Shown: positions 1 through 64,000 of the stretch, in pieces
Numbering within the stretch: the first letter of the stretch is position 1
Layout of the letters: each line of letters begins with the position of its first letter
DNA from: an uncultured Draconibacterium sp.
GTDB lineage: Bacteria > Bacteroidota > Bacteroidia > Bacteroidales > Prolixibacteraceae
Direction of reading: 5' to 3'
Length of the DNA: 64,000 nt
Assembly (NCBI RefSeq): GCF_963675585.1
Contig: NZ_OY776411.1
Span: 315,001-379,000 of the forward strand
The notes under the pieces: model-generated
The model's input: the letters and a program-made list of their open reading frames with translations, nothing else
Told to the model about the DNA's origin: nothing
Databases searched by the model: none
Program-made: the position numbers and the translations under genes

Positions 1-1062
1 GAAACACACACCGCCATTTTTGTTTTTACAGCAGTATTAATTGTGGCTTGCCCGTGTGCACTGGCACTTTCTATTCCTTTTACTTTTGGGAATACGATGC
101 GAATTTTTGGTAAAAACGGGCTCTACATTAAAAACACCGACGTTATTGAAAAACTGTCGCACATTAACACTATTGTTTTCGATAAAACAGGAACGCTCAC
201 CCAACCCAACAAAAACAAAGTAGTATTTACCGGCGACAAACTCGCCGAAAATGAAATAGAAGCCATCTTTTCGCTGGCCCGGCAATCGACTCATCCTCTG
301 AGCGCTGCCATTTCGCAATACTTTGAAAAGACGAACTACTTTGCTCCCGATCATTTTGTTGAAGTTGCCGGACGAGGTATGTTCGGAAAAGTGAATCAGC
401 TGAATATTAAATTGGGTTCGGAAGAATACGTAAGCAACCAGGAAGATAAAAAGGAGAAAAAAACATCGCTTGTGTATGTTTCGATTGATAACGAAGTTCG
501 TGGATTTTTTAAGGTCAGCAATCAGTACCGCGAAGGAGTAAAAGGAGTTTTAGAAATGCTGAAAGCAAATTTCCAATTGTTTCTGATTTCGGGAGATAAC
601 GACGCTGAAGCTAAACACCTTTCCACTTATTTTGATTCGAAGCACATGCTTTTTAACCAAAAACCCGGCGACAAAGCCGACTTTATAAAAATCCTGCAAG
701 ACAAGGGAAATACCATTTTAATGACCGGCGACGGACTAAACGACGCGGGAGCATTAATGCAAAGCGACGTAGCATTAACCATTGCCGACAAAGTCTATCA
801 CTTCTCCCCTGCCAGCGATGCGGTTTTGGAAGCCGGACAATTTAACCGGCTAGCCAACTTTATTCGATTTACAAAAACATCGTTAAACATTGTAAAACTC
901 AGCTTTACTATTTCGTTTTTCTACAACATTATCGGTATTGCATTTGCCATAACAGGGAATCTTTCTCCTGTGGTTGCAGCTATTTTAATGCCAATTAGCT
1001 CGGTATCGGTGGTTGCGTTTGCCACTTTTGTTACCCGGCTGGCAGGTAAAATAAAATTATAG
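1..1062 (+). CDS. Copper P1B-type ATPase, CcoI/FixI-like (5' end outside window)
   Basis: C-terminal part of a heavy-metal translocating P-type ATPase; the reading frame is open to base 1, so the N-terminal metal-binding domain and first membrane helices lie outside. Visible are the CPC metal-binding triplet (residues 17-19 of the visible part), the phosphorylation motif DKTGTLT (near 61), an HP pair in the N-domain (STHPL) and the hinge motif GDGLNDAGAL. The last two helices carry YN and MPISS, the pattern of Cu(I)-specific P1B-1 pumps. The stretch FSPASDAVL after the hinge resembles the CcoI/FixI branch, which loads copper for cbb3 oxidase maturation, but no cco genes are visible, so general copper export remains possible. 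The family is certain, the CcoI subtype inferred. Confidence 0.9.
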   Translation, partial: ETHTAIFVFTAVLIVACPCALALSIPFTFGNTMRIFGKNGLYIKNTDVIEKLSHINTIVFDKTGTLTQPNKNKVVFTGDKLAENEIEAIFSLARQSTHPLSAAISQYFEKTNYFAPDHFVEVAGRGMFGKVNQLNIKLGSEEYVSNQEDKKEKKTSLVYVSIDNEVRGFFKVSNQYREGVKGVLEMLKANFQLFLISGDNDAEAKHLSTYFDSKHMLFNQKPGDKADFIKILQDKGNTILMTGDGLNDAGALMQSDVALTIADKVYHFSPASDAVLEAGQFNRLANFIRFTKTSLNIVKLSFTISFFYNIIGIAFAITGNLSPVVAAILMPISSVSVVAFATFVTRLAGKIKL

Positions 1063-1092
1063 TTTGCAACTCTGATTTTCTTGCTATTTTTA
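1063..1092 (+). promoter_or_regulatory. Bacteroidota-type promoter for the GT2/GT39 genes
   Basis: TTTG at 1063-1066 and TATTTTTA at 1085-1092 are 18 bases apart, close to the Bacteroidota -33/-7 pattern TTTG-N17-23-TAnnTTTG, with the last G replaced by A. The predicted start of transcription lies about 15 bases upstream of the ATG at 1116. Confidence 0.45.
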
Positions 1093-1115
1093 CACCTCAA
1101 AATCAAAAAAACGAG

Positions 1116-1856
1116 ATGATCAACAATAAAAAAGTTGTTGTGGTTTTGCCCGCATACAACGCTGCCAAAACACTTGAAATTACGTATAACGAGATTGATT
1201 TTAACATTGTTGACGATGTAATTCTGGTTGACGACGTTAGCTGCGACGAAACGGTTAAAGTTGGGAAAGAGATGGGAATTAAACACATCGTTGTTCACCA
1301 GGAGAACAAAGGCTACGGAGGCAATCAGAAATCGTGTTACAACAAAGCCCTTGAAATTGGTGCCGATATTGTAATTATGCTTCACCCCGACTACCAGTAC
1401 ACGCCCTTATTAATTCCGGCAATGGCAGGCGCACTAAGCAACGGTTTATACCACGTTGTTTTGGGTTCGCGCATTTTAGGAACCGGTGCATTAAAAGGTG
1501 GTATGCCATTGATTAAATACATTGCCAACCGGGGCCTTACTTTTATCGAAAACATTTTGCTTGGTGCAAAACTTTCGGAATACCACACCGGCTACCGCGC
1601 TTTTACAAAAGAAGTTTTAGAGGCAGTTGATTACAATATCAATTCCGACAACTTTGTTTTCGACAATCAAATGCTGGCGCAAATATGGTATGCCGGATAC
1701 GAAATTGCTGAGATTACCTGCCCAACAAAATATTTCGACGATGCTTCGAGCATCAGCATTAAAAACAGTACCATTTATGCCATTGGGGTGTTAAAAACTG
1801 CCATGCAGTTCAGGTTGCACAAATGGGGAATTAAAAAGAATAAAATATTTAAGTAA
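1116..1856 (+). CDS. Family 2 glycosyltransferase (DPM1-like)
   Basis: A 246-residue soluble GT-A glycosyltransferase. The N-terminus has the GT2 pattern VVVVLPAYNAAKTL, followed by the nucleotide-binding acidic motif ILVDDVS and the stretch MLHPDYQY where the donor-site acidic residues usually sit. No membrane helices are evident, so it is likely cytoplasmic or peripheral. It resembles enzymes that transfer a sugar from a nucleotide donor to a polyprenyl phosphate. The next two genes encode polytopic GT39-like enzymes, which use polyprenyl-linked sugars on the outer face of the inner membrane, so it may supply their donor. Substrate unknown. ATG start, 17 bases after the predicted transcription start. 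Confidence 0.85.
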   Translation: MINNKKVVVVLPAYNAAKTLEITYNEIDFNIVDDVILVDDVSCDETVKVGKEMGIKHIVVHQENKGYGGNQKSCYNKALEIGADIVIMLHPDYQYTPLLIPAMAGALSNGLYHVVLGSRILGTGALKGGMPLIKYIANRGLTFIENILLGAKLSEYHTGYRAFTKEVLEAVDYNINSDNFVFDNQMLAQIWYAGYEIAEITCPTKYFDDASSISIKNSTIYAIGVLKTAMQFRLHKWGIKKNKIFK

Positions 1857-1876
1857 AAATCAAATTCCTGATCATC

Positions 1877-3937
1877 TTGCCAAAACAGATAAAATATATA
1901 CTCATATTAATTTTACCGCTTTTATTCTTTTGGGCAGGAAGTATCATTGAACTGGCAGATTACGGGAACGATCCAAATTACATTTACATTGCCAATGCCG
2001 CAGCAATTTGCGACGGGCAAGGTGTTGGGCACATCGATAATCCAGGGACAACCGTAATGGAAATCGGTGCACTGACCATGGCAGTTTCGCACCTGTTTTA
2101 CAATCCCGAAAACGAAACACTTGTTAAGCACATTTTAAAAGAGCCGCTATTTTTTGTTAATGCAATACATCTTGTTTTTGTGGTTATAAATGCTGTTTTA
2201 TTGCTGCTGCTGGGTATTGTTGCTCTAAAGAAAAAACATTCGGTGTGGGTTGCTCTACTGTTGCAAACTCTAACTTTTCAGAGTGCAAACACCCTTGACC
2301 ATGTTTGGACCAAAGTTTCTCCCGAACCGGTTCTTTTTGCTGTTACCTGCCTCTACGTTATCGCTATACTTTATTATTATGCATCAGATAAAAGGCTGTC
2401 GTTAAAATACATTCTAACGTTTGCAGTACTTACAGGAGCAGGTTTAGCAACCAAAGCTACTTTTCTTCCGCTGGTTCTTGTCCCTCTATTTCTTTTCCCC
2501 GGTTTAAAAAAGAAGATCATCTATTTACTTGGTGTTGTGCTTTCGTTTGTAATTTTTACCATTCCTGCTATCCCACAATACAAAAACATGTATTACTGGT
2601 TTCGGAACATGCTCAGCCACACCGGGAAATACGGGCAGGGTGAAAAGGGCTTTCTCGACCTTTCAACTTACTTTCCTAATCTGCTAAAAATTATTCAAAA
2701 CAATCCTGTTTTTGGCGCTGTAACAATTGCCTCAGTGATTGCGCTTATCGTTTTCGTTGTATTACGGAAAAAAGAAACAAACAAATGGAAGAACAAACCA
2801 GAAGCTCCAATTCTGCTGGGTTTAACTGCTGCAAATAGTTTTGGAATTTTATTGGTTGCCAAACAATACAGTGCCGATCATTATCTGATTCCTGTATTGA
2901 TGTTATCAGGAATATCGGTATTCTTTATAGTTAGACTGCTCATCAAGTCTGAACAAATCATTCTTCCTGTTTTGGTAAGTGCACTCATCCTGTACTTTAG
3001 CATTGTTCAGCCACCAAAAATAAAATATGCCGAACTGGGTTACCGGCTTACTAACGAAGAGCTTATTTCTACCCAGGAAATTATCGACAACAACTATCCG
3101 GATTACACAAAGGTGTATTACTACCCCAACTCTATGAATAAATTTTCGGCGCTTAATTTTGGCGATGTACATGCCAAACACAAATTGTTGTCGCATTTAA
3201 AAGAAGTGTATCCAAACACCTATTTTTACAACCATTCGCACGATATTTTTCAGGTTTGGAATGCAGAAATTTCACTCCTTGACATTATTAAACAAAACGG
3301 AAATAAAATATTGTTGGTTGGTGGGCCACGAAATGACGAGGGAGCCCAAAAAATGATCCGTTCAAACATTCCCTTAAAAACAGTTTACCAGGGAAGAGTG
3401 CAAGGAATTTATGAATTGGATTCCGTAAAGTTTAATGAGCTGGCACTTCATTCAGATATTCAGATGATTGATGAAATTACTTGTGATGCTGAAACATTAA
3501 GTACTGACAATCAGTTTTACCTCGGATCGAACAACAAGAGTTTTGGAAATGCTTACAACAGAACAAATGAAGAAGCTCGCTCCGGACGCTATTCAATAAA
3601 AATGGATGAAAAAACGGAATATGCACTGTATTATGAATTGAGCAATTTGAAAGCCGGAGACACTTACGAAATTTCAATTTGGAGAAAAGCCGACAACAAT
3701 AGCGGACGCCTGGTTGTATCAGCCGCAGCCGACAAATCGTTTTACAAGTCTCAAAACGAATACATTTCAACGGACAACCGAGGCTGGAACTTAATTCGGA
3801 TAAAAGTAGAGGTGCCTCAAAAATTACAAAATGACACCTTAAAAATATATCTTTGGAATCCGAAAGGGAAACTGGCCTATTTTGACGATCTTACAATTAC
3901 TCACTATATTTCCAACCTGGCTGAGGTAACAAATTAA
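1877..3937 (+). CDS. GT39-like membrane glycosyltransferase with C-terminal beta-sandwich-like domain
   Basis: A 686-residue polytopic protein. About ten hydrophobic segments fill residues 1-390, with a short acidic loop after the first helix (ADYGNDP), as in ArnT/PMT enzymes that take sugars from polyprenyl phosphate in the periplasm. The last ~150 residues form a soluble domain with the pattern RTNEEARSGRYSIK, a tryptophan-rich strand (ISIWRKADNN) and the ending LAYFDDLTI. The same domain occurs at the N-terminus of the CotH-like lipoprotein at 6787-9756 and, more diverged, in two other membrane proteins nearby. The start is TTG at 1877; an in-frame stop just upstream (1850-1852) and the absence of a nearby ATG support it. 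Likely cotranscribed with the GT2 gene (20-base gap). Confidence 0.8.
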   Translation: MPKQIKYILILILPLLFFWAGSIIELADYGNDPNYIYIANAAAICDGQGVGHIDNPGTTVMEIGALTMAVSHLFYNPENETLVKHILKEPLFFVNAIHLVFVVINAVLLLLLGIVALKKKHSVWVALLLQTLTFQSANTLDHVWTKVSPEPVLFAVTCLYVIAILYYYASDKRLSLKYILTFAVLTGAGLATKATFLPLVLVPLFLFPGLKKKIIYLLGVVLSFVIFTIPAIPQYKNMYYWFRNMLSHTGKYGQGEKGFLDLSTYFPNLLKIIQNNPVFGAVTIASVIALIVFVVLRKKETNKWKNKPEAPILLGLTAANSFGILLVAKQYSADHYLIPVLMLSGISVFFIVRLLIKSEQIILPVLVSALILYFSIVQPPKIKYAELGYRLTNEELISTQEIIDNNYPDYTKVYYYPNSMNKFSALNFGDVHAKHKLLSHLKEVYPNTYFYNHSHDIFQVWNAEISLLDIIKQNGNKILLVGGPRNDEGAQKMIRSNIPLKTVYQGRVQGIYELDSVKFNELALHSDIQMIDEITCDAETLSTDNQFYLGSNNKSFGNAYNRTNEEARSGRYSIKMDEKTEYALYYELSNLKAGDTYEISIWRKADNNSGRLVVSAAADKSFYKSQNEYISTDNRGWNLIRIKVEVPQKLQNDTLKIYLWNPKGKLAYFDDLTITHYISNLAEVTN

Positions 3938-3949
3938 ATCGAATTACAA

Positions 3950-5371
3950 GTGAATCAATTCATCGATAAAATAAAAAACTATTTTTTCCTGCTTCCTTTG
4001 TTTATTTTTGTAGCAATTGCTTTCCCACATTTAAGCCTTCCCTATTTTTGGGATGAAGCCTGGTCGTATTTTCCGGCGGCCTTTAAAATGTACGAAAACG
4101 GGCCAAGCCTTATACCCGGTTCCTTGCCCTTGTGGGATGCCAAAGGACACCCCTTGTTTTTCTTTTTTATTTCGTCGGTATGGATGCGATTATTTGGCAC
4201 CTCTGTATTTGCCGTGCATTTCTTGCCATTTTTAATTTCGTTGTCAACTTTGGGAGCATTGTTTGTACTTGTAAAAAAACAAGCAGGTACATGGGCAGCT
4301 AACATTGCAATTCTCCTTTTTAGTGTGCAGTCCTTATTCCTGGCGCAAGCCACTTTCCTTTTGCCCGAAATGCTTATTACCCTTTTGTTGTTGCTTGCCA
4401 TCCACTTTTACCTGGATAAAAAGTACTGGCTTTTTGTATTGGTCGCTTCCATTATGGTGATGACCAAAGAAACCAGTATTGTTTTTATCGGTGGTTTTTT
4501 ACTCTTTCATCTTTTTGTTTATTTAAAACCGGGTAAAGAATCGAGAAGATATATTTTCGAGAGTGTATTGCTTTGCCTTCCACTCATAGTTTATGGAATG
4601 TTTCTTATACTTCATAAAAAAGCTTTTGGAACTTTCCTTTTTCAGGAACACACAGGCTACATTGAGTTTAGCTTTGCCGCAGTTGCCAGAAAGTTACAAA
4701 TAGCCACGGGAATTATTTTCACTCGTTACGGAAGAAATATTATCCTTCTGGCGACTCTTATCGCTCCAGTTATTCTCATCATAAAAAAGATAAAACTGCA
4801 AAACAAAAAGCTAATTGCATTGCTTCTGGTGCTTACCGTTTTGTTTTTACTTTTTTCGGCACTAAATTTTTATACGCAACGATATATGCTTAGTCTGCTG
4901 GCCCTTTTTATAACCCTAACATCCGTTTTACTGGTGCAGGTAAAATTCAGCAACCGCTACCTGAATGTGTTGATTGTTGCAATTATAAGCGCCGTGCCTT
5001 TCTACTATTCGCTAACAAAAAAATCGAACTCCGACAGCGATCTGGGTTTTGTGAATGTGGTTAAAGTACACCAGCAAATGGTAAAATATTGCGAAGAGCA
5101 AGGTTGGCAGGAGCAGCCAATATCAGCCAGTTTTAATCTCATTTTTTGTTTACGCAATCCGCATTTGGGTTATGTTTCGTCTGAAAAAGGATTTTCGAAT
5201 GTGATGGATTTAAAGAAATTCAACCATGCAGAAATTTATTTAAACGACTGTACATCGTTTGGAGCAGACGCCCAACTCGACTCCATTGTTAGTTCGAATA
5301 AATTAGTGAAAGAGTTTGAGTTACAAAAAGCCTGGGGGAAAATATACACCCAACTGCCGGTAAAAGAATAA
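3950..5371 (+). CDS. GT39-like membrane glycosyltransferase (PMT/ArnT type)
   Basis: A 473-residue polytopic protein with ten or more hydrophobic segments. After the first helix comes the typical GT39 motif with adjacent acidic residues (YFWDEAWSY, about residues 29-37), the catalytic DE/DD region in PMT and ArnT relatives. The hydrophilic C-terminal ~110 residues lack the beta-sandwich module of its upstream neighbour. It starts with GTG 12 bases after that gene, so the two are probably translated from one message. Predicted role: transfer of a polyprenyl-linked sugar to a periplasmic acceptor, such as a surface glycan or lipid. Acceptor and donor cannot be told from sequence. Confidence 0.8.
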   Translation: MNQFIDKIKNYFFLLPLFIFVAIAFPHLSLPYFWDEAWSYFPAAFKMYENGPSLIPGSLPLWDAKGHPLFFFFISSVWMRLFGTSVFAVHFLPFLISLSTLGALFVLVKKQAGTWAANIAILLFSVQSLFLAQATFLLPEMLITLLLLLAIHFYLDKKYWLFVLVASIMVMTKETSIVFIGGFLLFHLFVYLKPGKESRRYIFESVLLCLPLIVYGMFLILHKKAFGTFLFQEHTGYIEFSFAAVARKLQIATGIIFTRYGRNIILLATLIAPVILIIKKIKLQNKKLIALLLVLTVLFLLFSALNFYTQRYMLSLLALFITLTSVLLVQVKFSNRYLNVLIVAIISAVPFYYSLTKKSNSDSDLGFVNVVKVHQQMVKYCEEQGWQEQPISASFNLIFCLRNPHLGYVSSEKGFSNVMDLKKFNHAEIYLNDCTSFGADAQLDSIVSSNKLVKEFELQKAWGKIYTQLPVKE

Positions 5372-5385
5372 GCTCGGTTTATACT

Positions 5386-6093
5386 TTATTGAGCAATCTC
5401 ATTTCTGAAATGGCTCATTCCCGAAACAAATTTTGAATTCTTATCCAATCGGAATGGAAACTGGTTGCTAATTTCTCCGGCATGACTATTATTGTCCATG
5501 TCGTATTTTAATTCAACTACCACTTTATTACTTTCCTTAAACGAATGTTGAATGTGATTCCAGCTTGGTTTCATGTTAAAATATTCCAACTGATCATCAA
5601 TGGTTATCCGAAACTTTTTATTGAGGGTGGTATAATAACTTCGCAAATAACGATTTAAAAGTACGGGCTGAAGCCCAACAAGTTTTTCCCGAATATCATC
5701 GGGTAAACCTGCTTTGTCAAAAAGTTTGGAGAGATCGCTGGCATTAAACACACTTTGGGTAAAAACAAAAGATGGAATTGGATACGACTTTTTGGTTCCA
5801 ACCAAACCCTTTTTGATTTTAAACTCCAAAACAGGAGAAGAAATTTCGCCAAACTTATCGCCGTACCACCTTAAACGGGCCTTCCAACGTTCCCCGTTAC
5901 CAAATAAATTATCAAAATAACAATCGAGGCCTGGCGTGTCGAAATAAATGTTATTGATATAGCGGGCAGAGTAAGCCGGAACAAAAAACGCGCTATTTTG
6001 CTTCACCACAGCTTCTGTAGCAAAACGATTAAGTGGATGCGCAACAAACTTCCGCTCGTACCTGTAAGTATTTAATTCGGTGTAACCCTGCAT
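5386..6093 (-). CDS. VTC-domain (polyphosphate polymerase-like) protein
   Basis: A 235-residue protein that looks like a stand-alone VTC catalytic tunnel domain. It has the early YRYERKF motif, the stretch YINNIYFDTPGLDCYFDN, a basic strand (RWKARLRWY), EFKIKKG and the late VVELKYD, the alternating Lys/Arg/Glu strands that line the triphosphate tunnel in VTC and CYTH-type enzymes. In yeast VTC4 the fold makes polyphosphate; in bacteria this short form usually sits beside DUF4956 and CotH proteins, exactly as here. It is the last gene of a three-gene minus-strand operon, two bases after the DUF4956 gene. The real reaction of this triad is not established. Confidence 0.85.
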   Translation of the reverse strand: MQGYTELNTYRYERKFVAHPLNRFATEAVVKQNSAFFVPAYSARYINNIYFDTPGLDCYFDNLFGNGERWKARLRWYGDKFGEISSPVLEFKIKKGLVGTKKSYPIPSFVFTQSVFNASDLSKLFDKAGLPDDIREKLVGLQPVLLNRYLRSYYTTLNKKFRITIDDQLEYFNMKPSWNHIQHSFKESNKVVVELKYDMDNNSHAGEISNQFPFRLDKNSKFVSGMSHFRNEIAQ

Positions 6094-6095
6094 TA

Positions 6096-6776
6096 TTAAA
6101 ACGAATTGTTGTCGATAAAAGAAACTCTGATTTCAGGGCTGATGGTATTGATTTTATCCTTAAACTGCTGCAAATCGCTTGCTTTCTTTATTTCAATCCA
6201 ATAGGCTGCTTCTATCAATTCGGCCGATTCGTCGTAACGAACCAGTTTTGAAGCTTTAAACACACCCAGAACTTCGGTGTCAATATTTTCTAAACTAGGA
6301 CGGTTTTGGCCAACACTACTAACTGTTAAATACAAATTTTGCTTCCGCGATTTTGGAGCACTCAGGTATCGTAACCAAATAATTGCCAGCAATACAACTG
6401 CCGCAATAGCTGTAATTATACGTTGTCCGGCGCCTAAACCCAAACCAATGGCTATTGTAAAAAACAAATAAGCCAACTCTTCCGGTTCTTTTATTGCCGA
6501 GCGAAACCGAACAATAGAAAGTGCTCCAACCAATCCCAACGACAATGCCAGTGATGATTTCACAATTGAAATGATCAGCATGGTAGTAAAAGCAATTAAA
6601 AAGAAATTGGCTCCAAATGCTTTTCGCCCCGATAAACTTTTTGCACAACGTGAATAAGTATATTCAAGAATTACCGACAAAACCAAAACAATTACCGCAT
6701 TGATGATAAAGTCTAAAATTGAAATTCGTGCGTTTTCAGTGATTAAAAATCGTTGAAACAAGTTCCATTTATCCAT
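6096..6776 (-). CDS. DUF4956 membrane protein
   Basis: A 226-residue protein with about four hydrophobic segments in residues 20-140 and a soluble C-terminal ~80 residues. The sequence SLGLVGALSIVRFRSAIKEP with the following ELAYLFFTIAIGLGLG is the hallmark of DUF4956. Function unknown; members occur with VTC-domain proteins and CotH-like proteins. The gene lies 10 bases after the CotH gene and 2 bases before the VTC gene, so the three products probably act together at the inner membrane, perhaps in phosphate-based modification or export. That role is inference from gene order only. Confidence 0.85.
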   Translation of the reverse strand: MDKWNLFQRFLITENARISILDFIINAVIVLVLSVILEYTYSRCAKSLSGRKAFGANFFLIAFTTMLIISIVKSSLALSLGLVGALSIVRFRSAIKEPEELAYLFFTIAIGLGLGAGQRIITAIAAVVLLAIIWLRYLSAPKSRKQNLYLTVSSVGQNRPSLENIDTEVLGVFKASKLVRYDESAELIEAAYWIEIKKASDLQQFKDKINTISPEIRVSFIDNNSF

Positions 6777-6786
6777 AGTCTAATTT

Positions 6787-9756
6787 TTATTGATACAATT
6801 TTTCTGCTAATTTTTTTTCTCGTCCGTATATTGTTTTCCCATTTAAGGTTAAAACAGATCCTTCTTCTATCTGATGAAAAATCAGATTGTCCTTTAATTT
6901 CAAATTATCGATTGTAATACGGCCAGGACCATACTCCGGTTTTTTTACAAACGCAATTAAACCATAAGTTGTATGGTTCATTTCAATTTTATCGAGTTGT
7001 AATTCCGATAAATCTTTTGAAGCGATGCCAATATTTGCTCCGTCAATTTGACATTCCGAAACTGTTAAATAAGAGTGCTCTCCACCCGAAATTGCTTTGT
7101 CGCTTATTTCGTTCATGTTACATTCCGATATTTTCACACGACTTCCCGAAAAATCAATGGCATCATTTCCAATGGTTTGAAACAAACAATTGCGAACTTC
7201 TCCGGTACAAAAATCGGAGTCAAAAGCGTCGGCAAAAGTGTTTTCAAATTTGCAGTTTTTTACATCAAAATGAGAACGTACAATATTTAAAGCGTCATCG
7301 CAATTGTAATTGGATGCAAATGTACAGTTTTCAATTTCAACATCAGCCTCGTACAACGAAACAGCTGCAGGCGTTTGCCAGCCTTCTTTGGCTAAACTTC
7401 CCAATCCGCTAAATTCCACAAAACTCATTGCCGACTTTTCTCCGGGCTGAATAACATTAAATCCTTGTGCGGTATGATCGCTTGAATATACTTTTATTGG
7501 GTTGCTTTCAGTTCCATTCATGATAACCGGCGAAAAACTTATAAATGCGGCACCATTAATTAAATTAATTTGAGTACCCGCTTTAAATACAACCTTTTTA
7601 ACGTTATGAGGTATATAAACATCGGTATCAAAAGAATAGCTGCCATCAAAAATCATCTCACCGTTGACAACCGGAAGTGTTAAGCCGGTATTTTTCTCCA
7701 GCCTTTGCCGCGAAGTTAATTCGCTTGAATATTTCCAGGGATACACTTCTGCCTCAAGCATTTTATCGCCTACCGAGAACAACACTTTTGACGGGCAGGT
7801 ACTTAACGAAACTGAAATACTCTGTGTTTCACCTCCTTTAAATGCTGGCAGTTCCGGCGCGGGATCAAAACTTTCGGGCAAACGGTCTTCCATAAATGCG
7901 CCAAGAATTGTAATATTCTGATTGTGAAAATTTAAAAGTTCCAACTCCTTTTTTTCACGGTCGTAATACGCATGCACCATTAATGAAATCAGGTTTGGAT
8001 TGGTATCTGTGGTAAATTCTCTCACGAATTTATCGGAATTTACAGCTAAAACCTGCTCTCCTATTTTTTTACAATTTGTTTCAATCTCGTTTAAATGTTC
8101 CCGAATCCATTTCGCCTGCTCCTCAAGTAAATCGAAGTTAAACCGGTAATACGGAAATTCTTTTTGTATCAGCTGAGAAAGGGAATCGGCTTCGTTTTTA
8201 TACTTCTCTGTTATGCCCTCAACAAAATAAGGCGTGCTGTATTTTTCAAGGTAGTTTATGTAGTTTGAGTTAAACAAACTGTCAGAAAATACCTGCATAA
8301 GCATTAATTCTTCCTTTGCCAGATTTTGAATACTTGCGGGATCTACCATTCCTGAAAGTTTCGATTCGAACCGTTTATAAACACCGCCTTCAATATAACC
8401 ATCAAATGCAATGGGCTCGAGCAAACAGGTAACCGGATTAAAATAAAAACGCTGATTGTGCCAGGTAAAACCATGGTAAGCCTGGGTAACATCAACCAGT
8501 GCGTAGTATTGTGCCAGTTTATCAACGTCAAAAATCTGTGAAACGGCTTGCGTTCTGTTTTTGTACTGGAACATTAGTTTCTGACTTTCTTCCAGCTTTT
8601 TAAGCATTAATGAGTCGGCTGCAAGCTGTCCGGCTCCAAACGGAATAACTGGTGTGGCTGCAAAAAAATCAATGTCCCATTCGCGCCCGGTAACTTTTGT
8701 TTCAAGAACTCGTTGCCACATTAAACTCTCATCGAAGCGCACAATCGGCCCCTCGCGTCGTTCACGGCTTTCAATCAACTGCTTTTCAAAATGTTCTTCC
8801 CAGGCATAAATTCCAAGCGAGTTATTGTTTATCCGCAGAGGTACCAAACCATATCTTGTGGTTAGTACATCTTCCTGATCAAAAATTTTATGAGCCAGCC
8901 ACTCGTCTAAAAAATGCCGGGTTAAAGGATTCTGAACCGAGAAAGTGAGCAGATTATTCCAGGCAAATCCCTTTTTCAACTTAAATCGAAACGACCATTT
9001 ATCTCCTTGTATGTGATCCAGCAAATCACCTTTCAAACGGTATTTCGCATTTAAAAAGTTATTTCCGTCAAACAATACCACATTCGAATAATCCTCATCG
9101 TTGTTTACCAATACACTGTTCTCAAAGGCGGTAAAACGTTTCTCATTCAGTCTGTCGAAATCGCCTTCATCGATGTACAACTGCAGTGCATCATTATTTT
9201 CGTAAGCGGGATATTCTTTTTTACTTCTGTGTTCAATTTCCAAATCATCGAAATAGACGGTGTCCGGCGAGTTGCTCCAAACAAATACCTTTACTTTATC
9301 TTTGATAAAATTTGGAGGAGTATACACTTCCAGGAAAATTTTCTCCCAGCCGTTTTGTTTTTCAACTACAAATTTTCCGGCATGGTAAAATCCTTCGCCA
9401 CCATCAATTACTATAACGCCATTGTTATTGGGGTTCTTTCGCCAAACGGTTACCCGAAGGTATTCATCAGGTCCAATTCCTTTTAAATCGGCGGTACATC
9501 CATACGGATTTTCAGGGGTAAGTTTTATGCTGTTTTGTCCGGAAAACGCTTGCTCGTTGGTGCGTCGGTCAGCGTTCCCGAACAGGAAATCGCTACCGTT
9601 CGAATCGGTAAACTTTTGTTTAGACTCATTCAGATTCTCTGCATCGCATAAATAGATCCGATTAACTTCTTTGAGTTCTTTTGAAATTTGGGTACACGCA
9701 AGCCCCAAAAACAGAAGAATGAGTAAGTTAATTTTATTTAGTAGTGAATGACGCAT
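6787..9756 (-). CDS. CotH-like lipoprotein with N-terminal beta-sandwich and C-terminal beta-helix
   Basis: A 989-residue lipoprotein: signal peptide with lipobox LGLAC (Cys21). Residues ~35-175 form a beta-sandwich-like module (FGNADRRTNEQAFSG, VTVWRKNPNNNG, VYFDDLEI) closely matching the C-terminus of the GT39 protein at 1877-3937. Residues ~190-560 look like a CotH kinase domain (RLKGDLLDHIQGDKWSFR; later a degenerate LEPIAFDGYIEGG where CotH has acidic metal ligands). From about 715 to 960 short repeated strands (IENCTFASN, VKNCKFENT, ISECNMNEI) indicate a right-handed parallel beta-helix. First gene of the operon with DUF4956 and VTC genes. Whether the kinase centre is active is unclear because the canonical D-x-D pattern is altered. 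Confidence 0.8.
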   Translation of the reverse strand: MRHSLLNKINLLILLFLGLACTQISKELKEVNRIYLCDAENLNESKQKFTDSNGSDFLFGNADRRTNEQAFSGQNSIKLTPENPYGCTADLKGIGPDEYLRVTVWRKNPNNNGVIVIDGGEGFYHAGKFVVEKQNGWEKIFLEVYTPPNFIKDKVKVFVWSNSPDTVYFDDLEIEHRSKKEYPAYENNDALQLYIDEGDFDRLNEKRFTAFENSVLVNNDEDYSNVVLFDGNNFLNAKYRLKGDLLDHIQGDKWSFRFKLKKGFAWNNLLTFSVQNPLTRHFLDEWLAHKIFDQEDVLTTRYGLVPLRINNNSLGIYAWEEHFEKQLIESRERREGPIVRFDESLMWQRVLETKVTGREWDIDFFAATPVIPFGAGQLAADSLMLKKLEESQKLMFQYKNRTQAVSQIFDVDKLAQYYALVDVTQAYHGFTWHNQRFYFNPVTCLLEPIAFDGYIEGGVYKRFESKLSGMVDPASIQNLAKEELMLMQVFSDSLFNSNYINYLEKYSTPYFVEGITEKYKNEADSLSQLIQKEFPYYRFNFDLLEEQAKWIREHLNEIETNCKKIGEQVLAVNSDKFVREFTTDTNPNLISLMVHAYYDREKKELELLNFHNQNITILGAFMEDRLPESFDPAPELPAFKGGETQSISVSLSTCPSKVLFSVGDKMLEAEVYPWKYSSELTSRQRLEKNTGLTLPVVNGEMIFDGSYSFDTDVYIPHNVKKVVFKAGTQINLINGAAFISFSPVIMNGTESNPIKVYSSDHTAQGFNVIQPGEKSAMSFVEFSGLGSLAKEGWQTPAAVSLYEADVEIENCTFASNYNCDDALNIVRSHFDVKNCKFENTFADAFDSDFCTGEVRNCLFQTIGNDAIDFSGSRVKISECNMNEISDKAISGGEHSYLTVSECQIDGANIGIASKDLSELQLDKIEMNHTTYGLIAFVKKPEYGPGRITIDNLKLKDNLIFHQIEEGSVLTLNGKTIYGREKKLAEKLYQ

Positions 9757-9759
9757 AGA

Positions 9760-9771
9760 CTCTAATTAGAG
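9760..9771. promoter_or_regulatory. 12-bp perfect palindrome in a divergent spacer
   Basis: CTCTAATTAGAG is a perfect palindrome three bases upstream of the CotH start codon (9756, minus strand), in the 73-base spacer shared with the plus-strand gene at 9830. It could be an operator for both directions; no clear -7 box is visible for either gene. Low confidence because short AT-rich palindromes arise by chance. Confidence 0.3.
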
Positions 9772-9829
9772 GCCGCTAAATTAACAATTCAACAATAATC
9801 TTCTTAAATTCGACGATTATTTATTGCAG

Positions 9830-11293
9830 ATGAACACAAAAAAAAGCATTCACTTAATCATTACATTTTGCCTGATCCTAATCTTTGGCATTCAATCAAA
9901 TGGCCAGGAACGATTAATTCTGGGATCAGATCAACAGGATTTTGCACATTCAATTAAGACTTTTAACGGCAAATATTACATTGTAGGAACCACCCGAAAA
10001 AATGCGGAAAGTGCATTGGATTATTACCTGCTTAAGCTTCGCTCCAACGGTTCTGTTGAAAAAAAGTTTGTATATGGATTTCCGAAACACGATGTTGCCA
10101 ACCAGTTGTTGGTTGACGACGAAGGAGTTATGCTGATGGGAAGTGTGTACGACAATGGATTTCCAAATGTTGATATGCACCTGGTAAAACTTGACAACGA
10201 CGAAAATGTTGTGTGGGAGCGGTACTACGGCACTGAATTTCAGGACCAGGGAATGAATATGATTCGCACAAAGGATGGTGGAATTGCCATGATTGGTTTT
10301 TCGAATTCGCGAACGGATTTTGGTGACATGTACATTGTAAAAGCAAATTCGGAAGGTGAAATGCAGTGGCAGAACTTTTTTGGTCCCTCGTACGTGGATT
10401 ATGGTTTTGGCTTGGTTGAAAACAATTTGGGCGAACTGATTTTGGCCGGAACTCAAAACGGATTTTATAATCCTACGCAAGTTGATTTTTTAACACACGA
10501 CGCCGACATTTTATTGGTAAAAACCGACAGCAGCGGCAACCAAATCTGGTATAAAACATTTGGAGGAAAGGCACACGATTGGGCAAAAGATATTATTGCC
10601 GCACCCGACGGAGGATACCTGGTTTGCGGTTCAACTCAAAGTTTCGGAGAAGGAAGTTTTGATGTTTTTTTGATGAAAATAAATGAAAGCGGAGAACAGA
10701 TATGGCTTAAAACCTTTGGTGGCGCCGAGTTTGAATATGGCGAAAAACTGGTAAGTGGAGCTGATGGGAATATTTATATTTCGGCCACAAGCGCCAGTTT
10801 CTCGGGAAACGGAAAACCCGATCATTTTATAATAAAAACCGATGCCGACGGGGAACTTATCTGGAGCAAAACTTTTGGTGGCGAAGGTTCTGATTATTCA
10901 TCCGGCCTGGTAGCCACTCCTGACTCGGGAGTTGTTTTTACGGGATGGACAAATGCGGGAGAATTAGGAAAAACCGATATTGTTTTTTACAAACTGTCAA
11001 AAGATGGCGAGACACAGGTTATTTCCAGCATATTACCAACCGATTCGGTAACTACACTTGTTGTTTACCCAAATCCTTCGGCCCAACAATTTACAATTGA
11101 ACCCATTACTGCCGATACCAGTGAACTTTCCTTTTTGCTTTTTAATTTGGAAGGAAAACAAATTATTCAGAAAACAATTCAGCCCAATACAAAAAACGCC
11201 ATTCAATTGAATGTAGAAAGTGGCACTTACATTTACAGAGTAGAAAGAGAGGGTAAATTAATCCAAAGCAGCAAACAGGTTATTCGTAAGTAA
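9830..11293 (+). CDS. Secreted beta-propeller protein with type IX secretion signal
   Basis: A 487-residue secreted protein. The ATG at 9830 gives a clear signal peptide (FCLILIFGIQSNGQ); a TTG two codons earlier is less likely. The body holds at least five repeats of about 50-65 residues built on W-x-K-x-FGG-x(4)-D (for example IWYKTFGGKAHDW, IWLKTFGGAEFEY, IWSKTFGGEGSDY), each followed by a GG(Y/V)-rich strand, which fits a beta-propeller. The last ~75 residues start with VVYPNPSAQQFTIEP and match the type A C-terminal sorting domain that directs cargo through the type IX system. Probably surface-attached or released; ligand unknown. The stop overlaps the 3' end of the convergent phosphoesterase gene by 14 bases. 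Confidence 0.85.
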   Translation: MNTKKSIHLIITFCLILIFGIQSNGQERLILGSDQQDFAHSIKTFNGKYYIVGTTRKNAESALDYYLLKLRSNGSVEKKFVYGFPKHDVANQLLVDDEGVMLMGSVYDNGFPNVDMHLVKLDNDENVVWERYYGTEFQDQGMNMIRTKDGGIAMIGFSNSRTDFGDMYIVKANSEGEMQWQNFFGPSYVDYGFGLVENNLGELILAGTQNGFYNPTQVDFLTHDADILLVKTDSSGNQIWYKTFGGKAHDWAKDIIAAPDGGYLVCGSTQSFGEGSFDVFLMKINESGEQIWLKTFGGAEFEYGEKLVSGADGNIYISATSASFSGNGKPDHFIIKTDADGELIWSKTFGGEGSDYSSGLVATPDSGVVFTGWTNAGELGKTDIVFYKLSKDGETQVISSILPTDSVTTLVVYPNPSAQQFTIEPITADTSELSFLLFNLEGKQIIQKTIQPNTKNAIQLNVESGTYIYRVEREGKLIQSSKQVIRK

Positions 11294-12158
11294 AACCGGT
11301 AAACTCATCAAAATCAACAAATTCCCATTCGAGCCAACTAGTTTGCGGCACATGTTTAAAAACGATGGCCCAATCGGGTGCAGCCTTTTTTCGTTCTTCC
11401 GGATCGGCATAATAACTGCGGCTTAACCCGGTTCCCATAAAATGGATATTATCGTCAGAAAGCAAATCAATTTTTTTTGCTCCCATATCGCCCAAAATAC
11501 ACAAAACCTCCACTCCCCTGTTTTTAACCTCAACAAGTCGCGGATAAATCTCTTTTACAAAAGTACTTTCTTCGGAGTAGCAATTAAAATTGTAATACAC
11601 CAGGTTACTTTGCGCATACGCCGAAGGCGCCGGAAGTCCGGGAACACCAGCCCAAATTCCATGATGCATTAACAAAACCAAATGTGACGAGTTTTGAATG
11701 GTATCGCAAACATTTACAATAATATTGTACTGATCATTCAATTGCTCACAATCGTATGGTGTAAGATTGGTGTTTAATACAATGTAGGTAATCCCCTTGT
11801 GATGCCTTGTGTAATACGTTTTACCGCCTGTTATTTCTTCCAGCCACACCCAGTTCCCGTTTCGTGTATCATGATTACCAAGTGCCCACATTGTTGTTGG
11901 ATTCTTTAAATTGAATACACTATCAATATAAGCCATAGTCGAATACGACATCATACTTTCGGAAGTAACATCACCACCCAGCCAAATGCCATCGTACGAA
12001 TCAAGATCGATATTTTGAATTCTTAGATCAACTTTATATCCCGGTGTATAATATTGATAAGTATGCCCCATAAAAAGATAAGAGAGGGTATCCTTTTGAG
12101 CTAAAACACGGGTCACCATAAGAAGTATAAACAGAAACAGAAATGTTCTTTTTGCCAT
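11280..12158 (-). CDS. Secreted calcineurin-like metallophosphoesterase
   Basis: A 292-residue protein with an N-terminal signal peptide ending near VLAQ. Metal-binding motifs of the calcineurin-like superfamily follow in order: GGDV (residues ~60-63), the hallmark GNHD (~94-97), LLMHHGIW (~163-170) and ILGDMGA near the C-terminal half. The first motif (usually D-x-H) is replaced by FMGHTY, in which only the histidine is conserved, so the metal site may be altered. Likely periplasmic phosphomonoesterase or phosphodiesterase acting on an unknown substrate. It has its own promoter at 12185-12216 and sits among surface-glycan genes. Confidence 0.75.
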   Translation of the reverse strand: MAKRTFLFLFILLMVTRVLAQKDTLSYLFMGHTYQYYTPGYKVDLRIQNIDLDSYDGIWLGGDVTSESMMSYSTMAYIDSVFNLKNPTTMWALGNHDTRNGNWVWLEEITGGKTYYTRHHKGITYIVLNTNLTPYDCEQLNDQYNIIVNVCDTIQNSSHLVLLMHHGIWAGVPGLPAPSAYAQSNLVYYNFNCYSEESTFVKEIYPRLVEVKNRGVEVLCILGDMGAKKIDLLSDDNIHFMGTGLSRSYYADPEERKKAAPDWAIVFKHVPQTSWLEWEFVDFDEFTGFTYE

Positions 12159-12184
12159 ATGAGGTACTGCTTTTTGTTTGAGAT

Positions 12185-12216
12185 CAAAGATAGTTGTTTG
12201 AATAAACTTTTAACAA
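12185..12216 (-). promoter_or_regulatory. Promoter of the metallophosphoesterase gene
   Basis: On the minus strand TTG (12216-12214) and TATCTTTG (12192-12185) are separated by 21 bases, an exact match to the Bacteroidota promoter pattern. The -7 box ends 26 bases before the ATG at 12158. Confidence 0.6.
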
Positions 12217-12266
12217 CAGAACGAAAATGAACTTCTATTCTGTTATTATCCAATGAGAATCTTTTT

Positions 12267-12274
12267 TATGTTTG
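12267..12274 (+). promoter_or_regulatory. -7 box for the DUF2079-like gene
   Basis: TATGTTTG matches TAnnTTTG and ends 29 bases before the GTG start at 12304. No good TTG lies at the expected -33 distance. Confidence 0.5.
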
Positions 12275-12303
12275 TACCTTAAGTTACACTCAAAAAAACA
12301 AAT

Positions 12304-14265
12304 GTGAAATTCCAAATTCAAAAAAAGCACATTCCCTATTTAATTCTACTCTTCTTTGGTCTATTAATGTTTACAATGGGACTACTGAACCATTACCTGT
12401 TTAGAACAGCAACTCATGACTACGGGAACTATAACTTTGCCTTTTGGGATTATTCGCATTTCAGACTTAGCCAAATACCGACATTCAAAGGCAATTTCTT
12501 ACAAGACCATTTTTCGTTTAGCTTAATGTACTTTGTTCCGGCTTACTGGCTACTTAACTGGTTAACTCACACATATACCTTAATAATAATTCAGGTATCG
12601 CTAATTATTTTGTCGGCATGGTACACTTTAAAAATTGTACAACTAAAGTCTGATAACATTTGGTTAGGTGCTGGTGTAATTTTATATTATTTCTTACTGC
12701 TGGGAAGGTATACAGCGTTTTCGGCAGATGTTAACCTCGCAATAATTTCATCGTGTTTTATTCCGATATTTATTTACTACTTCTTCATAAAAAAATACCT
12801 TTTAGCTTTTGCTATTTTACTACTATCTCTTTTCTCAAGAGAAAATATTCCCTTGTGGTTTATTTTCATTTTTATTGTTCTGATTATTGATGAACGAAAG
12901 GATAAGAAGGCAATTTGGTATGCAGTTTCGGGGATTATAATTTCAGCACTTTATTTTATTCTTTTATTTAAAGTGTTTATACCCATGACTGAATCAAAGG
13001 AAGTTAGTTACGGTTTATTTAATTATGCAGCGTTGGGAAAAACTCCGGGCGAAGCACTTGTATACATGCTTCGTCACCCGGTTGAAGCAGTAAAATTATT
13101 CTTTATTAACCATTCCAACAATCCAACTTATAACGATGTAAAAGCTGAGTTTTATTTAGTATATCTGGTTTCCGGAGGTTTTGTTTTGCTGTTCAGACCA
13201 AAATATATAATCTGGTTTATCCCTATTGTTGCACAAAAAGTACTAAACGACAATCCAACTCGTTGGGGAATTGCAACTTATTATTCCATTGAAATTGTTA
13301 CACTTCTTCCCCTTTCTGTATTTTTGGCCATTGCTTCGTTCAAAAAAAGTTGGATACAAAAAACGGCCATTGTTTTAGCTTGCATTGGAGCTATTTTTAT
13401 GACAATTCATAAACTCGATCATTCGAACAGAAAAGTACCGTGGACTTTAAATCCCTCAAAAGTAAAGGTTTATAGCAAGAAGTTTTACACATCTCATTAT
13501 AACGTTAAAGCGGTTAATCGTCTATTGGCAACAATTCCGGATACCGCTAAAGTAAGTGCGTCAAACTATATTTTACCACATCTGGCACAACGAAAATCAA
13601 TCTATTACTTTCCGAATGTGAAAGATGCGGAATACATCGTATTTTCAGTTTACGACAATCATTATTTGTTAACTCACATGCAAAACGAGAACGAAAGAAA
13701 TAAGTATCTGGGAAGCAATGAGTGGGAAATTACCCAACATAGTTTTCCGGTATTTTTATTAAAACACAACTCCAAAGGTACACTCAATACAAATAGTATT
13801 TGGACAGAAGCTGATACCATTAAATGCAACTACGAAACAATTAGTGAGAAAGACAAAACCATTCTTTTTTCAAATGGTGAAAAAGCTGAGAAAACAGATT
13901 TGCTCAGCACTGAACAAGCACGCTCTTTAACTCATAGTATAAAACTTTCTACCGAAGCACGCTATGGATCAAAAATAACCTTACCGGACATTACCCAATA
14001 CGATTATTTAGAAATAAATGTCTGGGGACTTTGCGAAGAACTCAATCAAATTCATCTCGTTTCTGATTGTGGCAAAAATTACCATTTTCATTGCAGTGTC
14101 AACAACAGCATCGATAGCTCCGGTTGGAAAAAATTCACGCTCAGTTACTGGGTTCCTAAGAATGCAGTTACAACCGAATGCTCAATGTTTATTTGGAACA
14201 GTGGCAAAACACCCGTTTACATCGATGATCTTGAAATCATAAAAAAGAAACTTAAATTAAACTGA
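12304..14265 (+). CDS. DUF2079-like polytopic membrane protein with C-terminal beta-sandwich-like domain
   Basis: A 653-residue protein beginning with GTG (the overlapping ATG at 12302 is followed by a stop). About ten hydrophobic segments fill residues 10-375. The N-terminal region THDYGNYNFAFWDYSHF with the later LQDHFSF is the signature region of DUF2079, a GT39-related family of predicted polyprenyl-sugar-dependent transferases. After a hydrophilic stretch, residues ~505-650 form a soluble module ending WKKFTLSYWVP, MFIWNSGKTPVYIDDLEI, a diverged copy of the module in the genes at 1877 and 6787. It is transcribed alone, convergent with the next gene with only a 12-base gap. Substrate unknown. 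Confidence 0.75.
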   Translation: MKFQIQKKHIPYLILLFFGLLMFTMGLLNHYLFRTATHDYGNYNFAFWDYSHFRLSQIPTFKGNFLQDHFSFSLMYFVPAYWLLNWLTHTYTLIIIQVSLIILSAWYTLKIVQLKSDNIWLGAGVILYYFLLLGRYTAFSADVNLAIISSCFIPIFIYYFFIKKYLLAFAILLLSLFSRENIPLWFIFIFIVLIIDERKDKKAIWYAVSGIIISALYFILLFKVFIPMTESKEVSYGLFNYAALGKTPGEALVYMLRHPVEAVKLFFINHSNNPTYNDVKAEFYLVYLVSGGFVLLFRPKYIIWFIPIVAQKVLNDNPTRWGIATYYSIEIVTLLPLSVFLAIASFKKSWIQKTAIVLACIGAIFMTIHKLDHSNRKVPWTLNPSKVKVYSKKFYTSHYNVKAVNRLLATIPDTAKVSASNYILPHLAQRKSIYYFPNVKDAEYIVFSVYDNHYLLTHMQNENERNKYLGSNEWEITQHSFPVFLLKHNSKGTLNTNSIWTEADTIKCNYETISEKDKTILFSNGEKAEKTDLLSTEQARSLTHSIKLSTEARYGSKITLPDITQYDYLEINVWGLCEELNQIHLVSDCGKNYHFHCSVNNSIDSSGWKKFTLSYWVPKNAVTTECSMFIWNSGKTPVYIDDLEIIKKKLKLN

Positions 14266-14277
14266 TCAGGATCAAAC

Positions 14278-16146
14278 CTATAAGGCTTCTACTTCGGCAA
14301 CCAAACTCTTTACCCATAGTTTCTTTCTTTCCTTGTTCCAGATGTACATTTTTATAATTGATGAAGCGGGAATGGCAGCTGAGAAGCGTGTTTCAAGCTC
14401 GGTGGTTTTCCAGTCAGAATCACCTTCATTCCAAATCAATGACTGCTTTTCGTACCTTAAATTATCGCGTCCGTTTTCAACTGAAATAATCAACAGAACC
14501 TCTTTCTCAACGAGTACCGTTTCGCTTTCAAATTGAACAGATAGTTTCACATCAATAATTTCTTTTTCCGAGAGTTCATCCAGTGCCACAATTACATTCG
14601 GGCTATATTCGCTTGCTGCTGTTAATTCGAGCGCCTTTTGCTTGTTATGCATTACAATTTGTGGTGCATTAGAATCTGCAATGCCCAGTGTTCTTACCAA
14701 CGATTCGCTACTCGCAGAACTGGTTTTATTTTTAACTTTCTGAAAGATGTAAACACCGTAATCGTAACCGCCCAAAACTTTTATTTTTTGAACAGGTAAA
14801 AACGTTTTTAATAACTGAAGCGATGGATCATTCTGAAGTGAAGCCAAACTTGTTCGTCCTTCATTTGGGCCAAAATGCGCATCCCAAATTAAAATATCGT
14901 CGTAATTCATCGAATTCGATGGTCTCATTTTATCTCCAATTCCCCAATTGCTTTTCGATTTATCATATGGATCGATTTCCAGATGAAACACCAGCATCGG
15001 ATTGAAATAATAGACCTTCTCTTTCAACTGCAAATCTTTTACAAACCCTGCGCTCTCTTCAATTAATTTATCGGTTGCAGGGGCTTTTACAGGAATATCG
15101 TTTTGGTTAAAAAACAATACCACCTGACTTGCAACAATAAGAATTACCAAACCCGAAGCAAGTCTTTTATTCCCTATTTTTTCATAGATAAAAGAAATGC
15201 CAATTGCCGCCGTTATTGCTGCCAATGGAATAACACCTCCAATTACACGAATTAAACCCAACGATCCGCCGCGTCCCTGCCACCACACATAACTGTGCGC
15301 CGCAAAATAGGTCAACCAGCTTCCGGCAATTAATATAAAGCGTATTGTTTTTGGAGAGGTGAGCGAGAATTTCTTGAACAGTTCGCTTAGCTCTGCAAAC
15401 AAGCCCAAAACCAGTGCGGCGATAAATGGGATTCCAAAAATTACATTGCTCTTTTTTACAAAATGGAAAAGACTTCCGCTGCCATAAACACTGTCGCCTG
15501 TTGGATAAGGGAAACGGTTGATGAGCCAAAGAATATCGCCGAATGCAAAAAAACCAATCAACGAATAAAAAACGGTGCCAAGCGCTAAAAAGAAAACCGA
15601 ACGATAAGAACGGCTTAAAATATAAGCCACTGCAAACACCGGTAAAAAAACAATCCCCTCCGAACGAACATAAGGAATAAATGATAAAATAACCGCCGAA
15701 AGGATGTATTTATTCCTGAGAAAAAAATACACGGAAACAACCAAAACAAAACCAAATAACACTTCAGTAAGGCACGAGGTTGTCAATGAAAAATAAATGG
15801 GAGCAAATGCAGCCATTATTGTGACCGGCAGCCCCGCTTTGGCGTAATACTGTCTTACAATTTTATAGACAAAAAACAAGGAAAAGATGGCAACAATAAC
15901 ATTAAAGAATTGTGCGGTTTTAAATCCTCCAATTGCAAAAACAGAAAGCAGCGTTGTGTAAACCGGTTTCCCCCACAAGTCTAAAAATAAATGGGGATAT
16001 TTAAAGGCATATCTGGCAATGTGGAAATGCGAAATGCTATCGGCTCCTCCAAAGGTTTTTTCGTTTAAAAATATCAGAGTAAGCTGCAAAACAGCAAGTA
16101 CTAAGAAAAAAACATAAAGTAAAGACTTCTCTCGTCTCTCTTTCAT
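14278..16146 (-). CDS. GT39-like membrane glycosyltransferase with diverged C-terminal sandwich domain
   Basis: A 622-residue polytopic protein, starting at ATG 16146 (a TTG three codons earlier abuts the upstream stop codon). About ten hydrophobic segments cover residues 10-360; the first loop carries FGGADSISHFHIARYAF, comparable to the acidic loop of PMT/ArnT enzymes. The C-terminal ~120 residues form a soluble module with WKTTELETRF and MYIWNKERKKLWVKSL, the most diverged copy of the module shared with three other proteins here. The preceding gene on the same strand is a DPM1-like GT2, so the pair probably forms a donor-making enzyme plus transferase. Target unknown. Confidence 0.75.
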   Translation of the reverse strand: MKERREKSLLYVFFLVLAVLQLTLIFLNEKTFGGADSISHFHIARYAFKYPHLFLDLWGKPVYTTLLSVFAIGGFKTAQFFNVIVAIFSLFFVYKIVRQYYAKAGLPVTIMAAFAPIYFSLTTSCLTEVLFGFVLVVSVYFFLRNKYILSAVILSFIPYVRSEGIVFLPVFAVAYILSRSYRSVFFLALGTVFYSLIGFFAFGDILWLINRFPYPTGDSVYGSGSLFHFVKKSNVIFGIPFIAALVLGLFAELSELFKKFSLTSPKTIRFILIAGSWLTYFAAHSYVWWQGRGGSLGLIRVIGGVIPLAAITAAIGISFIYEKIGNKRLASGLVILIVASQVVLFFNQNDIPVKAPATDKLIEESAGFVKDLQLKEKVYYFNPMLVFHLEIDPYDKSKSNWGIGDKMRPSNSMNYDDILIWDAHFGPNEGRTSLASLQNDPSLQLLKTFLPVQKIKVLGGYDYGVYIFQKVKNKTSSASSESLVRTLGIADSNAPQIVMHNKQKALELTAASEYSPNVIVALDELSEKEIIDVKLSVQFESETVLVEKEVLLIISVENGRDNLRYEKQSLIWNEGDSDWKTTELETRFSAAIPASSIIKMYIWNKERKKLWVKSLVAEVEAL

Positions 16147-16155
16147 TGCAAACAA

Positions 16156-16884
16156 TTATTTTCTTGAGAAAAGATTGTATTTCAAAATACACCACAATGC
16201 TCTGAAACCATCTTTTGCACTAATTTTTTTACCTTCTTCGTAGGTTCTTCCGTAATACGAAATACCAATTTCATAGATCCGAACTCCGGGCACTCTCGAT
16301 ATTTTCGCCGTAACTTCGGGTTCAAATCCAAACCTGTTTTCTTTTAAATCCAAACTCTTTAACATATCTGCCCTGAATAATTTATAACAGGTTTCCATGT
16401 CGGTAAGGTTTAAATTGGTAAACATATTCGACATGGTAGTTAACAGCTTATTTCCGATTGAATGCCAGAAAAATAAGATACGGTGCGGATTACCACCCAT
16501 AAAACGCGAGCCAAAAACCACATCGGCAAATCCTTCTACAACCGGCTTTAACAAATCGTTATACTCTCTCGGATCGTATTCAAGGTCGGCATCCTGAATA
16601 ACAATATAATCACCACTGGCCTCTGCAATTCCACGGTGTAAAGCCGCACCCTTACCCATATTTTTGGGCTGGTGGTAAAAAGCAAATTCCTGCTGCGGAT
16701 GCGCTCCTATGTATTCTTCAATTACATCTGAACTATTATCAGTAGAACAATCATTTACCAGAATTATCTCCTTGTTGAAATTATAGTTGAGCTCAACGCC
16801 AATAATTTTATCCAATATTTTATGTATGGATTTTTCTTCGTTATAAACAGGGATGATAATTGAGAGTAATTTTTCTTGCTTCAT
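16156..16884 (-). CDS. DPM1-like family 2 glycosyltransferase
   Basis: A 242-residue GT2 enzyme. It begins [19 protein letters not shown], has the first acidic motif [11 protein letters not shown], the donor-site motif [14 protein letters not shown] (D-A-D) and the acceptor region VFGSRFMGG, all typical of polyprenyl-phosphate mannosyl or glucosyl transferases of the DPM1 group. It lacks C-terminal membrane helices, so it is a soluble or peripheral form. It leads a two-gene minus-strand operon with the GT39-like enzyme downstream and is driven by a well-formed promoter at 16903-16932. The sugar is not predictable. Confidence 0.88.
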
Positions 16885-16902
16885 TCTTTTTCAAATAGAT
16901 TT

Positions 16903-16932
16903 CAAATATAACTGAAATTAAATTTGCTCAAA
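16903..16932 (-). promoter_or_regulatory. Promoter of the GT2/GT39 operon
   Basis: On the minus strand TTTG (16932-16929) and TATATTTG (16910-16903) are 18 bases apart, a near-ideal Bacteroidota promoter. The -7 box ends 18 bases before the ATG at 16884. Confidence 0.65.
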
Positions 16933-17060
16933 GTAAGTAAACAATTAGAAAATGAAATTATTGCTCAAGATTCAGATTCCTTCCCGGTCACCAATTTTTG
17001 CGGAAAAGGTTTGAAAATTCGGAATTATATTTCACCTTTAAAATTGCAAAAGAAATTTTT

Positions 17061-19277
17061 ATGGCAAAATCGCTTGTTAATTCAAATGCCAAATTTGGCA
17101 CATGGCCGGTGTTTCTTACGGCACTTTCAACCATTCTGGGTGCAATACTTTTTCTTCGTTTTGGCTGGGCCGTTGGTCAAGTGGGATTTATTGGTGTTAT
17201 CGGAATAATTGTTTTAGGACATCTGGTAACAATACCTACAGCCTTTGCAGTTGCCGAAATTGCTACCAATCAGCGGGTGCAGGGCGGTGGCGCATATTTT
17301 ATTATCAGCCGGTCGTTTGGATTAAATATTGGTGGTGCCATTGGAATAGCACTGTATCTGTCGCAAGCCATTAGTGTTGCATTTTATGTGATAGCATTTG
17401 GCGAGGCATTCGAACCACTGATTGGCTGGATAAGCGACCAGTACAATTTTTTTATTCCTGATCGTCGTTGGATTTCCATTCCAACCATGGTACTATTATC
17501 ACTGCTCATTTTAACAAAAGGCGCAAACGTTGGAATGAAAGCCTTGTACTTTGTTGTAGCCATTTTGCTAACATCAATTGTCATGTTTTTTATGGGCGAA
17601 TCAACCATAAAACCGGAGGTTGTTAATTTTCACAGTACAATACCCAATCATCTGCCGTTCTTTTTTGTATTCACTATTATTTTCCCGGCTTTTACCGGAC
17701 TTGCTGCCGGACTGGGTCTATCGGGCGATTTAAAAGACCCCAAAAAATCGATACCAAAAGGAACACTGTGGGCAACTATAGTTGGAATGTTGGTGTATGT
17801 GGCAGTAGCATATAAATTTACAATTTCGGCAGGGCCCGCCGACCTGGTGGCCGACCAGCTAATAATGAGTAAAATTGCGATTTGGGGTCCAATTATTCCA
17901 ATCGGCCTTGCCGCAGCATCATTAAGTTCGGCTCTGGGATCGATTATGGTAGCACCACGTACGCTTCAAGCCATTGGTTTTGACGATATTTTTCCGCAAA
18001 ATTCAGTTAATCGCTGGTTTGCCAAAGGCCGAAAAAAGGACAACGAACCCATCAACGGCTCTTTAATTACCATCATTATTGCATTAGTTTTTGTGATCAT
18101 CGGCGATGTTGATTTTGTAGCACAAATTATCTCTATGTTTTTTATGGTTACCTACGGTGCTATTTGTTTGATCTCGTTTTTAGAACACTTCGCAGCCGAT
18201 CCGGCTTATCGTCCAACTTTCCGTTCAAACTGGTATGTTTCCTTACTTGGTGCCCTTTTTTCATTTTGGTTAATGTTTAAAATGAATGCAACCTACGCAG
18301 CCGTTTCGGTAATAATAATGGGTGTAATTTACTACGTTATAATGCTGAACAACGAAGAGAATCAAGGGCTTAACAAACTCTTCCGCGGTGTAATTTTCCA
18401 GCTTAGCCGAAAACTGCAGATTATGCTTCAACGCGCAGATAACGACAAGGATAAAAGCTGGCGTCCGTTTGGAGTTTGTATATCACACGATACATTTAAA
18501 CGCCGTTCGGCTTTCGACATTATGCGTTGGATTTCGTACAAATACGGCTTCGGAACTTACATTCATTTTATAAAAGGTTTGTTAAACGAAAAAACAACAG
18601 AAGAATCAAAACAAGTACTTAACCGCTTGATCCAACTCTCGTCGGGCAGCAAAAACAGGGTTTATCTCGACACCATCATTTCTCCTTCTTACACTTCGGC
18701 AATTGCACAAGTGGTGCAGCTTTCAGGAATTTCGGGAAAAGGCAACAACCTTATTTTATTCGAATTTTCGAGAACCGATCCGGGAAATTTAAAAGAAATT
18801 ACCGGCAATTACAGTTTGGTTGAATCGGCTGGTTTTGATATTTGTATCCTCAATACTTCGTACAAAAGTTTTGGTTATAAAAAAGAAATTCACATCTGGA
18901 TCAGTCCCGAAGATTATGTAAATGCGAACCTGATGATTCTGTTGGGCTACATCATTCTAGGTCATCCCGACTGGAAAAAAGGAAAAATTAAAATATTTGC
19001 ATTGTACCCGGAAGAAGCAATTGAAGAGAAACGAAAACAATTGCTGGAGTTAATAAAAGCAGGCCGTTTGCCAATCAGCCCGTCTAACATTTCGATGGTG
19101 CAGTTTGAAACCGGAAACCGTAAAAATGTGATTATGAAATACTCGGCCGATGCCGACTTAACAATTATCGGATTTTCGAGTGAAGCGCTTAAAAATATTG
19201 AAGAATTAAGCGAAGGATATAACGACCTGGGTAATATACTGTTTGTGAGTTCGAACCGAGCAAAAGCAATAAACTAA
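17061..19277 (+). CDS. SLC12-like amino acid/cation-chloride transporter
   Basis: A 738-residue transporter of the APC superfamily, closest in pattern to SLC12-type cotransporters. The start ATG 17061 gives MAKSLVNSNAKFGTWP; a TTG 63 bases earlier would add an unlikely leader. Helix 1 contains ILGAILFLRFGWAVGQ, and later come GGGAYFIISRSFG and SALGSIMVAPRTLQA, landmarks of bacterial SLC12 homologues. Twelve membrane segments span residues ~12-430. The cytosolic C-terminus has two weakly Rossmann-like portions (RPFGVCISHDTFKRRS; later EIHIWISPED and DLTIIGFS), as in the SLC12 C-terminal domain. A second SLC12-like protein with a giant extension lies at 51111-56132. Substrate could be K/Cl or an amino acid. 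Confidence 0.8.
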   Translation: MAKSLVNSNAKFGTWPVFLTALSTILGAILFLRFGWAVGQVGFIGVIGIIVLGHLVTIPTAFAVAEIATNQRVQGGGAYFIISRSFGLNIGGAIGIALYLSQAISVAFYVIAFGEAFEPLIGWISDQYNFFIPDRRWISIPTMVLLSLLILTKGANVGMKALYFVVAILLTSIVMFFMGESTIKPEVVNFHSTIPNHLPFFFVFTIIFPAFTGLAAGLGLSGDLKDPKKSIPKGTLWATIVGMLVYVAVAYKFTISAGPADLVADQLIMSKIAIWGPIIPIGLAAASLSSALGSIMVAPRTLQAIGFDDIFPQNSVNRWFAKGRKKDNEPINGSLITIIIALVFVIIGDVDFVAQIISMFFMVTYGAICLISFLEHFAADPAYRPTFRSNWYVSLLGALFSFWLMFKMNATYAAVSVIIMGVIYYVIMLNNEENQGLNKLFRGVIFQLSRKLQIMLQRADNDKDKSWRPFGVCISHDTFKRRSAFDIMRWISYKYGFGTYIHFIKGLLNEKTTEESKQVLNRLIQLSSGSKNRVYLDTIISPSYTSAIAQVVQLSGISGKGNNLILFEFSRTDPGNLKEITGNYSLVESAGFDICILNTSYKSFGYKKEIHIWISPEDYVNANLMILLGYIILGHPDWKKGKIKIFALYPEEAIEEKRKQLLELIKAGRLPISPSNISMVQFETGNRKNVIMKYSADADLTIIGFSSEALKNIEELSEGYNDLGNILFVSSNRAKAIN

Positions 19278-19292
19278 ATGGTGCCATCGTTT

Positions 19293-19320
19293 TTGATAAC
19301 GCATTTTTAGTTTAATTTTG
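19293..19320 (+). promoter_or_regulatory. Promoter of coaD
   Basis: TTG (19293-19295) and TAATTTTG (19313-19320) are 17 bases apart, matching the Bacteroidota pattern. The -7 box ends 20 bases before the coaD ATG at 19341. Confidence 0.65.
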
Positions 19321-19340
19321 CCGTATAACAAAACGCCGTA

Positions 19341-19820
19341 ATGGAAAGAATTGCCATATTTCCGGGATCGTTTGATCCCTTTACAATTGGACACGAATCA
19401 ATCGTTCGCCGTGCCATTTCAATGTTCGATAAAATTTATATAATGATTGGTTTTAATGCCAACAAAACATCCTTTTTCCCAATAGAAAAGCGGTTGAAAT
19501 GGATCAATCAGGTTTTTAAGGATGAAAGCACGGTAAGTGTTCGCTTGCACGATGGCTTAACCGTTGATTTTTGCAAAGAAGTTGGTGCGCAATACATTCT
19601 ACGTGGTATTCGTACCTCCTCCGACTTTGAATACGAGCGTGCCATTGCGCAGATTAATAAAAAAATGCATCCCGAAATTGAATCGGTATTTTTGTTGACC
19701 TTACCGGAGCACACTCCTGTAAATGCAACAATCATTCGCGATATTGTTTCTCATGGCGGCGACGCCAGCATGTTTTTACCAAAAGGTTTAGACATGAGTG
19801 AGTTTAAAGTTCATAAGTAA
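19341..19820 (+). CDS. coaD: Pantetheine-phosphate adenylyltransferase
   Basis: A 159-residue enzyme that transfers AMP from ATP to 4'-phosphopantetheine, the penultimate step of coenzyme A synthesis in the cytoplasm. The N-terminal IAIFPGSFDPFTIGHESIV holds the (T/H)xGH nucleotidyltransferase motif; YILRGIRTSSDFEYE and the late NATIIRDIVSHGGD correspond to the conserved RGIR and SST-like signatures. Length is normal for the family (about 160). It has its own promoter and is followed, 16 bases after its stop codon, by a gene for an exported thioredoxin-fold protein. Confidence 0.97.
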   Translation: MERIAIFPGSFDPFTIGHESIVRRAISMFDKIYIMIGFNANKTSFFPIEKRLKWINQVFKDESTVSVRLHDGLTVDFCKEVGAQYILRGIRTSSDFEYERAIAQINKKMHPEIESVFLLTLPEHTPVNATIIRDIVSHGGDASMFLPKGLDMSEFKVHK

Positions 19821-19836
19821 GTTCAAAATTCTGCGG

Positions 19837-21246
19837 ATGCGTATTTACCTGGTTTTTGTTTTATTCTGTTTATTCCCCTTGTCTAATTTTGCCACAACAA
19901 TTAGCTGCTCAAATGCAGCATATGCGGGCAAGGAATTGCTTTTTTACAAACTCTCCGATCCCGTTTCAGGAGAAAAAGAACCGGCCTTTACTTTAACCTT
20001 CGACGCAGCGGGGAACGCCTCTGCTAATGTAAAATACAAACAAACCATATATGCCTTTTCCGAATTTGGCGTGTACAAAGGAATGCTTACCATTGAACCC
20101 GACAAGTCAATTACTCTAAAGCTTCCGCCATTCAGGGAGAAATCCTTTGCCAACCAAAAAAATCCCTATTTTACTCCGGTTTCATTTTGGTTTGTTACCG
20201 AATCAGGAAACCAACTTACTGACAAAATCAGCTCCTTTGAACAGGACCTGAATTTACTTACCGACAAGTATTTTAACCAGTTGTACTTTCAGCAAAACAA
20301 AACCATTTACGATTCACTCACACTGCAGCTGAACACGAAATATCCGGAAACTTCGCCAAAAGCGTTTGTTCTTCATAAAAATTTAAAAACAGAATTGGTA
20401 AGAGCTGATATTTTTCGCCTACGTCCCGTGGATTACTCTAAAATTTTTAACGAGATTCAGCCTGAATTCTGGACTCACGAAGCTTTTGTAACGCTGTTTG
20501 AAAAAACCTTTGAAGGGCAACTGAGCTTTTCGGCAAAAGCCATAAAAGGCAAAGAGGTGAATGCTGCTGTTGAAAAACAAGATGTGAATGCTTTGCTCAG
20601 TTTTACCAAAACAAAATACAAGGTTTCGGGGAAAATGGCTGAGTTGGTTTTGCTAAAATTATTGCACGACGGATTTTATTCGGGAGAATTTTCGCAAACA
20701 ACCATAGCCAACATGGTTTCGTCCAGTCTGTTTACTAACAATTCGAATCCCCTGATAAAAACAGCGGCTAAAAATGTCGCTGCCAAATTCTCATTTTTAC
20801 AAAAGGGCAGCCTTGCTCCCGAAATGTGTTTAACGGATTTAAGTGGAGTAAGACAGTGCACAAACGGAAATCAAACTAAATTTAAATACATTGTTTTTGC
20901 TGATGTTGAAACCGTGGTTTGTCAGGAACATTTAAAATACCTGAGCCGGATTAATGAGCTTTTTAACAAACATCTCGACATTTTTGTGGTTTTGCGTGAC
21001 ACCGACAAAAAAGGCATTGAAACATTTATGGAAGCAAACAAACTGCCGGGAGTACAAGTGGTCGATAGTAAAAACAGGTACATCGAGAAGTACAAAATCA
21101 GATCTTTCCCGCAATGTTTTTTGTTAAACGAAAAACACGAAATTACTTTTACCAATACAAATGCGCCACTCGATGGTTTCGAACAACAATTTGGAACTTA
21201 TCTCCGAAACGAATTGTTTATGCGTCAACGCAATCAATCGCAGTAA
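19837..21246 (+). CDS. Exported thioredoxin-fold protein lacking CXXC
   Basis: A 469-residue exported protein. The ATG at 19837 gives a clean signal peptide (YLVFVLFCLFPLSNFAT); an in-frame ATG at 19798 inside coaD would add 13 residues and is less likely. Residues ~30-340 are a helical and beta region that I do not recognise beyond similarity in layout to Bacteroidota TlpA-like proteins with a large N-terminal domain. The C-terminal ~130 residues look like a thioredoxin fold (KYIVFADVET, IFVVLRDTDKKG, KYKIRSFPQCFLLN with the cis-proline loop FPQ). The active-site CXXC is missing; only a single Cys remains in the corresponding helix (VVCQEHL). It is probably not a classical disulfide reductase. 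The 3' end overlaps the convergent Nudix gene. Confidence 0.6.
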   Translation: MRIYLVFVLFCLFPLSNFATTISCSNAAYAGKELLFYKLSDPVSGEKEPAFTLTFDAAGNASANVKYKQTIYAFSEFGVYKGMLTIEPDKSITLKLPPFREKSFANQKNPYFTPVSFWFVTESGNQLTDKISSFEQDLNLLTDKYFNQLYFQQNKTIYDSLTLQLNTKYPETSPKAFVLHKNLKTELVRADIFRLRPVDYSKIFNEIQPEFWTHEAFVTLFEKTFEGQLSFSAKAIKGKEVNAAVEKQDVNALLSFTKTKYKVSGKMAELVLLKLLHDGFYSGEFSQTTIANMVSSSLFTNNSNPLIKTAAKNVAAKFSFLQKGSLAPEMCLTDLSGVRQCTNGNQTKFKYIVFADVETVVCQEHLKYLSRINELFNKHLDIFVVLRDTDKKGIETFMEANKLPGVQVVDSKNRYIEKYKIRSFPQCFLLNEKHEITFTNTNAPLDGFEQQFGTYLRNELFMRQRNQSQ

Positions 21247-21860
21247 AGTTCGACGATTTGTTTTAAGTTCTCATAGGTATTTTCAAGTACTTCATTCAAT
21301 TCGTTCTTTTTAAACCAGCGAACTTCGCTTATACCTTCGTCCAATTGTGGAATGCCATTGTTTTCTCCACGATAATCCATTTCGTACCAAAAGGTTTCTT
21401 TAAAAATCCATTTCCCGAACGATTTTTTATACGGCGATTTATAAATATGAAAGGTAGATGGCAGTTTTTTTACAATAGTATGCCCCGAAATTCCGCATTC
21501 TTCTTCCACTTCGCGAATAGCTGCTTTGGCAGGAGTTTCTCCTTTATCGATTTTGCCTTTGGGTAAATCCCATTTGCCGTTGCGAAAAATAAAAAGCAAT
21601 TTATTATTCCTTCTGACGATTCCTCCGGCTGCATCTACGTTTATAAATGCAGATTTAAAATTTTTTAACAATTGCTCCGGCTTGTCATGTTCTAGAACAC
21701 TTTCTTGTTCGCCGGCATGAATAAACTTTTCCAACCAGTTCTTTACCCCTTTAACACTAGGGTTTTCAATAAATTCGGGCTTTGATTTACTTAATGTTAT
21801 TTTACTGGTTGTGGAAAATACAATCCTCTTTTCATTAAAAAAAACTTTATACTTTTGCAT
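21234..21860 (-). CDS. Nudix hydrolase
   Basis: A 208-residue protein with a Nudix domain in its C-terminal two thirds. The full Nudix box is present: GKIDKGETPAKAAIREVEEE followed by CGI, matching G-x5-E-x7-REUxEExGU. Before it lies GGIVRRNNKLLFIFRNGKWDLP. The N-terminal ~70 residues are extra and have no match I recognise. Substrate may be a nucleoside diphosphate derivative. The start codon lies 19 bases from the divergent pyrE ATG, so the pyrE -7 box sits inside this gene's first codons. The 3' end overlaps the preceding convergent gene by 13 bases. Confidence 0.9.
   Translation of the reverse strand: MQKYKVFFNEKRIVFSTTSKITLSKSKPEFIENPSVKGVKNWLEKFIHAGEQESVLEHDKPEQLLKNFKSAFINVDAAGGIVRRNNKLLFIFRNGKWDLPKGKIDKGETPAKAAIREVEEECGISGHTIVKKLPSTFHIYKSPYKKSFGKWIFKETFWYEMDYRGENNGIPQLDEGISEVRWFKKNELNEVLENTYENLKQIVELYCD
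21850..21857 (+). promoter_or_regulatory. -7 box of pyrE
   Basis: TACTTTTG matches TAnnTTTG and ends 22 bases before the pyrE ATG at 21880. It lies within the first codons of the divergent Nudix gene. No clear TTG is found at the usual upstream distance. Confidence 0.55.
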
Positions 21861-21879
21861 CGAATAAAAATTGCACGTT

Positions 21880-22512
21880 ATGGAATCTACTCAAATTGAA
21901 GTAACCAAAAAGTTACTCGAAATTAACACTATAAAGATACAACCTGACAATCCATTTACATGGGCTTCGGGCTGGAAATCTCCAATTTATTGCGATAACC
22001 GCAAAACGCTTTCGTATCCTGATACACGTTCTTATATCCGCGACAGATTTGTTGACCTGATTAAAGAAAAATATCCGGAAGCAGAAGTAATTGCCGGGGT
22101 TGCTACAGGAGCCATTGCCATTGGAGCTTTGGTTGCCGATCAATTGGGCTTACCATTTATTTACATCCGTTCGAAACCAAAAGGTCACGGTCTGGAAAAT
22201 TTAATTGAAGGCGATTTAAAACCTTTCCAAAAGGTAGTTATTGTTGAAGATTTGGTATCAACCGGAGTAAGCAGTTTAAAAGCAGCTGAAGCAGTAAATA
22301 ATTTTGGTGGAGATGTTATTGGAATGGTATCAATATTTACCTACAATTTTCCTTTAGCTAAAGAAAATTTCCAAAAAGCCGGTATCGAACTTACTTCACT
22401 CAGCCGTTACCAAATTCTTATCGATTTATCACTTGAGATGGGTGAAATTTCGCAAGATCAGGTTGAATCCTTAATGGAATGGCGAGAAGACCCTGCAAAC
22501 TGGGGAAAATAG
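21880..22512 (+). CDS. pyrE: Orotate phosphoribosyltransferase
   Basis: A 210-residue enzyme of pyrimidine synthesis, joining orotate to PRPP to give OMP. The ATG at 21880 is preferred over a TTG three codons upstream because it follows the -7 box at the usual spacing. Visible motifs are WASGWKSPIYCDNRK near the N-terminus, the flexible loop SKPKGHG and the PRPP-binding VVIVEDLVSTGVSSL. Length fits PyrE. An intrinsic terminator follows directly at 22541-22565, so it is probably monocistronic. Confidence 0.96.
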   Translation: MESTQIEVTKKLLEINTIKIQPDNPFTWASGWKSPIYCDNRKTLSYPDTRSYIRDRFVDLIKEKYPEAEVIAGVATGAIAIGALVADQLGLPFIYIRSKPKGHGLENLIEGDLKPFQKVVIVEDLVSTGVSSLKAAEAVNNFGGDVIGMVSIFTYNFPLAKENFQKAGIELTSLSRYQILIDLSLEMGEISQDQVESLMEWREDPANWGK

Positions 22513-22540
22513 AAGATCATTTTTTACAGCAAGTAATATA

Positions 22541-22565
22541 TCCCGCCTTGTGCGGGATTTTTTTT
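22541..22565 (+). terminator. Intrinsic terminator of pyrE
   Basis: Perfect 6-bp stem TCCCGC / GCGGGA around a 5-base loop (CTTGT), followed by eight T residues, 28 bases after the pyrE stop codon. Confidence 0.85.
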
Positions 22566-22641
22566 GATACCCGACTTAAGATCTGTCTTTTAATTTGAAC
22601 AAATTGGAACAGTTAAACGTACCGGGATAAATACCAGAATT

Positions 22642-23091
22642 ATGGGAGTAAATAAATACGTTAGCCAGGTTAAAGAAATCAATCACAACCAACAAGTGGT
22701 TTTTAACTACTTATCTAATTTCGAAAACCTTTCAACTTATCTGAATTCAGGGTTGATTGAAAAAATTACTGAAAAAGTTCCTCAGATTAAAATTACTGAT
22801 TTCGAATCGGACCAGGATTCGTGTAAGTTTAATATTACCGGGCTGGGTGTTGCCGAAATAAAAATTGTAAATCGCGAGCCGTTTAAAACCATAAAAGTGG
22901 AAAGCTCGGGCGGATTACCACTGAGTTTTACATTCTGGATTCAATTGATGCCCATTGATCAGTACAGCACAAAAATGCGCCTGACATTGCATGCCGAAAT
23001 GAGTATGATGATAAAAATGATGGCAGGAAGTAAACTGGAAGAAGGCATTGATCAATTGGCAGATACTTTATCAAAATTACCGTACCAGTAA
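22642..23091 (+). CDS. SRPBCC (START-like) family protein
   Basis: A 149-residue small protein with the layout of the SRPBCC hydrophobic-cavity fold: an N-terminal strand and helix (QVVFNYLSNFENLSTYL, the usual ...VW..l.d...l..W region), central antiparallel strands ending in KMRLTLHAEMSMM, and a long C-terminal helix (LEEGIDQLADTLSKL). No signal peptide. Members bind lipids or other hydrophobic ligands, or serve as cyclases; no specific function can be given. It stands alone between the pyrE terminator and the convergent birA. Confidence 0.7.
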   Translation: MGVNKYVSQVKEINHNQQVVFNYLSNFENLSTYLNSGLIEKITEKVPQIKITDFESDQDSCKFNITGLGVAEIKIVNREPFKTIKVESSGGLPLSFTFWIQLMPIDQYSTKMRLTLHAEMSMMIKMMAGSKLEEGIDQLADTLSKLPYQ

Positions 23092-23184
23092 AAGTGGTGG
23101 TCTTTCACCTGTGGTCTCGGGTTCAGCCGGTGATTATCGTTTCGTTATTGAGCAGGCGAACCTGAAGTCACCAACTCAAACTAT

Positions 23185-23925
23185 TTAAATTACAAACTCT
23201 ACTTCTTTAAACATAAATTCGGCCATTTCGCCTAATTTTTGTTCCAGCTGTAATTGCCCGAATTCTCCAATCCCTATAATCCGTGCTTCAAAATCTGTTG
23301 CTTCTTTGCGGAACCAACTCCATTCGTTGTACCTAAAAAGTTGAGACAGATAGTAGTTCTGAATCTTCTCAAAATTCCCTTCCCTTAATTCGTCCCACAA
23401 AAGATAAAAGTGCTTAAGGTACTCGTTTAAAACCTCTTGCACATCGTATTCCTTGCCGGTTATTTGCTTTAACGAAACCGGATTTGGTGCATTCGAAACA
23501 AACACTTCCTGATTTAAATTAACACCGATTCCAACAATTGTTGAAGCGAGCGAACTCCCTTTGATTGTATTTTCGATTAAGATACCGGCTACTTTTTTAT
23601 GTCCGATATAAATATCGTTGGGCCACTTAATTTTCACATTCGGAATCTCCATTTGCAAGGTTTCGAGCAAAGCCAGACTCACCAATTTTGAGATATAAAA
23701 TTGTTTGCCGGCTTCCACAAAACCGGGATATAAGATTTGGCTAAACAACAGGTTCTTTTCTGCTTCACTTTCCCAAAAATTACCTTGTTGCCCTTTGCCG
23801 CTATTCTGATACTGTGCCAAAACGACAGTACCCTCTCCTGCCTTGTCCGCAATCAGTTGCTTGGCATAGTTGTTGGTACTATCCACCTCATTTAAAACGA
23901 TAATATTTTTGTCAGTTAAAAACAT
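23185..23925 (-). CDS. birA: Biotin--[acetyl-CoA-carboxylase] ligase
   Basis: A 246-residue biotin protein ligase without an N-terminal DNA-binding domain (class I, so not a repressor). It activates biotin with ATP and attaches it to the carboxyl carrier protein. Motifs: VDSTNNYAK near residue 14, the biotinyl-AMP loop NSGKGQQGNFW (family GRGRxGRxW, here with K and Q substitutions), KWPNDIYI and KKVAGILIE, and the GIGVNLN strand. The small C-terminal SH3-like domain seems present. A -7 box lies just upstream. Its gene is divergent from rsfS. Confidence 0.95.
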   Translation of the reverse strand: MFLTDKNIIVLNEVDSTNNYAKQLIADKAGEGTVVLAQYQNSGKGQQGNFWESEAEKNLLFSQILYPGFVEAGKQFYISKLVSLALLETLQMEIPNVKIKWPNDIYIGHKKVAGILIENTIKGSSLASTIVGIGVNLNQEVFVSNAPNPVSLKQITGKEYDVQEVLNEYLKHFYLLWDELREGNFEKIQNYYLSQLFRYNEWSWFRKEATDFEARIIGIGEFGQLQLEQKLGEMAEFMFKEVEFVI

Positions 23926-23933
23926 TTAAGATT

Positions 23934-23941
23934 CAAAAGTA
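23934..23941 (-). promoter_or_regulatory. -7 box of birA
   Basis: On the minus strand TACTTTTG matches TAnnTTTG and ends 8 bases before the birA ATG (23925), implying a very short leader. Confidence 0.45.
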
Positions 23942-23979
23942 AACCATTCTTTCAGAAAATGGTTAATGGACAAAAAGAT

Positions 23980-23987
23980 TATCTTTG
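23980..23987 (+). promoter_or_regulatory. -7 box of the rsfS-ftsH operon
   Basis: TATCTTTG matches TAnnTTTG, ending 19 bases before the rsfS ATG at 24007. No strong TTG at -33. Confidence 0.5.
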
Positions 23988-24006
23988 TAGGGCACAATAA
24001 TATTAT

Positions 24007-24378
24007 ATGAAGCAGAAAACGGAAGAAACGAAAATTTTAAGAGAAGCAATACTTGAAGGCATACATAGAATTAAAGGAAAAAAAATTACAATTGTTGACT
24101 TAGAAAGTATACAACATACAGAATGTGGACATTTTATAATCTGCCACGGAACATCTTCTACCCAGGTTACATCAATTGCTCATTCAGTTGAAGAAACAGT
24201 AAAAGAAATTACAGGTGAAGAAGTTTGGCATAGAGACGGTTACCGAAATGCACTTTGGATTTTAATCGACTACGGAGATGTAATGGTACATGTTTTTCAG
24301 GAAGAAGCCAGGGATTTTTACAACCTGGAAGGCCTTTGGGCCGACGCAAAAATTACAAACATTGAAGACGAGAATTAA
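24007..24378 (+). CDS. rsfS: Ribosomal silencing factor
   Basis: A 123-residue RsfS (Iojap/YbeB) protein that binds ribosomal protein uL14 and blocks subunit joining in starved cells. Typical features: an N-terminal helix ILREAILEGIHRIKGK, the strand ITIVDLESI, the central FIICHGTSSTQVTSIA, and the late W(H)RDGYRNALWILIDYGDVMVHVFQ, ending FYNLEGLWADA. Length is normal. It is first in the order rsfS-ftsH-LUD-cdsA-pssA and ends 7 bases before ftsH. Confidence 0.96.
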   Translation: MKQKTEETKILREAILEGIHRIKGKKITIVDLESIQHTECGHFIICHGTSSTQVTSIAHSVEETVKEITGEEVWHRDGYRNALWILIDYGDVMVHVFQEEARDFYNLEGLWADAKITNIEDEN

Positions 24379-24385
24379 TCACGAC

Positions 24386-26467
24386 ATGACAGATAATAAA
24401 AATAACAATAATCAAAAAGATCAGAATAACCTGAACAATCCATTTGGTCGATTTAATCCCAATAAAAAAGGTGATGGGAAAGCACCCAAATTTAATGCGT
24501 ATTGGATTTACGGAATTATTGCCATTGTTTTTTTGGTTGTACAGCTTTATGTAAGCAACAGCCGTGGACCGGTTGAAACTCGATGGGACAACATTTTGAA
24601 TATGTTGGCAAGCAACGATATTGAACGTATTGTTGTAGTAAATGAAGAAGTCGCTCAAATTTACATCAAAAAAGACAGGCTTAAAAACTACGAACCTGAA
24701 TTTGAAGGGAATTTCTCGAAACCGGCAGAAATTGGTCCTCACTTCTCATACAACATCGGACCGGTTGAAAATTTTGCCAACGATTTGAACAATGCACAGG
24801 AAGGCATATCAGACAAAATACATCCGGAATATAAAAAGGAAACCAATTGGGCCCGCGATATTATTTGGTCAATCGGCCCATTTGTATTAATAATATTGCT
24901 TTGGTGGTGGATCTTCCGTAGAATGAGCAAAGGTGGTGCCGGCGGAGGTGCCGGGGGTATTTTTAATGTTGGGAAATCGCAGGCTAAAGTATTTGATAAA
25001 GACCAAAAAGTATCGACAAATTTTAAAGATGTTGCGGGTTTAGCGGAAGCAAAACAAGAGGTTGAAGAAATTGTTGAGTTTTTAAGAAGCCCGGCAAAAT
25101 ATACAAAACTGGGAGGTAAAATACCCAAAGGAGCATTATTGGTTGGCCCTCCCGGAACCGGTAAAACCTTACTGGCGAAAGCCGTAGCAGGCGAAGCAAA
25201 TGTTCCGTTTTTCTCGATGTCGGGTTCCGATTTTGTGGAGATGTTTGTGGGAGTTGGAGCTTCTCGTGTGCGCGATTTATTTAAGCAAGCCAAAGAAAAA
25301 GCACCTTGTATTATTTTTATCGACGAAATTGATGCCATTGGACGTGCACGTGGAAGGAACCCCAACATGGGATCGAACGATGAGCGCGAAAATACACTTA
25401 ACCAGTTGCTTACCGAAATGGATGGTTTCGATACCAACAGTGGGGTAATCATATTGGCAGCGACCAACCGTGCCGACATTCTCGACCGCGCCTTAATGCG
25501 AGCCGGACGATTCGACAGACAAATACATGTTGAATTGCCTGATTTAAATGAACGTGCCGAAATCTTTAACGTGCATTTACGTCCGTTAAAATTAAACGAG
25601 GACGCAAAAGTTGAATTCTTATCCAAACAAACTCCGGGATTTTCAGGAGCTGATATTGCAAATGTATGTAACGAAGCAGCATTAATAGCAGCCCGTAAAA
25701 ACCGCGAATCGGTTACAAAACAAGATTTCCTTGATGCTGTTGACCGAATTATCGGTGGTTTGGAAAAGAAAAATAAAATTATTTCTCAGGAAGAAAAGAA
25801 AACGATTGCTTTCCACGAAGCCGGACATGCTACCATTAGCTGGTTACTGGAACATGCACATCCGCTGGTAAAAGTAACCATTGTACCGCGAGGTAAAGCG
25901 TTGGGTGCTGCCTGGTATTTACCCGAAGAACGTTCGATTACAACAAAAGATCAGCTGCTCGACGAAATGGCATCGGCCCTTGGTGGACGTGCTGCAGAAG
26001 AAATTATTTTTAATAAAATATCTTCCGGTGCTCAAAACGATTTAGAAAAAGTTACCAAACAAGCTTATGCAATGGTAAGTATTTTCGGGATGAGTGAAAA
26101 AGTTGGCAATGTGAGTTTTTACGACTCAACAGGCCAGTCGGATTACTCGTTTACCAAACCGTATAGCGAAAAAACAGCAGAACTGATTGACGAGGAAGTA
26201 AAAATCATCATCGACAATCAATACATTCGGGCCAAGCAAATATTAAGCGACAATGCAGAAGGGCATAAAAAATTAGCCAACCTGCTTTTAGAGCGAGAAG
26301 TAATTTTCAGCGAAGACCTTGAAGAAATTTTTGGCAAACGCCCTTGGGATACCAAACATGTAATTCCTGAAAATGGAAATGTTGCAAAAGACGACGCCAG
26401 GGAAATTGCTGAAAAACCGAAGAAAAAAAAGAAAAAAGATTCGGAACAAGAATCGACAACTGAATAA
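24386..26467 (+). CDS. ftsH: ATP-dependent zinc metalloprotease FtsH
   Basis: A 693-residue inner-membrane AAA protease. The ATG at 24386 after rsfS gives an Asn-rich cytosolic start; the longer frame overlapping rsfS is not credible. Two membrane helices (residues ~37-53 and ~155-172) flank a periplasmic domain. The AAA module has Walker A GPPGTGKT (~254-261), Walker B IIFIDEIDAIG and the second-region RAGRFDRQ. The protease part has the zinc motif HEAGH (~477). The C-terminus ends in a Lys-rich then acidic tail (PKKKKKKDSEQE). It degrades membrane and regulatory proteins. Confidence 0.97.
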   Translation: MTDNKNNNNQKDQNNLNNPFGRFNPNKKGDGKAPKFNAYWIYGIIAIVFLVVQLYVSNSRGPVETRWDNILNMLASNDIERIVVVNEEVAQIYIKKDRLKNYEPEFEGNFSKPAEIGPHFSYNIGPVENFANDLNNAQEGISDKIHPEYKKETNWARDIIWSIGPFVLIILLWWWIFRRMSKGGAGGGAGGIFNVGKSQAKVFDKDQKVSTNFKDVAGLAEAKQEVEEIVEFLRSPAKYTKLGGKIPKGALLVGPPGTGKTLLAKAVAGEANVPFFSMSGSDFVEMFVGVGASRVRDLFKQAKEKAPCIIFIDEIDAIGRARGRNPNMGSNDERENTLNQLLTEMDGFDTNSGVIILAATNRADILDRALMRAGRFDRQIHVELPDLNERAEIFNVHLRPLKLNEDAKVEFLSKQTPGFSGADIANVCNEAALIAARKNRESVTKQDFLDAVDRIIGGLEKKNKIISQEEKKTIAFHEAGHATISWLLEHAHPLVKVTIVPRGKALGAAWYLPEERSITTKDQLLDEMASALGGRAAEEIIFNKISSGAQNDLEKVTKQAYAMVSIFGMSEKVGNVSFYDSTGQSDYSFTKPYSEKTAELIDEEVKIIIDNQYIRAKQILSDNAEGHKKLANLLLEREVIFSEDLEEIFGKRPWDTKHVIPENGNVAKDDAREIAEKPKKKKKKDSEQESTTE

Positions 26468-27082
26468 ATGAGTAAGGCGCGGCAGGAAATATTGAACAAG
26501 CTAAAAAATGCTGTTCACCCCCAGCCGGAAAAGCCGGACTTTGATGCTCCCGTTTATTTTTCTATTGATCAACCTTTGGATCTTGTATTCAAAGAAAATC
26601 TGGAAAAAGTAAACGGGAGTGTTTATATATGCGAATCAGAAGAAGAGTTAATCAGCGAGATTAAAGCTTTTCTTTCAACATACAATCCGGAAAACATTGC
26701 ATGTGCAGAATCCGGTCTACGTCAATTTCTGACATCAAACAATATTCAACTTTCACTAAGCAAAGAAGCTTCAGAGACAACCGAAATTGGAATAACCACT
26801 TGTGAGTTTCTGGTTGCACACACAGGATCGGTAATGGTGAGCTCGGCCATAGAAGGGGCTCGTCAATCGTTTGTTTATCCTCCGGTTCACCTTGTAATTG
26901 CACGAAAAAATCAAATTGTTGATTATCTTCGGAGCGCCTATACGGAAATTCAGTTAAAATACGGAGAAAAACTTCCTTCGCAAATTACGCTGATAACCGG
27001 GCCCAGCCGAACAGCTGACATAGAAAAAACATTGGTTCTTGGGGCGCATGGGCCACGCGAATTAAAAGTATATATTTATTAA
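26468..27082 (+). CDS. LUD-domain (LutC/DUF162-like) protein
   Basis: A 204-residue protein starting directly at the ftsH stop codon. It has the LUD fold pattern: ARQEILNKLKNAV at the start, a central acidic/nucleotide-like region, then GITTCEFLVAHTGSVMVSS, VHLVIARKNQIV and the late LITGPSRTADIEKTLVLGAHGP, typical of LutC/YkgG proteins that take part in lactate oxidation. No LutA or LutB is nearby; in many Bacteroidota a lone LUD gene sits between ftsH and cdsA, so its role may differ from lactate use. Confidence 0.88.
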   Translation: MSKARQEILNKLKNAVHPQPEKPDFDAPVYFSIDQPLDLVFKENLEKVNGSVYICESEEELISEIKAFLSTYNPENIACAESGLRQFLTSNNIQLSLSKEASETTEIGITTCEFLVAHTGSVMVSSAIEGARQSFVYPPVHLVIARKNQIVDYLRSAYTEIQLKYGEKLPSQITLITGPSRTADIEKTLVLGAHGPRELKVYIY

Positions 27083-27087
27083 CTTTG
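27080..27087 (+). promoter_or_regulatory. -7 box upstream of cdsA
   Basis: TAACTTTG matches TAnnTTTG and overlaps the stop codon of the LUD gene. It lies 8 bases before a small open frame (27096) and about 135 bases before the cdsA GTG, so cdsA-pssA may have a separate transcript with a leader that contains the small frame. Confidence 0.5.
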
Positions 27088-27095
27088 CACAATTA

Positions 27096-27230
27096 ATGAA
27101 AGTTGAAATAAGAAAACCAACAGCTTCAGAACATAAATCTAATATGACCAAAAATAGAACATCAAATTTACGCGAGAACAAAGATATACTTCTGAAAAAT
27201 GTAGCACTCAAAACATACCAAGGTGAGTAA
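27096..27230 (+). CDS. Small open frame (44 aa) overlapping the cdsA start
   Basis: An ATG at 27096 opens 44 codons (starting MKVEIRKPTASEHKSN), ending in TAA at 27228-27230. The cdsA start GTG at 27223 lies inside its last codons, an arrangement typical of translational coupling. The product would be basic and polar, with no recognised domain. It follows the -7 box so closely that its message would be almost leaderless. It may be a coupling or leader peptide, or a chance frame. Confidence 0.35.
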   Translation: MKVEIRKPTASEHKSNMTKNRTSNLRENKDILLKNVALKTYQGE

Positions 27231-28053
27231 TTTAGTTAAACGAACCATATTTGGAGCAGTATATGTTTTGATAATGCTTGGTGGAATTCTAATCCATCCT
27301 TTTGCTTTTGCAGTAGTATTTGCTGTCATCCTGTTTTTTACGCAATTTGAGTTTTATGCGGTGGTTGAACAAGCCGGCCACAAACCATCAAAATGGGTAG
27401 GAACGATTTCAGGAGTGCTCTTTTTTCTATTAAGTTTTTTCCTTTCCATCGGATTTTTACCAAAAGCCTTTGGCTTTACATTTCTGGCTATAATCGTATT
27501 CATGTTTATTTTTGAGCTGTTTAGCAGCCGGCAAAATACCCTGGAAAACAGTGGGCTGAGTGTACTTGGTTTTATTTATATAGCAGGCCCTTTTAGTTTA
27601 ATGAATTTTGTGGCTCACGCGTCAATAAACGGACAGAGTAATCGGTTTTATCCCTGGGTTTTGGCAGGTATATTATTTATTCTCTGGGTAAACGATTCGT
27701 TTGCTTACCTTATTGGTTCTGCATTTGGAAAGCACAAAATGTGTCAGAAAATATCTCCTAAAAAATCGTGGGAAGGATTAATTGGCGGTGCTGTTTTTGC
27801 CACAATAATGGGAATTATTAATGCGCTACTTTTTCAGGAAATAAGCATGACCAGCTGGATAATAATTGCTCTGCTAACTGTTGCATTCGGCACATTGGGC
27901 GATTTGTTCCAATCAAAAATTAAACGCGAAATCGGAGTTAAGGATTCGGGAAACATCTTACCCGGCCACGGAGGATTTCTGGATCGGCTGGATAGTCTGC
28001 TTTTCGCCATCCCTATAATTTTTATTTGGCTGATTTTTTCGGGGAACTTATAA
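27223..28053 (+). CDS. cdsA: Phosphatidate cytidylyltransferase
   Basis: A 276-residue integral membrane enzyme that makes CDP-diacylglycerol from phosphatidate and CTP. It has about eight hydrophobic segments and a perfect family signature near the C-terminus: SKIKREIGVKDSGNILPGHG followed by GFLDRLD. Also seen are WVNDSFAYLIGSAFGKHK and SPKKSWEGLIGG, both conserved. Start GTG at 27223; no ATG fits. It is followed 15 bases later by pssA, which uses its product. Confidence 0.96.
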   Translation: MSNLVKRTIFGAVYVLIMLGGILIHPFAFAVVFAVILFFTQFEFYAVVEQAGHKPSKWVGTISGVLFFLLSFFLSIGFLPKAFGFTFLAIIVFMFIFELFSSRQNTLENSGLSVLGFIYIAGPFSLMNFVAHASINGQSNRFYPWVLAGILFILWVNDSFAYLIGSAFGKHKMCQKISPKKSWEGLIGGAVFATIMGIINALLFQEISMTSWIIIALLTVAFGTLGDLFQSKIKREIGVKDSGNILPGHGGFLDRLDSLLFAIPIIFIWLIFSGNL

Positions 28054-28068
28054 TTTTAAGCTTTTTTT

Positions 28069-28818
28069 ATGCGTACTATTATCCGACAAATACCAAATTT
28101 TATAACGAGTTTAAACCTGACATCGGGAGTACTGGCTACAATTTTTGCCATTGATGGTCACTTAATTTGGGCAGGTATATTTATTTGCCTGGCATCGGTA
28201 TTCGACTTTTTTGACGGACTGGCTGCCAGGGCTTTAAAAGCCTACTCCGACACAGGAAAACAACTCGACTCATTATCCGATTTAGTATCGTTTGGTGTAG
28301 CTCCGGGCGCAATACTTTTTACCTTACTCGAATTCTCGCTTTATGGAAAGAACCAAGCCATTTATGAAATAAGCGGGCAGTGGTACGAATGGATCATCTT
28401 ATTTTCATCATTACTGATACCAATTTTTGGAGCAATTCGCCTGGCCCGCTTCAATGTGAATTCAAGCGGCGAAACATTTTTCAGAGGATTAGCTATTCCA
28501 TCAAACGGTATTTTTTGGGCATCGATGGGGTTAATGCTTGAATTTCCGAAATACCAGGAATACTTTAAACACATTTATTCAACAAAAATACTGGTAATGC
28601 TGGGTATATTTTTCGCCGGAATGATGGTAATAAATATGCCTATGTTTTCATTAAAATTGAGCAATTTTTCGTGGAAAGACAATTGGTTTCGTTACATTTT
28701 TCTGATAATTGCAGGCATTCTTCTAGCCGTATTAAATGTATATGGCCTCGCGCTTACCATTCTTCTTTACATTATTTTGAATTCAATATTTTACTTATTC
28801 AAAGTAAAAATATCTTAG
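28069..28818 (+). CDS. pssA: CDP-diacylglycerol--serine O-phosphatidyltransferase
   Basis: A 249-residue membrane enzyme that transfers a phosphatidyl group to serine, the first step to phosphatidylethanolamine. It carries the CDP-alcohol phosphotransferase signature DGLAARALKAYSDTGKQLDS followed by LSD, with the three catalytic aspartates in DG-x2-AR-x8-G-x3-D-x3-D spacing. About seven hydrophobic segments. It follows cdsA directly, so substrate supply and use are coupled in one operon. An inverted repeat at 28976-29012 lies beyond the stop codon. Confidence 0.96.
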   Translation: MRTIIRQIPNFITSLNLTSGVLATIFAIDGHLIWAGIFICLASVFDFFDGLAARALKAYSDTGKQLDSLSDLVSFGVAPGAILFTLLEFSLYGKNQAIYEISGQWYEWIILFSSLLIPIFGAIRLARFNVNSSGETFFRGLAIPSNGIFWASMGLMLEFPKYQEYFKHIYSTKILVMLGIFFAGMMVINMPMFSLKLSNFSWKDNWFRYIFLIIAGILLAVLNVYGLALTILLYIILNSIFYLFKVKIS

Positions 28819-28975
28819 CCTTTAACATAAAATAAATCATTGGGACAAATCCAACGAGCCTGGATTTAAACAAAAAAAGCCCCTGAAAACGGAAGAAAAT
28901 ATTTTCCCCGAGGGAAAGATTTATAATACGCCATGACAAATTGACTTCCGAAACCAGGAGCTAGAATTTTAACAC

Positions 28976-29012
28976 ACTTTACAAATGCCTTGACAAGAAG
29001 CATTTGTAAAGT
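28976..29012. repeat. 13-bp perfect inverted repeat between convergent genes
   Basis: ACTTTACAAATGC (28976-28988) and GCATTTGTAAAGT (29000-29012) are exact reverse complements around an 11-base loop. It lies between the ends of pssA and the convergent regulator gene. It may act as a bidirectional terminator, though no long T run follows on either strand. The rest of the 250-base spacer shows no gene. Confidence 0.6.
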
Positions 29013-29068
29013 ACTAAACAACAAATAGCGAAAGTTGTTTTTAAATCAGAAAATAATTTGAAAATTTC

Positions 29069-30232
29069 TTACTTCAAAGGTGCGGCAAAACGTAAAACAT
29101 CGGCCTCGTTAATCTCCTTATCGCAAAGAATAATCAGCCTTTCAATCACATTTCGAAATTCGCGAACGTTACCTGTCCAGTTAATTTTTTGTAGTTCTTG
29201 TATGGCCTTATCCGTAATTGTTTTCTCCGGCATACCGTACTCTTTGCAAATTTGAGTGATAAAATGGTTCGCCAAAAGCGGAATATCATCCAGGCGGTCG
29301 TTCAGCGATGGTACATGAATTAATATTACGCTTAAGCGGTGGTATAAATCTTCACGAAACTTATTGGCAGCAATTTCATCCGACAGGTTTTTATTTGTTG
29401 CCGCCACAACACGTACATCTACTTTTATGTGTTTATCGCCACCAACCCTGCTAATAATACTTTCTTGCAAGGCTCTTAAAACCTTGGCTTGCGCCGACAA
29501 ACTCATGTCTCCTATTTCGTCGAGAAAAAGAGTACCGCCATTGGCTTGTTCAAATTTTCCCTTTCGTTGTTTAACGGCCGAGGTGAATGCTCCCTTTTCA
29601 TGCCCAAACAATTCACTTTCGATCAACTCTGATGGAATTGCAGCACAGTTCACTTCCACAAATGGTCCCGAGGAACGCGTACTGTTATCGTGTATGCGGC
29701 GTGCGACCAGTTCTTTTCCAGAGCCATTTGCCCCGGTAATTAATATTCGTGCATCAGTGGGCGCAACGCGGTCAGCCATATTAATAATATCGTTAATCGC
29801 TTTAGACTCCCCAATGATTTCGTATTTCTTATTTACCTTCTTTTTCAGAATTTTAGTTTCGGTAACCAAATTCGATTTGTCCATTGCATTACGAATTGTA
29901 ATCAGCAAACGGTTCAAATCCAAAGGTTTTTCGATGTAATCAAAAGCTCCTTTTTTTATTGAATCTACAGCAGTATCAATGTTTCCGTGACCTGAAATCA
30001 TAACAACTGGAGTATCGGGCGCCAAAACTACCAGTCGTTCCAACACTTCAATACCATCCAAACCTGGCATTTTGATATCGCACAAAATTACATCGTACTC
30101 TGCCGATTTAATTTTCTCTAATCCTTTGTTCCCGTCTTCCGCTAAATCCACTTCATATTTTTCATACTCCAATATATCTTTTAGCGTATTTCGTATACTT
30201 CTCTCGTCGTCTATTACCAGGATTTTTGACAT
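29069..30232 (-). CDS. NtrC-type sigma-54 response regulator lacking a DNA-binding domain
   Basis: A 387-residue protein. Residues 1-~118 are a receiver domain (acid pocket D8/D9, phospho-acceptor D52 in ILCDIKMPG, Lys in DYIEKPL). Residues ~140-375 are a sigma-54 AAA+ domain with Walker A ITGANGSGKE, Walker B GGTLFLDEIGDM and the sigma-54 contact loop ESELFGHEKGAFTSA, where the canonical GAFTGA has Ser for Gly. The protein ends shortly after the AAA+ lid (NEADVLRFAAPLK), without the Fis-type helix-turn-helix found in most NtrC proteins (about 450-480 residues). It may act without specific DNA binding or through a partner. No histidine kinase gene is adjacent. Confidence 0.88.
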   Translation of the reverse strand: MSKILVIDDERSIRNTLKDILEYEKYEVDLAEDGNKGLEKIKSAEYDVILCDIKMPGLDGIEVLERLVVLAPDTPVVMISGHGNIDTAVDSIKKGAFDYIEKPLDLNRLLITIRNAMDKSNLVTETKILKKKVNKKYEIIGESKAINDIINMADRVAPTDARILITGANGSGKELVARRIHDNSTRSSGPFVEVNCAAIPSELIESELFGHEKGAFTSAVKQRKGKFEQANGGTLFLDEIGDMSLSAQAKVLRALQESIISRVGGDKHIKVDVRVVAATNKNLSDEIAANKFREDLYHRLSVILIHVPSLNDRLDDIPLLANHFITQICKEYGMPEKTITDKAIQELQKINWTGNVREFRNVIERLIILCDKEINEADVLRFAAPLK

Positions 30233-30812
30233 AATCTATTTTCTAAATGAATTGTAAAAATAATGTTCCTTGTGCTGATACAAAAATGGTTCCAATAAAA
30301 AATGAGTTTCTAAAATTACAGAAATTGAAAAAAGAGAGTTTGGTGTAAAATACTGTCCCCAAAAAATGCCTCATTCATAGTAATACAGGCATTCGCAAGT
30401 GATATTTTGAGCTACAATTTGATGCACCGGTTGGTTTTACACAAAAATAATTTGTTCGAAAATTTAACATTAAATACCGTACATACCTGTGTTACAATAC
30501 AATTTAGCTAATCATGTTTTAGAACATGACAAGGCACACAGGCCTTAAGCAGCACTAGTTCCATTAATGTAACATTTACAATAAGTGCTTCTTTTGCCTT
30601 TCATTTGAAATAAAATATTTGCACATGTTGTAATATTCCATATTTTTGTCAACCATAGTTATTGTCATTTTTACATAATGCCTTTGTTTATTGGCTGAAT
30701 GAAAACTTACTAACTAAGCTGTTGATGAAGATAGGAATACTATTAACTACTTTTAATTGTCTTTATCCGACATGCAAAAGATGAAAAGAAACAAATCATC
30801 AATCAAACTATA
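30233..30812. other. 580-base intergenic region with regulatory signals, no gene seen
   Basis: This AT-rich spacer separates the NtrC-type regulator from the divergent cellobiose operon. No credible open frame is present. It contains a perfect dyad (30512-30529), a wider pair of arms CCTGTGT (30486-30492) and ACACAGG (30536-30542) around it, and a -7 box TATTTTTG at 30641-30648, about 165 bases upstream of the symporter ATG. The long leader after the -7 box has no recognised riboswitch. Confidence 0.5.
30512..30529. promoter_or_regulatory. Dyad operator candidate upstream of the cellobiose operon
   Basis: TCATGTTttagAACATGA is a perfect 7-bp inverted repeat with a 4-base centre, a size usual for a dimeric regulator. 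It lies about 110 bases upstream of the predicted -7 box at 30641. The regulator is unknown; no LacI- or AraC-type gene is adjacent. Confidence 0.4.
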
Positions 30813-32429
30813 ATGAACTTAAGAAACCACAAATTATCTGTTTTAGAAAAGATTGGATATGCGCTGGGAGACGGTGCTGCCAACATTGCCTGGCGGGGAG
30901 TATCTACATTTTTGCTGTTTTTCTATACTGATGTTTTCGGGATTACAGCTGCTGCAGCCGGACTTTTATTGCTTGTGGCACGTTTTAGCGATGGAGTAAG
31001 CGATGTTGCCATGGGAATTATTGGCGACAGAACCAATACAAAATACGGCAAGTTTCGTCCCTGGGTTTTATGGACGGCCATCCCCCTGGCAGTTATTTTA
31101 TCCTTGTTGTTTACAACTCCCAATATAGGAAATACAGGAAAAATTGTTTACGCCTATATCACATATATTTTATTCACACTGATTTATACGGCCAATAACA
31201 TTCCTTACGGGGCGTTAATGGCAGTAATGACCGGCGACAATAAAGAACGAACCAGCATCGGGTCGTTTCGTATGGTTGGAGCTTTTGCCGGAGGTATGAT
31301 CGTACAGGGAGCTTTGTTGTTTCTGGTAGCTTATTTCGGAAACGTCAACCCATCTATCGACTTAACCAAAATTAATGAAACAAGATATGAAGTATCCGTT
31401 TCATCACCACAAAAAGTACCCAATGCAAAAATTAATACAAAAGATGGTATTGCGAAATTGTATTGGGCTGATGTTGAAGAAGGGGTTGCAGATGATCCGG
31501 CACCTTACATAAGTTTCTCGATGCTACCTGATAAAACGTATTTGTTCATTGTTGACGGGGAAGTTGATTTAAGCACTGAGAAAATATCGTTGATCAACCA
31601 GAAAAAGGGATATCGCAATTCTATTTATGTACTTTCAGTATTCCTTGCTATTTTTATGTTTCTCACATTTGTTAGCACAAAAGAGCGTGTGTCGCCTCCA
31701 AAAACTCAGCGAACAAATCTGAAACAAGATTTAAAAGACCTGGTAAAAAACAAACCATGGCTGGTGCTGCTAATTGTGGGTCTTTTATGGACCATTTACA
31801 ACTCCACAAAACAGGGTATGGTAATGTACTATTTTACCATGTACCTAAACAATCAGTTGTTGGCAGCTTCGTACCTAATCGGACTAATGGTAGCATCTAT
31901 TGCTGGCGCCATGGTTACTGCCTCTTTGAGTAAAAAAATAGGAAAGAAAAAACTGTTTATTTATGCTTTATTATTCTCCGGCGGAGTAAATGCTTTACTC
32001 TTTTTCTGCGGGCCGCAAGATATCGGTGCAATTTTCACCATAGGTATTATTTCAGAATTTGGAGCTGCCATATTTCCAACCTTATACTTTACAATGTTGG
32101 GCGATGTTGCCGACTACTCGGAATATAAAAACAGCCGTCGGGCCACAGGTTTGGTTTATTCGGCAGGTTCGTTTGTTACCAAGTTTGGTGGTGGATTAGC
32201 AGCCGCATTAATTGGTGCAGTGTTGGCGGCATTTAATTACGACGGCATGGATTCAAGCACTATTGAGGGAGCTATCCCCGGAATTAAAATGCTGATGAGC
32301 TGGATTCCTGCTTTGGTTGCACTACTGGCAGCAATTATGATGTCTGTTTACCCGCTTTCTCAAACAAAACTCGACGAAATAACAATCGAACTCAACGATC
32401 GAAGAGAAAATGAGCTTTCAATCAATTAA
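30813..32429 (+). CDS. GPH-family glycoside:cation symporter with a large central insertion
   Basis: A 538-residue transporter of the glycoside-pentoside-hexuronide:cation symporter family (MelB/XynB-like MFS). The N-terminus EKIGYALGDGAANIAWRG and the loop RFSDGVSDVAMGIIGDRT with KYGKFRPWV are the family hallmarks; IYTANNIPYGALMAVMTGD follows. Twelve helices are expected, but residues ~178-268 form a polar insertion between helices 5 and 6 (ISFSMLPDKTYLFIVDGEVD), which makes the protein longer than the usual ~450-480. It is 29 bases upstream of a GH94 phosphorylase, so it probably imports cellobiose or a related beta-glucan disaccharide. Confidence 0.88.
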   Translation: MNLRNHKLSVLEKIGYALGDGAANIAWRGVSTFLLFFYTDVFGITAAAAGLLLLVARFSDGVSDVAMGIIGDRTNTKYGKFRPWVLWTAIPLAVILSLLFTTPNIGNTGKIVYAYITYILFTLIYTANNIPYGALMAVMTGDNKERTSIGSFRMVGAFAGGMIVQGALLFLVAYFGNVNPSIDLTKINETRYEVSVSSPQKVPNAKINTKDGIAKLYWADVEEGVADDPAPYISFSMLPDKTYLFIVDGEVDLSTEKISLINQKKGYRNSIYVLSVFLAIFMFLTFVSTKERVSPPKTQRTNLKQDLKDLVKNKPWLVLLIVGLLWTIYNSTKQGMVMYYFTMYLNNQLLAASYLIGLMVASIAGAMVTASLSKKIGKKKLFIYALLFSGGVNALLFFCGPQDIGAIFTIGIISEFGAAIFPTLYFTMLGDVADYSEYKNSRRATGLVYSAGSFVTKFGGGLAAALIGAVLAAFNYDGMDSSTIEGAIPGIKMLMSWIPALVALLAAIMMSVYPLSQTKLDEITIELNDRRENELSIN

Positions 32430-32458
32430 AAAAAGAACAACAATAAAAACATATAATA

Positions 32459-34894
32459 ATGAAATTTGGATTTTTTGACGATAAAAAGAAGGAGTATGTA
32501 ATTACCAATCCTGAAACGCCATGGCCATGGATTAATTACCTTGGAAATAAAGATTTCTTCTCTTTAATTTCGAACACAGCAGGAGGATATTCATTTTATA
32601 AAGATGCCAAATTTCGTCGCCTGACAAGATACCGGTACAACAACGTTCCAATGGACTCGGGAGGCCGCTATTTTTATATAAAAGACGAAGACACGATTTG
32701 GTCGCCGGGATGGAAACCCTGCAAAACCAAACTCGACAATTACGAGTGTCGCCATGGTATGAATTATACCAAAATTAAAGGGGCCAAAGATGGTGTTACT
32801 GCTGACGTTCTGTTTTTTGTTCCTCAGAATACACACGCTGAAGTACAAAAGCTTACGTTAAGCAACAGCGGTTCCGATGTAAAAAAACTAAAGCTTTTTT
32901 CGTTTACCGAATGGGCACTTTGGAATGCGGCCACCGATATGGAAAACTTTCAGCGTAACTTTTCTACCGGAGAAGTGGAAATTGACGGCTCCACTTTGTA
33001 CCATAAAACCGAATACCGCGAACGCAGAAACCACTATGCATTTTATACGGTAAATACCGAGATTGCCGGTTTCGATACCGATCGTGAAACGTTTATGGGG
33101 CTTTACAATGGTTTCGACGAACCAAAAGTTGTAGCAGATGGCCAGTCAAAAATGAGCGTTGCTCATGGTTGGTCACCCATTGCATCGCATTCCATTGAAG
33201 TTGAACTACAACCCGGCGAATCGAAAGATTTTGTATTTGTTTTAGGATACATCGAAAATGAACAAGATGAGAAATGGGAATCAAAAGGTATAATCAATAA
33301 AACCAAAGCCAAAGCGCTTATTTCGAAATTCGATACCAGCGAAAAAGTGGATGCTGCTTTTGCGGAATTAAACCAGTACTGGGACGATTTGCTGCAAATT
33401 TACAATGTAGATTCAGGAGATGAAAAACTGGACAGAATGGTAAACATCTGGAACCAGTATCAATGTATGATCACCTTCTGTTTCTCGCGCTCAGCTTCAT
33501 TCTTCGAAAGTGGAATTGGCCGTGGTATGGGTTTCCGCGATTCGAACCAGGATTTAATCGGATTCGTACATCAAATTCCGGAACGTGCCCGCGAGCGAAT
33601 TATTGATATTGCTTCAACCCAATTCCAGAACGGAGCATGCTACCATCAGTACCAACCACTTACCAAAAGAGGAAACAATGAAATTGGTGGTGGATTTAAC
33701 GACGATCCAATGTGGCTCGTTTTAGGAACCATCAGCTATATAAAAGAAACCGGCGACTTCGCTATTTTAGATGAAATGGTACCCTTCGATAACGACATGA
33801 GCGTTGCCAAAACATTATTCGATCACCTTACCATTTCCTTTGATTTTACAGTAAACAATTTAGGCCCGCACGGACTTCCTTTAATCGGTAGAGCCGACTG
33901 GAACGACTGCTTAAACCTGAACTGTTTCTCGAACGATCCAAATGACTCGTTCCAAACCACTGAAAACAAATCGGAAGGATCAAAAGCTGAATCATTAATG
34001 ATTGCAGGTTTGTTTGTGGTTTACGGACGTGATTATGTGGAGCTGTGCAATGTACTTGGCAAAACAGAAGAAGCAGCACGAGCCCAAAAACATGTGGACA
34101 ATATGGTTGAAGCCGTTAAAAAAAGCGGTTGGGACGGCGAATGGTTTTTACGTGCTTACGACTACTTCGGAAATAAAATTGGAAGCAACGAAAACGAAGA
34201 AGGTAAAATATTTATCGAATCGAACGGCTGGTGTAGTATGGCCGGAATTGGAAAAGAAGAAGGGCTGGTTGAAAAAGCACTCGACTCGGTAAAAGAGCGT
34301 TTGGATTGCGAACATGGAATCGTTCTGAACAATCCTGCTTTTACAAAATATTACATTGAATATGGCGAAATTTCGAGCTATCCGGAAGGATACAAAGAAA
34401 ACGCCGGAATTTTCTGTCACAACAATCCCTGGATTATGCTTGGCGAAACAGTGATTGGAAGAGGTGATCGTGCCTGGGACTATTTCAAAAAAATATGTCC
34501 TTCCTATTTGGAAGACAAGAGTGAATTGCACAAAACCGAGCCTTACGTATATTCGCAAATGATTGCCGGAAAAGATGCCTTTAAACCCGGTGAAGCCAAA
34601 AATTCGTGGTTAACCGGAACGGCAGCATGGAATTTTTATACCATCAGTCAATACATTCTTGGTGTGCGGCCACATTACAAGGGGCTGGAGATTGATCCGT
34701 GTATTCCTCACGATTGGAAAACGTACAAAATATCGCGCAAATTCAGGGGTGCTACCTATAAAATTGAGGTGATCAATCCGAATGCTTCTAGCAAAGGAGT
34801 AAAACAAATTACTCTCGACGATAAACCTGTTGAAGGAAATGTACTTCCGATAATGCCCGAAGGAACTTATACCGTAAAAGTCGAAATGATTTAA
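32459..34894 (+). CDS. GH94 glycoside phosphorylase, probably cellobiose phosphorylase
   Basis: An 811-residue cytoplasmic enzyme with no signal peptide. It phosphorolyses a beta-linked disaccharide to alpha-glucose 1-phosphate and glucose, saving one ATP. The N-terminal beta-sandwich starts [18 protein letters not shown] and has [17 protein letters not shown]; the (alpha/alpha)6 barrel carries [13 protein letters not shown] and the acid-containing [11 protein letters not shown] (D480 and D483), then the C-terminal [11 protein letters not shown] and GLEIDPCIP. Length matches cellobiose phosphorylases (~810-820). Close relatives act on chitobiose or laminaribiose, but the GH9 endoglucanase downstream favours cellobiose. 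A 9-bp stem at 34917-34944 follows. Confidence 0.88.
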
Positions 34895-34916
34895 TTTGGC
34901 TATATAAATCTATTAT

Positions 34917-34944
34917 TCTTGCCTGTGGTAAAAAGCAGGCAAGA
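34917..34944 (+). terminator. Stem-loop after the GH94 gene
   Basis: TCTTGCCTG (34917-34925) and CAGGCAAGA (34936-34944) form a perfect 9-bp stem with a 10-base loop, 22 bases after the stop codon. No strong T run follows, so it may be a partial terminator, a processing or stability hairpin, or an attenuator before the GH9 gene. Confidence 0.5.
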
Positions 34945-35048
34945 TTACATTAAGAATTCACAATACTGTTTAAACAATCCGTATGAGATAAACCTGATTT
35001 ATATTTTGAATAATTATTCATTCAAACATTAACCTTAAATTTAAACCT

Positions 35049-36755
35049 ATGAAACCAATTCTAAGCAAATTACTCGTATACTTAGCGGTAAGCCTGGTAA
35101 TTCTTTTTTCATCGTGCACTCCCACCACACGAACCATAAACGAAACTTATTCTGAAAACATTTTAATTAACCAGCTGGGTTATAAACCAAATGCAGAAAA
35201 GAAAGCATTGATACGAGCCGATGTTGATGTATTTGAATTAGTCGACAAAACCGGGAAAGTAGTTTTTGAGGCTCCTGCCGGAGAATTCAAATACTGGGAA
35301 CTTTCAGGCGACTCGGTTCGTTTGGCCGACTTTACTTCGTTTAACACAAGCGGCGAGTATCATATTTGCATTAATGGCACCGAATTATCCTCCCCTTTTG
35401 TTATCAACGATAATCCATTCAATGGTTTAGCCGATGCAGTTCTTAAATCCTATTATTACGCCCGATGTGGTGTTGATATTACCGAAAAGTTTGGCGAAAA
35501 ATGGAACTGGAAAGCCGGTCATCCGGATACAAACGTATTAATTCATGCCTCGGCTGCCGACAAAAACAGACCTGAAGGCACATCCATTTCGTCGCCGGGA
35601 GGCTGGTACGATGCCGGCGATTTTGGCAAATACATTGTAAACAGTGGCATTTCTACCTATACGCTGCTATTAAGTGCTACACTAAATTCTGAATTTCATA
35701 AATTACAAAACATAAACATTCCTGAATCAGGAAACAATCTTCCTGATATTTTAAATGAAAGCCTGGTTAATTTAAAGTGGATGCTAACGATGCAGGATCC
35801 CAACGATGGGGGATTATACCACAAACTTACCACCAAAAATTTTGTTGGATTTGTTCTTCCGTCAGAAACAAACGAGCAACGTTATGTGGTTCAAAAAAGC
35901 ACTTCGGCCGCTCTTGATTTTGCAGCTACAATGGCATATGCATCGCGAATTTTTGAAAAATACAATATGCCGGACCTGGCCAATACAATGAAAATAAGTG
36001 CCGAAAAAGCCTGGTTATGGGCCATAAAAAATCCGGATGTGATATACAATCAACCCAAAGATATTTCAACGGGCGGATATGGAGACAATCGCCTTGTGGA
36101 TGAATGGTTTTGGGCTGCAGCTGAAATGTACTTGCTAAGCGGAGAAGAAAGTTATAAGGAGGTAATGCTTAGCAACTACGAAAAACCGGTTACGCCCAAA
36201 TGGAATGTGGTGAATACTCTCGGGATTATTTCTTTACTGACTTCAGACAAACGAGGCGAATTTGAAGATTTTGAAAAAGACTTTATTGAATATGCAGACA
36301 ATATGCTGGCCATTGAAAAAGAATCTCCTTACCTGGTTAGCACCAACAAATTTGCATGGGGAAGCAACTCGGATGTGGCGAACGATGGCATGCTAAAACT
36401 AATTGCCTACCATTTGAGCGGCAATGAAAAATACATTGTTTCGGCACAAAACGATCTGGATTACATTTTAGGAAGAAATGCTACGGGCTATTCGTTTGTA
36501 ACAGGTTTCGGATCTAAACCACCAATGCACATTCACAACCGGATTTCGTCAGCCGACGCAGTTGAAGAACCTGTACCCGGTTATTTGGCAGGTGGCCCAA
36601 ATACGGTTGTATTAAACGACTGTGCAGCACAAAATGTCGAAAGAAGCTTATTTCCTGCAAAATCATACACCGATACAGAATGCAGTTATTCAACCAACGA
36701 AACGGCGATTAACTGGAATGCTCCTCTTGTATTTTTAACGGCAGGATTAAATTAA
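35049..36755 (+). CDS. GH9 endoglucanase-like lipoprotein with N-terminal Ig-like domain
   Basis: A 568-residue lipoprotein (signal ending VILFSSC, Cys23). Residues ~38-125 form the CelD_N immunoglobulin-like domain (ILINQLGYKPNAEKKALI, FTSFNTSGEYHICI). The GH9 catalytic barrel follows with WYDAGDFGKY, holding the two catalytic-region aspartates D188 and D191, and near the end the conserved NRISSADA/GYLAGGPN region and TNETAINWN with the acid Glu551. Such enzymes cut beta-1,4-glucan; the lipid anchor places it at the outer membrane or in the periplasm, where it would feed cello-oligosaccharides to the symporter and GH94 enzyme upstream. It lies 154 bases after GH94. Confidence 0.92.
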   Translation: MKPILSKLLVYLAVSLVILFSSCTPTTRTINETYSENILINQLGYKPNAEKKALIRADVDVFELVDKTGKVVFEAPAGEFKYWELSGDSVRLADFTSFNTSGEYHICINGTELSSPFVINDNPFNGLADAVLKSYYYARCGVDITEKFGEKWNWKAGHPDTNVLIHASAADKNRPEGTSISSPGGWYDAGDFGKYIVNSGISTYTLLLSATLNSEFHKLQNINIPESGNNLPDILNESLVNLKWMLTMQDPNDGGLYHKLTTKNFVGFVLPSETNEQRYVVQKSTSAALDFAATMAYASRIFEKYNMPDLANTMKISAEKAWLWAIKNPDVIYNQPKDISTGGYGDNRLVDEWFWAAAEMYLLSGEESYKEVMLSNYEKPVTPKWNVVNTLGIISLLTSDKRGEFEDFEKDFIEYADNMLAIEKESPYLVSTNKFAWGSNSDVANDGMLKLIAYHLSGNEKYIVSAQNDLDYILGRNATGYSFVTGFGSKPPMHIHNRISSADAVEEPVPGYLAGGPNTVVLNDCAAQNVERSLFPAKSYTDTECSYSTNETAINWNAPLVFLTAGLN

Positions 36756-36777
36756 ACGATGTTCAGATAAGACCAAT

Positions 36778-36811
36778 AAAAATCCCGAAGATGTAAATCT
36801 CCGGGATTTTT
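36778..36811. terminator. Bidirectional intrinsic terminator
   Basis: AAAAATCCCG (36778-36787) and CGGGATTTTT (36802-36811) are exact reverse complements around 14 bases. With A and T tracts on the outer sides it can stop transcription from the GH9 gene on the plus strand and from the sulfur operon on the minus strand. Confidence 0.85.
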
Positions 36812-36859
36812 CAATATTATTCGAATATAAGAAATTAAGTTTCTGGTTTTTGCAGGCTT

Positions 36860-37498
36860 TTAACAACCTCCGGCTACTACAGTCGATTTTTTTCTGCGTT
36901 GTACCTGTACTTCCTGCTTCCCATTATCGTCGCCAACAGCTGCTCCTTCTTTTGGTGCGGCCATTTCAGCATAATCGTGACGCGCAAATCCAATAAAATA
37001 GGCATCGTCTTCTTCCGTTGCCAACAGGTCATCTTTATTATCGAAATAATAATTGTAACCTCCCAAAAGGAGTTTTATGTTATCGAATCCAGCCTGGTGA
37101 AACAACATCCACGGACCATTTGCGTGTAACTCGTCATCGCCATACAACACAACGGTTACATTCATGTTTTTCAGCTCCTCGAGCCTCTTGATATTTTCTT
37201 CAGTTATCAAGTTGTTTGCCGAAATATTCTCTGCTCCCGGAATATGTCCTTGTCCAAAAACAAAATTATTGCGGATATCAAAAAGAACAACATCCGATGT
37301 TTCTTTCTTAATTACTCCATCCAGTTCCCATGGATAAAAATAGGCTTCTGTTTCGGATAATTCGGTCACACTTTGATTCATATCCAACTGATACGATAGT
37401 AGCGGTTTCGACATTGTTAAAAAGCCTACTACCAGGAGAATTACAAAAACAGAAAGCGCGATTAATGTTCTCCACGGATTTAATTCATGTACATGCAT
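36860..37498 (-). CDS. Membrane-anchored rhodanese-like protein without catalytic Cys, ending in GGC
   Basis: A 212-residue protein. Residues ~10-30 form one membrane helix; the rest should face the periplasm. Residues ~55-160 have the rhodanese fold (VVLFDIRNNFVFGQGHIPGA, LLLGGYNYYF), but the active-site loop is VVLYGDDELHANG instead of a Cys loop. The only cysteine in the whole protein is the last residue, in a basic tail RRKKSTVVAGGC. The neighbouring gene product has the same design. It is the last gene of the seven-gene psr/yeeE operon and ends close to the terminator at 36778. It may carry sulfane sulfur on the flexible tail; that is inference. Confidence 0.85.
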   Translation of the reverse strand: MHVHELNPWRTLIALSVFVILLVVGFLTMSKPLLSYQLDMNQSVTELSETEAYFYPWELDGVIKKETSDVVLFDIRNNFVFGQGHIPGAENISANNLITEENIKRLEELKNMNVTVVLYGDDELHANGPWMLFHQAGFDNIKLLLGGYNYYFDNKDDLLATEEDDAYFIGFARHDYAEMAAPKEGAAVGDDNGKQEVQVQRRKKSTVVAGGC

Positions 37499-37529
37499 TG
37501 TTTGATTTTTTTTCGTTTTTGATATTCAA

Positions 37530-38141
37530 TTAACAACCTCCGGCAGCTACTGTAGTTTTCTCTTTTCTACGAACTTCCACTTTTGCTTTTGTTCCTTCAA
37601 CTTCTGCTTCGGCACCTGTAAAATACATCTGTGCTCCTTTTCTAAACGAATACGTTTCGTGAGCTGTATATGGTTCGTCTGCAGATGGTTCAACCGGATC
37701 GATAATGGTTTCCATCCATTTGTTTAAGCCACCCAACATCACATATGTGCTTTTGTAGCCCAAACGTTTTGTAAGCACCCAAACCTGATCCGCTTTAATA
37801 GCATCGTCAGAAATAAAAACAATTTTTGTTCCCGGAATTCCGAAATACGAAAGATTATCTTCGTTTAACAGACTATCAAGTGGAATATTAACTGAATTGG
37901 GTAATGAAAATGCGTCAAATTCATCTTCGCTGCGCACGTCAACCAACATGAGAGACGGGTCTCCTTTTATAATCATTTTGGCAACCTGATCGGTTGTTAC
38001 ATACCTGGTTGGCTGAATAATTTCCTGCATCAGCTTTGCAGGTTCAATTTGCTTTAGTTCCGTTTCTTTGTTTAGGAAAACTGTACCTACAGCAAGAACA
38101 AGCATTAATAGGGTAAGAAATATATAATTTCGGTTCATCAT
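37530..38141 (-). CDS. Second membrane-anchored rhodanese-like protein without catalytic Cys, ending in GGC
   Basis: A 203-residue protein with an N-terminal signal anchor (IFLTLLMLVLAVGTVFL) and a rhodanese domain at ~50-150 (LMLVDVRSEDEFDAFSLPNS, VMLGGLNKWME). The catalytic loop reads IVFISDDAIKADQ, with Ser/Asp where Cys is expected. As in the gene at 36860, the sole cysteine is the final residue, in the tail RRKEKTTVAAGGC. The shared tail but divergent bodies suggest duplicated scaffolds kept for the tail. It lies one base after the YeeE gene at 38143 and 31 bases before the second rhodanese-like gene. Confidence 0.85.
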   Translation of the reverse strand: MMNRNYIFLTLLMLVLAVGTVFLNKETELKQIEPAKLMQEIIQPTRYVTTDQVAKMIIKGDPSLMLVDVRSEDEFDAFSLPNSVNIPLDSLLNEDNLSYFGIPGTKIVFISDDAIKADQVWVLTKRLGYKSTYVMLGGLNKWMETIIDPVEPSADEPYTAHETYSFRKGAQMYFTGAEAEVEGTKAKVEVRRKEKTTVAAGGC

Positions 38142-38142
38142 T

Positions 38143-38745
38143 TTAGAATTTATACTGGTTCATATTCTTTCTCACACGTTTTTCGATAAACATTGTACCC
38201 CAGAAAGCTGCCAAAGCCACCACAGTAAATGCAAGTGCAAACCAATGCGCCGGAATCCCGGTTACATCGGTGAGGGTAACATTTCCCATTGCTCCGCTGG
38301 TAAAGAAATCGCCAAACAGAGGATAAGCCAACGAGAAAGCAAAGATTCCGAGATACAAACCAACTGTAAAAAATACAGCATCCAGTTTACCAATTGCAAT
38401 TCCGGTAAAACTGGTACCCGGACAATATCCTCCAATAATAAATCCAAATCCCATAATTACACCTCCCACAATCATTGGAGTTAAAAAGGTTGGAAGAATA
38501 AATATTTTTGACAAATCGAGCCAGCCGAGGTAATCGAAATACATTATGCCGACCATTGCAACAATTAAGGCAGTAAAAAATACGCGAAGAACAACAAAGT
38601 TGTATCCGTAAAATACACCTGCAAGATTTCTTGATGATGAAAAGCCGGAAGCTTCCAGAATAAATCCAAAGGCTACTCCAATTAAAATAGCGATTACAAA
38701 ATCCCAGCCTCCACCTATTATACCGTTAGGAATTAAAGGTCCCAT
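38143..38745 (-). CDS. YeeE/YedE half-size sulfur transporter
   Basis: A 200-residue protein with about six hydrophobic segments. GVAFGFILEASGFSSSRN and the core motif GFGFIIGGYCPGTSFTG, with its conserved Cys, mark the YeeE/YedE family; in the full-length thiosulfate importer TsuA such cysteines relay thiosulfate through the channel. Here the transporter is split: the preceding gene (38771-39307) encodes the other half with a different Cys motif. The two probably assemble to import or export thiosulfate or sulfane sulfur for the molybdoenzyme and rhodanese-like partners in the same operon. Confidence 0.9.
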   Translation of the reverse strand: MGPLIPNGIIGGGWDFVIAILIGVAFGFILEASGFSSSRNLAGVFYGYNFVVLRVFFTALIVAMVGIMYFDYLGWLDLSKIFILPTFLTPMIVGGVIMGFGFIIGGYCPGTSFTGIAIGKLDAVFFTVGLYLGIFAFSLAYPLFGDFFTSGAMGNVTLTDVTGIPAHWFALAFTVVALAAFWGTMFIEKRVRKNMNQYKF

Positions 38746-38770
38746 TCTTATAATTTTTTAATGTTTAAAA

Positions 38771-39307
38771 CTAAATCCACATTTTTCTGAAAAAATAGGA
38801 GATTACGTATCCAGTACCAAAAATGGCAAACATTACAATAACTCCTCCCAAAGCAAAGGTGGCTGTTCCACTCAATGCGGCTCCACTGGTACAACCACGT
38901 CCAAACTGACTGCCGATACCAAAAAGAGCTCCACCAATAGCAGCATAAATCCAACGTCGTTTGCTGGTAATTTTTGGTCCGTGATCGGTACGGAATTTTT
39001 TGGTACGCCCAAAAATGATACCTGATAATAAACCTCCCAGCAGAACACCCAACGATTCGAAAACTAACCAGGTGTACATTGGTGAATGATCGTCGCTAAC
39101 AAACTGGCCCATATACGAGTTTGCTTTGGTTGCTGACGGAGCAATCGTATTCGATGTGGTAACAACAGTACTTTTAATAGCACCACTTGCACCTAAACCA
39201 CGTCCGGTAATGTAAACCGTTGCCAAAATCAGCAAGCCAAGTAAAACACCTCCCAGGTATGGATTGATATATTTTGGCTGATCGGTGATAGTATTATTCA
39301 TATTCAT
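38771..39307 (-). CDS. YeeE/YedE half-size sulfur transporter (partner)
   Basis: A 178-residue membrane protein with about four or five hydrophobic segments. The C-terminal half has GGALFGIGSQFGRGCTSGAA then LSG, the second type of YeeE cysteine motif. A polar stretch at ~45-75 separates the first helix from the rest. Start at ATG 39307; a second ATG two codons later is equally possible. It is 25 bases upstream of the other half-transporter and 19 bases downstream of the NrfD-like gene, so cotranscription is likely. Confidence 0.88.
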   Translation of the reverse strand: MNMNNTITDQPKYINPYLGGVLLGLLILATVYITGRGLGASGAIKSTVVTTSNTIAPSATKANSYMGQFVSDDHSPMYTWLVFESLGVLLGGLLSGIIFGRTKKFRTDHGPKITSKRRWIYAAIGGALFGIGSQFGRGCTSGAALSGTATFALGGVIVMFAIFGTGYVISYFFRKMWI

Positions 39308-39326
39308 TTTATTGAATTTTACGGAA

Positions 39327-40268
39327 TTAGTATAAATATCGGGTTATCTGTCCGGCTTCAACCATTATAAAACGGAACATTAAACCGCCAAACAAAATAA
39401 GTACGGGTGGCAACCATTTCGGAACGTGAAATCCCCAGATTTCCAAGGTTTCCAGAACAGCAGGAAATACAAGCCCCAACAGAACCACAAATACCCAAAA
39501 ACTTACGGTAAAAGGACCACCCAGGAACAATTTAGCTGCTTCGATACTGGTTTCCGAACCTGCCAAAAATCCCATAAAAAGGTGAATAATCAGGAAGATC
39601 TCAACAAAGATAAAGACCAAATCAATTCGACTTAATATTTTCCGTTCGGCCGCATCTTTACTCATCCAAATTGTTGCAGCCAATCCTGTTGAAAATCCTG
39701 AGACAAGAAACAATGGCCCAAGTATGGATGTATTCCAAAGTGGGCGGGCGTTAAATGCCGATAAAAGAATACCGGTGTAAACTCCGAGTATAATTGCATA
39801 GATCATCATTATCCACGCCAAGGGAACACGTTGTTTTATTACAAATGCTTCAAATTTGTCCAGAAACTTAAACTTCCAATCCCACCAGGGCAAAATTTCT
39901 TTCATATAACTGGCTACCCAAATCAGCGACAATGGAGTAATAATCATCAATGTCCAGGCGCCCCATCCCATTGGAGATTCCAAACGAATGGTGGTATACA
40001 ACTGCCAGAAATAGAGTTTGTGTTTTAAATCCCAGAACAATGCGCCAAGACCAAGTACAAGTGCTATTGGAGCCAATAAAGGCGCCCACTTTACGGCGGT
40101 CTGCATTTCTTTTTCCTTACCTCTAACTACAAAATAACCGGCAAAAAACAGAATACCTGCAGCCAATCCACCCAAAAATAAATAAAGGGGAATTTGCCAA
40201 TGCCAGATTTTTAAGAATGGATCAATATTCGGTATATTTCGTCCACTAACAAATAATTCTTCTTTCAT
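39327..40268 (-). CDS. psrC: NrfD/PsrC-like quinone-interacting membrane subunit
   Basis: A 313-residue protein with eight predicted helices. The N-terminal KIWHWQIPLYLFLGGLAAGI is the typical NrfD/PsrC start; later come GVYTGILLSAFNARPLWN and the Glu/Asn-bearing helices near the quinone site. It contains no haem ligand pattern, as expected for this family. With the ferredoxin-like and molybdopterin subunits just upstream it forms a PsrABC-type complex linking the quinone pool to a periplasmic sulfur substrate. Symbol by analogy; polysulfide, thiosulfate or another substrate is possible. Confidence 0.88.
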   Translation of the reverse strand: MKEELFVSGRNIPNIDPFLKIWHWQIPLYLFLGGLAAGILFFAGYFVVRGKEKEMQTAVKWAPLLAPIALVLGLGALFWDLKHKLYFWQLYTTIRLESPMGWGAWTLMIITPLSLIWVASYMKEILPWWDWKFKFLDKFEAFVIKQRVPLAWIMMIYAIILGVYTGILLSAFNARPLWNTSILGPLFLVSGFSTGLAATIWMSKDAAERKILSRIDLVFIFVEIFLIIHLFMGFLAGSETSIEAAKLFLGGPFTVSFWVFVVLLGLVFPAVLETLEIWGFHVPKWLPPVLILFGGLMFRFIMVEAGQITRYLY

Positions 40269-40286
40269 TTTGTTCTAGTTTATTTT

Positions 40287-40820
40287 TTAGGTAAGAAAAT
40301 ATAGTTGTGGTTTTGTACCGGCTTCCGGAGCCAGAACTTTCCATTTGCGATCTTTTAATGCCAATGAAACAGCACTGTTTGGATCGTCTAAATCGCCAAA
40401 ATGTAAACAGCTTGTAGGACAAACGTCTACACAGGCAGGATTTTGTCCTTTTTCAACGCGATGAATACAAAAAGTACATTTATCAACGTGTCCATCAGGA
40501 TGTGGATAACGTGCATCGTACGGGCACGACTCAATGCAGGCACCGCAGCCAATACATTTATGCGGCGTTACCAAAACCACTCCGCCGTCAACAATATGAC
40601 TTGCTCCTGTTGGGCAACAACGCACACAAGGCGAATTGTCGCAATGGTTACAACGCTCGGAACGAAACTCCAGGCTCAAACTTGGATAGGTTCCATCTAC
40701 TCTCTCCACGATCCAGTCACGGCAGTAACCGTGCGGAACATTATTCTCTGTTTGACAGGCAACTACACAGTCGCCACATCCGACACATTTTTTTGTGTCT
40801 ATTGCCATTGCATATCTCAT
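40287..40820 (-). CDS. psrB: Four-cluster ferredoxin subunit (PsrB/NrfC-like)
   Basis: A 177-residue electron-transfer subunit with four cysteine groups for [4Fe-4S] clusters: CVGCGDCVVACQ, CNHCDNSPCVRCCP, CIGCGACIESCP and CTFCIHRVEKGQNPACVDVC. This order is typical of the DmsB/PsrB/NrfC family. No signal peptide is needed, as such subunits travel with the Tat-exported catalytic partner. Its ATG overlaps the stop codon of the catalytic gene by 4 bases, so translation is coupled. Confidence 0.93.
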   Translation of the reverse strand: MRYAMAIDTKKCVGCGDCVVACQTENNVPHGYCRDWIVERVDGTYPSLSLEFRSERCNHCDNSPCVRCCPTGASHIVDGGVVLVTPHKCIGCGACIESCPYDARYPHPDGHVDKCTFCIHRVEKGQNPACVDVCPTSCLHFGDLDDPNSAVSLALKDRKWKVLAPEAGTKPQLYFLT

Positions 40821-43072
40821 GCTTTAGCCTCCTTTCTATTCAAAGCCGGGTCTTCTTTTAAAAACGTAATAAAGTTTCCTCTCATTCCGGTTCCTCCCAT
40901 TATAGGGTCAACCATCACATTTGTTATCATTTCGGTATCAGCTGCACCGCGCCCAAATGCCCGCGACAATTTTTTATTGGCATGACCAAAACCATGCACC
41001 ATATAAACCGAATCCCATCTGATTCTTTCAGTTACACGAACTTTTACAGGGAATGTTGTTAAGGCACCGTCCTGGTTTTTCAACCACACTTCCTGTCCTT
41101 TTTTCAATCCCCATAAATCGGCCACCTTTGGATTTACCCAAACACTGTTTTCGCTCATTAAATCCGATAAGTTTGGATTGTTAATGGTTCGGCTGAATGT
41201 GTGCATTGGTGCGCGTCCGTATATTAAACGGTAGAAATTGGCCGGCGGCTCCGGATGTTTTGTATATTTTGGGATTGCATCAAAACCATGATCTGCAAAG
41301 TCCACTGAATACAATTCGATTTTTCCTGTATTTGTATTGAATTCAAAATCTTCCCCATCGCCCAAATACAATGGGCCACTCTTCCTTGGGAATTTTTTGA
41401 TTCCTATTTTTTTCATTTCTTCCAACGAAGTACCCAGCTGTTTTAACTGCCAGTCAATCACTTCTGCGTAATCATCGTAGTTAAAATAATCGTGCAAGCC
41501 CAGGCGCTCACCAAGTTGTTTCGCAATCCACCAACCCGGTTTCGAGTTGTATTTTGGCTCAATGGCCGGCATACGCAAGGCGATATTCGGTTCGCGGTTA
41601 GCTGCCGAACGAATAACATCATAACGCTCCAGGTAAGTTGCTTCAGGGAAAATTACATCGGCATAACCGGTAACCTCCATTGGCATTGTATCCATTACCG
41701 CAATAAACTCAACAGATGCTGCTGCTTCTTTGAATAATGGTTTATCGGGCATAGCAAGTGGAAGGTTAGTTCCGGCAATCAGCCACGCTTTTACCTGGTG
41801 TTCATATTCATATCTCGGAATAGAAGCCTTTAGCAATTCGGTTGTAATCCCCATTGTTGCCAAGGGATATTTATCGCCATTCCAATCTTTCCATCCCCAT
41901 TTCGTTTCCGGATAATGAGGCTGTGGAAATTCAGGAATTTTTACGCCTTCAGCAAAATACAAACTGCCTCGTTTACCCCAGGCACCCAGCAATGCCGACA
42001 AAATAGCCATTGCACGTGCACGCTGCGTATCGTCGCCATACCAAACCAGGTGACGTCCCGGATGTATAACTACTGCAGGTGCAGCTCCGGCCATTTCTTT
42101 GGCTGTTCTCCGTATTTGCTCAGGCTCAATGTCTGTAATTCCGTAAGCCCATTCCGGAGTCATATTTTTAACGTGTTCTTTTAGCTGATCAAAACCAAAA
42201 GTATATTGTTCAACAAAATCTTTATCAAACAGTTCTTCATATATTAACACATGAATCCAGGCCATTATAAGGGCAATATCGGTTGCCGGCTTAATAGGCA
42301 ACCAGTGACTGGAATGTGCAGCTGCAGTTGAAAAGCGAGGATCAACTGTAATAATTGTAGCGCCATTATCAATGGCTTCCGACATTTCCTGCACCTGCGA
42401 GTTGTGCATGTTTTCGCCAATGTGCGATCCGATTAATACCAAACATTTTGTGTCGCGAATGTCAGTACTTTCAGGCGACCCTACATAAGCCCCAAAAGTT
42501 GAAAAATAAGCCGACATACGTGGCCCGCGACAATTGGCAAAAGCCGGTTCGGCATTACTTTCAGAGCCATAGGCACGCAGAAGATGATGAAATTGGCCGC
42601 CGGGAGTACCGTGATTAAACAAACCAAAAGCTTCCGGTCCGTGTTTCTCTTTCACTTCTTTCATTTTATTTGCAACAGTGTCGAGTGCTTCCTCCCATGT
42701 TGCCTCTCTGAAATACTGCGAACCGTCGTCACGGGTTTCTCTGATTAGCGGAGTTTTTAATCGATCTTCGTCGTACACCATACCAACGCCACCGGTGCCT
42801 CTCGGACACAAACGGCCATTGCAGTGCGGATCGTTTTTGTTCCCCAAAATTTTTCGGATACGACCATTTTTATCGACATAAGCCCAGGCCGAACACTTCC
42901 AGAAGCATACTTCGCAGTAGGTTGGATACGGAGTAAGGTCTTCGTCGCTTACCGGTCCTTCAGATTTCGACTCGAACAGTCCAAATCCTTTTGACCCCAA
43001 TGCCTTGTAGCTAATTGCTGCGGCACCGGCTCCAACTGTTGAAATTTTAATAAAGTCCCGTCTTGTTTTCAT
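40817..43072 (-). CDS. psrA: Molybdopterin oxidoreductase, PsrA/PhsA-like catalytic subunit
   Basis: A 751-residue molybdo-bis-PGD enzyme. The ATG at 43072 gives a Tat signal (KTRRDFIKI); a TTG 45 bases upstream is less likely. The [4Fe-4S] motif is CEVCFWKC followed by GRLCPRG; the Mo ligand appears to be Cys in AFANCRGPRM, as in polysulfide, thiosulfate and arsenate reductases. Later motifs include LIGSHIGENMHNSQ and GRAPMHTFSRTINNP. YeeE and rhodanese-like neighbours favour a sulfur substrate. It leads the seven-gene operon down to 36860. An inverted repeat and -7 box lie upstream; mobA at 56380 could finish its cofactor. Confidence 0.88.
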   Translation of the reverse strand: MKTRRDFIKISTVGAGAAAISYKALGSKGFGLFESKSEGPVSDEDLTPYPTYCEVCFWKCSAWAYVDKNGRIRKILGNKNDPHCNGRLCPRGTGGVGMVYDEDRLKTPLIRETRDDGSQYFREATWEEALDTVANKMKEVKEKHGPEAFGLFNHGTPGGQFHHLLRAYGSESNAEPAFANCRGPRMSAYFSTFGAYVGSPESTDIRDTKCLVLIGSHIGENMHNSQVQEMSEAIDNGATIITVDPRFSTAAAHSSHWLPIKPATDIALIMAWIHVLIYEELFDKDFVEQYTFGFDQLKEHVKNMTPEWAYGITDIEPEQIRRTAKEMAGAAPAVVIHPGRHLVWYGDDTQRARAMAILSALLGAWGKRGSLYFAEGVKIPEFPQPHYPETKWGWKDWNGDKYPLATMGITTELLKASIPRYEYEHQVKAWLIAGTNLPLAMPDKPLFKEAAASVEFIAVMDTMPMEVTGYADVIFPEATYLERYDVIRSAANREPNIALRMPAIEPKYNSKPGWWIAKQLGERLGLHDYFNYDDYAEVIDWQLKQLGTSLEEMKKIGIKKFPRKSGPLYLGDGEDFEFNTNTGKIELYSVDFADHGFDAIPKYTKHPEPPANFYRLIYGRAPMHTFSRTINNPNLSDLMSENSVWVNPKVADLWGLKKGQEVWLKNQDGALTTFPVKVRVTERIRWDSVYMVHGFGHANKKLSRAFGRGAADTEMITNVMVDPIMGGTGMRGNFITFLKEDPALNRKEAKA

Positions 43073-43172
43073 TCTTCTACTATATTTTGAGCTAAACTTT
43101 AAGTTCTTTTTATTCAAAATAATATGGGAATATCAAAAACCATAAAGCTACTTTCATTATATAAAAACTAGT

Positions 43173-43200
43173 ATATCTAAATATTTACAGAATTAGATAT
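43173..43200. promoter_or_regulatory. 8-bp inverted repeat at the psrA transcription start
   Basis: ATATCTAA (43173-43180) and TTAGATAT (43193-43200) are exact reverse complements with a 12-base spacer. It lies just downstream of the psrA -7 box (43216-43209), where a bound repressor would block initiation. Confidence 0.5.
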
Positions 43201-43208
43201 TCAGGTGG

Positions 43209-43216
43209 CAAATATA
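43209..43216 (-). promoter_or_regulatory. -7 box of the psrABC-yeeE-rhodanese operon
   Basis: On the minus strand TATATTTG matches TAnnTTTG exactly. It would give a leader of about 130 bases before the ATG at 43072. No TTG at the ideal upstream distance. Confidence 0.5.
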
Positions 43217-43357
43217 GAAAGTAAAACTGGAAAAAGTAAGGGACAAAACCAATTTGAAACCGTTAAAAATAAGCCACTTGCAGCATTACTCAATAAACTA
43301 CAAATGTTCATAACTACTTATGCGTACTGCCCTTGAAGAAACAAATGCACGTGAATT

Positions 43358-43387
43358 ATATCGAAATAAATTACTCCATTTCGATAT
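43358..43387. promoter_or_regulatory. 10-bp perfect inverted repeat in the divergent region
   Basis: ATATCGAAAT (43358-43367) and ATTTCGATAT (43378-43387) are exact reverse complements with a 10-base spacer, so centres of the arms are two helical turns apart. That spacing suits a dimeric regulator or two dimers. It is about 140 bases upstream of the Rieske -7 box. It could also be a hairpin in an unannotated RNA. Confidence 0.5.
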
Positions 43388-43527
43388 CAACTATGTTATA
43401 AAACAGTGGTCTTATGTTTTTTTCATTTAAAAAAATGAATAAGAAATCAGTTCCAGTTATTGTAAAATAAAAATCTCCCACAAACGCAATTCAAAATGAT
43501 TCAATTCTTTTGATGTTTTCAATTTAT

Positions 43528-43535
43528 TACTTTTG
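43528..43535 (+). promoter_or_regulatory. -7 box of the Rieske/cytochrome b operon
   Basis: TACTTTTG matches TAnnTTTG and ends 13 bases before the ATG at 43549. TTG at 43510-43512 is 15 bases upstream of it, slightly close. The box lies inside a longer open frame, which argues for the ATG at 43549 as the true start. Confidence 0.5.
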
Positions 43536-43548
43536 TTTCGTTAAAAAT

Positions 43549-43947
43549 ATGGAGATGACATCAAATACCAGACGAATATTTTTTAAAATAGCGGTGCTTG
43601 CGATAGCTGCTTTTTTTGTGTTCATCTGGAATAAACTCATCCTGCAACATTTAAACACAATACAACATTCAAAAACGGTGGTTCCGTTTAATAAAAACAA
43701 GGTGGTTTCGTTTTACGACAATTACATAGTTGTTAATCAAAACGAAACAACCACTGTGCTGAGTACCCGGTGTTCGCACCTGGGATGTAAAATCAATGAG
43801 CTTGAAAACGGGAAATTAGTTTGCCCATGCCATGGTTCGGAATACGATTTAAGCGGAAAAGTAATAAAAGGGCCGGCTTTTAAAAACCTTGAAGTAATTC
43901 CTTCGAAAGTAATTTCAAATGGAGAAAGTATTGAAATCGGAAACTAA
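43549..43947 (+). CDS. Rieske [2Fe-2S] protein
   Basis: A 132-residue protein with an N-terminal membrane anchor (IFFKIAVLAIAAFFVFIW) and a small Rieske domain. The cluster motifs are CSHLGC and CPCHGSEYD, giving two His and two Cys ligands plus the extra Cys pair that forms the disulfide of high-potential Rieske proteins. The domain is minimal, without the extra loops of bc1 proteins. Its 3' end overlaps the start of the cytochrome b/c gene by 29 bases, so they form a quinol-oxidising pair. It accepts electrons from quinol on the periplasmic side. Confidence 0.93.
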   Translation: MEMTSNTRRIFFKIAVLAIAAFFVFIWNKLILQHLNTIQHSKTVVPFNKNKVVSFYDNYIVVNQNETTTVLSTRCSHLGCKINELENGKLVCPCHGSEYDLSGKVIKGPAFKNLEVIPSKVISNGESIEIGN

Positions 43948-46648
43948 AGCCAAAAAGTGGAAAAACAAATCCACCTTTGGAACGTATGCCATTGCCATGT
44001 TTTGGCTGGTACTTGTTTCAGGCATCTTTTTGGCTGTTCCCTTCGATGTTGAATCTCCTTATTTAAGTGTAAGTACCATTGCGGTGAGCAATCCATGGGC
44101 TTCCTTAATTCGCAATATTCATTACTGGAGTTCGCAATTCTTTTTGATTTTGACACTGATTCATTTGTACGATCATTTTCATTACAAAAAACGAATAGGC
44201 TTAAAAAAAGGAGTTGCTTTTCGCCTTAGTATTGGAGTATTGATTCTATTTTTAGCCATGTTAACGGGCTTCCTTTTAAAAGGAGATGCCGACAGTGAAC
44301 AAGCACGTCAAATATTGCAAACACTGGCCGAACGCGTCCCCCTTATTGGCAAAGCACTGGCTTTTTCTCTAATCGGATCTTCTGACAGCTACCAGCTTAT
44401 TTATGTACATCACATAGCAACATTTACCGTTTTTGTTGGCGTTATTGTGGTTGAACACAGTAAATTAATCTGGCCACGTTACACCGATTTTATCTATTCG
44501 TTTTTAGGGGTTCTTGCTATTAGTTATTTTTTGAGTGCGCCTTTACACGACAACCTTAATCCAACCGTGAAAGGCCCGTGGTATTTTGTTGGTTTTCAGG
44601 AGATTTTGCATTGGCTAAGCCATCCCGAATGGTCAGTTTTTATGTTCCTTATTCTAGTACTTCTGGTTTACCTTGTAAGTACCGGGAAAAAGAAGGTTTC
44701 GTATTTTACCAAACGAGGATTACTTGTTTTCACTGCATTTTATCTTCTGCTCACTGTTATTGGATTATTTTTTAGAGGAGAGCGTTGGGAATGGACGTAT
44801 CCGGGGAAAATTAATTACAGTTACAGTGTACTTCATAATTTTAAATCGCCAGGCATAAAATTTTCACCTGATTTTAATTCTGCTGAAATTTCAAATGCCG
44901 CAGTAATCCAGGGACGAAAAGAAAGTTGTTTGGCCTGCCACACCGAAACTACCGGGTTTAGTGCCTCGCATTCGCCCGAAGCAATTGGATGTGCCTCCTG
45001 CCACGGAGGGAATCCCTTTGCAACGGCAAAAACACAAGCTCACCGAAACATGATCCTGATTCCGGGAAACCTGACAACGGCACGACAGAGTTGTGGAACA
45101 ACCCAGTGCCACCCAGAAATTGTAGAACGTGTGCCCACGGGATTAATGTCGACTTTGAGCGGAATGATCAGTGTTGATCGCTTTGTGTTTAACGAACAGG
45201 ATAACCCCGATCAGCTCACCGATGTGCACCAGCTTGGAAACTCGGCAGCCGACGAGCACCTTCGGAATTTATGCGTGCGATGTCACCTGGGAAATCCAAA
45301 AACGGAATATGGGCCGGTTAACGAATCGAGCCGGGGCGGTGGCTGTTTGGCCTGCCATCTGAATTACAGTACTGATGCAAAAAATGAACTGCCTTTGAGT
45401 AAAACACAAATAGTTAAAGCACATCCTACCGTTAACCTGCAGGTTTCAAACGATCATTGTTTTGGTTGTCACAGTCGTTCGGGTCGCATTTCAACCAATT
45501 ATGAAGGCTGGCACGAAACAACGCTCGAAAAAGAACAAATGCCGGATAGCAGCAACTACCGCCTGATTGAAGATTCACGTGTATTTATTAAAAAGCAGGA
45601 AGACGTTCACCATAAACTTGGACTTGAATGTATTGACTGCCATCATTCGTACGAATTAATGGGCGACGGGAACCTGTATAAACACCAGGAAAATCAACAG
45701 GATGTTGCCTGTGCCGACTGTCACATTCAAGGAAAGCCAACTACCATAAAAGCAGAAAACCTGGACAATGAATCGGCACTGATTGCTGCACTTCGGTTTG
45801 GATCAATCGCAGAAAAAGAATTTCTGGTGACTAAAAAGCACAAGCATGCGCTTGTAAATACATTTGTTGAAAACGATACTGCATTTTTTCTGAAGAAGAA
45901 CAGTGGTGAAAAGATGGTTTTAAAAGCTCCGGCTAGTGTTTGTGTGCGTAACAATGCACACAGTAACTTATCGTGTTCCAGTTGCCATACTTCGTGGGCA
46001 CCCACTTGTATTGGCTGCCACAATTTGTACGATTCGGAAGAGCCCGGTTACAACATGATAAAAAACGAAGAGCAGAAAGGAAGCTGGGTGGAACTGGTTG
46101 GTGATTACATGGCCAAACAACCAACTCTGGGACTAAGAAAATCGGCAGAAGGCGACGAAATTATTCCGGTTGTTCCGGGAATGATTCTAACGATTGATAA
46201 AACAGCCTATCCCGGGAACGAGAATGATCCGGCTATTTTTCATCGATTGTATGCGCCAAGTGCACCACATACAACTTCGGCAAAAGGCAGAAGCTGTAAA
46301 AGCTGCCACAACAATCCGTTGGCCATTGGATTTGGAGAAGGCACCTTAAATTACATGATTGAACGGAACGAGGGACGATGGAAATTTGAAGCTTTTTATG
46401 AAAACGATAAACACGATAATTTACCGGCCGATGCCTGGACCGGATTTCTGCAAAACCGGACAGGAAATGTATCGACCCGCAGTGATGTTTTCCCATTTAC
46501 TGTTGAACAACAAAAAAAGATTCTTACCGCCGGAAGCTGTTTAACCTGTCATGCTGAAGATTCAGAAGTAATGAAAGCGAGCCTCGAGAATTTTGAGAAA
46601 CTGCTACAAAACCGAAGCAAAAAATGCGTTCTGCCGGTGTGGAAATAA
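43919..46648 (+). CDS. Cytochrome b fused to a dodecahaem cytochrome c
   Basis: A 909-residue fusion. Residues 1-~295 are a cytochrome b with about eight helices; haem-ligand pairs are H68-x13-H82 and H165-x14-H180 (b6-type spacing), and GPWYFVGF near 220 replaces the PEWY of the quinol site. Residues ~330-909 are periplasmic and carry twelve c-type haem sites: eleven CXXCH (CLACH, CASCH, CVRCH, CLACH, CFGCH, CIDCH, CADCH, CSSCH, CIGCH, CKSCH, CLTCH) and one CX4CH (CGTTQCH). The Rieske gene overlaps its start. Predicted role: quinol oxidation and delivery of electrons to a periplasmic acceptor; it could run in reverse. The acceptor is unknown. Confidence 0.9.
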   Translation: MEKVLKSETKAKKWKNKSTFGTYAIAMFWLVLVSGIFLAVPFDVESPYLSVSTIAVSNPWASLIRNIHYWSSQFFLILTLIHLYDHFHYKKRIGLKKGVAFRLSIGVLILFLAMLTGFLLKGDADSEQARQILQTLAERVPLIGKALAFSLIGSSDSYQLIYVHHIATFTVFVGVIVVEHSKLIWPRYTDFIYSFLGVLAISYFLSAPLHDNLNPTVKGPWYFVGFQEILHWLSHPEWSVFMFLILVLLVYLVSTGKKKVSYFTKRGLLVFTAFYLLLTVIGLFFRGERWEWTYPGKINYSYSVLHNFKSPGIKFSPDFNSAEISNAAVIQGRKESCLACHTETTGFSASHSPEAIGCASCHGGNPFATAKTQAHRNMILIPGNLTTARQSCGTTQCHPEIVERVPTGLMSTLSGMISVDRFVFNEQDNPDQLTDVHQLGNSAADEHLRNLCVRCHLGNPKTEYGPVNESSRGGGCLACHLNYSTDAKNELPLSKTQIVKAHPTVNLQVSNDHCFGCHSRSGRISTNYEGWHETTLEKEQMPDSSNYRLIEDSRVFIKKQEDVHHKLGLECIDCHHSYELMGDGNLYKHQENQQDVACADCHIQGKPTTIKAENLDNESALIAALRFGSIAEKEFLVTKKHKHALVNTFVENDTAFFLKKNSGEKMVLKAPASVCVRNNAHSNLSCSSCHTSWAPTCIGCHNLYDSEEPGYNMIKNEEQKGSWVELVGDYMAKQPTLGLRKSAEGDEIIPVVPGMILTIDKTAYPGNENDPAIFHRLYAPSAPHTTSAKGRSCKSCHNNPLAIGFGEGTLNYMIERNEGRWKFEAFYENDKHDNLPADAWTGFLQNRTGNVSTRSDVFPFTVEQQKKILTAGSCLTCHAEDSEVMKASLENFEKLLQNRSKKCVLPVWK

Positions 46649-46680
46649 ATCCCTTTTATCAATAAATAATTCATTCAAGA

Positions 46681-46726
46681 AAAAAGCGCCACTCTCAATC
46701 CTCCGACTAAAAATGACGCTTCTTTT
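46681..46726. terminator. Possible bidirectional terminator
   Basis: AAAAAGCG (46681-46688) faces CGCTTCTTTT (46717-46726) across 28 bases, giving a 5-bp AAGCG/CGCTT core extended by A/T pairs with one bulge. It lies between the convergent ends of the cytochrome gene and the DsrE2 gene. The large loop lowers confidence. Confidence 0.4.
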
Positions 46727-46741
46727 CGAATCAACTAAGTT

Positions 46742-47245
46742 CTAGGTAAAAATAATTTGAGTACCGTCGCCACCCGACATGGCGTATAAATCGCCTACCG
46801 TAATAATTGCTTTTACGTGTTCACTTAAATCGTCCATTGTAAGTTTAAACATATCGGCGGCCATTTTGCAGGCATAAATTTCGCCGCCGCCTGCAGTAAT
46901 CATATCCAAAAACTCGTCAACCGGAGGTACATCAAGCTCATCCATTTGTTTTTTCATCATTGCCGACACACCTGCTTCCACACCGGGTATTACCCCAAGC
47001 AAGGTAGGAAAAGGAAGTCCTCCCGGCATCCGCATTCCAGGGTTTCCAACTACTCCGGTATGTAGTTTATTCATTTGTTTTTTTGTAATCGCATCGAGTC
47101 CAAAAAAAGTAAAAAACAGTTTTGCTTCAATGCCTTCCATTACGGCACCATTTGCCATAATTAAACCTGCGTACACATCTTCGATGCTGGCCTTTGCCAC
47201 AATTATCATTACCTTTTTTAAAGGCGTTTCTTTTACTTCAGTCAT
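46742..47245 (-). CDS. DsrE/DsrF/DrsH-like (DsrE2-type) sulfur carrier
   Basis: A 167-residue protein of the DsrE-like superfamily. It begins KKVMIIVAKASIEDVYAGLI with the usual Rossmann-like strand and helix, continues EAKLFFTFFGLDAITKK and ends in GDGTQIIFT. The likely persulfide-carrying Cys lies in GGGEIYACKMAADMF, the position used in DsrE2 proteins. These proteins hold sulfane sulfur and pass it to TusA- or DsrC-like partners. It is the last gene of the SQR operon, 21 bases after the TusE/DsrC-like gene. No dsrAB genes are in the window. Confidence 0.85.
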   Translation of the reverse strand: MTEVKETPLKKVMIIVAKASIEDVYAGLIMANGAVMEGIEAKLFFTFFGLDAITKKQMNKLHTGVVGNPGMRMPGGLPFPTLLGVIPGVEAGVSAMMKKQMDELDVPPVDEFLDMITAGGGEIYACKMAADMFKLTMDDLSEHVKAIITVGDLYAMSGGDGTQIIFT

Positions 47246-47266
47246 AATTTTAGGTTTTTTCGATTA

Positions 47267-47578
47267 TTAAACACAACTGGCTGGTTTGGCAATTCCTGCA
47301 TATTTCGACGAGAGTTTTAAAGGTCCGCCCGGGAAAAGCTGATACAAACCTTTTATGTCGGTTATACCCGATTTTCCAACTTTACGAATGGTTAACGACT
47401 CGCCCGCAGCACTTTTTTCGCGCAGGTATTCCAGCACTTCGTAGTGTTTATCGGATAACTCTATTCCATCTTCTTTTGCCATTTCAGCAGCCAGATCTTT
47501 ATTCCAATCGTCCTTGTTTAACAAGTACCCTTCTTCATTCACTTCAACTGTCTTTCCTGCAAATGTTTTTTCAGCCAT
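47267..47578 (-). CDS. TusE/DsrC-family sulfur carrier
   Basis: A 103-residue protein of the DsrC/TusE family: NEEGYLLNKDDWNKDLAAEM near the start, HYEVLEYLREK in the helical core, LYQLFPGGPLKLSSKYAGIA and a C-terminal arm ending KPASCV. The penultimate Cys102 is the conserved CysA that carries the persulfide. The second arm cysteine (CysB, about eleven residues earlier) found in true DsrC is absent, so it is TusE-like in that respect. In context it would take sulfur from the DsrE2 protein or SQR product. Small size is normal for the family. Confidence 0.9.
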   Translation of the reverse strand: MAEKTFAGKTVEVNEEGYLLNKDDWNKDLAAEMAKEDGIELSDKHYEVLEYLREKSAAGESLTIRKVGKSGITDIKGLYQLFPGGPLKLSSKYAGIAKPASCV

Positions 47579-47598
47579 AATTTTAGTTTTAAATTGTT

Positions 47599-48276
47599 TT
47601 ATTGATTTGAATTTGTTTCGCTTGCCATGTTTTTCATAAAGGTCACAAAGAATCCAAGTGCCCGTTTCATTTCCGGTTTATTCATTTCGCGAATTACTTT
47701 GAATATGGAATACTCCGGAATGTTTTCAGTTTCAATGCTCTTGTATATTTTAAATCCGTTATTCAATGCAGACATCATTTCGGGTTGTGTTGCCGATCGA
47801 ACTGTTTCCATAATGGTTACTACATTATCAGCCAGTTCGCGAACATCACTCGGATTATAATGCGAAATAATATTGTCGAATATTAATCCGGCTTCGGCAA
47901 AAAATTCGAAGTATCCTTTTTCGTCAAACTCCTGCAACTTTTTACTGAAATCGATAACCACCTCATTAAAAATTGGTGAAGCATCTTTTACAAAGTCATT
48001 CATACTTTCAAAAAGCTCCAGAAATTTATTCATGTTGTCAACATTTCGTAAAACCCGAAGCATTAGTCCTTTTACATCTTCCAAATCGAGATGTACCATT
48101 CGATTGTCCAGTTCTTCCACTGCCGTGTCGTACATATCTTTTCCAACTATCGACACATCGGCGAACAAGTCTTCCAGCTCGTTGGTTTTTAGCCGTTGCT
48201 GGTTCACATATTCCAGTAATAAATCAACTTTCTGATTTAATTCGGATATTTGCGTTTGTAATGTTTTTTCTTCCAT
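47599..48276 (-). CDS. DUF1641 protein
   Basis: A 225-residue, mostly helical, acidic protein without a signal peptide. The N-terminus has a heptad-like coiled coil (ELNQKVDLLLEYVNQQRLKT). The last third contains PSDVRELADNVVTIMETVRS and FKVIREMNKPEMKRALGF, which matches the DUF1641 region. Members are repeatedly found beside sulfide:quinone reductase-like flavoproteins, as here, but their role is not known. It lies 12 bases after the SQR gene. Confidence 0.8.
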   Translation of the reverse strand: MEEKTLQTQISELNQKVDLLLEYVNQQRLKTNELEDLFADVSIVGKDMYDTAVEELDNRMVHLDLEDVKGLMLRVLRNVDNMNKFLELFESMNDFVKDASPIFNEVVIDFSKKLQEFDEKGYFEFFAEAGLIFDNIISHYNPSDVRELADNVVTIMETVRSATQPEMMSALNNGFKIYKSIETENIPEYSIFKVIREMNKPEMKRALGFFVTFMKNMASETNSNQ

Positions 48277-48288
48277 TTTCGGACTTTT

Positions 48289-49527
48289 TTATTCGTTCAC
48301 CTTCTTTTTTCCTGCCATGGTCATTAATGGTTCAACGGGCAACTCTTTTCCTTTTAAAAGAATGTGCCAGTAAATCCATCGAAACATTACTTTTCCGTAG
48401 TGATTGATTTTGGTATTTTTCAGTAAACCAAAAGGCCCGATCCCAGGAAGTGGGAAAGTTCCCGGAAGCGGTTCGGTATCGTAATTAAAATCGATAAGTG
48501 CTCCCTTTCCATTTCCGGTTTCGATGTAACAATTGGCGTGTCCGTCGAATTTTGCATGCAATGGTCTTCCTTCAATGGCACTCATCAAATTCTCGAAAAG
48601 TATTTCGGCGGCAAAGTGGGCAACCGAACCTGCTTTTGAAGTAGGAATATTTGACGCATCGCCCAATACAAATATATTTTCGTGTTTTTGTGATTGAAGC
48701 GTATGTTTATCGGTTGGAACAAAATTCATATCGTCGCCCAGGCCACTGCGTTCTATCATTTCGTCGCCCATATTTACAGGAACCACGGTTAGCACATCAA
48801 AATCAACTTCCTGCTCGTCGTAAGAAATTAGTTTTTTAGTATCGTTGTCAACACGTTCAATGTAAAAATCGGGAATTACTTTTATGTTTTTTTCCTCAAG
48901 CAATTCCGATAACATTTTAGTAGCCACAGGTTTTGTAAAAGCACCGGGCATTGGAGTTACATAAGTAATATCCACTTTATCGCGCATGCCTAAACGCGTG
49001 AAATAAGCATCGGCCAGAAAAACAAATTCGAGTGGTGCCACCGGACATTTATAAGGTAGTTCGGTAATGGCCATTACCAGTTTACCACCTTCCCAGCCTT
49101 TAAAGAATTTCTGAAGAGCAACTGCTCCTTCAACAGTATAAAAATCGAAAATTTCTTTGTACCAGAGTTTGTCTTGTAAACCGGGCGTTTCTCCAGGAAA
49201 GGTTTTGGTGCCGGTGGCAATAATCAGGTAATCGTAATTTAAAACCTGTCCGCCCTGTAAATGCACTTTATTGGCTTCTCCCTCAACTCGGTCAATGGCC
49301 GAATAAATCATTGTAACTCCCGATGGAATAAAATCTGATTTTGGCTTGATAACATCTTCCTTATTATAAATTCCAAAGGGTATAAAAAGAAACCCGGGCT
49401 GGTAATAATGTGTTTTAAACTGGTCAACAATTGTTATACTCCATTCTTCCTTATCCAATGAGCCTCTAAGTTTATTGGCCATCATTGTTCCGGCGGTACC
49501 GGCGCCTAATATCACAAGTTTCTTCAT
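48289..49527 (-). CDS. sqr: Sulfide:quinone oxidoreductase-like flavoprotein
   Basis: A 412-residue FAD protein. N-terminal LVILGAGTAGTMMANKLRG binds the FAD ADP moiety, YDYLIIATGTKT is the second conserved strand, and NIFVLGDASNIPTSKAGS binds the FAD tail. Two cysteines fit the catalytic pair of SQR: C161 in LPYKCPVAPLEF and C333 in GHANCYIETG. The C-terminus (~380-412) has a hydrophobic-amphipathic stretch for membrane binding (WIYWHILL). It should oxidise sulfide to polysulfide or persulfide and reduce quinone at the inner membrane. Leads a four-gene operon with DUF1641, TusE-like and DsrE2 proteins. Confidence 0.9.
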   Translation of the reverse strand: MKKLVILGAGTAGTMMANKLRGSLDKEEWSITIVDQFKTHYYQPGFLFIPFGIYNKEDVIKPKSDFIPSGVTMIYSAIDRVEGEANKVHLQGGQVLNYDYLIIATGTKTFPGETPGLQDKLWYKEIFDFYTVEGAVALQKFFKGWEGGKLVMAITELPYKCPVAPLEFVFLADAYFTRLGMRDKVDITYVTPMPGAFTKPVATKMLSELLEEKNIKVIPDFYIERVDNDTKKLISYDEQEVDFDVLTVVPVNMGDEMIERSGLGDDMNFVPTDKHTLQSQKHENIFVLGDASNIPTSKAGSVAHFAAEILFENLMSAIEGRPLHAKFDGHANCYIETGNGKGALIDFNYDTEPLPGTFPLPGIGPFGLLKNTKINHYGKVMFRWIYWHILLKGKELPVEPLMTMAGKKKVNE

Positions 49528-49595
49528 CGTTTATAGTTCTTTTGATTTAATTCCTTTAAATGTACTAAACCTGAACTTTGATGATTTTGAGGCTG

Positions 49596-49630
49596 TTATG
49601 ATAATTAGCATCGTATAATAAATATCATAA
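49596..49630. promoter_or_regulatory. Inverted repeat between sqr and the FNR-type regulator
   Basis: TTATGAT (49596-49602) and ATCATAA (49624-49630) are exact reverse complements 21 bases apart in the 147-base divergent spacer. It does not match the FNR consensus TTGAT-N4-ATCAA. It may bind another regulator or reflect AT richness. Confidence 0.3.
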
Positions 49631-49674
49631 AAATTGGTACATTGCAAAATCAATGTATCTCACTAAGTTTTGCT

Positions 49675-50364
49675 ATGGGAAAAATAAGTTGTAGCTGTGA
49701 AAAATGTCAATTAAAGAATCTGTTCTTTTCGCATGTTAACGAAAGCGAATTAAGCAGTATTTGCGATATAAAAGTGGAAAAACACTATTCGAAAGGAGAC
49801 ATTATTACTACTGAAGGTGATAAAATTGACGAGTTTCTGTACATGAAGGAAGGCTTGGTTAAACTCTCAAAATCGACCATGGATGGAAAAGATCAAATCC
49901 TTAGTTTCTCAAAACCCTTCGACTTCGTGAGCCTTCTGTCTGTATTTTCATCCGATGAATATAAATATTCGGTTACTGCAATAGAAGATACTACCGTTTG
50001 TACGCTCGATTTGGATGTTGTGAAATCGTATGCAAAAAACAACGCTTTGTTTGCCATGGACTTAATTTTAAACATTAGCGAGGTTACTGATAAAATTTTG
50101 ATTGATAATTTAGCCATCAAACGCAAACATCTGAAAGGAAGAGTAGCGCACGTTCTGCTGTATTTTTCAGATTACATTTATGAAAAAGATGAATTTGAAC
50201 TTCCTATTTCGAGACGCGAAATTGCAGAATACATAGGAATGACAACCGAAAATGTGATTCGCACACTCTCTGAATTCAGGAAAGACAAAATCATTAAAAT
50301 TTTTGGGAAAGATATTTTAATCGCTGATAAAAAACGTTTGCAAAACATTTCGGAGTTTGGATAA
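49675..50364 (+). CDS. Crp/FNR-family regulator with N-terminal cysteine cluster
   Basis: A 229-residue regulator (ATG at 49675; a TTG 33 bases earlier is less likely). It starts MGKISCSCEKCQLKN, giving C6, C8 and C11, and has a further Cys at 109 (DTTVCTLDL), a layout like the four [4Fe-4S] ligands of FNR. The cyclic-nucleotide-like barrel spans ~15-130; the C-terminal helix-turn-helix is SRREIAEYIGMTTENVIRTL, with Glu and Arg at FNR-like recognition positions but Ile where FNR has Ser. It is probably an oxygen or redox sensor controlling the divergent sqr operon and perhaps the psr and Rieske operons. Confidence 0.88.
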   Translation: MGKISCSCEKCQLKNLFFSHVNESELSSICDIKVEKHYSKGDIITTEGDKIDEFLYMKEGLVKLSKSTMDGKDQILSFSKPFDFVSLLSVFSSDEYKYSVTAIEDTTVCTLDLDVVKSYAKNNALFAMDLILNISEVTDKILIDNLAIKRKHLKGRVAHVLLYFSDYIYEKDEFELPISRREIAEYIGMTTENVIRTLSEFRKDKIIKIFGKDILIADKKRLQNISEFG

Positions 50365-50404
50365 AAAGCAATTTCTCAATTGGAGACTGTTTAAACAACC
50401 GCTT

Positions 50405-51106
50405 TTACTTTTCAAGAAAATAATTTGTAATACTCTCTGAAATTCTTTCGGTATATTTCTTTTTTAATACATACACATAAACATCTATTTCGTAACCACC
50501 TGTTACTTTGTTTATGTTTTTTAATACCGGTTCCTGCGATGCAGCAACCCAGGGAGAATTAAGCAAAGCAACCACCAGTTTTTTTGTAACTGCGCTCGAT
50601 TTTTCGTTGGTAGAAATGCTAAAGTGTAAAAGCTCTCTTTCCAGATTTGTATTTTCTCCGCTTCGTGAAATTACTTTCGATTTAATTTTTGAATACGGAA
50701 TTGTATCAATACTTCCGCTTTTAGATTTTATATCGAAATTTAAATACCCCAGCTTAACAATCTCTCCTGAAATATTATCAATTTCAAACCTGCTGTTTAA
50801 CTCCAATTTGCGCTGAATTCGCAAAACAATTCCGGCTAAAAAGTCACCAATTACATACCAGCCCGGAATAATAAATACCAGCAGTAAAATGCCAAAACCA
50901 ATAAGCGTAATGTATGCTTCTGCTTCGTAAATTTTACGCATCCCCCACAGCACAAATCCCAGCCACGACGCCAGTTCAACTAACACAAAAAGAATACTCA
51001 GTGAATTTTTCGTGGATTTGGAAAACGGGGCATTTGAATTTAAAAACGACAAAATTCGGTAAAAAGCAAAAAGCCCAATTGCTGCTATTAATATTTTTGT
51101 GATCAT
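50405..51106 (-). CDS. MscS-like mechanosensitive channel protein
   Basis: A 233-residue protein with three hydrophobic segments (~4-20, ~35-55, ~68-90), the last leading into GDFLAGIVLRIQRKLE. Then follows an MscS-type beta domain: FEIDNISGEIVKLGYLNFDI then KSKSGSIDTIPYSKI, and an alpha/beta C-terminal part ending near 230. It is a short MscS form without extra N-terminal helices. The gene starts 4 bases after the giant transporter/NTPase gene, so the two are surely cotranscribed. Together they suggest ion or osmotic control. Confidence 0.78.
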   Translation of the reverse strand: MITKILIAAIGLFAFYRILSFLNSNAPFSKSTKNSLSILFVLVELASWLGFVLWGMRKIYEAEAYITLIGFGILLLVFIIPGWYVIGDFLAGIVLRIQRKLELNSRFEIDNISGEIVKLGYLNFDIKSKSGSIDTIPYSKIKSKVISRSGENTNLERELLHFSISTNEKSSAVTKKLVVALLNSPWVAASQEPVLKNINKVTGGYEIDVYVYVLKKKYTERISESITNYFLEK

Positions 51107-51110
51107 AGTT

Positions 51111-54100
51111 TTAAATTAATCCTTTATCCAAACAAATTTTCACTAAAAATGGCTCTAAATAACGCGACAAGCTGTACGCGCTATTTCCATTTATTTCAAT
51201 CATCCCGGAATTTAAAAGTCCATAAATTTTTTGTTCAGCCTCGTGCTCATTAATGGCAAGTATTCTGGCCAGCTTCGATAAATCAATGTATTTGTGTTGT
51301 ACAAATAATGCAATTAGTATCAGCCACTCATCATTCATATTTTCGAGTGGTTCCATATTTGGCAAAGTTGGTTTTTTAATGTAAACATTTTGCCCCTGCA
51401 CTTTTTCGATATTGGTTAACCAACTATTTATAGCTACCCCCGGATTACCTCCTGAAACCGAAAAATAAGAATTAAACAGAGTTGCTGTTTGTATTTTTGA
51501 AACCGACTCTTCCGACTTATTTTTATATACATAATTTAAGCCACTGGTTTTATGCCGACTCTGAATTAACTGCTGCAGTTTTCTTGCTTCAAAAGGCTTG
51601 CAGTTTATCACGTCCAACATGTCGGCTTCGAGCGAGAATAGTTTATTAATAATGTTATACGAATACTGATTGCAGTTTAAAACAAAGAATGTTTTTTTAC
51701 CAAAGGTTTGAATCAGTTGCACTATTTCATTTATTATTTTACTTCCATCGCTTGTTCGCTCCCACCACAGTTCCAAATCGTTAATAACAACTACACTTTC
51801 GTTTGGTAAACTTCTGAATATTTCAAACGAATCTCCTGTAATTCCAATCGATTTTTGCAAACACAATTCCCAATCTTTCATTTGAACAGATCCGGTTGTC
51901 GGCGCTACAATTGTAAAAACCCGGTCGCTTTTAAACAAATGTTTTGTGCTGTAGCGGGTTAATGCGGTTTTCCCACATCCATGATTTCCAATTATGGCAA
52001 TGGCACCACCATATCCGTTTTTATGTCGCACCACCGCATCTTTAATTCGCGCCAATTCTTTTTCCATTGGCACCCAGAAATCGTCGTTTATAAGCGATTT
52101 GCTGCTAAAAAGGGTACGATAAAAAACAGGTATTTGGGTCAGTACTTTCCCTTTTGGTTTTACCTTTTCTAAAATGTCAAGAATTTGAGCGACACTGGTA
52201 TTTGTATCTGTTTTCTTGTTCAATATTTGTTTGGCCTGAAGAATGCTATCGGTTGAACCATACAGAAGATTAACAATGGTATTGTTTATTGATTTTTGGA
52301 TTGCTTTAAGTCTTTTCACATAGCCCATGCTAAATTTCTTGCTCTTTTCATTACGTAAAAGCGAAGCAATTTTTTTGGCTGAATCGATTATGGAATGTGA
52401 ATAAAGCGGAGACATTGCATTTTTAACCAACTGTTCCGATTTGAACCGAATTCGGTTTATAACTGCGTTAAGTTTTTCCTGCTCACTATTCACTTGTTTT
52501 GAAAGCGAGTTTAAAAACTGGTTTAAATCTTTTTCTACCCACTCATTTTCGTTATGGTGCTCCAGCAAATTATCGGCTCTGAATTTTAAAAGACTGTTTG
52601 CCTCCCTGCATTCTATTCTGCTTTTTTTCACCTGAATATCTAACTGCTCCAATTCGCGGAAGAAAGGTTCGTATAACTCAGTATCGAAATAATATCGTGC
52701 AATTTTATAGGGTTCAACCAGCGCCGAATCTATTTGTTTCAATGTTTCTTCGCTTTGATTGTTGCTTTCCGCCACATTCGCAATTTCAATTTCTTGTGGC
52801 AGTCGTTGTAACAATTCTGAGGTTTTCAGAAACGTTTCCTGGAAAATAAACCGGAATTCGGTTGTGTCGTCAAACAAAACATTTTTTATCACCCCGGAAT
52901 GGTTTTCTCTCCAATTATTAATATTGGCTTGAACCTGAGAAATGGGGGACAACACCTTTTCTGACAGAATAGCATGAACTTTATCTACAAAATTCTGATT
53001 GATGTTATTGATTATTTTCTGTTCCGATAAAATGCGGCAATCAAGATAAAGTGAGTTATTCAACAGATCGACTTTCGATTTCCACTCTTCGGGGAAAATC
53101 TCAACCGCTTCAAGCGGAAGAACATGTTTTACTTTCAACTTTTTATTGATCTCCACCCGAAGATTATCTTGCAATAAATCTTTTCCAATTTCAATGGATT
53201 GATTTCGCACACAGTGCAACAAACCTGATTTACAAGCTTCCATTTGCTGTTGTAAAACCCGGGCGAGCTCAGTAAAATCTTGAAGAATTTGTTCTCGGCG
53301 GCCAAGTATATCCATTTGAGCAGCTGAGTCGCCTTTTAAACGCGATTCGTAACTATCGTTTATTTGAATGATTACATTTTTTAATACCGAATACAAAACC
53401 AGGCTTTGTTGCTCAAACGATTGAAGGTATTTAAGTACCTCCGACATTAATTTAACCTGAAGAGAAACGGATAAAAGCCTACGATAATCTACCTCGACAT
53501 TTTTTTCCTTTTTTGCTTTCGTTATCGTATTTACCAGGATTGTTTCGGGTGTTTCGTGCAAATAATTTCCAATTTTGGTGAGCAATACCGAAATGCCGGT
53601 GGTTAATAGCTGGTTTATCTCAACAGTAATTTTTTCTCCCTCGGTTTCAATATAACTGGTGCTAAAAACTAAAAAAGACTGATGCAGTTTAGAAAAGCTT
53701 TTTTGCAACTGAATGCCTTTTTGTGTAGATAAGGCTTTTTCAATGTTTCTGTTATTTACTTCAAAATATTCTTTAAGTTGATGAACCAACCGCAGTTGAT
53801 TTGATATGGCTTCGTGAAAAGTTTTTTCATAAAAGCTATTTGTAAAGTGCAATACATCCTCATCAAACTTATGAATTCGGGTGTTAATTATTTTGTTCCC
53901 AAGAACCGGAATCGGCAATAATTCTGCAGCCAAAACATCGGGCAAATCAATTTTTGAACGACGTACGGTACTTCCTAAAATATTTATTTCCTCAAATTCG
54001 TTTGAAGGACTTAATACAAGAATACTGGATGGCAAATCTGAAATTTCGCTGACAGTTTTAATATATTGTTCGGTGTAAGAAGCTGTTTTTGGCGAAATCC

Positions 54101-56132
54101 CAAGGATTATAAGATCGGCATTAAGCGATTCAGTGTTAATTATCATTTCCTTGCTTCGCGTACCAAAATCGTCGCTAATTATTTTTACTTCAGCGTCAAT
54201 TCGCTTTTCTTCAAGTAGTGCAAGTGTATTTTTGTATAATTTATCGGTTAATTTATTGTCGTTGTTAATTACCAGTATCCGAATGCTTGCATCTCTCCAG
54301 TCGGCATCAGAAAGAACAAAACGCATTAAGTTTAAGGCAAAACTTAACAACCTGCCCTCTCCATTCCACCAGATATCAATACGTTCCTTTTTCCCGAAAC
54401 CGTTTTGTTTGTCGTAATCAAGGAAAACGGCATTGAGGTTTTTCTTTTTAACATGTGTAAGAATATTCGCCAAGACACCCGCGGAGTTTGTATCGCGGCT
54501 CCACCCCATCATTATGGTATTTGGTTCAAAGCCACTAAAACCATACACATTTGTAACGTTTTTTATTCCGTTTTCGATGGTGTCGCATACAAACTGCCGC
54601 TTAAAAAAATTCGCGCCCGTGCCTTTCAATTGAACTTTTGGAATTGGTTTTGGCTGAATGTATTCATTAGAATTTAGAACGAGTTCGAAATCGGTTAAGG
54701 CTCCCAATTTCCCCGACATGGAAATACCCAATTCGACTAAATGGGGTCTGGCCTGCTCACCGCCGCTAAAAAGTACAATATTAGGTCTCCAGTTTCGTGT
54801 ATTGGTTTTTTCGGCCGACAATTTTAACAGGGCCCGTTTTGCCAGATTTGTCCAGAAACTGCTCCAGGCATCACCGCTTTCCAGTACCAGTTCTTTCCGA
54901 CTGAGATAAAAAAACAGAATTCCCAAAACAACAACAGCACCGGCCAGTGCTATAAAATCAAGTAATATCATTACAATAAATGCCGATACTGCTCCTAAAA
55001 TGCTAACAAATTTTGGAATTTTAAATGCCGGACGAAAGTCTGAACTCGACCAGCTTTCAATAGCTGAAGCCAGATTAAGGAAGGCATAAGTTGTAATAAA
55101 GAACATGGAAACAATTCGGGCAATCACATCTAGCTCTCCAATTAGAATACCGGCTTCGGCAATCACAAAAGCCAATAATAAGGCATTTCGTGGCTCATTG
55201 GTTTTTCCGGTGCCTTTGGCAAATACTTTTGGCGCAATTTTATCCATTGCAATGGCTTGTAAAATACGTGGTGCGCCCAAAATACTACCCAATGCCGACG
55301 ATAAGGTTGCTCCCCAAATGCCAATAATAACCAAGGCCGGAACCAAGGAAATTTTAAACAAAATCTGACTATCGTTTCGAAGCGCCTCGGCATCAACAGT
55401 AAACGCATAAAAAAGGGCTAAGCCAAGATAAACTACAAAGCCAACTCCAACAGCTGCCATGGCGCCAACGGGCAACGATTTTTTAGGGTTTTCCAAATCG
55501 CCCGACATAGACACACCAGCTTCGAAACCGGTAACTGCAGGAAAGAAAATACCAAACAAGAGCATAAACGGTGCAGCATCGGCTAAGGGTTTTAGATGTA
55601 TTTCGGTAGGAGCAAACTCGTGCTTGCCCAAAAATATCGACAACAGTGACAATACGATGGCTGCCATTATAAAATACTGCGATTTTATAGCCAGAGAAGT
55701 ACTGATAAATGTTACTGTGGTTACAACAATTAAAATAATTGTTCCTGTAAGTCGTACTGAATTTATGGAAGTATCGAGGTTCCAATAGCTTAAAAAACTT
55801 TCAGCAAAACCAATCAAGTACAAACTCACACTAAACGACAAGCCAACAAACAGCGCTAGCCCAAGTGTACCACCAATGGGCAAACCAAGGCTTCGCGAAA
55901 TCATAAAATAGGTTCCACCTGTTTTTACTGTTTTATCGGTTGACAACGAGGCCACACTTAAACTGGTTGTAATGGAAATAATGTGTGCAATTACTATAAT
56001 TCCAATTGTATTTATTAAGCCGGCCTGACCAATAATGGTAGGAAAGCGCAAATACATAATAACACCAAGTATTGTTAGAATAGAAGGTGTAAATACTCCA
56101 CTAAAAGTTCCAAATTTTTTAATCTTAGCCAT
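51111..56132 (-). CDS. Giant SLC12-like transporter fused to a helical region, P-loop NTPase and winged-helix-like C-terminus
   Basis: A 1673-residue protein. Residues ~10-430 are a 12-helix SLC12-like transporter (GVIMYLRFPTIIGQAGL, GGTYFMISRSLGLPIGG, SSALGSILGAPRILQA). Residues ~450-730 look like the SLC12 cytosolic domain (RPNIVLFSGGEQARP, IDIWWNGEG, DLIILGISPK). Residues ~780-1350 are long polar helices with coiled-coil character. A P-loop domain follows: Walker A GNHGCGKT (1382-1389) and Walker B VVVIND (D1452). The last ~85 residues (LILIALFVQHKYIDLSKLAR, KIYGLLNSGMIEI) resemble a winged helix. I know no named family with this order. Cotranscribed with the MscS-like gene; own -7 box upstream. 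The frame is intact. Confidence 0.8.
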   Translation of the reverse strand: MAKIKKFGTFSGVFTPSILTILGVIMYLRFPTIIGQAGLINTIGIIVIAHIISITTSLSVASLSTDKTVKTGGTYFMISRSLGLPIGGTLGLALFVGLSFSVSLYLIGFAESFLSYWNLDTSINSVRLTGTIILIVVTTVTFISTSLAIKSQYFIMAAIVLSLLSIFLGKHEFAPTEIHLKPLADAAPFMLLFGIFFPAVTGFEAGVSMSGDLENPKKSLPVGAMAAVGVGFVVYLGLALFYAFTVDAEALRNDSQILFKISLVPALVIIGIWGATLSSALGSILGAPRILQAIAMDKIAPKVFAKGTGKTNEPRNALLLAFVIAEAGILIGELDVIARIVSMFFITTYAFLNLASAIESWSSSDFRPAFKIPKFVSILGAVSAFIVMILLDFIALAGAVVVLGILFFYLSRKELVLESGDAWSSFWTNLAKRALLKLSAEKTNTRNWRPNIVLFSGGEQARPHLVELGISMSGKLGALTDFELVLNSNEYIQPKPIPKVQLKGTGANFFKRQFVCDTIENGIKNVTNVYGFSGFEPNTIMMGWSRDTNSAGVLANILTHVKKKNLNAVFLDYDKQNGFGKKERIDIWWNGEGRLLSFALNLMRFVLSDADWRDASIRILVINNDNKLTDKLYKNTLALLEEKRIDAEVKIISDDFGTRSKEMIINTESLNADLIILGISPKTASYTEQYIKTVSEISDLPSSILVLSPSNEFEEINILGSTVRRSKIDLPDVLAAELLPIPVLGNKIINTRIHKFDEDVLHFTNSFYEKTFHEAISNQLRLVHQLKEYFEVNNRNIEKALSTQKGIQLQKSFSKLHQSFLVFSTSYIETEGEKITVEINQLLTTGISVLLTKIGNYLHETPETILVNTITKAKKEKNVEVDYRRLLSVSLQVKLMSEVLKYLQSFEQQSLVLYSVLKNVIIQINDSYESRLKGDSAAQMDILGRREQILQDFTELARVLQQQMEACKSGLLHCVRNQSIEIGKDLLQDNLRVEINKKLKVKHVLPLEAVEIFPEEWKSKVDLLNNSLYLDCRILSEQKIINNINQNFVDKVHAILSEKVLSPISQVQANINNWRENHSGVIKNVLFDDTTEFRFIFQETFLKTSELLQRLPQEIEIANVAESNNQSEETLKQIDSALVEPYKIARYYFDTELYEPFFRELEQLDIQVKKSRIECREANSLLKFRADNLLEHHNENEWVEKDLNQFLNSLSKQVNSEQEKLNAVINRIRFKSEQLVKNAMSPLYSHSIIDSAKKIASLLRNEKSKKFSMGYVKRLKAIQKSINNTIVNLLYGSTDSILQAKQILNKKTDTNTSVAQILDILEKVKPKGKVLTQIPVFYRTLFSSKSLINDDFWVPMEKELARIKDAVVRHKNGYGGAIAIIGNHGCGKTALTRYSTKHLFKSDRVFTIVAPTTGSVQMKDWELCLQKSIGITGDSFEIFRSLPNESVVVINDLELWWERTSDGSKIINEIVQLIQTFGKKTFFVLNCNQYSYNIINKLFSLEADMLDVINCKPFEARKLQQLIQSRHKTSGLNYVYKNKSEESVSKIQTATLFNSYFSVSGGNPGVAINSWLTNIEKVQGQNVYIKKPTLPNMEPLENMNDEWLILIALFVQHKYIDLSKLARILAINEHEAEQKIYGLLNSGMIEINGNSAYSLSRYLEPFLVKICLDKGLI

Positions 56133-56194
56133 TTTCGAAAGTGAATTTTAAACCATTTTTACAATCCAACTTCCGAGCGAACTGCATCCAATTC

Positions 56195-56202
56195 CAAAGC
56201 TA
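56195..56202 (-). promoter_or_regulatory. -7 box of the giant transporter/MscS operon
   Basis: On the minus strand TAGCTTTG matches TAnnTTTG, 62 bases upstream of the ATG at 56132. No TTG at the proper -33 distance. Confidence 0.45.
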
Positions 56203-56379
56203 CAAAACATGGTTTTTGCCTTTTCTCAGGTACGCTTTTCACACGAAATAAAAACAATGAAAGTTTATGATTTTTAAGTTCTCCTGCAATAGTTGAAGCA
56301 AATACTTTTATTATGAAAATCATTTTCCCCACACAAACATACAGTCCTGACTTACAATATTTAAGACATTAATCTAACC

Positions 56380-56940
56380 CTAAAAATTAGAAATATCTTC
56401 AGGCCGGTTTAAATTTCTAAATAAATCGGGGTGTTTTTCTATCCAGCTTTGTGCATCTATCTTTTTTGTATTTAGCGAAGTAATCAGGTTTTGCATTCTA
56501 TAATCACCTGTTCTTATTTTTTCCTCAAAGGCAGGCAGGCATTTTTTATTGTACAAAGCAATTAATGGTTCAGTTCCTTTGCTTCCGTAAGGTACAATGG
56601 TATCAACATCTTCAATAGCTGCCATTAAATAAGATACAAAATCAGCTTCAACAAAAGCCGAATCAACACTAATTATAAAATTCCATTCGCTTTCCGATTT
56701 TTTTAAGCAAGAATATATTCCTCCTATCGGGCCACAGTTTTTAAACTCATCGGGGACAAGCGGGAAGCCAAATTGTTGGTGCGCTTTATTGTTCGAACTT
56801 ATAATAATTGTATCGCACAGCTTTTTACAAAGCGAAACCGACCGTTCGAGTAGGGAAATCCCATCCAGTTGTAACAGAGCCTTATCGGTTCCCATGCGTT
56901 TACTTTTACCGCCGGCTAAAATAATTGCTGTGATTTGCAT
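56380..56940 (-). CDS. mobA: Molybdenum cofactor guanylyltransferase
   Basis: A 186-residue GT-A-like nucleotidyltransferase that adds GMP to Mo-molybdopterin to form the MGD cofactor. Motifs are AIILAGGKSKRMGTDKALL at the N-terminus, GPIGGIYSCL, the metal-binding FIISVDSAFVE (usual form has CDMPF, here VDSAF, with the Asp kept) and a late TEPLIALY. It is slightly short but complete. It would serve the bis-MGD enzyme at 40817-43072. A perfect 9-bp inverted repeat lies just upstream of the ATG. Confidence 0.9.
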   Translation of the reverse strand: MQITAIILAGGKSKRMGTDKALLQLDGISLLERSVSLCKKLCDTIIISSNNKAHQQFGFPLVPDEFKNCGPIGGIYSCLKKSESEWNFIISVDSAFVEADFVSYLMAAIEDVDTIVPYGSKGTEPLIALYNKKCLPAFEEKIRTGDYRMQNLITSLNTKKIDAQSWIEKHPDLFRNLNRPEDISNF

Positions 56941-56945
56941 CTTGT

Positions 56946-56970
56946 AAATGTAAGAAAACAGCTTACATTT
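56946..56970. promoter_or_regulatory. 9-bp perfect inverted repeat upstream of mobA
   Basis: AAATGTAAG (56946-56954) and CTTACATTT (56962-56970) are exact reverse complements with a 7-base centre, starting 5 bases before the mobA ATG (56940, minus strand). It may be an operator or a leader hairpin that affects mobA translation. Confidence 0.5.
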
Positions 56971-57220
56971 TGCATTCCAGCCTCAAACAAAAAATCAATT
57001 TAATCGGTCTCAAAAATCTCGTTTCAAAAAAAAATTACTGTGTGATAAAAAAATATTTACTGCCATTAATGGTTTCAAAATTTCCATTTTCTACTGTTTT
57101 TAGTCGAATAAGATGAAATATTCAAAAAAAATATAAAAAACAAAACGCACTCAGTCTTCTGTTTTTGTGACACTTACACAAATTCCACTAAAATATTTCA
57201 AAAAAAATATCTAATATGTA

Positions 57221-57252
57221 TTGCATAGTACCATTTTTTATACATATATTTG
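57221..57252 (+). promoter_or_regulatory. Promoter of the repeat protein/PadR/PspC operon
   Basis: TTG (57221-57223) and TATATTTG (57245-57252) are 21 bases apart, matching the Bacteroidota consensus. The leader to the ATG at 57397 would be about 138 bases. Confidence 0.65.
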
Positions 57253-57262
57253 TTTAGCATTT

Positions 57263-57281
57263 TACTATTTAAAATATAGTA
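57263..57281. promoter_or_regulatory. Dyad at the transcription start, candidate PadR operator
   Basis: TACTAT (57263-57268) and ATAGTA (57276-57281) form a perfect 6-bp dyad with a 7-base centre, just after the -7 box. A repressor bound here would block initiation. The downstream PadR-family gene is the natural candidate, though the sequence is not the classical ATGT-N8-ACAT. Confidence 0.45.
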
Positions 57282-57383
57282 GCAGTTTAAAAAAAGTTCT
57301 ATACAAAGTGTAACGATTAAAAAAACTTAGCGTCTTAACAGTGAAAAGCAAAACAAAACAATTTTATAAAACAAAAACAAAGC

Positions 57384-57389
57384 AGGAGG
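57384..57389 (+). promoter_or_regulatory. Unusually strong Shine-Dalgarno site
   Basis: AGGAGG lies 7 bases before the ATG at 57397. Other start codons in this window mostly lack such a site, so this gene appears set for high translation. Confidence 0.75.
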
Positions 57390-57396
57390 ATAAGTC

Positions 57397-57900
57397 ATGA
57401 AAACAAAAAACAATGTTCAGCAAACAATTTTAAAATCAATGGCAGTAGTATTTAGTGTGGCTTTAATTAGCTTAACTGTAAATGCCCAGGATTTTTGGCA
57501 ATCAATTTATGAAAACAACGGATTCAAAGACATCGCAATGGCAATGGTTGATGTAAACACTGAAAACACTGTTGAATCGACCAACACAGACATGTTTTCG
57601 TACTACACAGAAGAAACTGAAGAATCTCTGGAAATTGAAAACTGGATGATGGATGAAAACAGTTTTGGAACATTCGTAACAATGGAAACTGAAAATGAAA
57701 GGCCGCTTGAATTAGAAGGCTGGATGACCAACGACAGCTACTTTAATAACGCATCTGAAATGTTTATTGAAGAAACTGAAAACGAACTGGAGATTGAAGA
57801 CTGGATGCTTAACGAGAATTCATTTAAAGCGTCCGGGGAAGTTGAGTCAGCATTAGAACTGGAAAGCTGGATGCTATCCGAAAATATCTGGAAAGTATAA
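57397..57900 (+). CDS. Secreted acidic protein with four LE-x-E-x-WM repeats
   Basis: A 167-residue protein I cannot assign to a family. A signal peptide (MAVVFSVALISLTVNAQ) is followed by an acidic mature part with four repeats at 23-26 residue spacing: SLEIENWMMDENSF, PLELEGWMTNDSYF, ELEIEDWMLNENSF and ALELESWMLSENIW. Each would form an amphipathic segment with a conserved Trp-Met. It has a consensus promoter, a start-site dyad and a strong Shine-Dalgarno site. PadR and PspC genes follow within 60 bases each, so it may be an envelope-stress effector or sensor. No cysteines. Function is unknown. Confidence 0.8.
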   Translation: MKTKNNVQQTILKSMAVVFSVALISLTVNAQDFWQSIYENNGFKDIAMAMVDVNTENTVESTNTDMFSYYTEETEESLEIENWMMDENSFGTFVTMETENERPLELEGWMTNDSYFNNASEMFIEETENELEIEDWMLNENSFKASGEVESALELESWMLSENIWKV

Positions 57901-57955
57901 TACAGATGTGCCAGAGATGGAAACCAAGATTTGATAACCTTTAAAAAGAATTGCC

Positions 57956-58288
57956 ATGAAAGTAGAAAACGCAAAAGCACAAATGAGGAAAGGAGTTCTT
58001 GAGTACTGTATTCTAATCGTTTTAAGCGAAAAGCCTCTTTATGCAATCAACATAATTGAAGGACTGAAAAAAGCCAAAATGATTGTGGTTGAAGGCACTC
58101 TGTATCCGCTTCTAACTCGTTTAAAAAATGCCGGATTACTTGCCTATCGCTGGGAAGAATCAAACCAGGGGCCACCACGTAAGTATTATGAGCTAACCGA
58201 TGAAGGCAAAAAGTTTTTAAAAGAGCTTGAAAACTCGTGGAGCGAATTAGTAGTTGCGGTTGAACAGGTAAAAACAAACCGGGCATAA
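57956..58288 (+). CDS. PadR-family transcriptional regulator
   Basis: A 110-residue small winged-helix protein. The start MRKGVLEYCILIVLSEKPLY then AINIIEGL, the recognition part VEGTLYPLLTRLKNAGLL, and the wing region YRWEESNQGPPRKYYELTDEG are hallmarks of PadR. The C-terminal helix for dimerisation is short. It is 55 bases after the repeat-protein gene and 43 bases before the PspC gene. It probably controls this operon through the dyad at 57263-57281. Pairs of small PadR and PspC genes are common in Bacteroidota. Confidence 0.93.
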   Translation: MKVENAKAQMRKGVLEYCILIVLSEKPLYAINIIEGLKKAKMIVVEGTLYPLLTRLKNAGLLAYRWEESNQGPPRKYYELTDEGKKFLKELENSWSELVVAVEQVKTNRA

Positions 58289-58331
58289 TAGTTAAACAGA
58301 AAGAGTATTTGAAATATTAAGAATAAACAAA

Positions 58332-58970
58332 ATGAAAAAGACATTCACCATAAACATCAGCGGAAGCGTATTTCACATAGAAGAAGATGCGTACGAAGTA
58401 CTTCAGAAATACATGAGCAATTTAAAACACCACTTTGGAAACACTGAGGAAGGCAAAGAAATTACTGCCGATATAGAAGCACGAATTGCCGAACTTTTCC
58501 TGGAGAAATCAAGCGAAACCAAAAATGTAGTAACCCTGGATTGGGTAAACGAAGTGGTTGAAACAATGGGAACATTCGATGACAACATGGATGAAGAAAG
58601 CGATTCGAACCGGGCCCAGGAACAAACAAAACGCAAAAAGAGATTGTATCGCGATCCGGAGCAGAGCGTTTTAGGTGGCGTTTGCAGCGGATTGGCAGCC
58701 TACTTTAACATGGATATTGCCATTGTACGGATATTAGTGGTTCTCTTGTTTTTTGTTACTTCGGGAGGAGCTTTGCTGGCTTACGTTATTCTTTGGATAG
58801 CGGTACCAAAAGCACTCAATACAGCCCAACGATTAGAAATGAGGGGCGAAGAAGTTACCGTAAAAAATATAGAGAAGTTTATTAAAGACGAAGTAAATTC
58901 GGTAAAAGAAAGCTACAACAAGTTTCGTAAATCAGGATTTTTCTCTAAAAAACAAAAGAATCCATCTTAA
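58332..58970 (+). CDS. PspC-domain protein
   Basis: A 212-residue protein with a cytosolic N-terminal domain (KKTFTINISGSVFHIEEDAY, EITADIEARIAELFLE), a Lys-rich link, and a PspC domain at ~115-170 (RDPEQSVLGGVCSGLAAYF then a helix RILVVLLFFVTSGGALLAYV). The C-terminal ~40 residues are helical and charged. PspC domains take part in envelope-stress responses. The N-terminal module is usual in Bacteroidota PspC proteins with PadR partners. A strong terminator at 59045 ends the operon. Confidence 0.92.
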   Translation: MKKTFTINISGSVFHIEEDAYEVLQKYMSNLKHHFGNTEEGKEITADIEARIAELFLEKSSETKNVVTLDWVNEVVETMGTFDDNMDEESDSNRAQEQTKRKKRLYRDPEQSVLGGVCSGLAAYFNMDIAIVRILVVLLFFVTSGGALLAYVILWIAVPKALNTAQRLEMRGEEVTVKNIEKFIKDEVNSVKESYNKFRKSGFFSKKQKNPS

Positions 58971-59044
58971 GCAGAAATCCTCCTCCTAATGTTTTGATTT
59001 CTTGCTTAATTTCGGAATATGATATAAAAAACAATTCCAACACA

Positions 59045-59077
59045 GAGGCCTCGCATATTGCCGAGGCTTCTTTTGTT
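59045..59077 (+). terminator. Intrinsic terminator after the PspC gene
   Basis: GAGGCCTCG (59045-59053) pairs with CGAGGCTTC (59062-59070), a 9-bp stem with one G-T pair and an 8-base loop, followed by TTTTGTT. It lies 75 bases after the PspC stop codon, before the convergent receiver gene. Confidence 0.8.
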
Positions 59078-59107
59078 ATACACTATTCTTTTAAAAAAAA
59101 GGAAAAG

Positions 59108-59476
59108 TTACACTCCAAAATAGCTGTGTATTTTTTCGATTAAATTTACTTTAGAAACAGGTTTTGAAACGTAGGCATCAAAGCCGTTTGCCTTTGCTTT
59201 GCTCTGTTCGGTTTCCACCGAAAAAGCTGAGAGCGCTATAATTTTAACTTCGGTATTTGTTTTACGAATTTGTTCTGTTGCTTCGTATCCGTCCATTCCC
59301 GGCATTTTTAAATCCATCAAAATCAAATCAATATCAGGATTTTCGTTAAACAGTTTTATGGCTTCAATACCATCAGCGGCCATTAACAACTCACTTGAAA
59401 CATCTTTTAATATGTAGGAAAAGAGTTTTCGATTTATTTGATCGTCTTCCGCAACAAGAATTTTAATTTTGCCCAT
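59108..59476 (-). CDS. Stand-alone response regulator receiver protein
   Basis: A 122-residue CheY-like protein: acid pocket E10-D11-D12, phospho-acceptor D55 in LILMDLKMPGMDG, Thr/Ser switch in IIALSAF and the conserved Lys in YVSKPVSK. There is no output domain, so it must act by protein contact, for example with a hybrid histidine kinase. No kinase gene is adjacent. The 276-base spacer beyond its start shows no other gene. Confidence 0.92.
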   Translation of the reverse strand: MGKIKILVAEDDQINRKLFSYILKDVSSELLMAADGIEAIKLFNENPDIDLILMDLKMPGMDGYEATEQIRKTNTEVKIIALSAFSVETEQSKAKANGFDAYVSKPVSKVNLIEKIHSYFGV

Positions 59477-59719
59477 AGTTCGGTATCCAGAAATTGGTTT
59501 TGCACTATCTTTGTAAAAAGGTTTATTGTCGTTCGAAGATAAGGAATTTCAAACTAATTCAACTTCCGTTTTCATTTTTCTAAACAATGTTCTGTTTTTT
59601 CGCCAAATAAATTAACAAAACGTTGGTCTCATTCCTGGTAAATTTGATTCAATAAGTCCGCATAAAAAGTATTTTTTCACAACGCCGGAAATTAAATTTA
59701 ATGCGTACGTGGATTTAAT

Positions 59720-59727
59720 TATTTTTG
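59720..59727 (+). promoter_or_regulatory. -7 box of the 2-hydroxyacid dehydrogenase gene
   Basis: TATTTTTG matches TAnnTTTG and ends 25 bases before the ATG at 59753. Confidence 0.45.
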
Positions 59728-59752
59728 AGATCTAATACAAAAAAGAAATAAG

Positions 59753-60703
59753 ATGAAGGTGGTTGTACTCGACGGTTATACTTTAAATCCAGGCGATTTA
59801 TCATGGGATGAAATTAAAAAGAGTGGCGAATGTACAATTTACGATCGCACATCACCCGATAAAACCGTTGAGAGAGCAAAGGATGCCGAAGCCATTTTTA
59901 CCAACAAAGTAGTACTCAACAAACAAATTATTGAGCAATTGCCAAAGCTCAGATTTATTGGTGTACTTGCCACCGGGTTTAATGTGGTTGATACTGTTGC
60001 CGCAAAAAATGCGGGCATCGTTGTTTGCAATATTCCTGCTTACAGTACACAATCGGTAGCACAAATGGTTTTTTCGCACATACTCCATTTTTCGCAAAAT
60101 ATTTCGGCACATGCACAATCGGTAAATCGGGGAGAATGGGCAAAAAGTATCGACTTTGCATACTGGCTTACCCCTCAAACAGAACTGGCAAACAAAACGC
60201 TGGGGATAATTGGTTTTGGGCAAATCGGGCAGGCTGTTGCACAAATAGGACTGGCTTTTGGCATGAAAATTTTATTCAACAACAGGAGTAAAAAAACAAC
60301 GGAACTGGATGCCACGCAGGTTGACCTTGAAACACTTTTAATTGAAAGTGATTTTATAAGCATCAATTGTCCACTAACCGAAGAGAATAAAGGTTTTATT
60401 AATAAAACCACAATCGATAAAATGAAAACATCGGCCTATTTAATTAACACAGGGCGCGGGCCGCTAATAAATGAACAAGATTTAGCCGATGCCTTAAATG
60501 CAGAACGAATTGCAGGTGCCGGGCTCGATGTTTTATCGGTTGAACCTGCGCAGGCCGACAATCCATTGCCAAAAGCAAAAAACTGTTCCATAACTCCTCA
60601 TATTGCGTGGGCAACTTTAGAAGCCCGACAACGATTAATGAAAATTGCAGCTACCAATTTAGAAGCATTTATAAACGGAAAGCCAATTAACGTGGTCAAC
60701 TAG
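59753..60703 (+). CDS. D-2-hydroxyacid dehydrogenase
   Basis: A 316-residue NAD-dependent dehydrogenase of the glycerate/phosphoglycerate dehydrogenase type. The Rossmann motif is TLGIIGFGQIGQAVAQIGLA (~150-169). Catalytic residues fit: Arg in LINTGRGPLINEQDL, Glu in LDVLSVEPAQ and His in NCSITPHIAWAT. The N-terminal lid has FIGVLATGFNVVDTVAA. It probably reduces hydroxypyruvate or glyoxylate, but the family is broad. Monocistronic with its own -7 box. Confidence 0.93.
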   Translation: MKVVVLDGYTLNPGDLSWDEIKKSGECTIYDRTSPDKTVERAKDAEAIFTNKVVLNKQIIEQLPKLRFIGVLATGFNVVDTVAAKNAGIVVCNIPAYSTQSVAQMVFSHILHFSQNISAHAQSVNRGEWAKSIDFAYWLTPQTELANKTLGIIGFGQIGQAVAQIGLAFGMKILFNNRSKKTTELDATQVDLETLLIESDFISINCPLTEENKGFINKTTIDKMKTSAYLINTGRGPLINEQDLADALNAERIAGAGLDVLSVEPAQADNPLPKAKNCSITPHIAWATLEARQRLMKIAATNLEAFINGKPINVVN

Positions 60704-60876
60704 TTCGCTGCTTTTCTTCCATTTACTGAAATCGATAATTGTAACACCTTATTTATTGAATGCGAACCAGACAGTAAAAAGTAAATTCAATAGTTAAGAA
60801 AACATAAACGCCACTGCATTCTGAAACAATTACGACCTCAATTTCGTTCTACGAGAAGTTTAGGAGATGGGAAATT

Positions 60877-61380
60877 GTGGTAATTAAAATTGCACATATT
60901 GTGTTATTGGCTTCGGTAAAATACATTGTTACATTGCCTTATGCCATGATAATTGGGTTGGAATACAAATACGCCATTCTATCTGTTTTGGGTGGCGGAA
61001 TTGGTGGTTTTTTGTTTTTTTATTATGTAAGCAAACAAGTAAACCGAAAATTGGAATGCGTATGGCCACAACTTTGCAATCGGATTCCTCCCGGTGTAAA
61101 AGCCAAATTCAGAAAGCTATTTGGAAGGCACAAAAAGCCACAATTAAAGAAAATATTCACAAAAAAAAGCCGCTCTTTTATTCGCTTTAAAAAATCGTAC
61201 GGACTTTGGGGAATTGTAATTGCAACGCCAGTACTATTAACCATTCCCGTGGGTGCATTTTTGGCGAGCAAATATTATTCGCATCAAAAACACATTGTCG
61301 TTTATATGATTTTGTCGATTATTGGTTGGGGAGTGGTTTTGTCGGGTTTAGTCCACCTGTTCCCGCGTGTATTTTTTTAA
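60877..61380 (+). CDS. Small basic membrane protein of unknown function
   Basis: A 167-residue protein with four hydrophobic segments: two near the N-terminus (VLLASVKYIVTLPYAMIIGL and ILSVLGGGIGGFLFFYYV) and two near the C-terminus (GIVIATPVLLTIPVGAFLAS and MILSILGW-like). Between them is a strongly basic loop of about 60 residues (KLFGRHKKPQLKKIFTKKS). The Gly/Pro-rich hydrophobic parts recall small multidrug-export-like or DedA-like proteins, but I do not recognise the family. Start is GTG at 60877, with AGGAG ten bases upstream. The 3' end overlaps the convergent Nudix gene by 33 bases. Confidence 0.55.
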   Translation: MVIKIAHIVLLASVKYIVTLPYAMIIGLEYKYAILSVLGGGIGGFLFFYYVSKQVNRKLECVWPQLCNRIPPGVKAKFRKLFGRHKKPQLKKIFTKKSRSFIRFKKSYGLWGIVIATPVLLTIPVGAFLASKYYSHQKHIVVYMILSIIGWGVVLSGLVHLFPRVFF

Positions 61381-61764
61381 GCTTTTCTGATTCGAGTCTA
61401 TTCCAATCAGCTTTTTATCTGCCGCTGAAAAATCAACAGTTCCTAATTCTGCCATCTCAACCCAGGCTGTTTTAATATGATCGTTCAGTTTTAACTCCCC
61501 GCTTTCGATGCTACAAACGAACGGGATCAGCTCTATTTTTTTTATTCCATAATCGTATTCAACTCCGAGCAGCCTTTCCAAAATACGAATTTCCAGCTCA
61601 AGTTCTTCCTTTATCTCGCGGCAAATACACTGCTCTTCGGTTTCGCCGGCTTTAAGTTTCCCTCCCGGAAATTCCCACTGAAACGGATGATCGGAATCCT
61701 CTTTGTTTTGGGCAATCAGTACCTTCCCTTCCGAAACAATTAATGCACATGTTACCTGAATCAT
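61348..61764 (-). CDS. mutT: MutT-like Nudix hydrolase (8-oxo-dGTP diphosphatase type)
   Basis: A 138-residue protein with the MutT layout: VTCALIVSEGKVLIAQNKED at the start, WEFPGGKLKAGETEEQCICR and EIKEELEL giving the full Nudix box, and a WVEMAEL strand toward the end. MutT removes oxidised dGTP from the pool. Close relatives include CTP pyrophosphohydrolases, so the substrate is not certain. Its last bases lie under the end of the convergent membrane-protein gene. Confidence 0.87.
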   Translation of the reverse strand: MIQVTCALIVSEGKVLIAQNKEDSDHPFQWEFPGGKLKAGETEEQCICREIKEELELEIRILERLLGVEYDYGIKKIELIPFVCSIESGELKLNDHIKTAWVEMAELGTVDFSAADKKLIGIDSNQKSLKKYTREQVD

Positions 61765-61807
61765 TTGCTAAAAATAAAAAAGTTATACCTCAATTTTTCG
61801 ATTGTTT

Positions 61808-61815
61808 TATCTTTG
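61808..61815 (+). promoter_or_regulatory. -7 box of the helical-repeat protein gene
   Basis: TATCTTTG matches TAnnTTTG and ends 16 bases before the ATG at 61832. Confidence 0.5.
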
Positions 61816-61831
61816 TTACAAACAAAAAAGA

Positions 61832-62371
61832 ATGACTGAAACCGAACTTTTCGAATTGCTGGATAGCTGGGAGAACATTGAACTGCTAATGCTCGAGATG
61901 AGTAAAAATCCGAACGATTTTAAGGTTTTAATGAACATTGCCCTTTTCGACCCAAAACAACGCAGCTGGCGGGCGGCTTACCTTGCCGATAAAATACACG
62001 ATGATTTTCCTTATTTACTGGAGCCTTATTTACCGGCAATAATTAAAAAGCTTAAAACGGAGAATAATGCGAGTAAAAAACGCCATTGGCTTAAATTACT
62101 TAGCATGAATACCATTGAAGAAAAACACTTTCCCTTCCTATTTGATTTTTGTGTAGACACGTTCACGTCTGGTAATGAAGCCGTAGCAGTTCGTGTGCAC
62201 GCCATGCAAATTCTCTATAACATATCGGAAATTGAGTCTGACTTTAAACACGAAGTAGCTCAAATAATTGAACACGAAATGCAGTATCATCCCTCTGCCG
62301 GAATATCGTCAAGAGGTAGGAAACTCCTAAAAAAACTACATCTACAAATCCAAAAACTAAACCTGCCTTAA
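61832..62371 (+). CDS. Small alpha-helical (HEAT-like) protein
   Basis: A 179-residue soluble protein made of successive helices (WRAAYLADKIHDDFPYLLEP, LPAIIKKLKTENNASKKRHW, AVRVHAMQILYNISEIE), which suggests HEAT-like repeats. No catalytic motif, signal peptide or membrane segment. The ATG at 61832 fits the -7 box spacing better than the earlier in-frame start, which would lie upstream of the -7 box. The stop overlaps the convergent DUF2723 gene by 4 bases. Function unknown; such proteins often act in protein binding. Confidence 0.6.
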   Translation: MTETELFELLDSWENIELLMLEMSKNPNDFKVLMNIALFDPKQRSWRAAYLADKIHDDFPYLLEPYLPAIIKKLKTENNASKKRHWLKLLSMNTIEEKHFPFLFDFCVDTFTSGNEAVAVRVHAMQILYNISEIESDFKHEVAQIIEHEMQYHPSAGISSRGRKLLKKLHLQIQKLNLP

Positions 62372-64000
62372 GAACCTATTTTTGCTGATACAGAATTAAT
62401 AAGCGCTTGTAATTTGTCGTCCAGTTCCTTGTTTAACTCTTCCTGTTTAAAATTCTGAGTTAAAATTACCATGTTACGCAAATGCGATATCTGCCTGTTT
62501 TTTTCGCTGTTAACAGTAGCGGCAAACTCGTCGGGTAACGAAGTATAGTAATCAAGCAAACCATAGCAATTTTCAGCCATTACCCGAATAATATCGTTGG
62601 CCTTGTCGGTAGCTCCGGCCCGGTAATATTGTTCCACTGCCTGAAACGAAGTATAATCATAAGGAATTGTTTCATTCGGGAACACCTCAAACATTTTGTC
62701 TATTACCCCAATCGCTTTCTCTCTTTTGCTTTCGTCTTGTTCTCTGATTCCTTCATTAAGTATGGCAGTGGCTAAACGTGTAAACATAAACCTGGCCTGC
62801 ATAATACTTATTTGTTTGCGGTTGTATTCATCCATATGAATGTCGGGATCGTTTACATTTCCCCAAACGTATTTGTTCATTACATTATCGTACAAAATAT
62901 CCGTATCGATACGCCCCTGGAACATTCCGTTTTTCGCTGTTTTTATGGGCACAAAACGATACGCAAGACCTTCAAACTGCAGGTAATCCAAAAAATGAAT
63001 ATTGCCGGTATACAACAAACTGTGATCGATATATATAGGACGCTCCCAGTTGTTTGCAGCCATTAAATTCAACACAGCCATTTCGCTTTTGGTAAGCATG
63101 CCTTTCGTAATTTTAAACGACACTTTGTCTTCAATTAAATTGGCATCTTCCGGCTTAACCGTACCACTTTCAACTGCCTTTTGTTTGTCAACTGTAATAT
63201 GAAATTCGCGTGTAGGCAGAAAATCCAGCATGGCACCACTGGTTACTTTTACCTTGGTTCGTACATCGTCGCTGCCTAAGAACTCCATCGCCTCGCTCAA
63301 TTCAACCGATCCTTTTATGCGCTCCTGAAACAAAACCGCATCCATACGTCCCATGTAGTACTTGTCGTTTGAAAACGTAAACGGAATCGGGTCGGCGTCG
63401 TTGGTTTTAAATTTCTGCTGAGAAATGTACCAATCCATTCCCAGGTAACTTATGTTAATAATTTTAATGTCAGGTCGAACGCCTTCCACTTCCTGAACAT
63501 ACCAAAGCGGGAAGGTATCGTTATCGCCATAAGTAAACAATATGGCATTTGGAGCACACGACTCCAGGTAGTTTTTTGCATAATCGCGTGTCATGTATTT
63601 TCCCGAGCGATCGTGGTCATCCCAGTTTTCGGCGGCTAAAATACCAGGAACCAGAGCGATTGAAACAACAGTAACCAAAACAGCTCCGGGTGCTCCCTTA
63701 ATCACTTTTCGAACTACCGAGTAAAGCGCTGGAACTGCCAAACCAATCCAAATGGCAAATGCATAAAACGAACCGGCATAGGCGTAATCACGCTCACGCG
63801 GCTGATATGGAGTTTGGTTCAGATAAACTACAATCGCAATTCCGGTAAGTATAAAAAGCATCATGGTTACAGCAAACGTTTCTTTCCCTTTTTTGCCCTG
63901 ATTGTATTGATAAAACATACCAATTAATCCAAACAAAAGCGGCAAGAAATAATAAACATTTCGGCTGGCGTCGTTTTTCATAAAATCAGGCATCGCATCG
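62368..64000 (-). CDS. DUF2723-family membrane protein, C-terminal part (5' end outside window)
   Basis: The frame is open to base 64000, so only the last ~544 residues are visible. The first ~120 visible residues hold several helices (YYFLPLLFGLIGMFYQYNQG, FYAFAIWIGLAVPALYSVV) with the conserved loop YQPRERDYAYAGS. The rest is a large periplasmic domain (NWDDHDRSGKYMTRDYAKNY, AILFTYGDNDTFPLWYVQEV, MAANNWERPIYIDHS). These are the hallmarks of DUF2723, a GT39-like group usually around 1000 residues and common in Bacteroidota. Probably a glycosyltransferase of surface glycans; no substrate is known. Confidence 0.85.
   Translation of the reverse strand, partial: DAMPDFMKNDASRNVYYFLPLLFGLIGMFYQYNQGKKGKETFAVTMMLFILTGIAIVVYLNQTPYQPRERDYAYAGSFYAFAIWIGLAVPALYSVVRKVIKGAPGAVLVTVVSIALVPGILAAENWDDHDRSGKYMTRDYAKNYLESCAPNAILFTYGDNDTFPLWYVQEVEGVRPDIKIINISYLGMDWYISQQKFKTNDADPIPFTFSNDKYYMGRMDAVLFQERIKGSVELSEAMEFLGSDDVRTKVKVTSGAMLDFLPTREFHITVDKQKAVESGTVKPEDANLIEDKVSFKITKGMLTKSEMAVLNLMAANNWERPIYIDHSLLYTGNIHFLDYLQFEGLAYRFVPIKTAKNGMFQGRIDTDILYDNVMNKYVWGNVNDPDIHMDEYNRKQISIMQARFMFTRLATAILNEGIREQDESKREKAIGVIDKMFEVFPNETIPYDYTSFQAVEQYYRAGATDKANDIIRVMAENCYGLLDYYTSLPDEFAATVNSEKNRQISHLRNMVILTQNFKQEELNKELDDKLQALINSVSAKIGS

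Follow-up and report, generated by a model that had tools for sequence, protein, structure and literature searches.

A bacterial SLC12-like transporter fused to an AAA+ NTPase and paired with an MscS-like channel gene: a possible module for ion and cell-volume control

In bacterial osmoregulation, uptake transporters and release channels are normally viewed as separate systems. What is to be made of a locus in which an SLC12-like transporter continues into an NTPase and is followed by the gene of an MscS-like channel? Such a locus lies in the window analysed here, a stretch of 64,000 nucleotides from an uncultured Draconibacterium sp. (contig NZ_OY776411.1, positions 315,001 to 379,000). The adjacency of the two genes, found in many bacteria, suggests a switch, so far undescribed, by which salt uptake and salt release are balanced against each other.

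The fusion gene (51111..56132) has 1673 codons and not a single internal stop, as claimed in an earlier reading made from the letters alone (the sequence-only reading). Both genes of the pair lie on the minus strand, which that reading had left unstated. In the order of the protein, the fusion consists of an SLC12 transmembrane domain (about residues 1-415; 54888..56132), an SLC12-type cytosolic domain (about residues 416-700; 54033..54887), two long-helix repeats (about residues 747-1000, 53133..53894, and about residues 1007-1275, 52308..53114), an AAA+ core with lid (about residues 1328-1585; 51378..52151) and a winged-helix end (about residues 1594-1673; 51114..51353). The ORF list, Pfam, a sequence search of the PDB and a structure model of the tail agree on this architecture, which had been correctly proposed in outline. 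The channel gene (50405..51106; 233 amino acids) is separated from the fusion by 4 bases (51107-51110), also as claimed.

In the transmembrane domain, residues 13-411 match Pfam AA_permease with 152 bits, against a cut-off of 24.6. In the PDB sequence search the best matches were KCC and NKCC cotransporters (for KCC4, E 1.2e-76 over the stretches 2-179 and 186-653); the SLC12 homology spans both membrane and cytosolic domains, the phmmer match to KCC chains reaching residue 653. The NCBIfam model TIGR00930 (K-Cl cotransporter) gave 371.2 bits, which is under its curated cut-off of 953.4, and the fusion is not claimed as a member of that family. The positions of the K+ and Cl- sites were taken from published descriptions (PMC7035313; PMC7200160). 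In the window fusion the K+ site is represented by Y75 in TM3 (65/66 SLC12-fused rows) and by P198 and T201 in TM6 (both 66/66), and the Tyr of the Cl- site in TM10 by Y349 (66/66). The NKCC1 Na+ site comprises five residues, Leu297, Trp300, Ala610, Ser613 and Ser614 (PMC7035313). Its TM8 part is present as A275 (66/66), S278 (66/66) and S279 (65/66); in the TM1 part, as placed via the KCC4 alignment, Leu19 fits and the Trp is replaced by Leu22. An amino acid permease would fit the Pfam name, yet the PDB matches and the site residues point to cation-chloride cotransport. Thus, where the sequence-only reading had allowed K/Na/Cl or amino acids as cargo, these residues favour Na+/K+/Cl- over amino acids. 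It should be noted that several ion-site residues are missing from two divergent fusions that are not among the 66 rows: L028 lacks Y75, T201, both TM8 Ser and Y349 (the last position being Phe), and L031 lacks T201, A275 and both TM8 Ser and has an Asn at the position of D1452. Tail-less relatives on plasmids carry the label 'amino acid permease' in public records. Large fusion proteins may likewise carry only this label there, and the present reading would give them a testable role.

The tail was modelled as a monomer (mean pLDDT 85.1). The model predicts long helices at model residues 32-609, i.e. 747-1324 of the fusion, followed by an AAA+ domain and a winged helix. The two long-helix repeats are homologous to each other (hhalign probability 96.6, E 6.9e-10). 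Pfam AAA_16 matches residues 1357-1406 with 22.9 bits, which is below the gathering score of 32.6. Fold matches span model residues 617-956, with the alignment to 1w5t_C extending to residue 957 of the model, and the NTPase is best described as a predicted ORC/Cdc6-like AAA+ domain, where the relation to ORC/Cdc6 would be one of fold resemblance only. Besides the AAA+ fold, both Walker motifs are present, at the residues given in the sequence-only reading: Walker A is GNHGCGKT (residues 1382-1389; 51966..51989, minus strand), and VVVIND (1447-1452) is the Walker B part of VVVINDLELWW (1447-1457; 51762..51794, minus strand). K1388 is found in 72/73 SLC12-fused rows, two of which are from the same contig, and D1452, W1456 and W1457 in 73/73 each; rows below 85 bits were dropped from this table (L100), and a separate one holds 11 rows from fragments and 3 rows that lack MscS. 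The Walker A Lys is present in 36 of 46 stand-alone rows and in none of the 12 rows of the lineage in which MscS lies upstream; hydrolysis is therefore not universal in the family. The helical and AAA+ parts are homologous across four other types. A tree of the family omits the 11 fragment rows, 42 of 72 distinct type I rows and 26 of 46 type II rows. In STAND NTPases the winged helix is followed by sensor repeats. The tail model contains none, the fusion protein ending with its winged helix.

The 233-residue partner is recognised by Pfam MS_channel_2nd with 30.2 bits (cut-off 20.2). Its model (pLDDT 89.7) consists of three membrane helices, a beta domain and an alpha/beta domain, and its best Foldseek match is MscS (6pwn; E 2.8e-12, TMq 0.51). 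Tension-gated MscS requires a TM3 pore helix rich in Gly and Ala. In the fusion-clade channels these two residues make up 12.6% of TM3A (75 proteins) versus 31.1% in 57 MscS partners of stand-alone NTPases. The pore helix of the clade carries the motif W-[FY]-x-x-[RK]-D-x-x-A-G, with Gly replacing Arg/Lys in the window protein. Because the pore helix of the fusion clade is not rich in Gly/Ala, gating by a partner seems likelier than gating by tension, and with so atypical a TM3 the protein may not conduct. The suggestion that it releases solutes upon hypo-osmotic shock thus does not follow from its sequence.

How general is the arrangement? The SLC12-NTPase fusion recurs in several phyla, and the thought that the window holds a single odd fusion was rejected. 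From a GTDB scan 80 loci were fetched: among the 69 loci with SLC12 on the same ORF as the NTPase, 66 have the MscS-like gene directly downstream (including L135, with MscS on both sides). These adjacencies were scored with HMMs built from family members and a gap limit of 160 bp. Since only 10 PF00924 matches are found in this genome, yet 66/69 loci have the adjacency, chance is very unlikely. In a relatives set MscS adjoins 9 of 10 fused loci, three of which are from the same contigs as loci of the GTDB scan. The sets share some rows: L152 is from the same contig as L067, and the contigs of L102, L138 and L140 agree in length with those of L022, L024 and L023. In a phylum set, in which the tail mostly occurs without SLC12, MscS is adjacent in 72 of 78 further loci (3 SLC12-fused), and 12 loci have the reversed gene order with the pair still together. 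In Myxococcota it adjoins the NTPase gene in 19/20 fetched regions; three of these assignments (L258, L269, L270) are weak or involve strong overlap, predicted ORFs overlapping in GC-rich genomes, and in the one miss (L265) the nearest MscS on the same strand is 3.5 kb away. The tie to MscS asserted for the window is thus a conserved adjacency across phyla.

There are exceptions. In L180 and L027 the fetched stretch holds the fusion but gave no MscS match, and none was obtained in the fetched loci of L086 and L202 (exchanger gene adjacent). At L086 a 187-residue protein with a sub-threshold match to EI24 occupies the MscS position. Of the further misses, L101, L201 and L203 are cut by contig ends and L100 is a short weak match. 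At L126 the MscS gene lies 416 bp off, at L157 there is none, and at L162 the sequence ends 103 bp on. Among close relatives of the window's genome the NTPase family is unevenly distributed, with 14 of 120 genomes of the same taxonomic family carrying it, and in the phylum of the G497 MAG the only positive among 148 sampled genomes was G497 itself.

The transporter is less constant than the channel. At six loci a Na+/H+-exchanger-type antiporter is fused to the NTPase and a TrkH gene lies beyond MscS (Pfam-checked in L076, by custom models in the others). The fused antiporter matches Pfam Na_H_Exchanger with 68.3 bits (cut-off 26.2); the nearest NCBIfam name, 'CPA2', reaches 36.4 bits versus a cut-off of 238.3. 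In Myxococcota an antiporter-like fusion is found in 10/20 regions, one of them weak (38 bits), and the membrane N-terminus of L258, compared with the fused-antiporter set, gave an hhalign value of 75.3 and is of uncertain identity. At L079 TrkA and TrkH adjoin the NTPase, a protein of 1465 residues whose N-terminus was not recognised by any antiporter or SLC12 model applied to it; at L171 TrkH is found at 230 bp. In 6 of 80 loci (5 SLC12-fused, 4 Pfam-checked) the NTPase gene is preceded, at a distance of 50-207 bp, by a divergent exchanger gene, in one case next to the split gene of L118. Finally, many NTPase-MscS pairs have no fused transporter and, according to the custom models, none in the fetched flanks. 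Gene content indicates that the constant core is the NTPase-MscS pair, with SLC12 as one of several swapped monovalent-cation transporters.

The best explanation, to which we give slightly better than even chances, is a two-protein module for the control of ions and cell volume. The SLC12 domain, with its NKCC-like site residues, would move Na+, K+ and Cl- together, most simply inwards and at the expense of the Na+ gradient. The AAA+ protein fused to it would bind nucleotide, its state reflecting ATP/ADP or another nucleotide signal, and the two long-helix repeats would relay this state in two directions, to the transporter and to the MscS-like channel, and so keep uptake and release from running at the same time. 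This pair of NTPase and MscS is found across bacteria in combination with SLC12, with an antiporter of the Na+/H+-exchanger type or with TrkH/TrkA. A published osmoadaptation model (PMC4230888) is composed of Trk, antiporters of the Na+/H+ and Kef types, and MscS. Of the two-gene volume-control system envisaged by the sequence-only reading, the direction towards ion homeostasis is kept, on the grounds of the site residues and the swapped transporters; its centre moves to the NTPase and MscS, with SLC12 exchangeable. A bolder version, which we hold to be rather unlikely, is a supercomplex in which an AAA+ ring under the ring-shaped MscS-like channel makes a pore that is ATP-gated and no longer tension-gated, helical arms hold SLC12, antiporter or Trk, and one nucleotide switch flips between salt uptake and release. 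The NTPase-MscS pair would then serve prokaryotes in general as a hub of volume control, with different cation transporters plugged in repeatedly.

The same observations can be read differently. The SLC12 domain could mainly be a sensor ('transceptor') with little net transport of its own: the NTPase would detect whether ions are bound to it and open or close the MscS-like channel accordingly. That the channel is the constant partner and the transporter exchangeable, that many pairs lack a fused transporter and have none detected in the fetched flanks, and that L028 and L031 retain the SLC12 domain and the MscS neighbour despite their ion-site losses are all in line with such a role. Because of these losses our confidence in the control module was slightly lowered and that in a sensor slightly raised. 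A sensor is nevertheless unlikely, for the residues of the substrate sites are conserved in 65-66 of 66 rows, as for a working transporter, and the proteins that replace SLC12 match ordinary carrier families. Alternatively, transporter and channel could share an operon simply because both are needed in the same osmotic conditions, the NTPase regulating the transporter alone. The small gaps between the paired genes fit such sharing, but the pair persists across phyla with the transporter swapped or absent and, in the 12 loci mentioned, with the gene order reversed, which makes co-regulation only quite improbable.

An anti-phage or suicide module, in which a STAND-like AAA+ sensor opens the MscS-like pore on infection, is considered more doubtful still. 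STAND proteins have a winged helix after the AAA+ domain, as has the fusion. The Foldseek list includes Apaf-1 and the plant NRC3 resistosome, and the VIA-align list includes chain 8bob_C (title: negative regulation of maltose system), which we take to be the STAND protein MalT. There is also a weak PADLOC match to mad8 (15.5 bits with the whole protein, 17.8 with the tail); with E values of up to 1 admitted, the two genes of the pair gave no other. Moreover, nearly all carriers of one taxonomic family (44 of 77 genomes) have one match per genome, five fetched loci share a neighbour that is presumably uridine kinase-like, the genes flanking the window pair look metabolic, and the swapped partners are ion transporters. 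A defence role was therefore set aside. Least credible of all, to the point of being negligible, is the joining of unrelated genes by assembly or gene calling, which the sequence-only reading had named as a possible refutation: fusions of similar length occur in many independent genomes and nothing speaking for an artefact was found, although in five MAG loci (L118, L125, L128, L167, L169) the fusion is divided between two ORFs; these loci, kept as found, are taken to reflect sequence errors or real splits.

The interest of the ion and cell-volume module lies in a single NTPase family that is linked to a channel gene by conserved adjacency and to a cation carrier by fusion, with several combinations spread over several phyla. 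If the coupling holds, SLC12 transporters and MscS-family channels would both turn out to be controlled in a new way, and the locus would provide a bacterial NKCC-like protein for the genetic study of NKCC transport and volume regulation.

In the open-access full-text literature searched, no description of a system of this form was found, in agreement with the sequence-only reading, and the arrangement of fusion and MscS is so far undescribed within it. It resembles several known systems in part. In Pseudo-Type I-B CoCoNuT islands an NTPase lies close to a mechanosensitive channel and to transporters (PMC11090510); these are McrB-type GTPase islands in Bacillus, and the passages of that paper on them describe no fixed two-gene pair or transporter fusion. 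With NKCC1 (SLC12A2) and the KCCs the fusion shares, by sequence, the membrane and cytosolic domains, the Tyr/Pro/Thr of the K+ site, the Cl- site Tyr in TM10 and the ATLSS stretch in TM8 of the NKCC1 Na+ site. It differs from them in TM1, where an Asn is replaced by Thr and the Trp of the NKCC1 Na+ site by Leu, in about 970 extra residues (helix repeats, AAA+ domain, winged helix) and in the pairing with MscS. Tail-less prokaryotic cation-chloride cotransporters, such as those encoded by three further SLC12-like genes in the same genome, have the SLC12 domain and the site residues but no C-terminal extension. Downstream of one of the three (L222), an MscS gene lies two genes away.

The partner has the three membrane helices, the beta domain and the alpha/beta domain of MscS, YnaI and MscK, from which the fusion clade departs in its Gly/Ala-poor TM3A and its own pore-helix motif. 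Like ORC/Cdc6 and STAND-type AAA+ proteins, the tail has an AAA+ core with Walker A and B and a winged helix; unlike them, it is fused to transporters, carries its helix repeats N-terminal of the AAA+ core and has nothing after the winged helix. TrkA and KtrA are nucleotide-sensing rings on TrkH and KtrB, cytosolic sensors that set K+ uptake. To these the likeness would be a functional analogy only, since the tail is predicted to have an AAA+ fold rather than the TrkA-N Rossmann fold and is tied to MscS; indeed, at L079 TrkA and the NTPase are found together.

The fusion protein of the window is encoded on the minus strand by an ORF of 1673 codons (51111-56132), which is followed 4 bases after its frame by an ORF of 233 codons for the MscS-like protein (50405-51106, minus strand). 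Residues 13-411 of the long protein are matched by an AA_permease-type domain (Pfam, 152 bits), and the top PDB sequence matches are KCC and NKCC chains (E 1.2e-76); because the matched stretches reach residue 653, the SLC12-type cytosolic domain is also present. Residues 1357-1406 give a sub-threshold match to AAA_16 (Pfam), and the 233-aa protein contains an MscS beta domain (Pfam) and shows an MscS fold in the predicted structure. The two frames and these domain matches bear out the sequence-only reading of an SLC12-like/NTPase fusion with an MscS-like gene 4 bases on. The tail, consisting of long-helix repeats, an ORC/Cdc6-like AAA+ domain and a winged helix, occurs only once in the source genome (6.03 Mb, 4 contigs), in which three more SLC12-like genes, all without tail, are found.

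The surroundings deserve a few remarks. A second SLC12-like gene of the window (16998-19277, plus strand; 759 aa, without tail) is not followed by an MscS gene, and an SLC12 paralogue of the same genome (L222 6347-10462) has a same-strand MscS gene two genes downstream, which is a looser SLC12-MscS link. Upstream of what we take to be PadR-like and PspC-like genes lies the gene of a small protein (57397-57900, plus strand) that probably has a signal peptide and in which a motif of the LE-x-E-x-WM type occurs in four imperfect copies. The stretch 36860-49527 appears to be a sulfur/molybdopterin redox cluster, in which cytochrome b plus multihaem c lie at 43919-46648 and a flavoprotein at 48289-49527; parts of it adjoin the fusion in locus L022, too.

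The pairing of NTPase and MscS-like genes is widespread. The pattern D[LM][EA][LTI]WWE[RK], which is biased towards the fusion clade, was run against the GTDB contig collection and yielded 158 stretches, of which 143 were relatives and 80 were kept. A same-strand MscS-like ORF lies within 160 bp in 76/80 of these loci, and in 69/80 the NTPase ORF also holds the SLC12 domain. In the proposed search for genomes with the fusion beside an MscS-like gene, the gene is directly downstream in 66 of the 69 SLC12-fused loci, the remaining three being L126 (MscS at 416 bp), L162 (reaching the contig end) and L180 (no MscS-like gene found within the locus). Among the relatives, 13/14 loci have an MscS-like neighbour (none was found in L027), including 9/10 fused loci, three of the 10 being the same contigs as in the GTDB scan. 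In the window's phylum the two genes are adjacent in 70/76 loci (73 genomes), or in 72/78 (75 genomes; NTPase with SLC12 in 3) when two more loci checked from short flanks are counted, and in Myxococcota in 19/20 regions (18 genomes) picked from profile matches in the Plesiocystis phylum sample, three of the 19 calls being weak or strongly overlapping. Since the source genome has 10 PF00924 matches among some thousands of genes, chance adjacency should be well under one percent. In L135 (3010-10150), MscS-like genes lie on both sides of the SLC12 fusion. The NTPase ORFs beside MscS in L074, L193, L215, L216, L219, L220 and L221 are short (298-433 aa in the ORF calls); no helical-repeat match was found in them or in their same-strand upstream ORFs, and they are therefore perhaps a minimal version.

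At E 1e-5, the tail was matched in 15/101 relatives, own genome counted. The AAA+-part profile matches 76/395 genomes sampled from the window's phylum, 44/77 of one family, 46/140 from the phylum of Plesiocystis and 1/148 from that of the MAG G497, the one being G497 itself; the fusion-only profile matches 14/120 genomes of the window's family. Lineages labelled in the GTDB-scan records are Bacteroidota lineages, Ignavibacteria, Calditrichota, Latescibacterota and Myxococcota (e.g., Enhygromyxa salina, Plesiocystis pacifica), besides three MAGs whose labels read proteobacteria (two) or Deltaproteobacteria (one). The record labels suggest marine or saline settings for several carriers.

The transporter is exchangeable. 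The tail is fused to SLC12 (type I, as in the window), stands alone with MscS downstream (type II, about 1000 aa) or upstream (type III), is fused to an Na_H_Exchanger domain (type IV, about 1500 aa, 6 loci), lies beside TrkA and TrkH (type V, L079) or occurs in a shorter form with an Na_H_Exchanger-type gene (type VI, 4 loci, in 2 of which a weak MscS-like match lies between the NTPase and exchanger genes). Profile alignments cover both the helical and the AAA+ part in types II to V, and the AAA+ part only in type VI. Type IV, verified by Pfam for L076 and for the other loci by models built from these loci, has the order 414-422 aa membrane protein, antiporter fusion, MscS and TrkH. Among NCBIfam names, CPA2 comes nearest to the fused antiporter, with a score well under the cut-off of that model. 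The 414-422 aa protein, which precedes the antiporter fusion in L076, L077, L078, L090, L091 and L199, is by profile a homologue of the fused antiporter domains (hhalign 97.3); Pfam scans of the L076 and L077 proteins gave no confident family. Of the 20 Myxococcota regions, 10 have an antiporter-like fusion, one of them weakly, and one an SLC12 fusion. In 6/80 GTDB loci a divergent exchanger gene lies upstream of the NTPase gene at a distance of 50-207 bp, five of these loci being SLC12-fused and one (L178) having an ORF without SLC12; L118 has such a gene beside a split fusion gene, and in L171 TrkH is at 230 bp. Pfam confirmed exchanger/TrkH neighbours in L118, L119, L129, L134, L139 and L171. 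In the MscS-upstream lineage (L081-L083, L087-L089, L092-L095, L099, L200) the Walker A lysine is absent in 12/12 rows.

A quick tree was built from 93 rows without fragments (30/72 distinct type I, 20/46 type II, and such rows of the other types as there were). All its type I rows lie to the same side of one branch (SH-aLRT 95), with the Myxococcota SLC12 row adjoining them (support 88). The tree implies at least 6 changes in fusion state and has long branches on several rows.

The ion sites of the SLC12 part are well conserved when compared with the K+, Cl- and Na+ site residues of cotransporters described in PMC7035313 and PMC7200160. The equivalents of the K+ site Tyr, Pro and Thr are Y75 (65/66 rows), P198 (66/66) and T201 (66/66), that of the Cl- site Tyr is Y349 (66/66), and those of Ala610, Ser613 and Ser614 of the NKCC1 Na+ site are A275 (66/66), S278 (66/66) and S279 (65/66). 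In KCCs the two Ser are replaced by Gly/Ala (PMC7200160). Because these residues are kept, the window type is predicted from sequence to be a Na+-K+-Cl- symporter. In TM1, the Asn of known cotransporters is Thr in the window protein, but this residue contributes through its main-chain carbonyl (PMC7035313); the Trp that NKCC1 has in TM1 as part of its Na+ site corresponds to Leu here when aligned through KCC4. Tail-less SLC12 paralogues have the same site residues, and the tail is therefore not needed for them. Two divergent fusions of the relatives set, outside the 66 rows, differ: Y75, T201, Y349 and both Ser are gone in L028, and T201, A275 and both Ser in L031, whereas the residues are kept in the remaining eight rows of the alignment. 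L028 and L031 are possibly sensor-only forms, and some fusion members may only sense. Both (L028 66-5024; L031 5967-11006) retain the MscS neighbour and the Walker A Lys.

MscS gating requires Gly/Ala packing of TM3. In TM3A, Gly plus Ala amount to 12.6% over 75 fusion-clade partners, a few of them from cut or split loci, versus 31.1% over 57 partners of stand-alone NTPases. This weakens a reading of the channel as a hypo-osmotic valve. TM3A of the fusion-clade partners carries the motif W-[FY]-x-x-[RK]-D-x-x-A-G (W 56/75, D 69/75, G 72/75), with Gly in place of Arg/Lys in the window channel. Since the TM3 Gly/Ala are lost in the clade in which the partner is kept, these sequences fit a channel gated by its partner NTPase.

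For the demonstrated architecture, NTPase-MscS pairing, transporter swapping and motifs, we infer that the NTPase would be a shared controller of import carrier and export channel, whose nucleotide state may decide which of the two is active; readings of the system as a sensor, as an operon only or as defence compete with this. Shared control is read as volume and ion control because Trk, Na+/H+ exchange, Kef and MscS are the parts of the osmoadaptation model published in PMC4230888. A full-text search of open-access literature found no system that matches this arrangement. To our knowledge, no known system has it. The component parts belong to known superfamilies, and the apparent novelty lies in the system, i.e., in the arrangement of NTPase, MscS and transporter, rather than in its domains.
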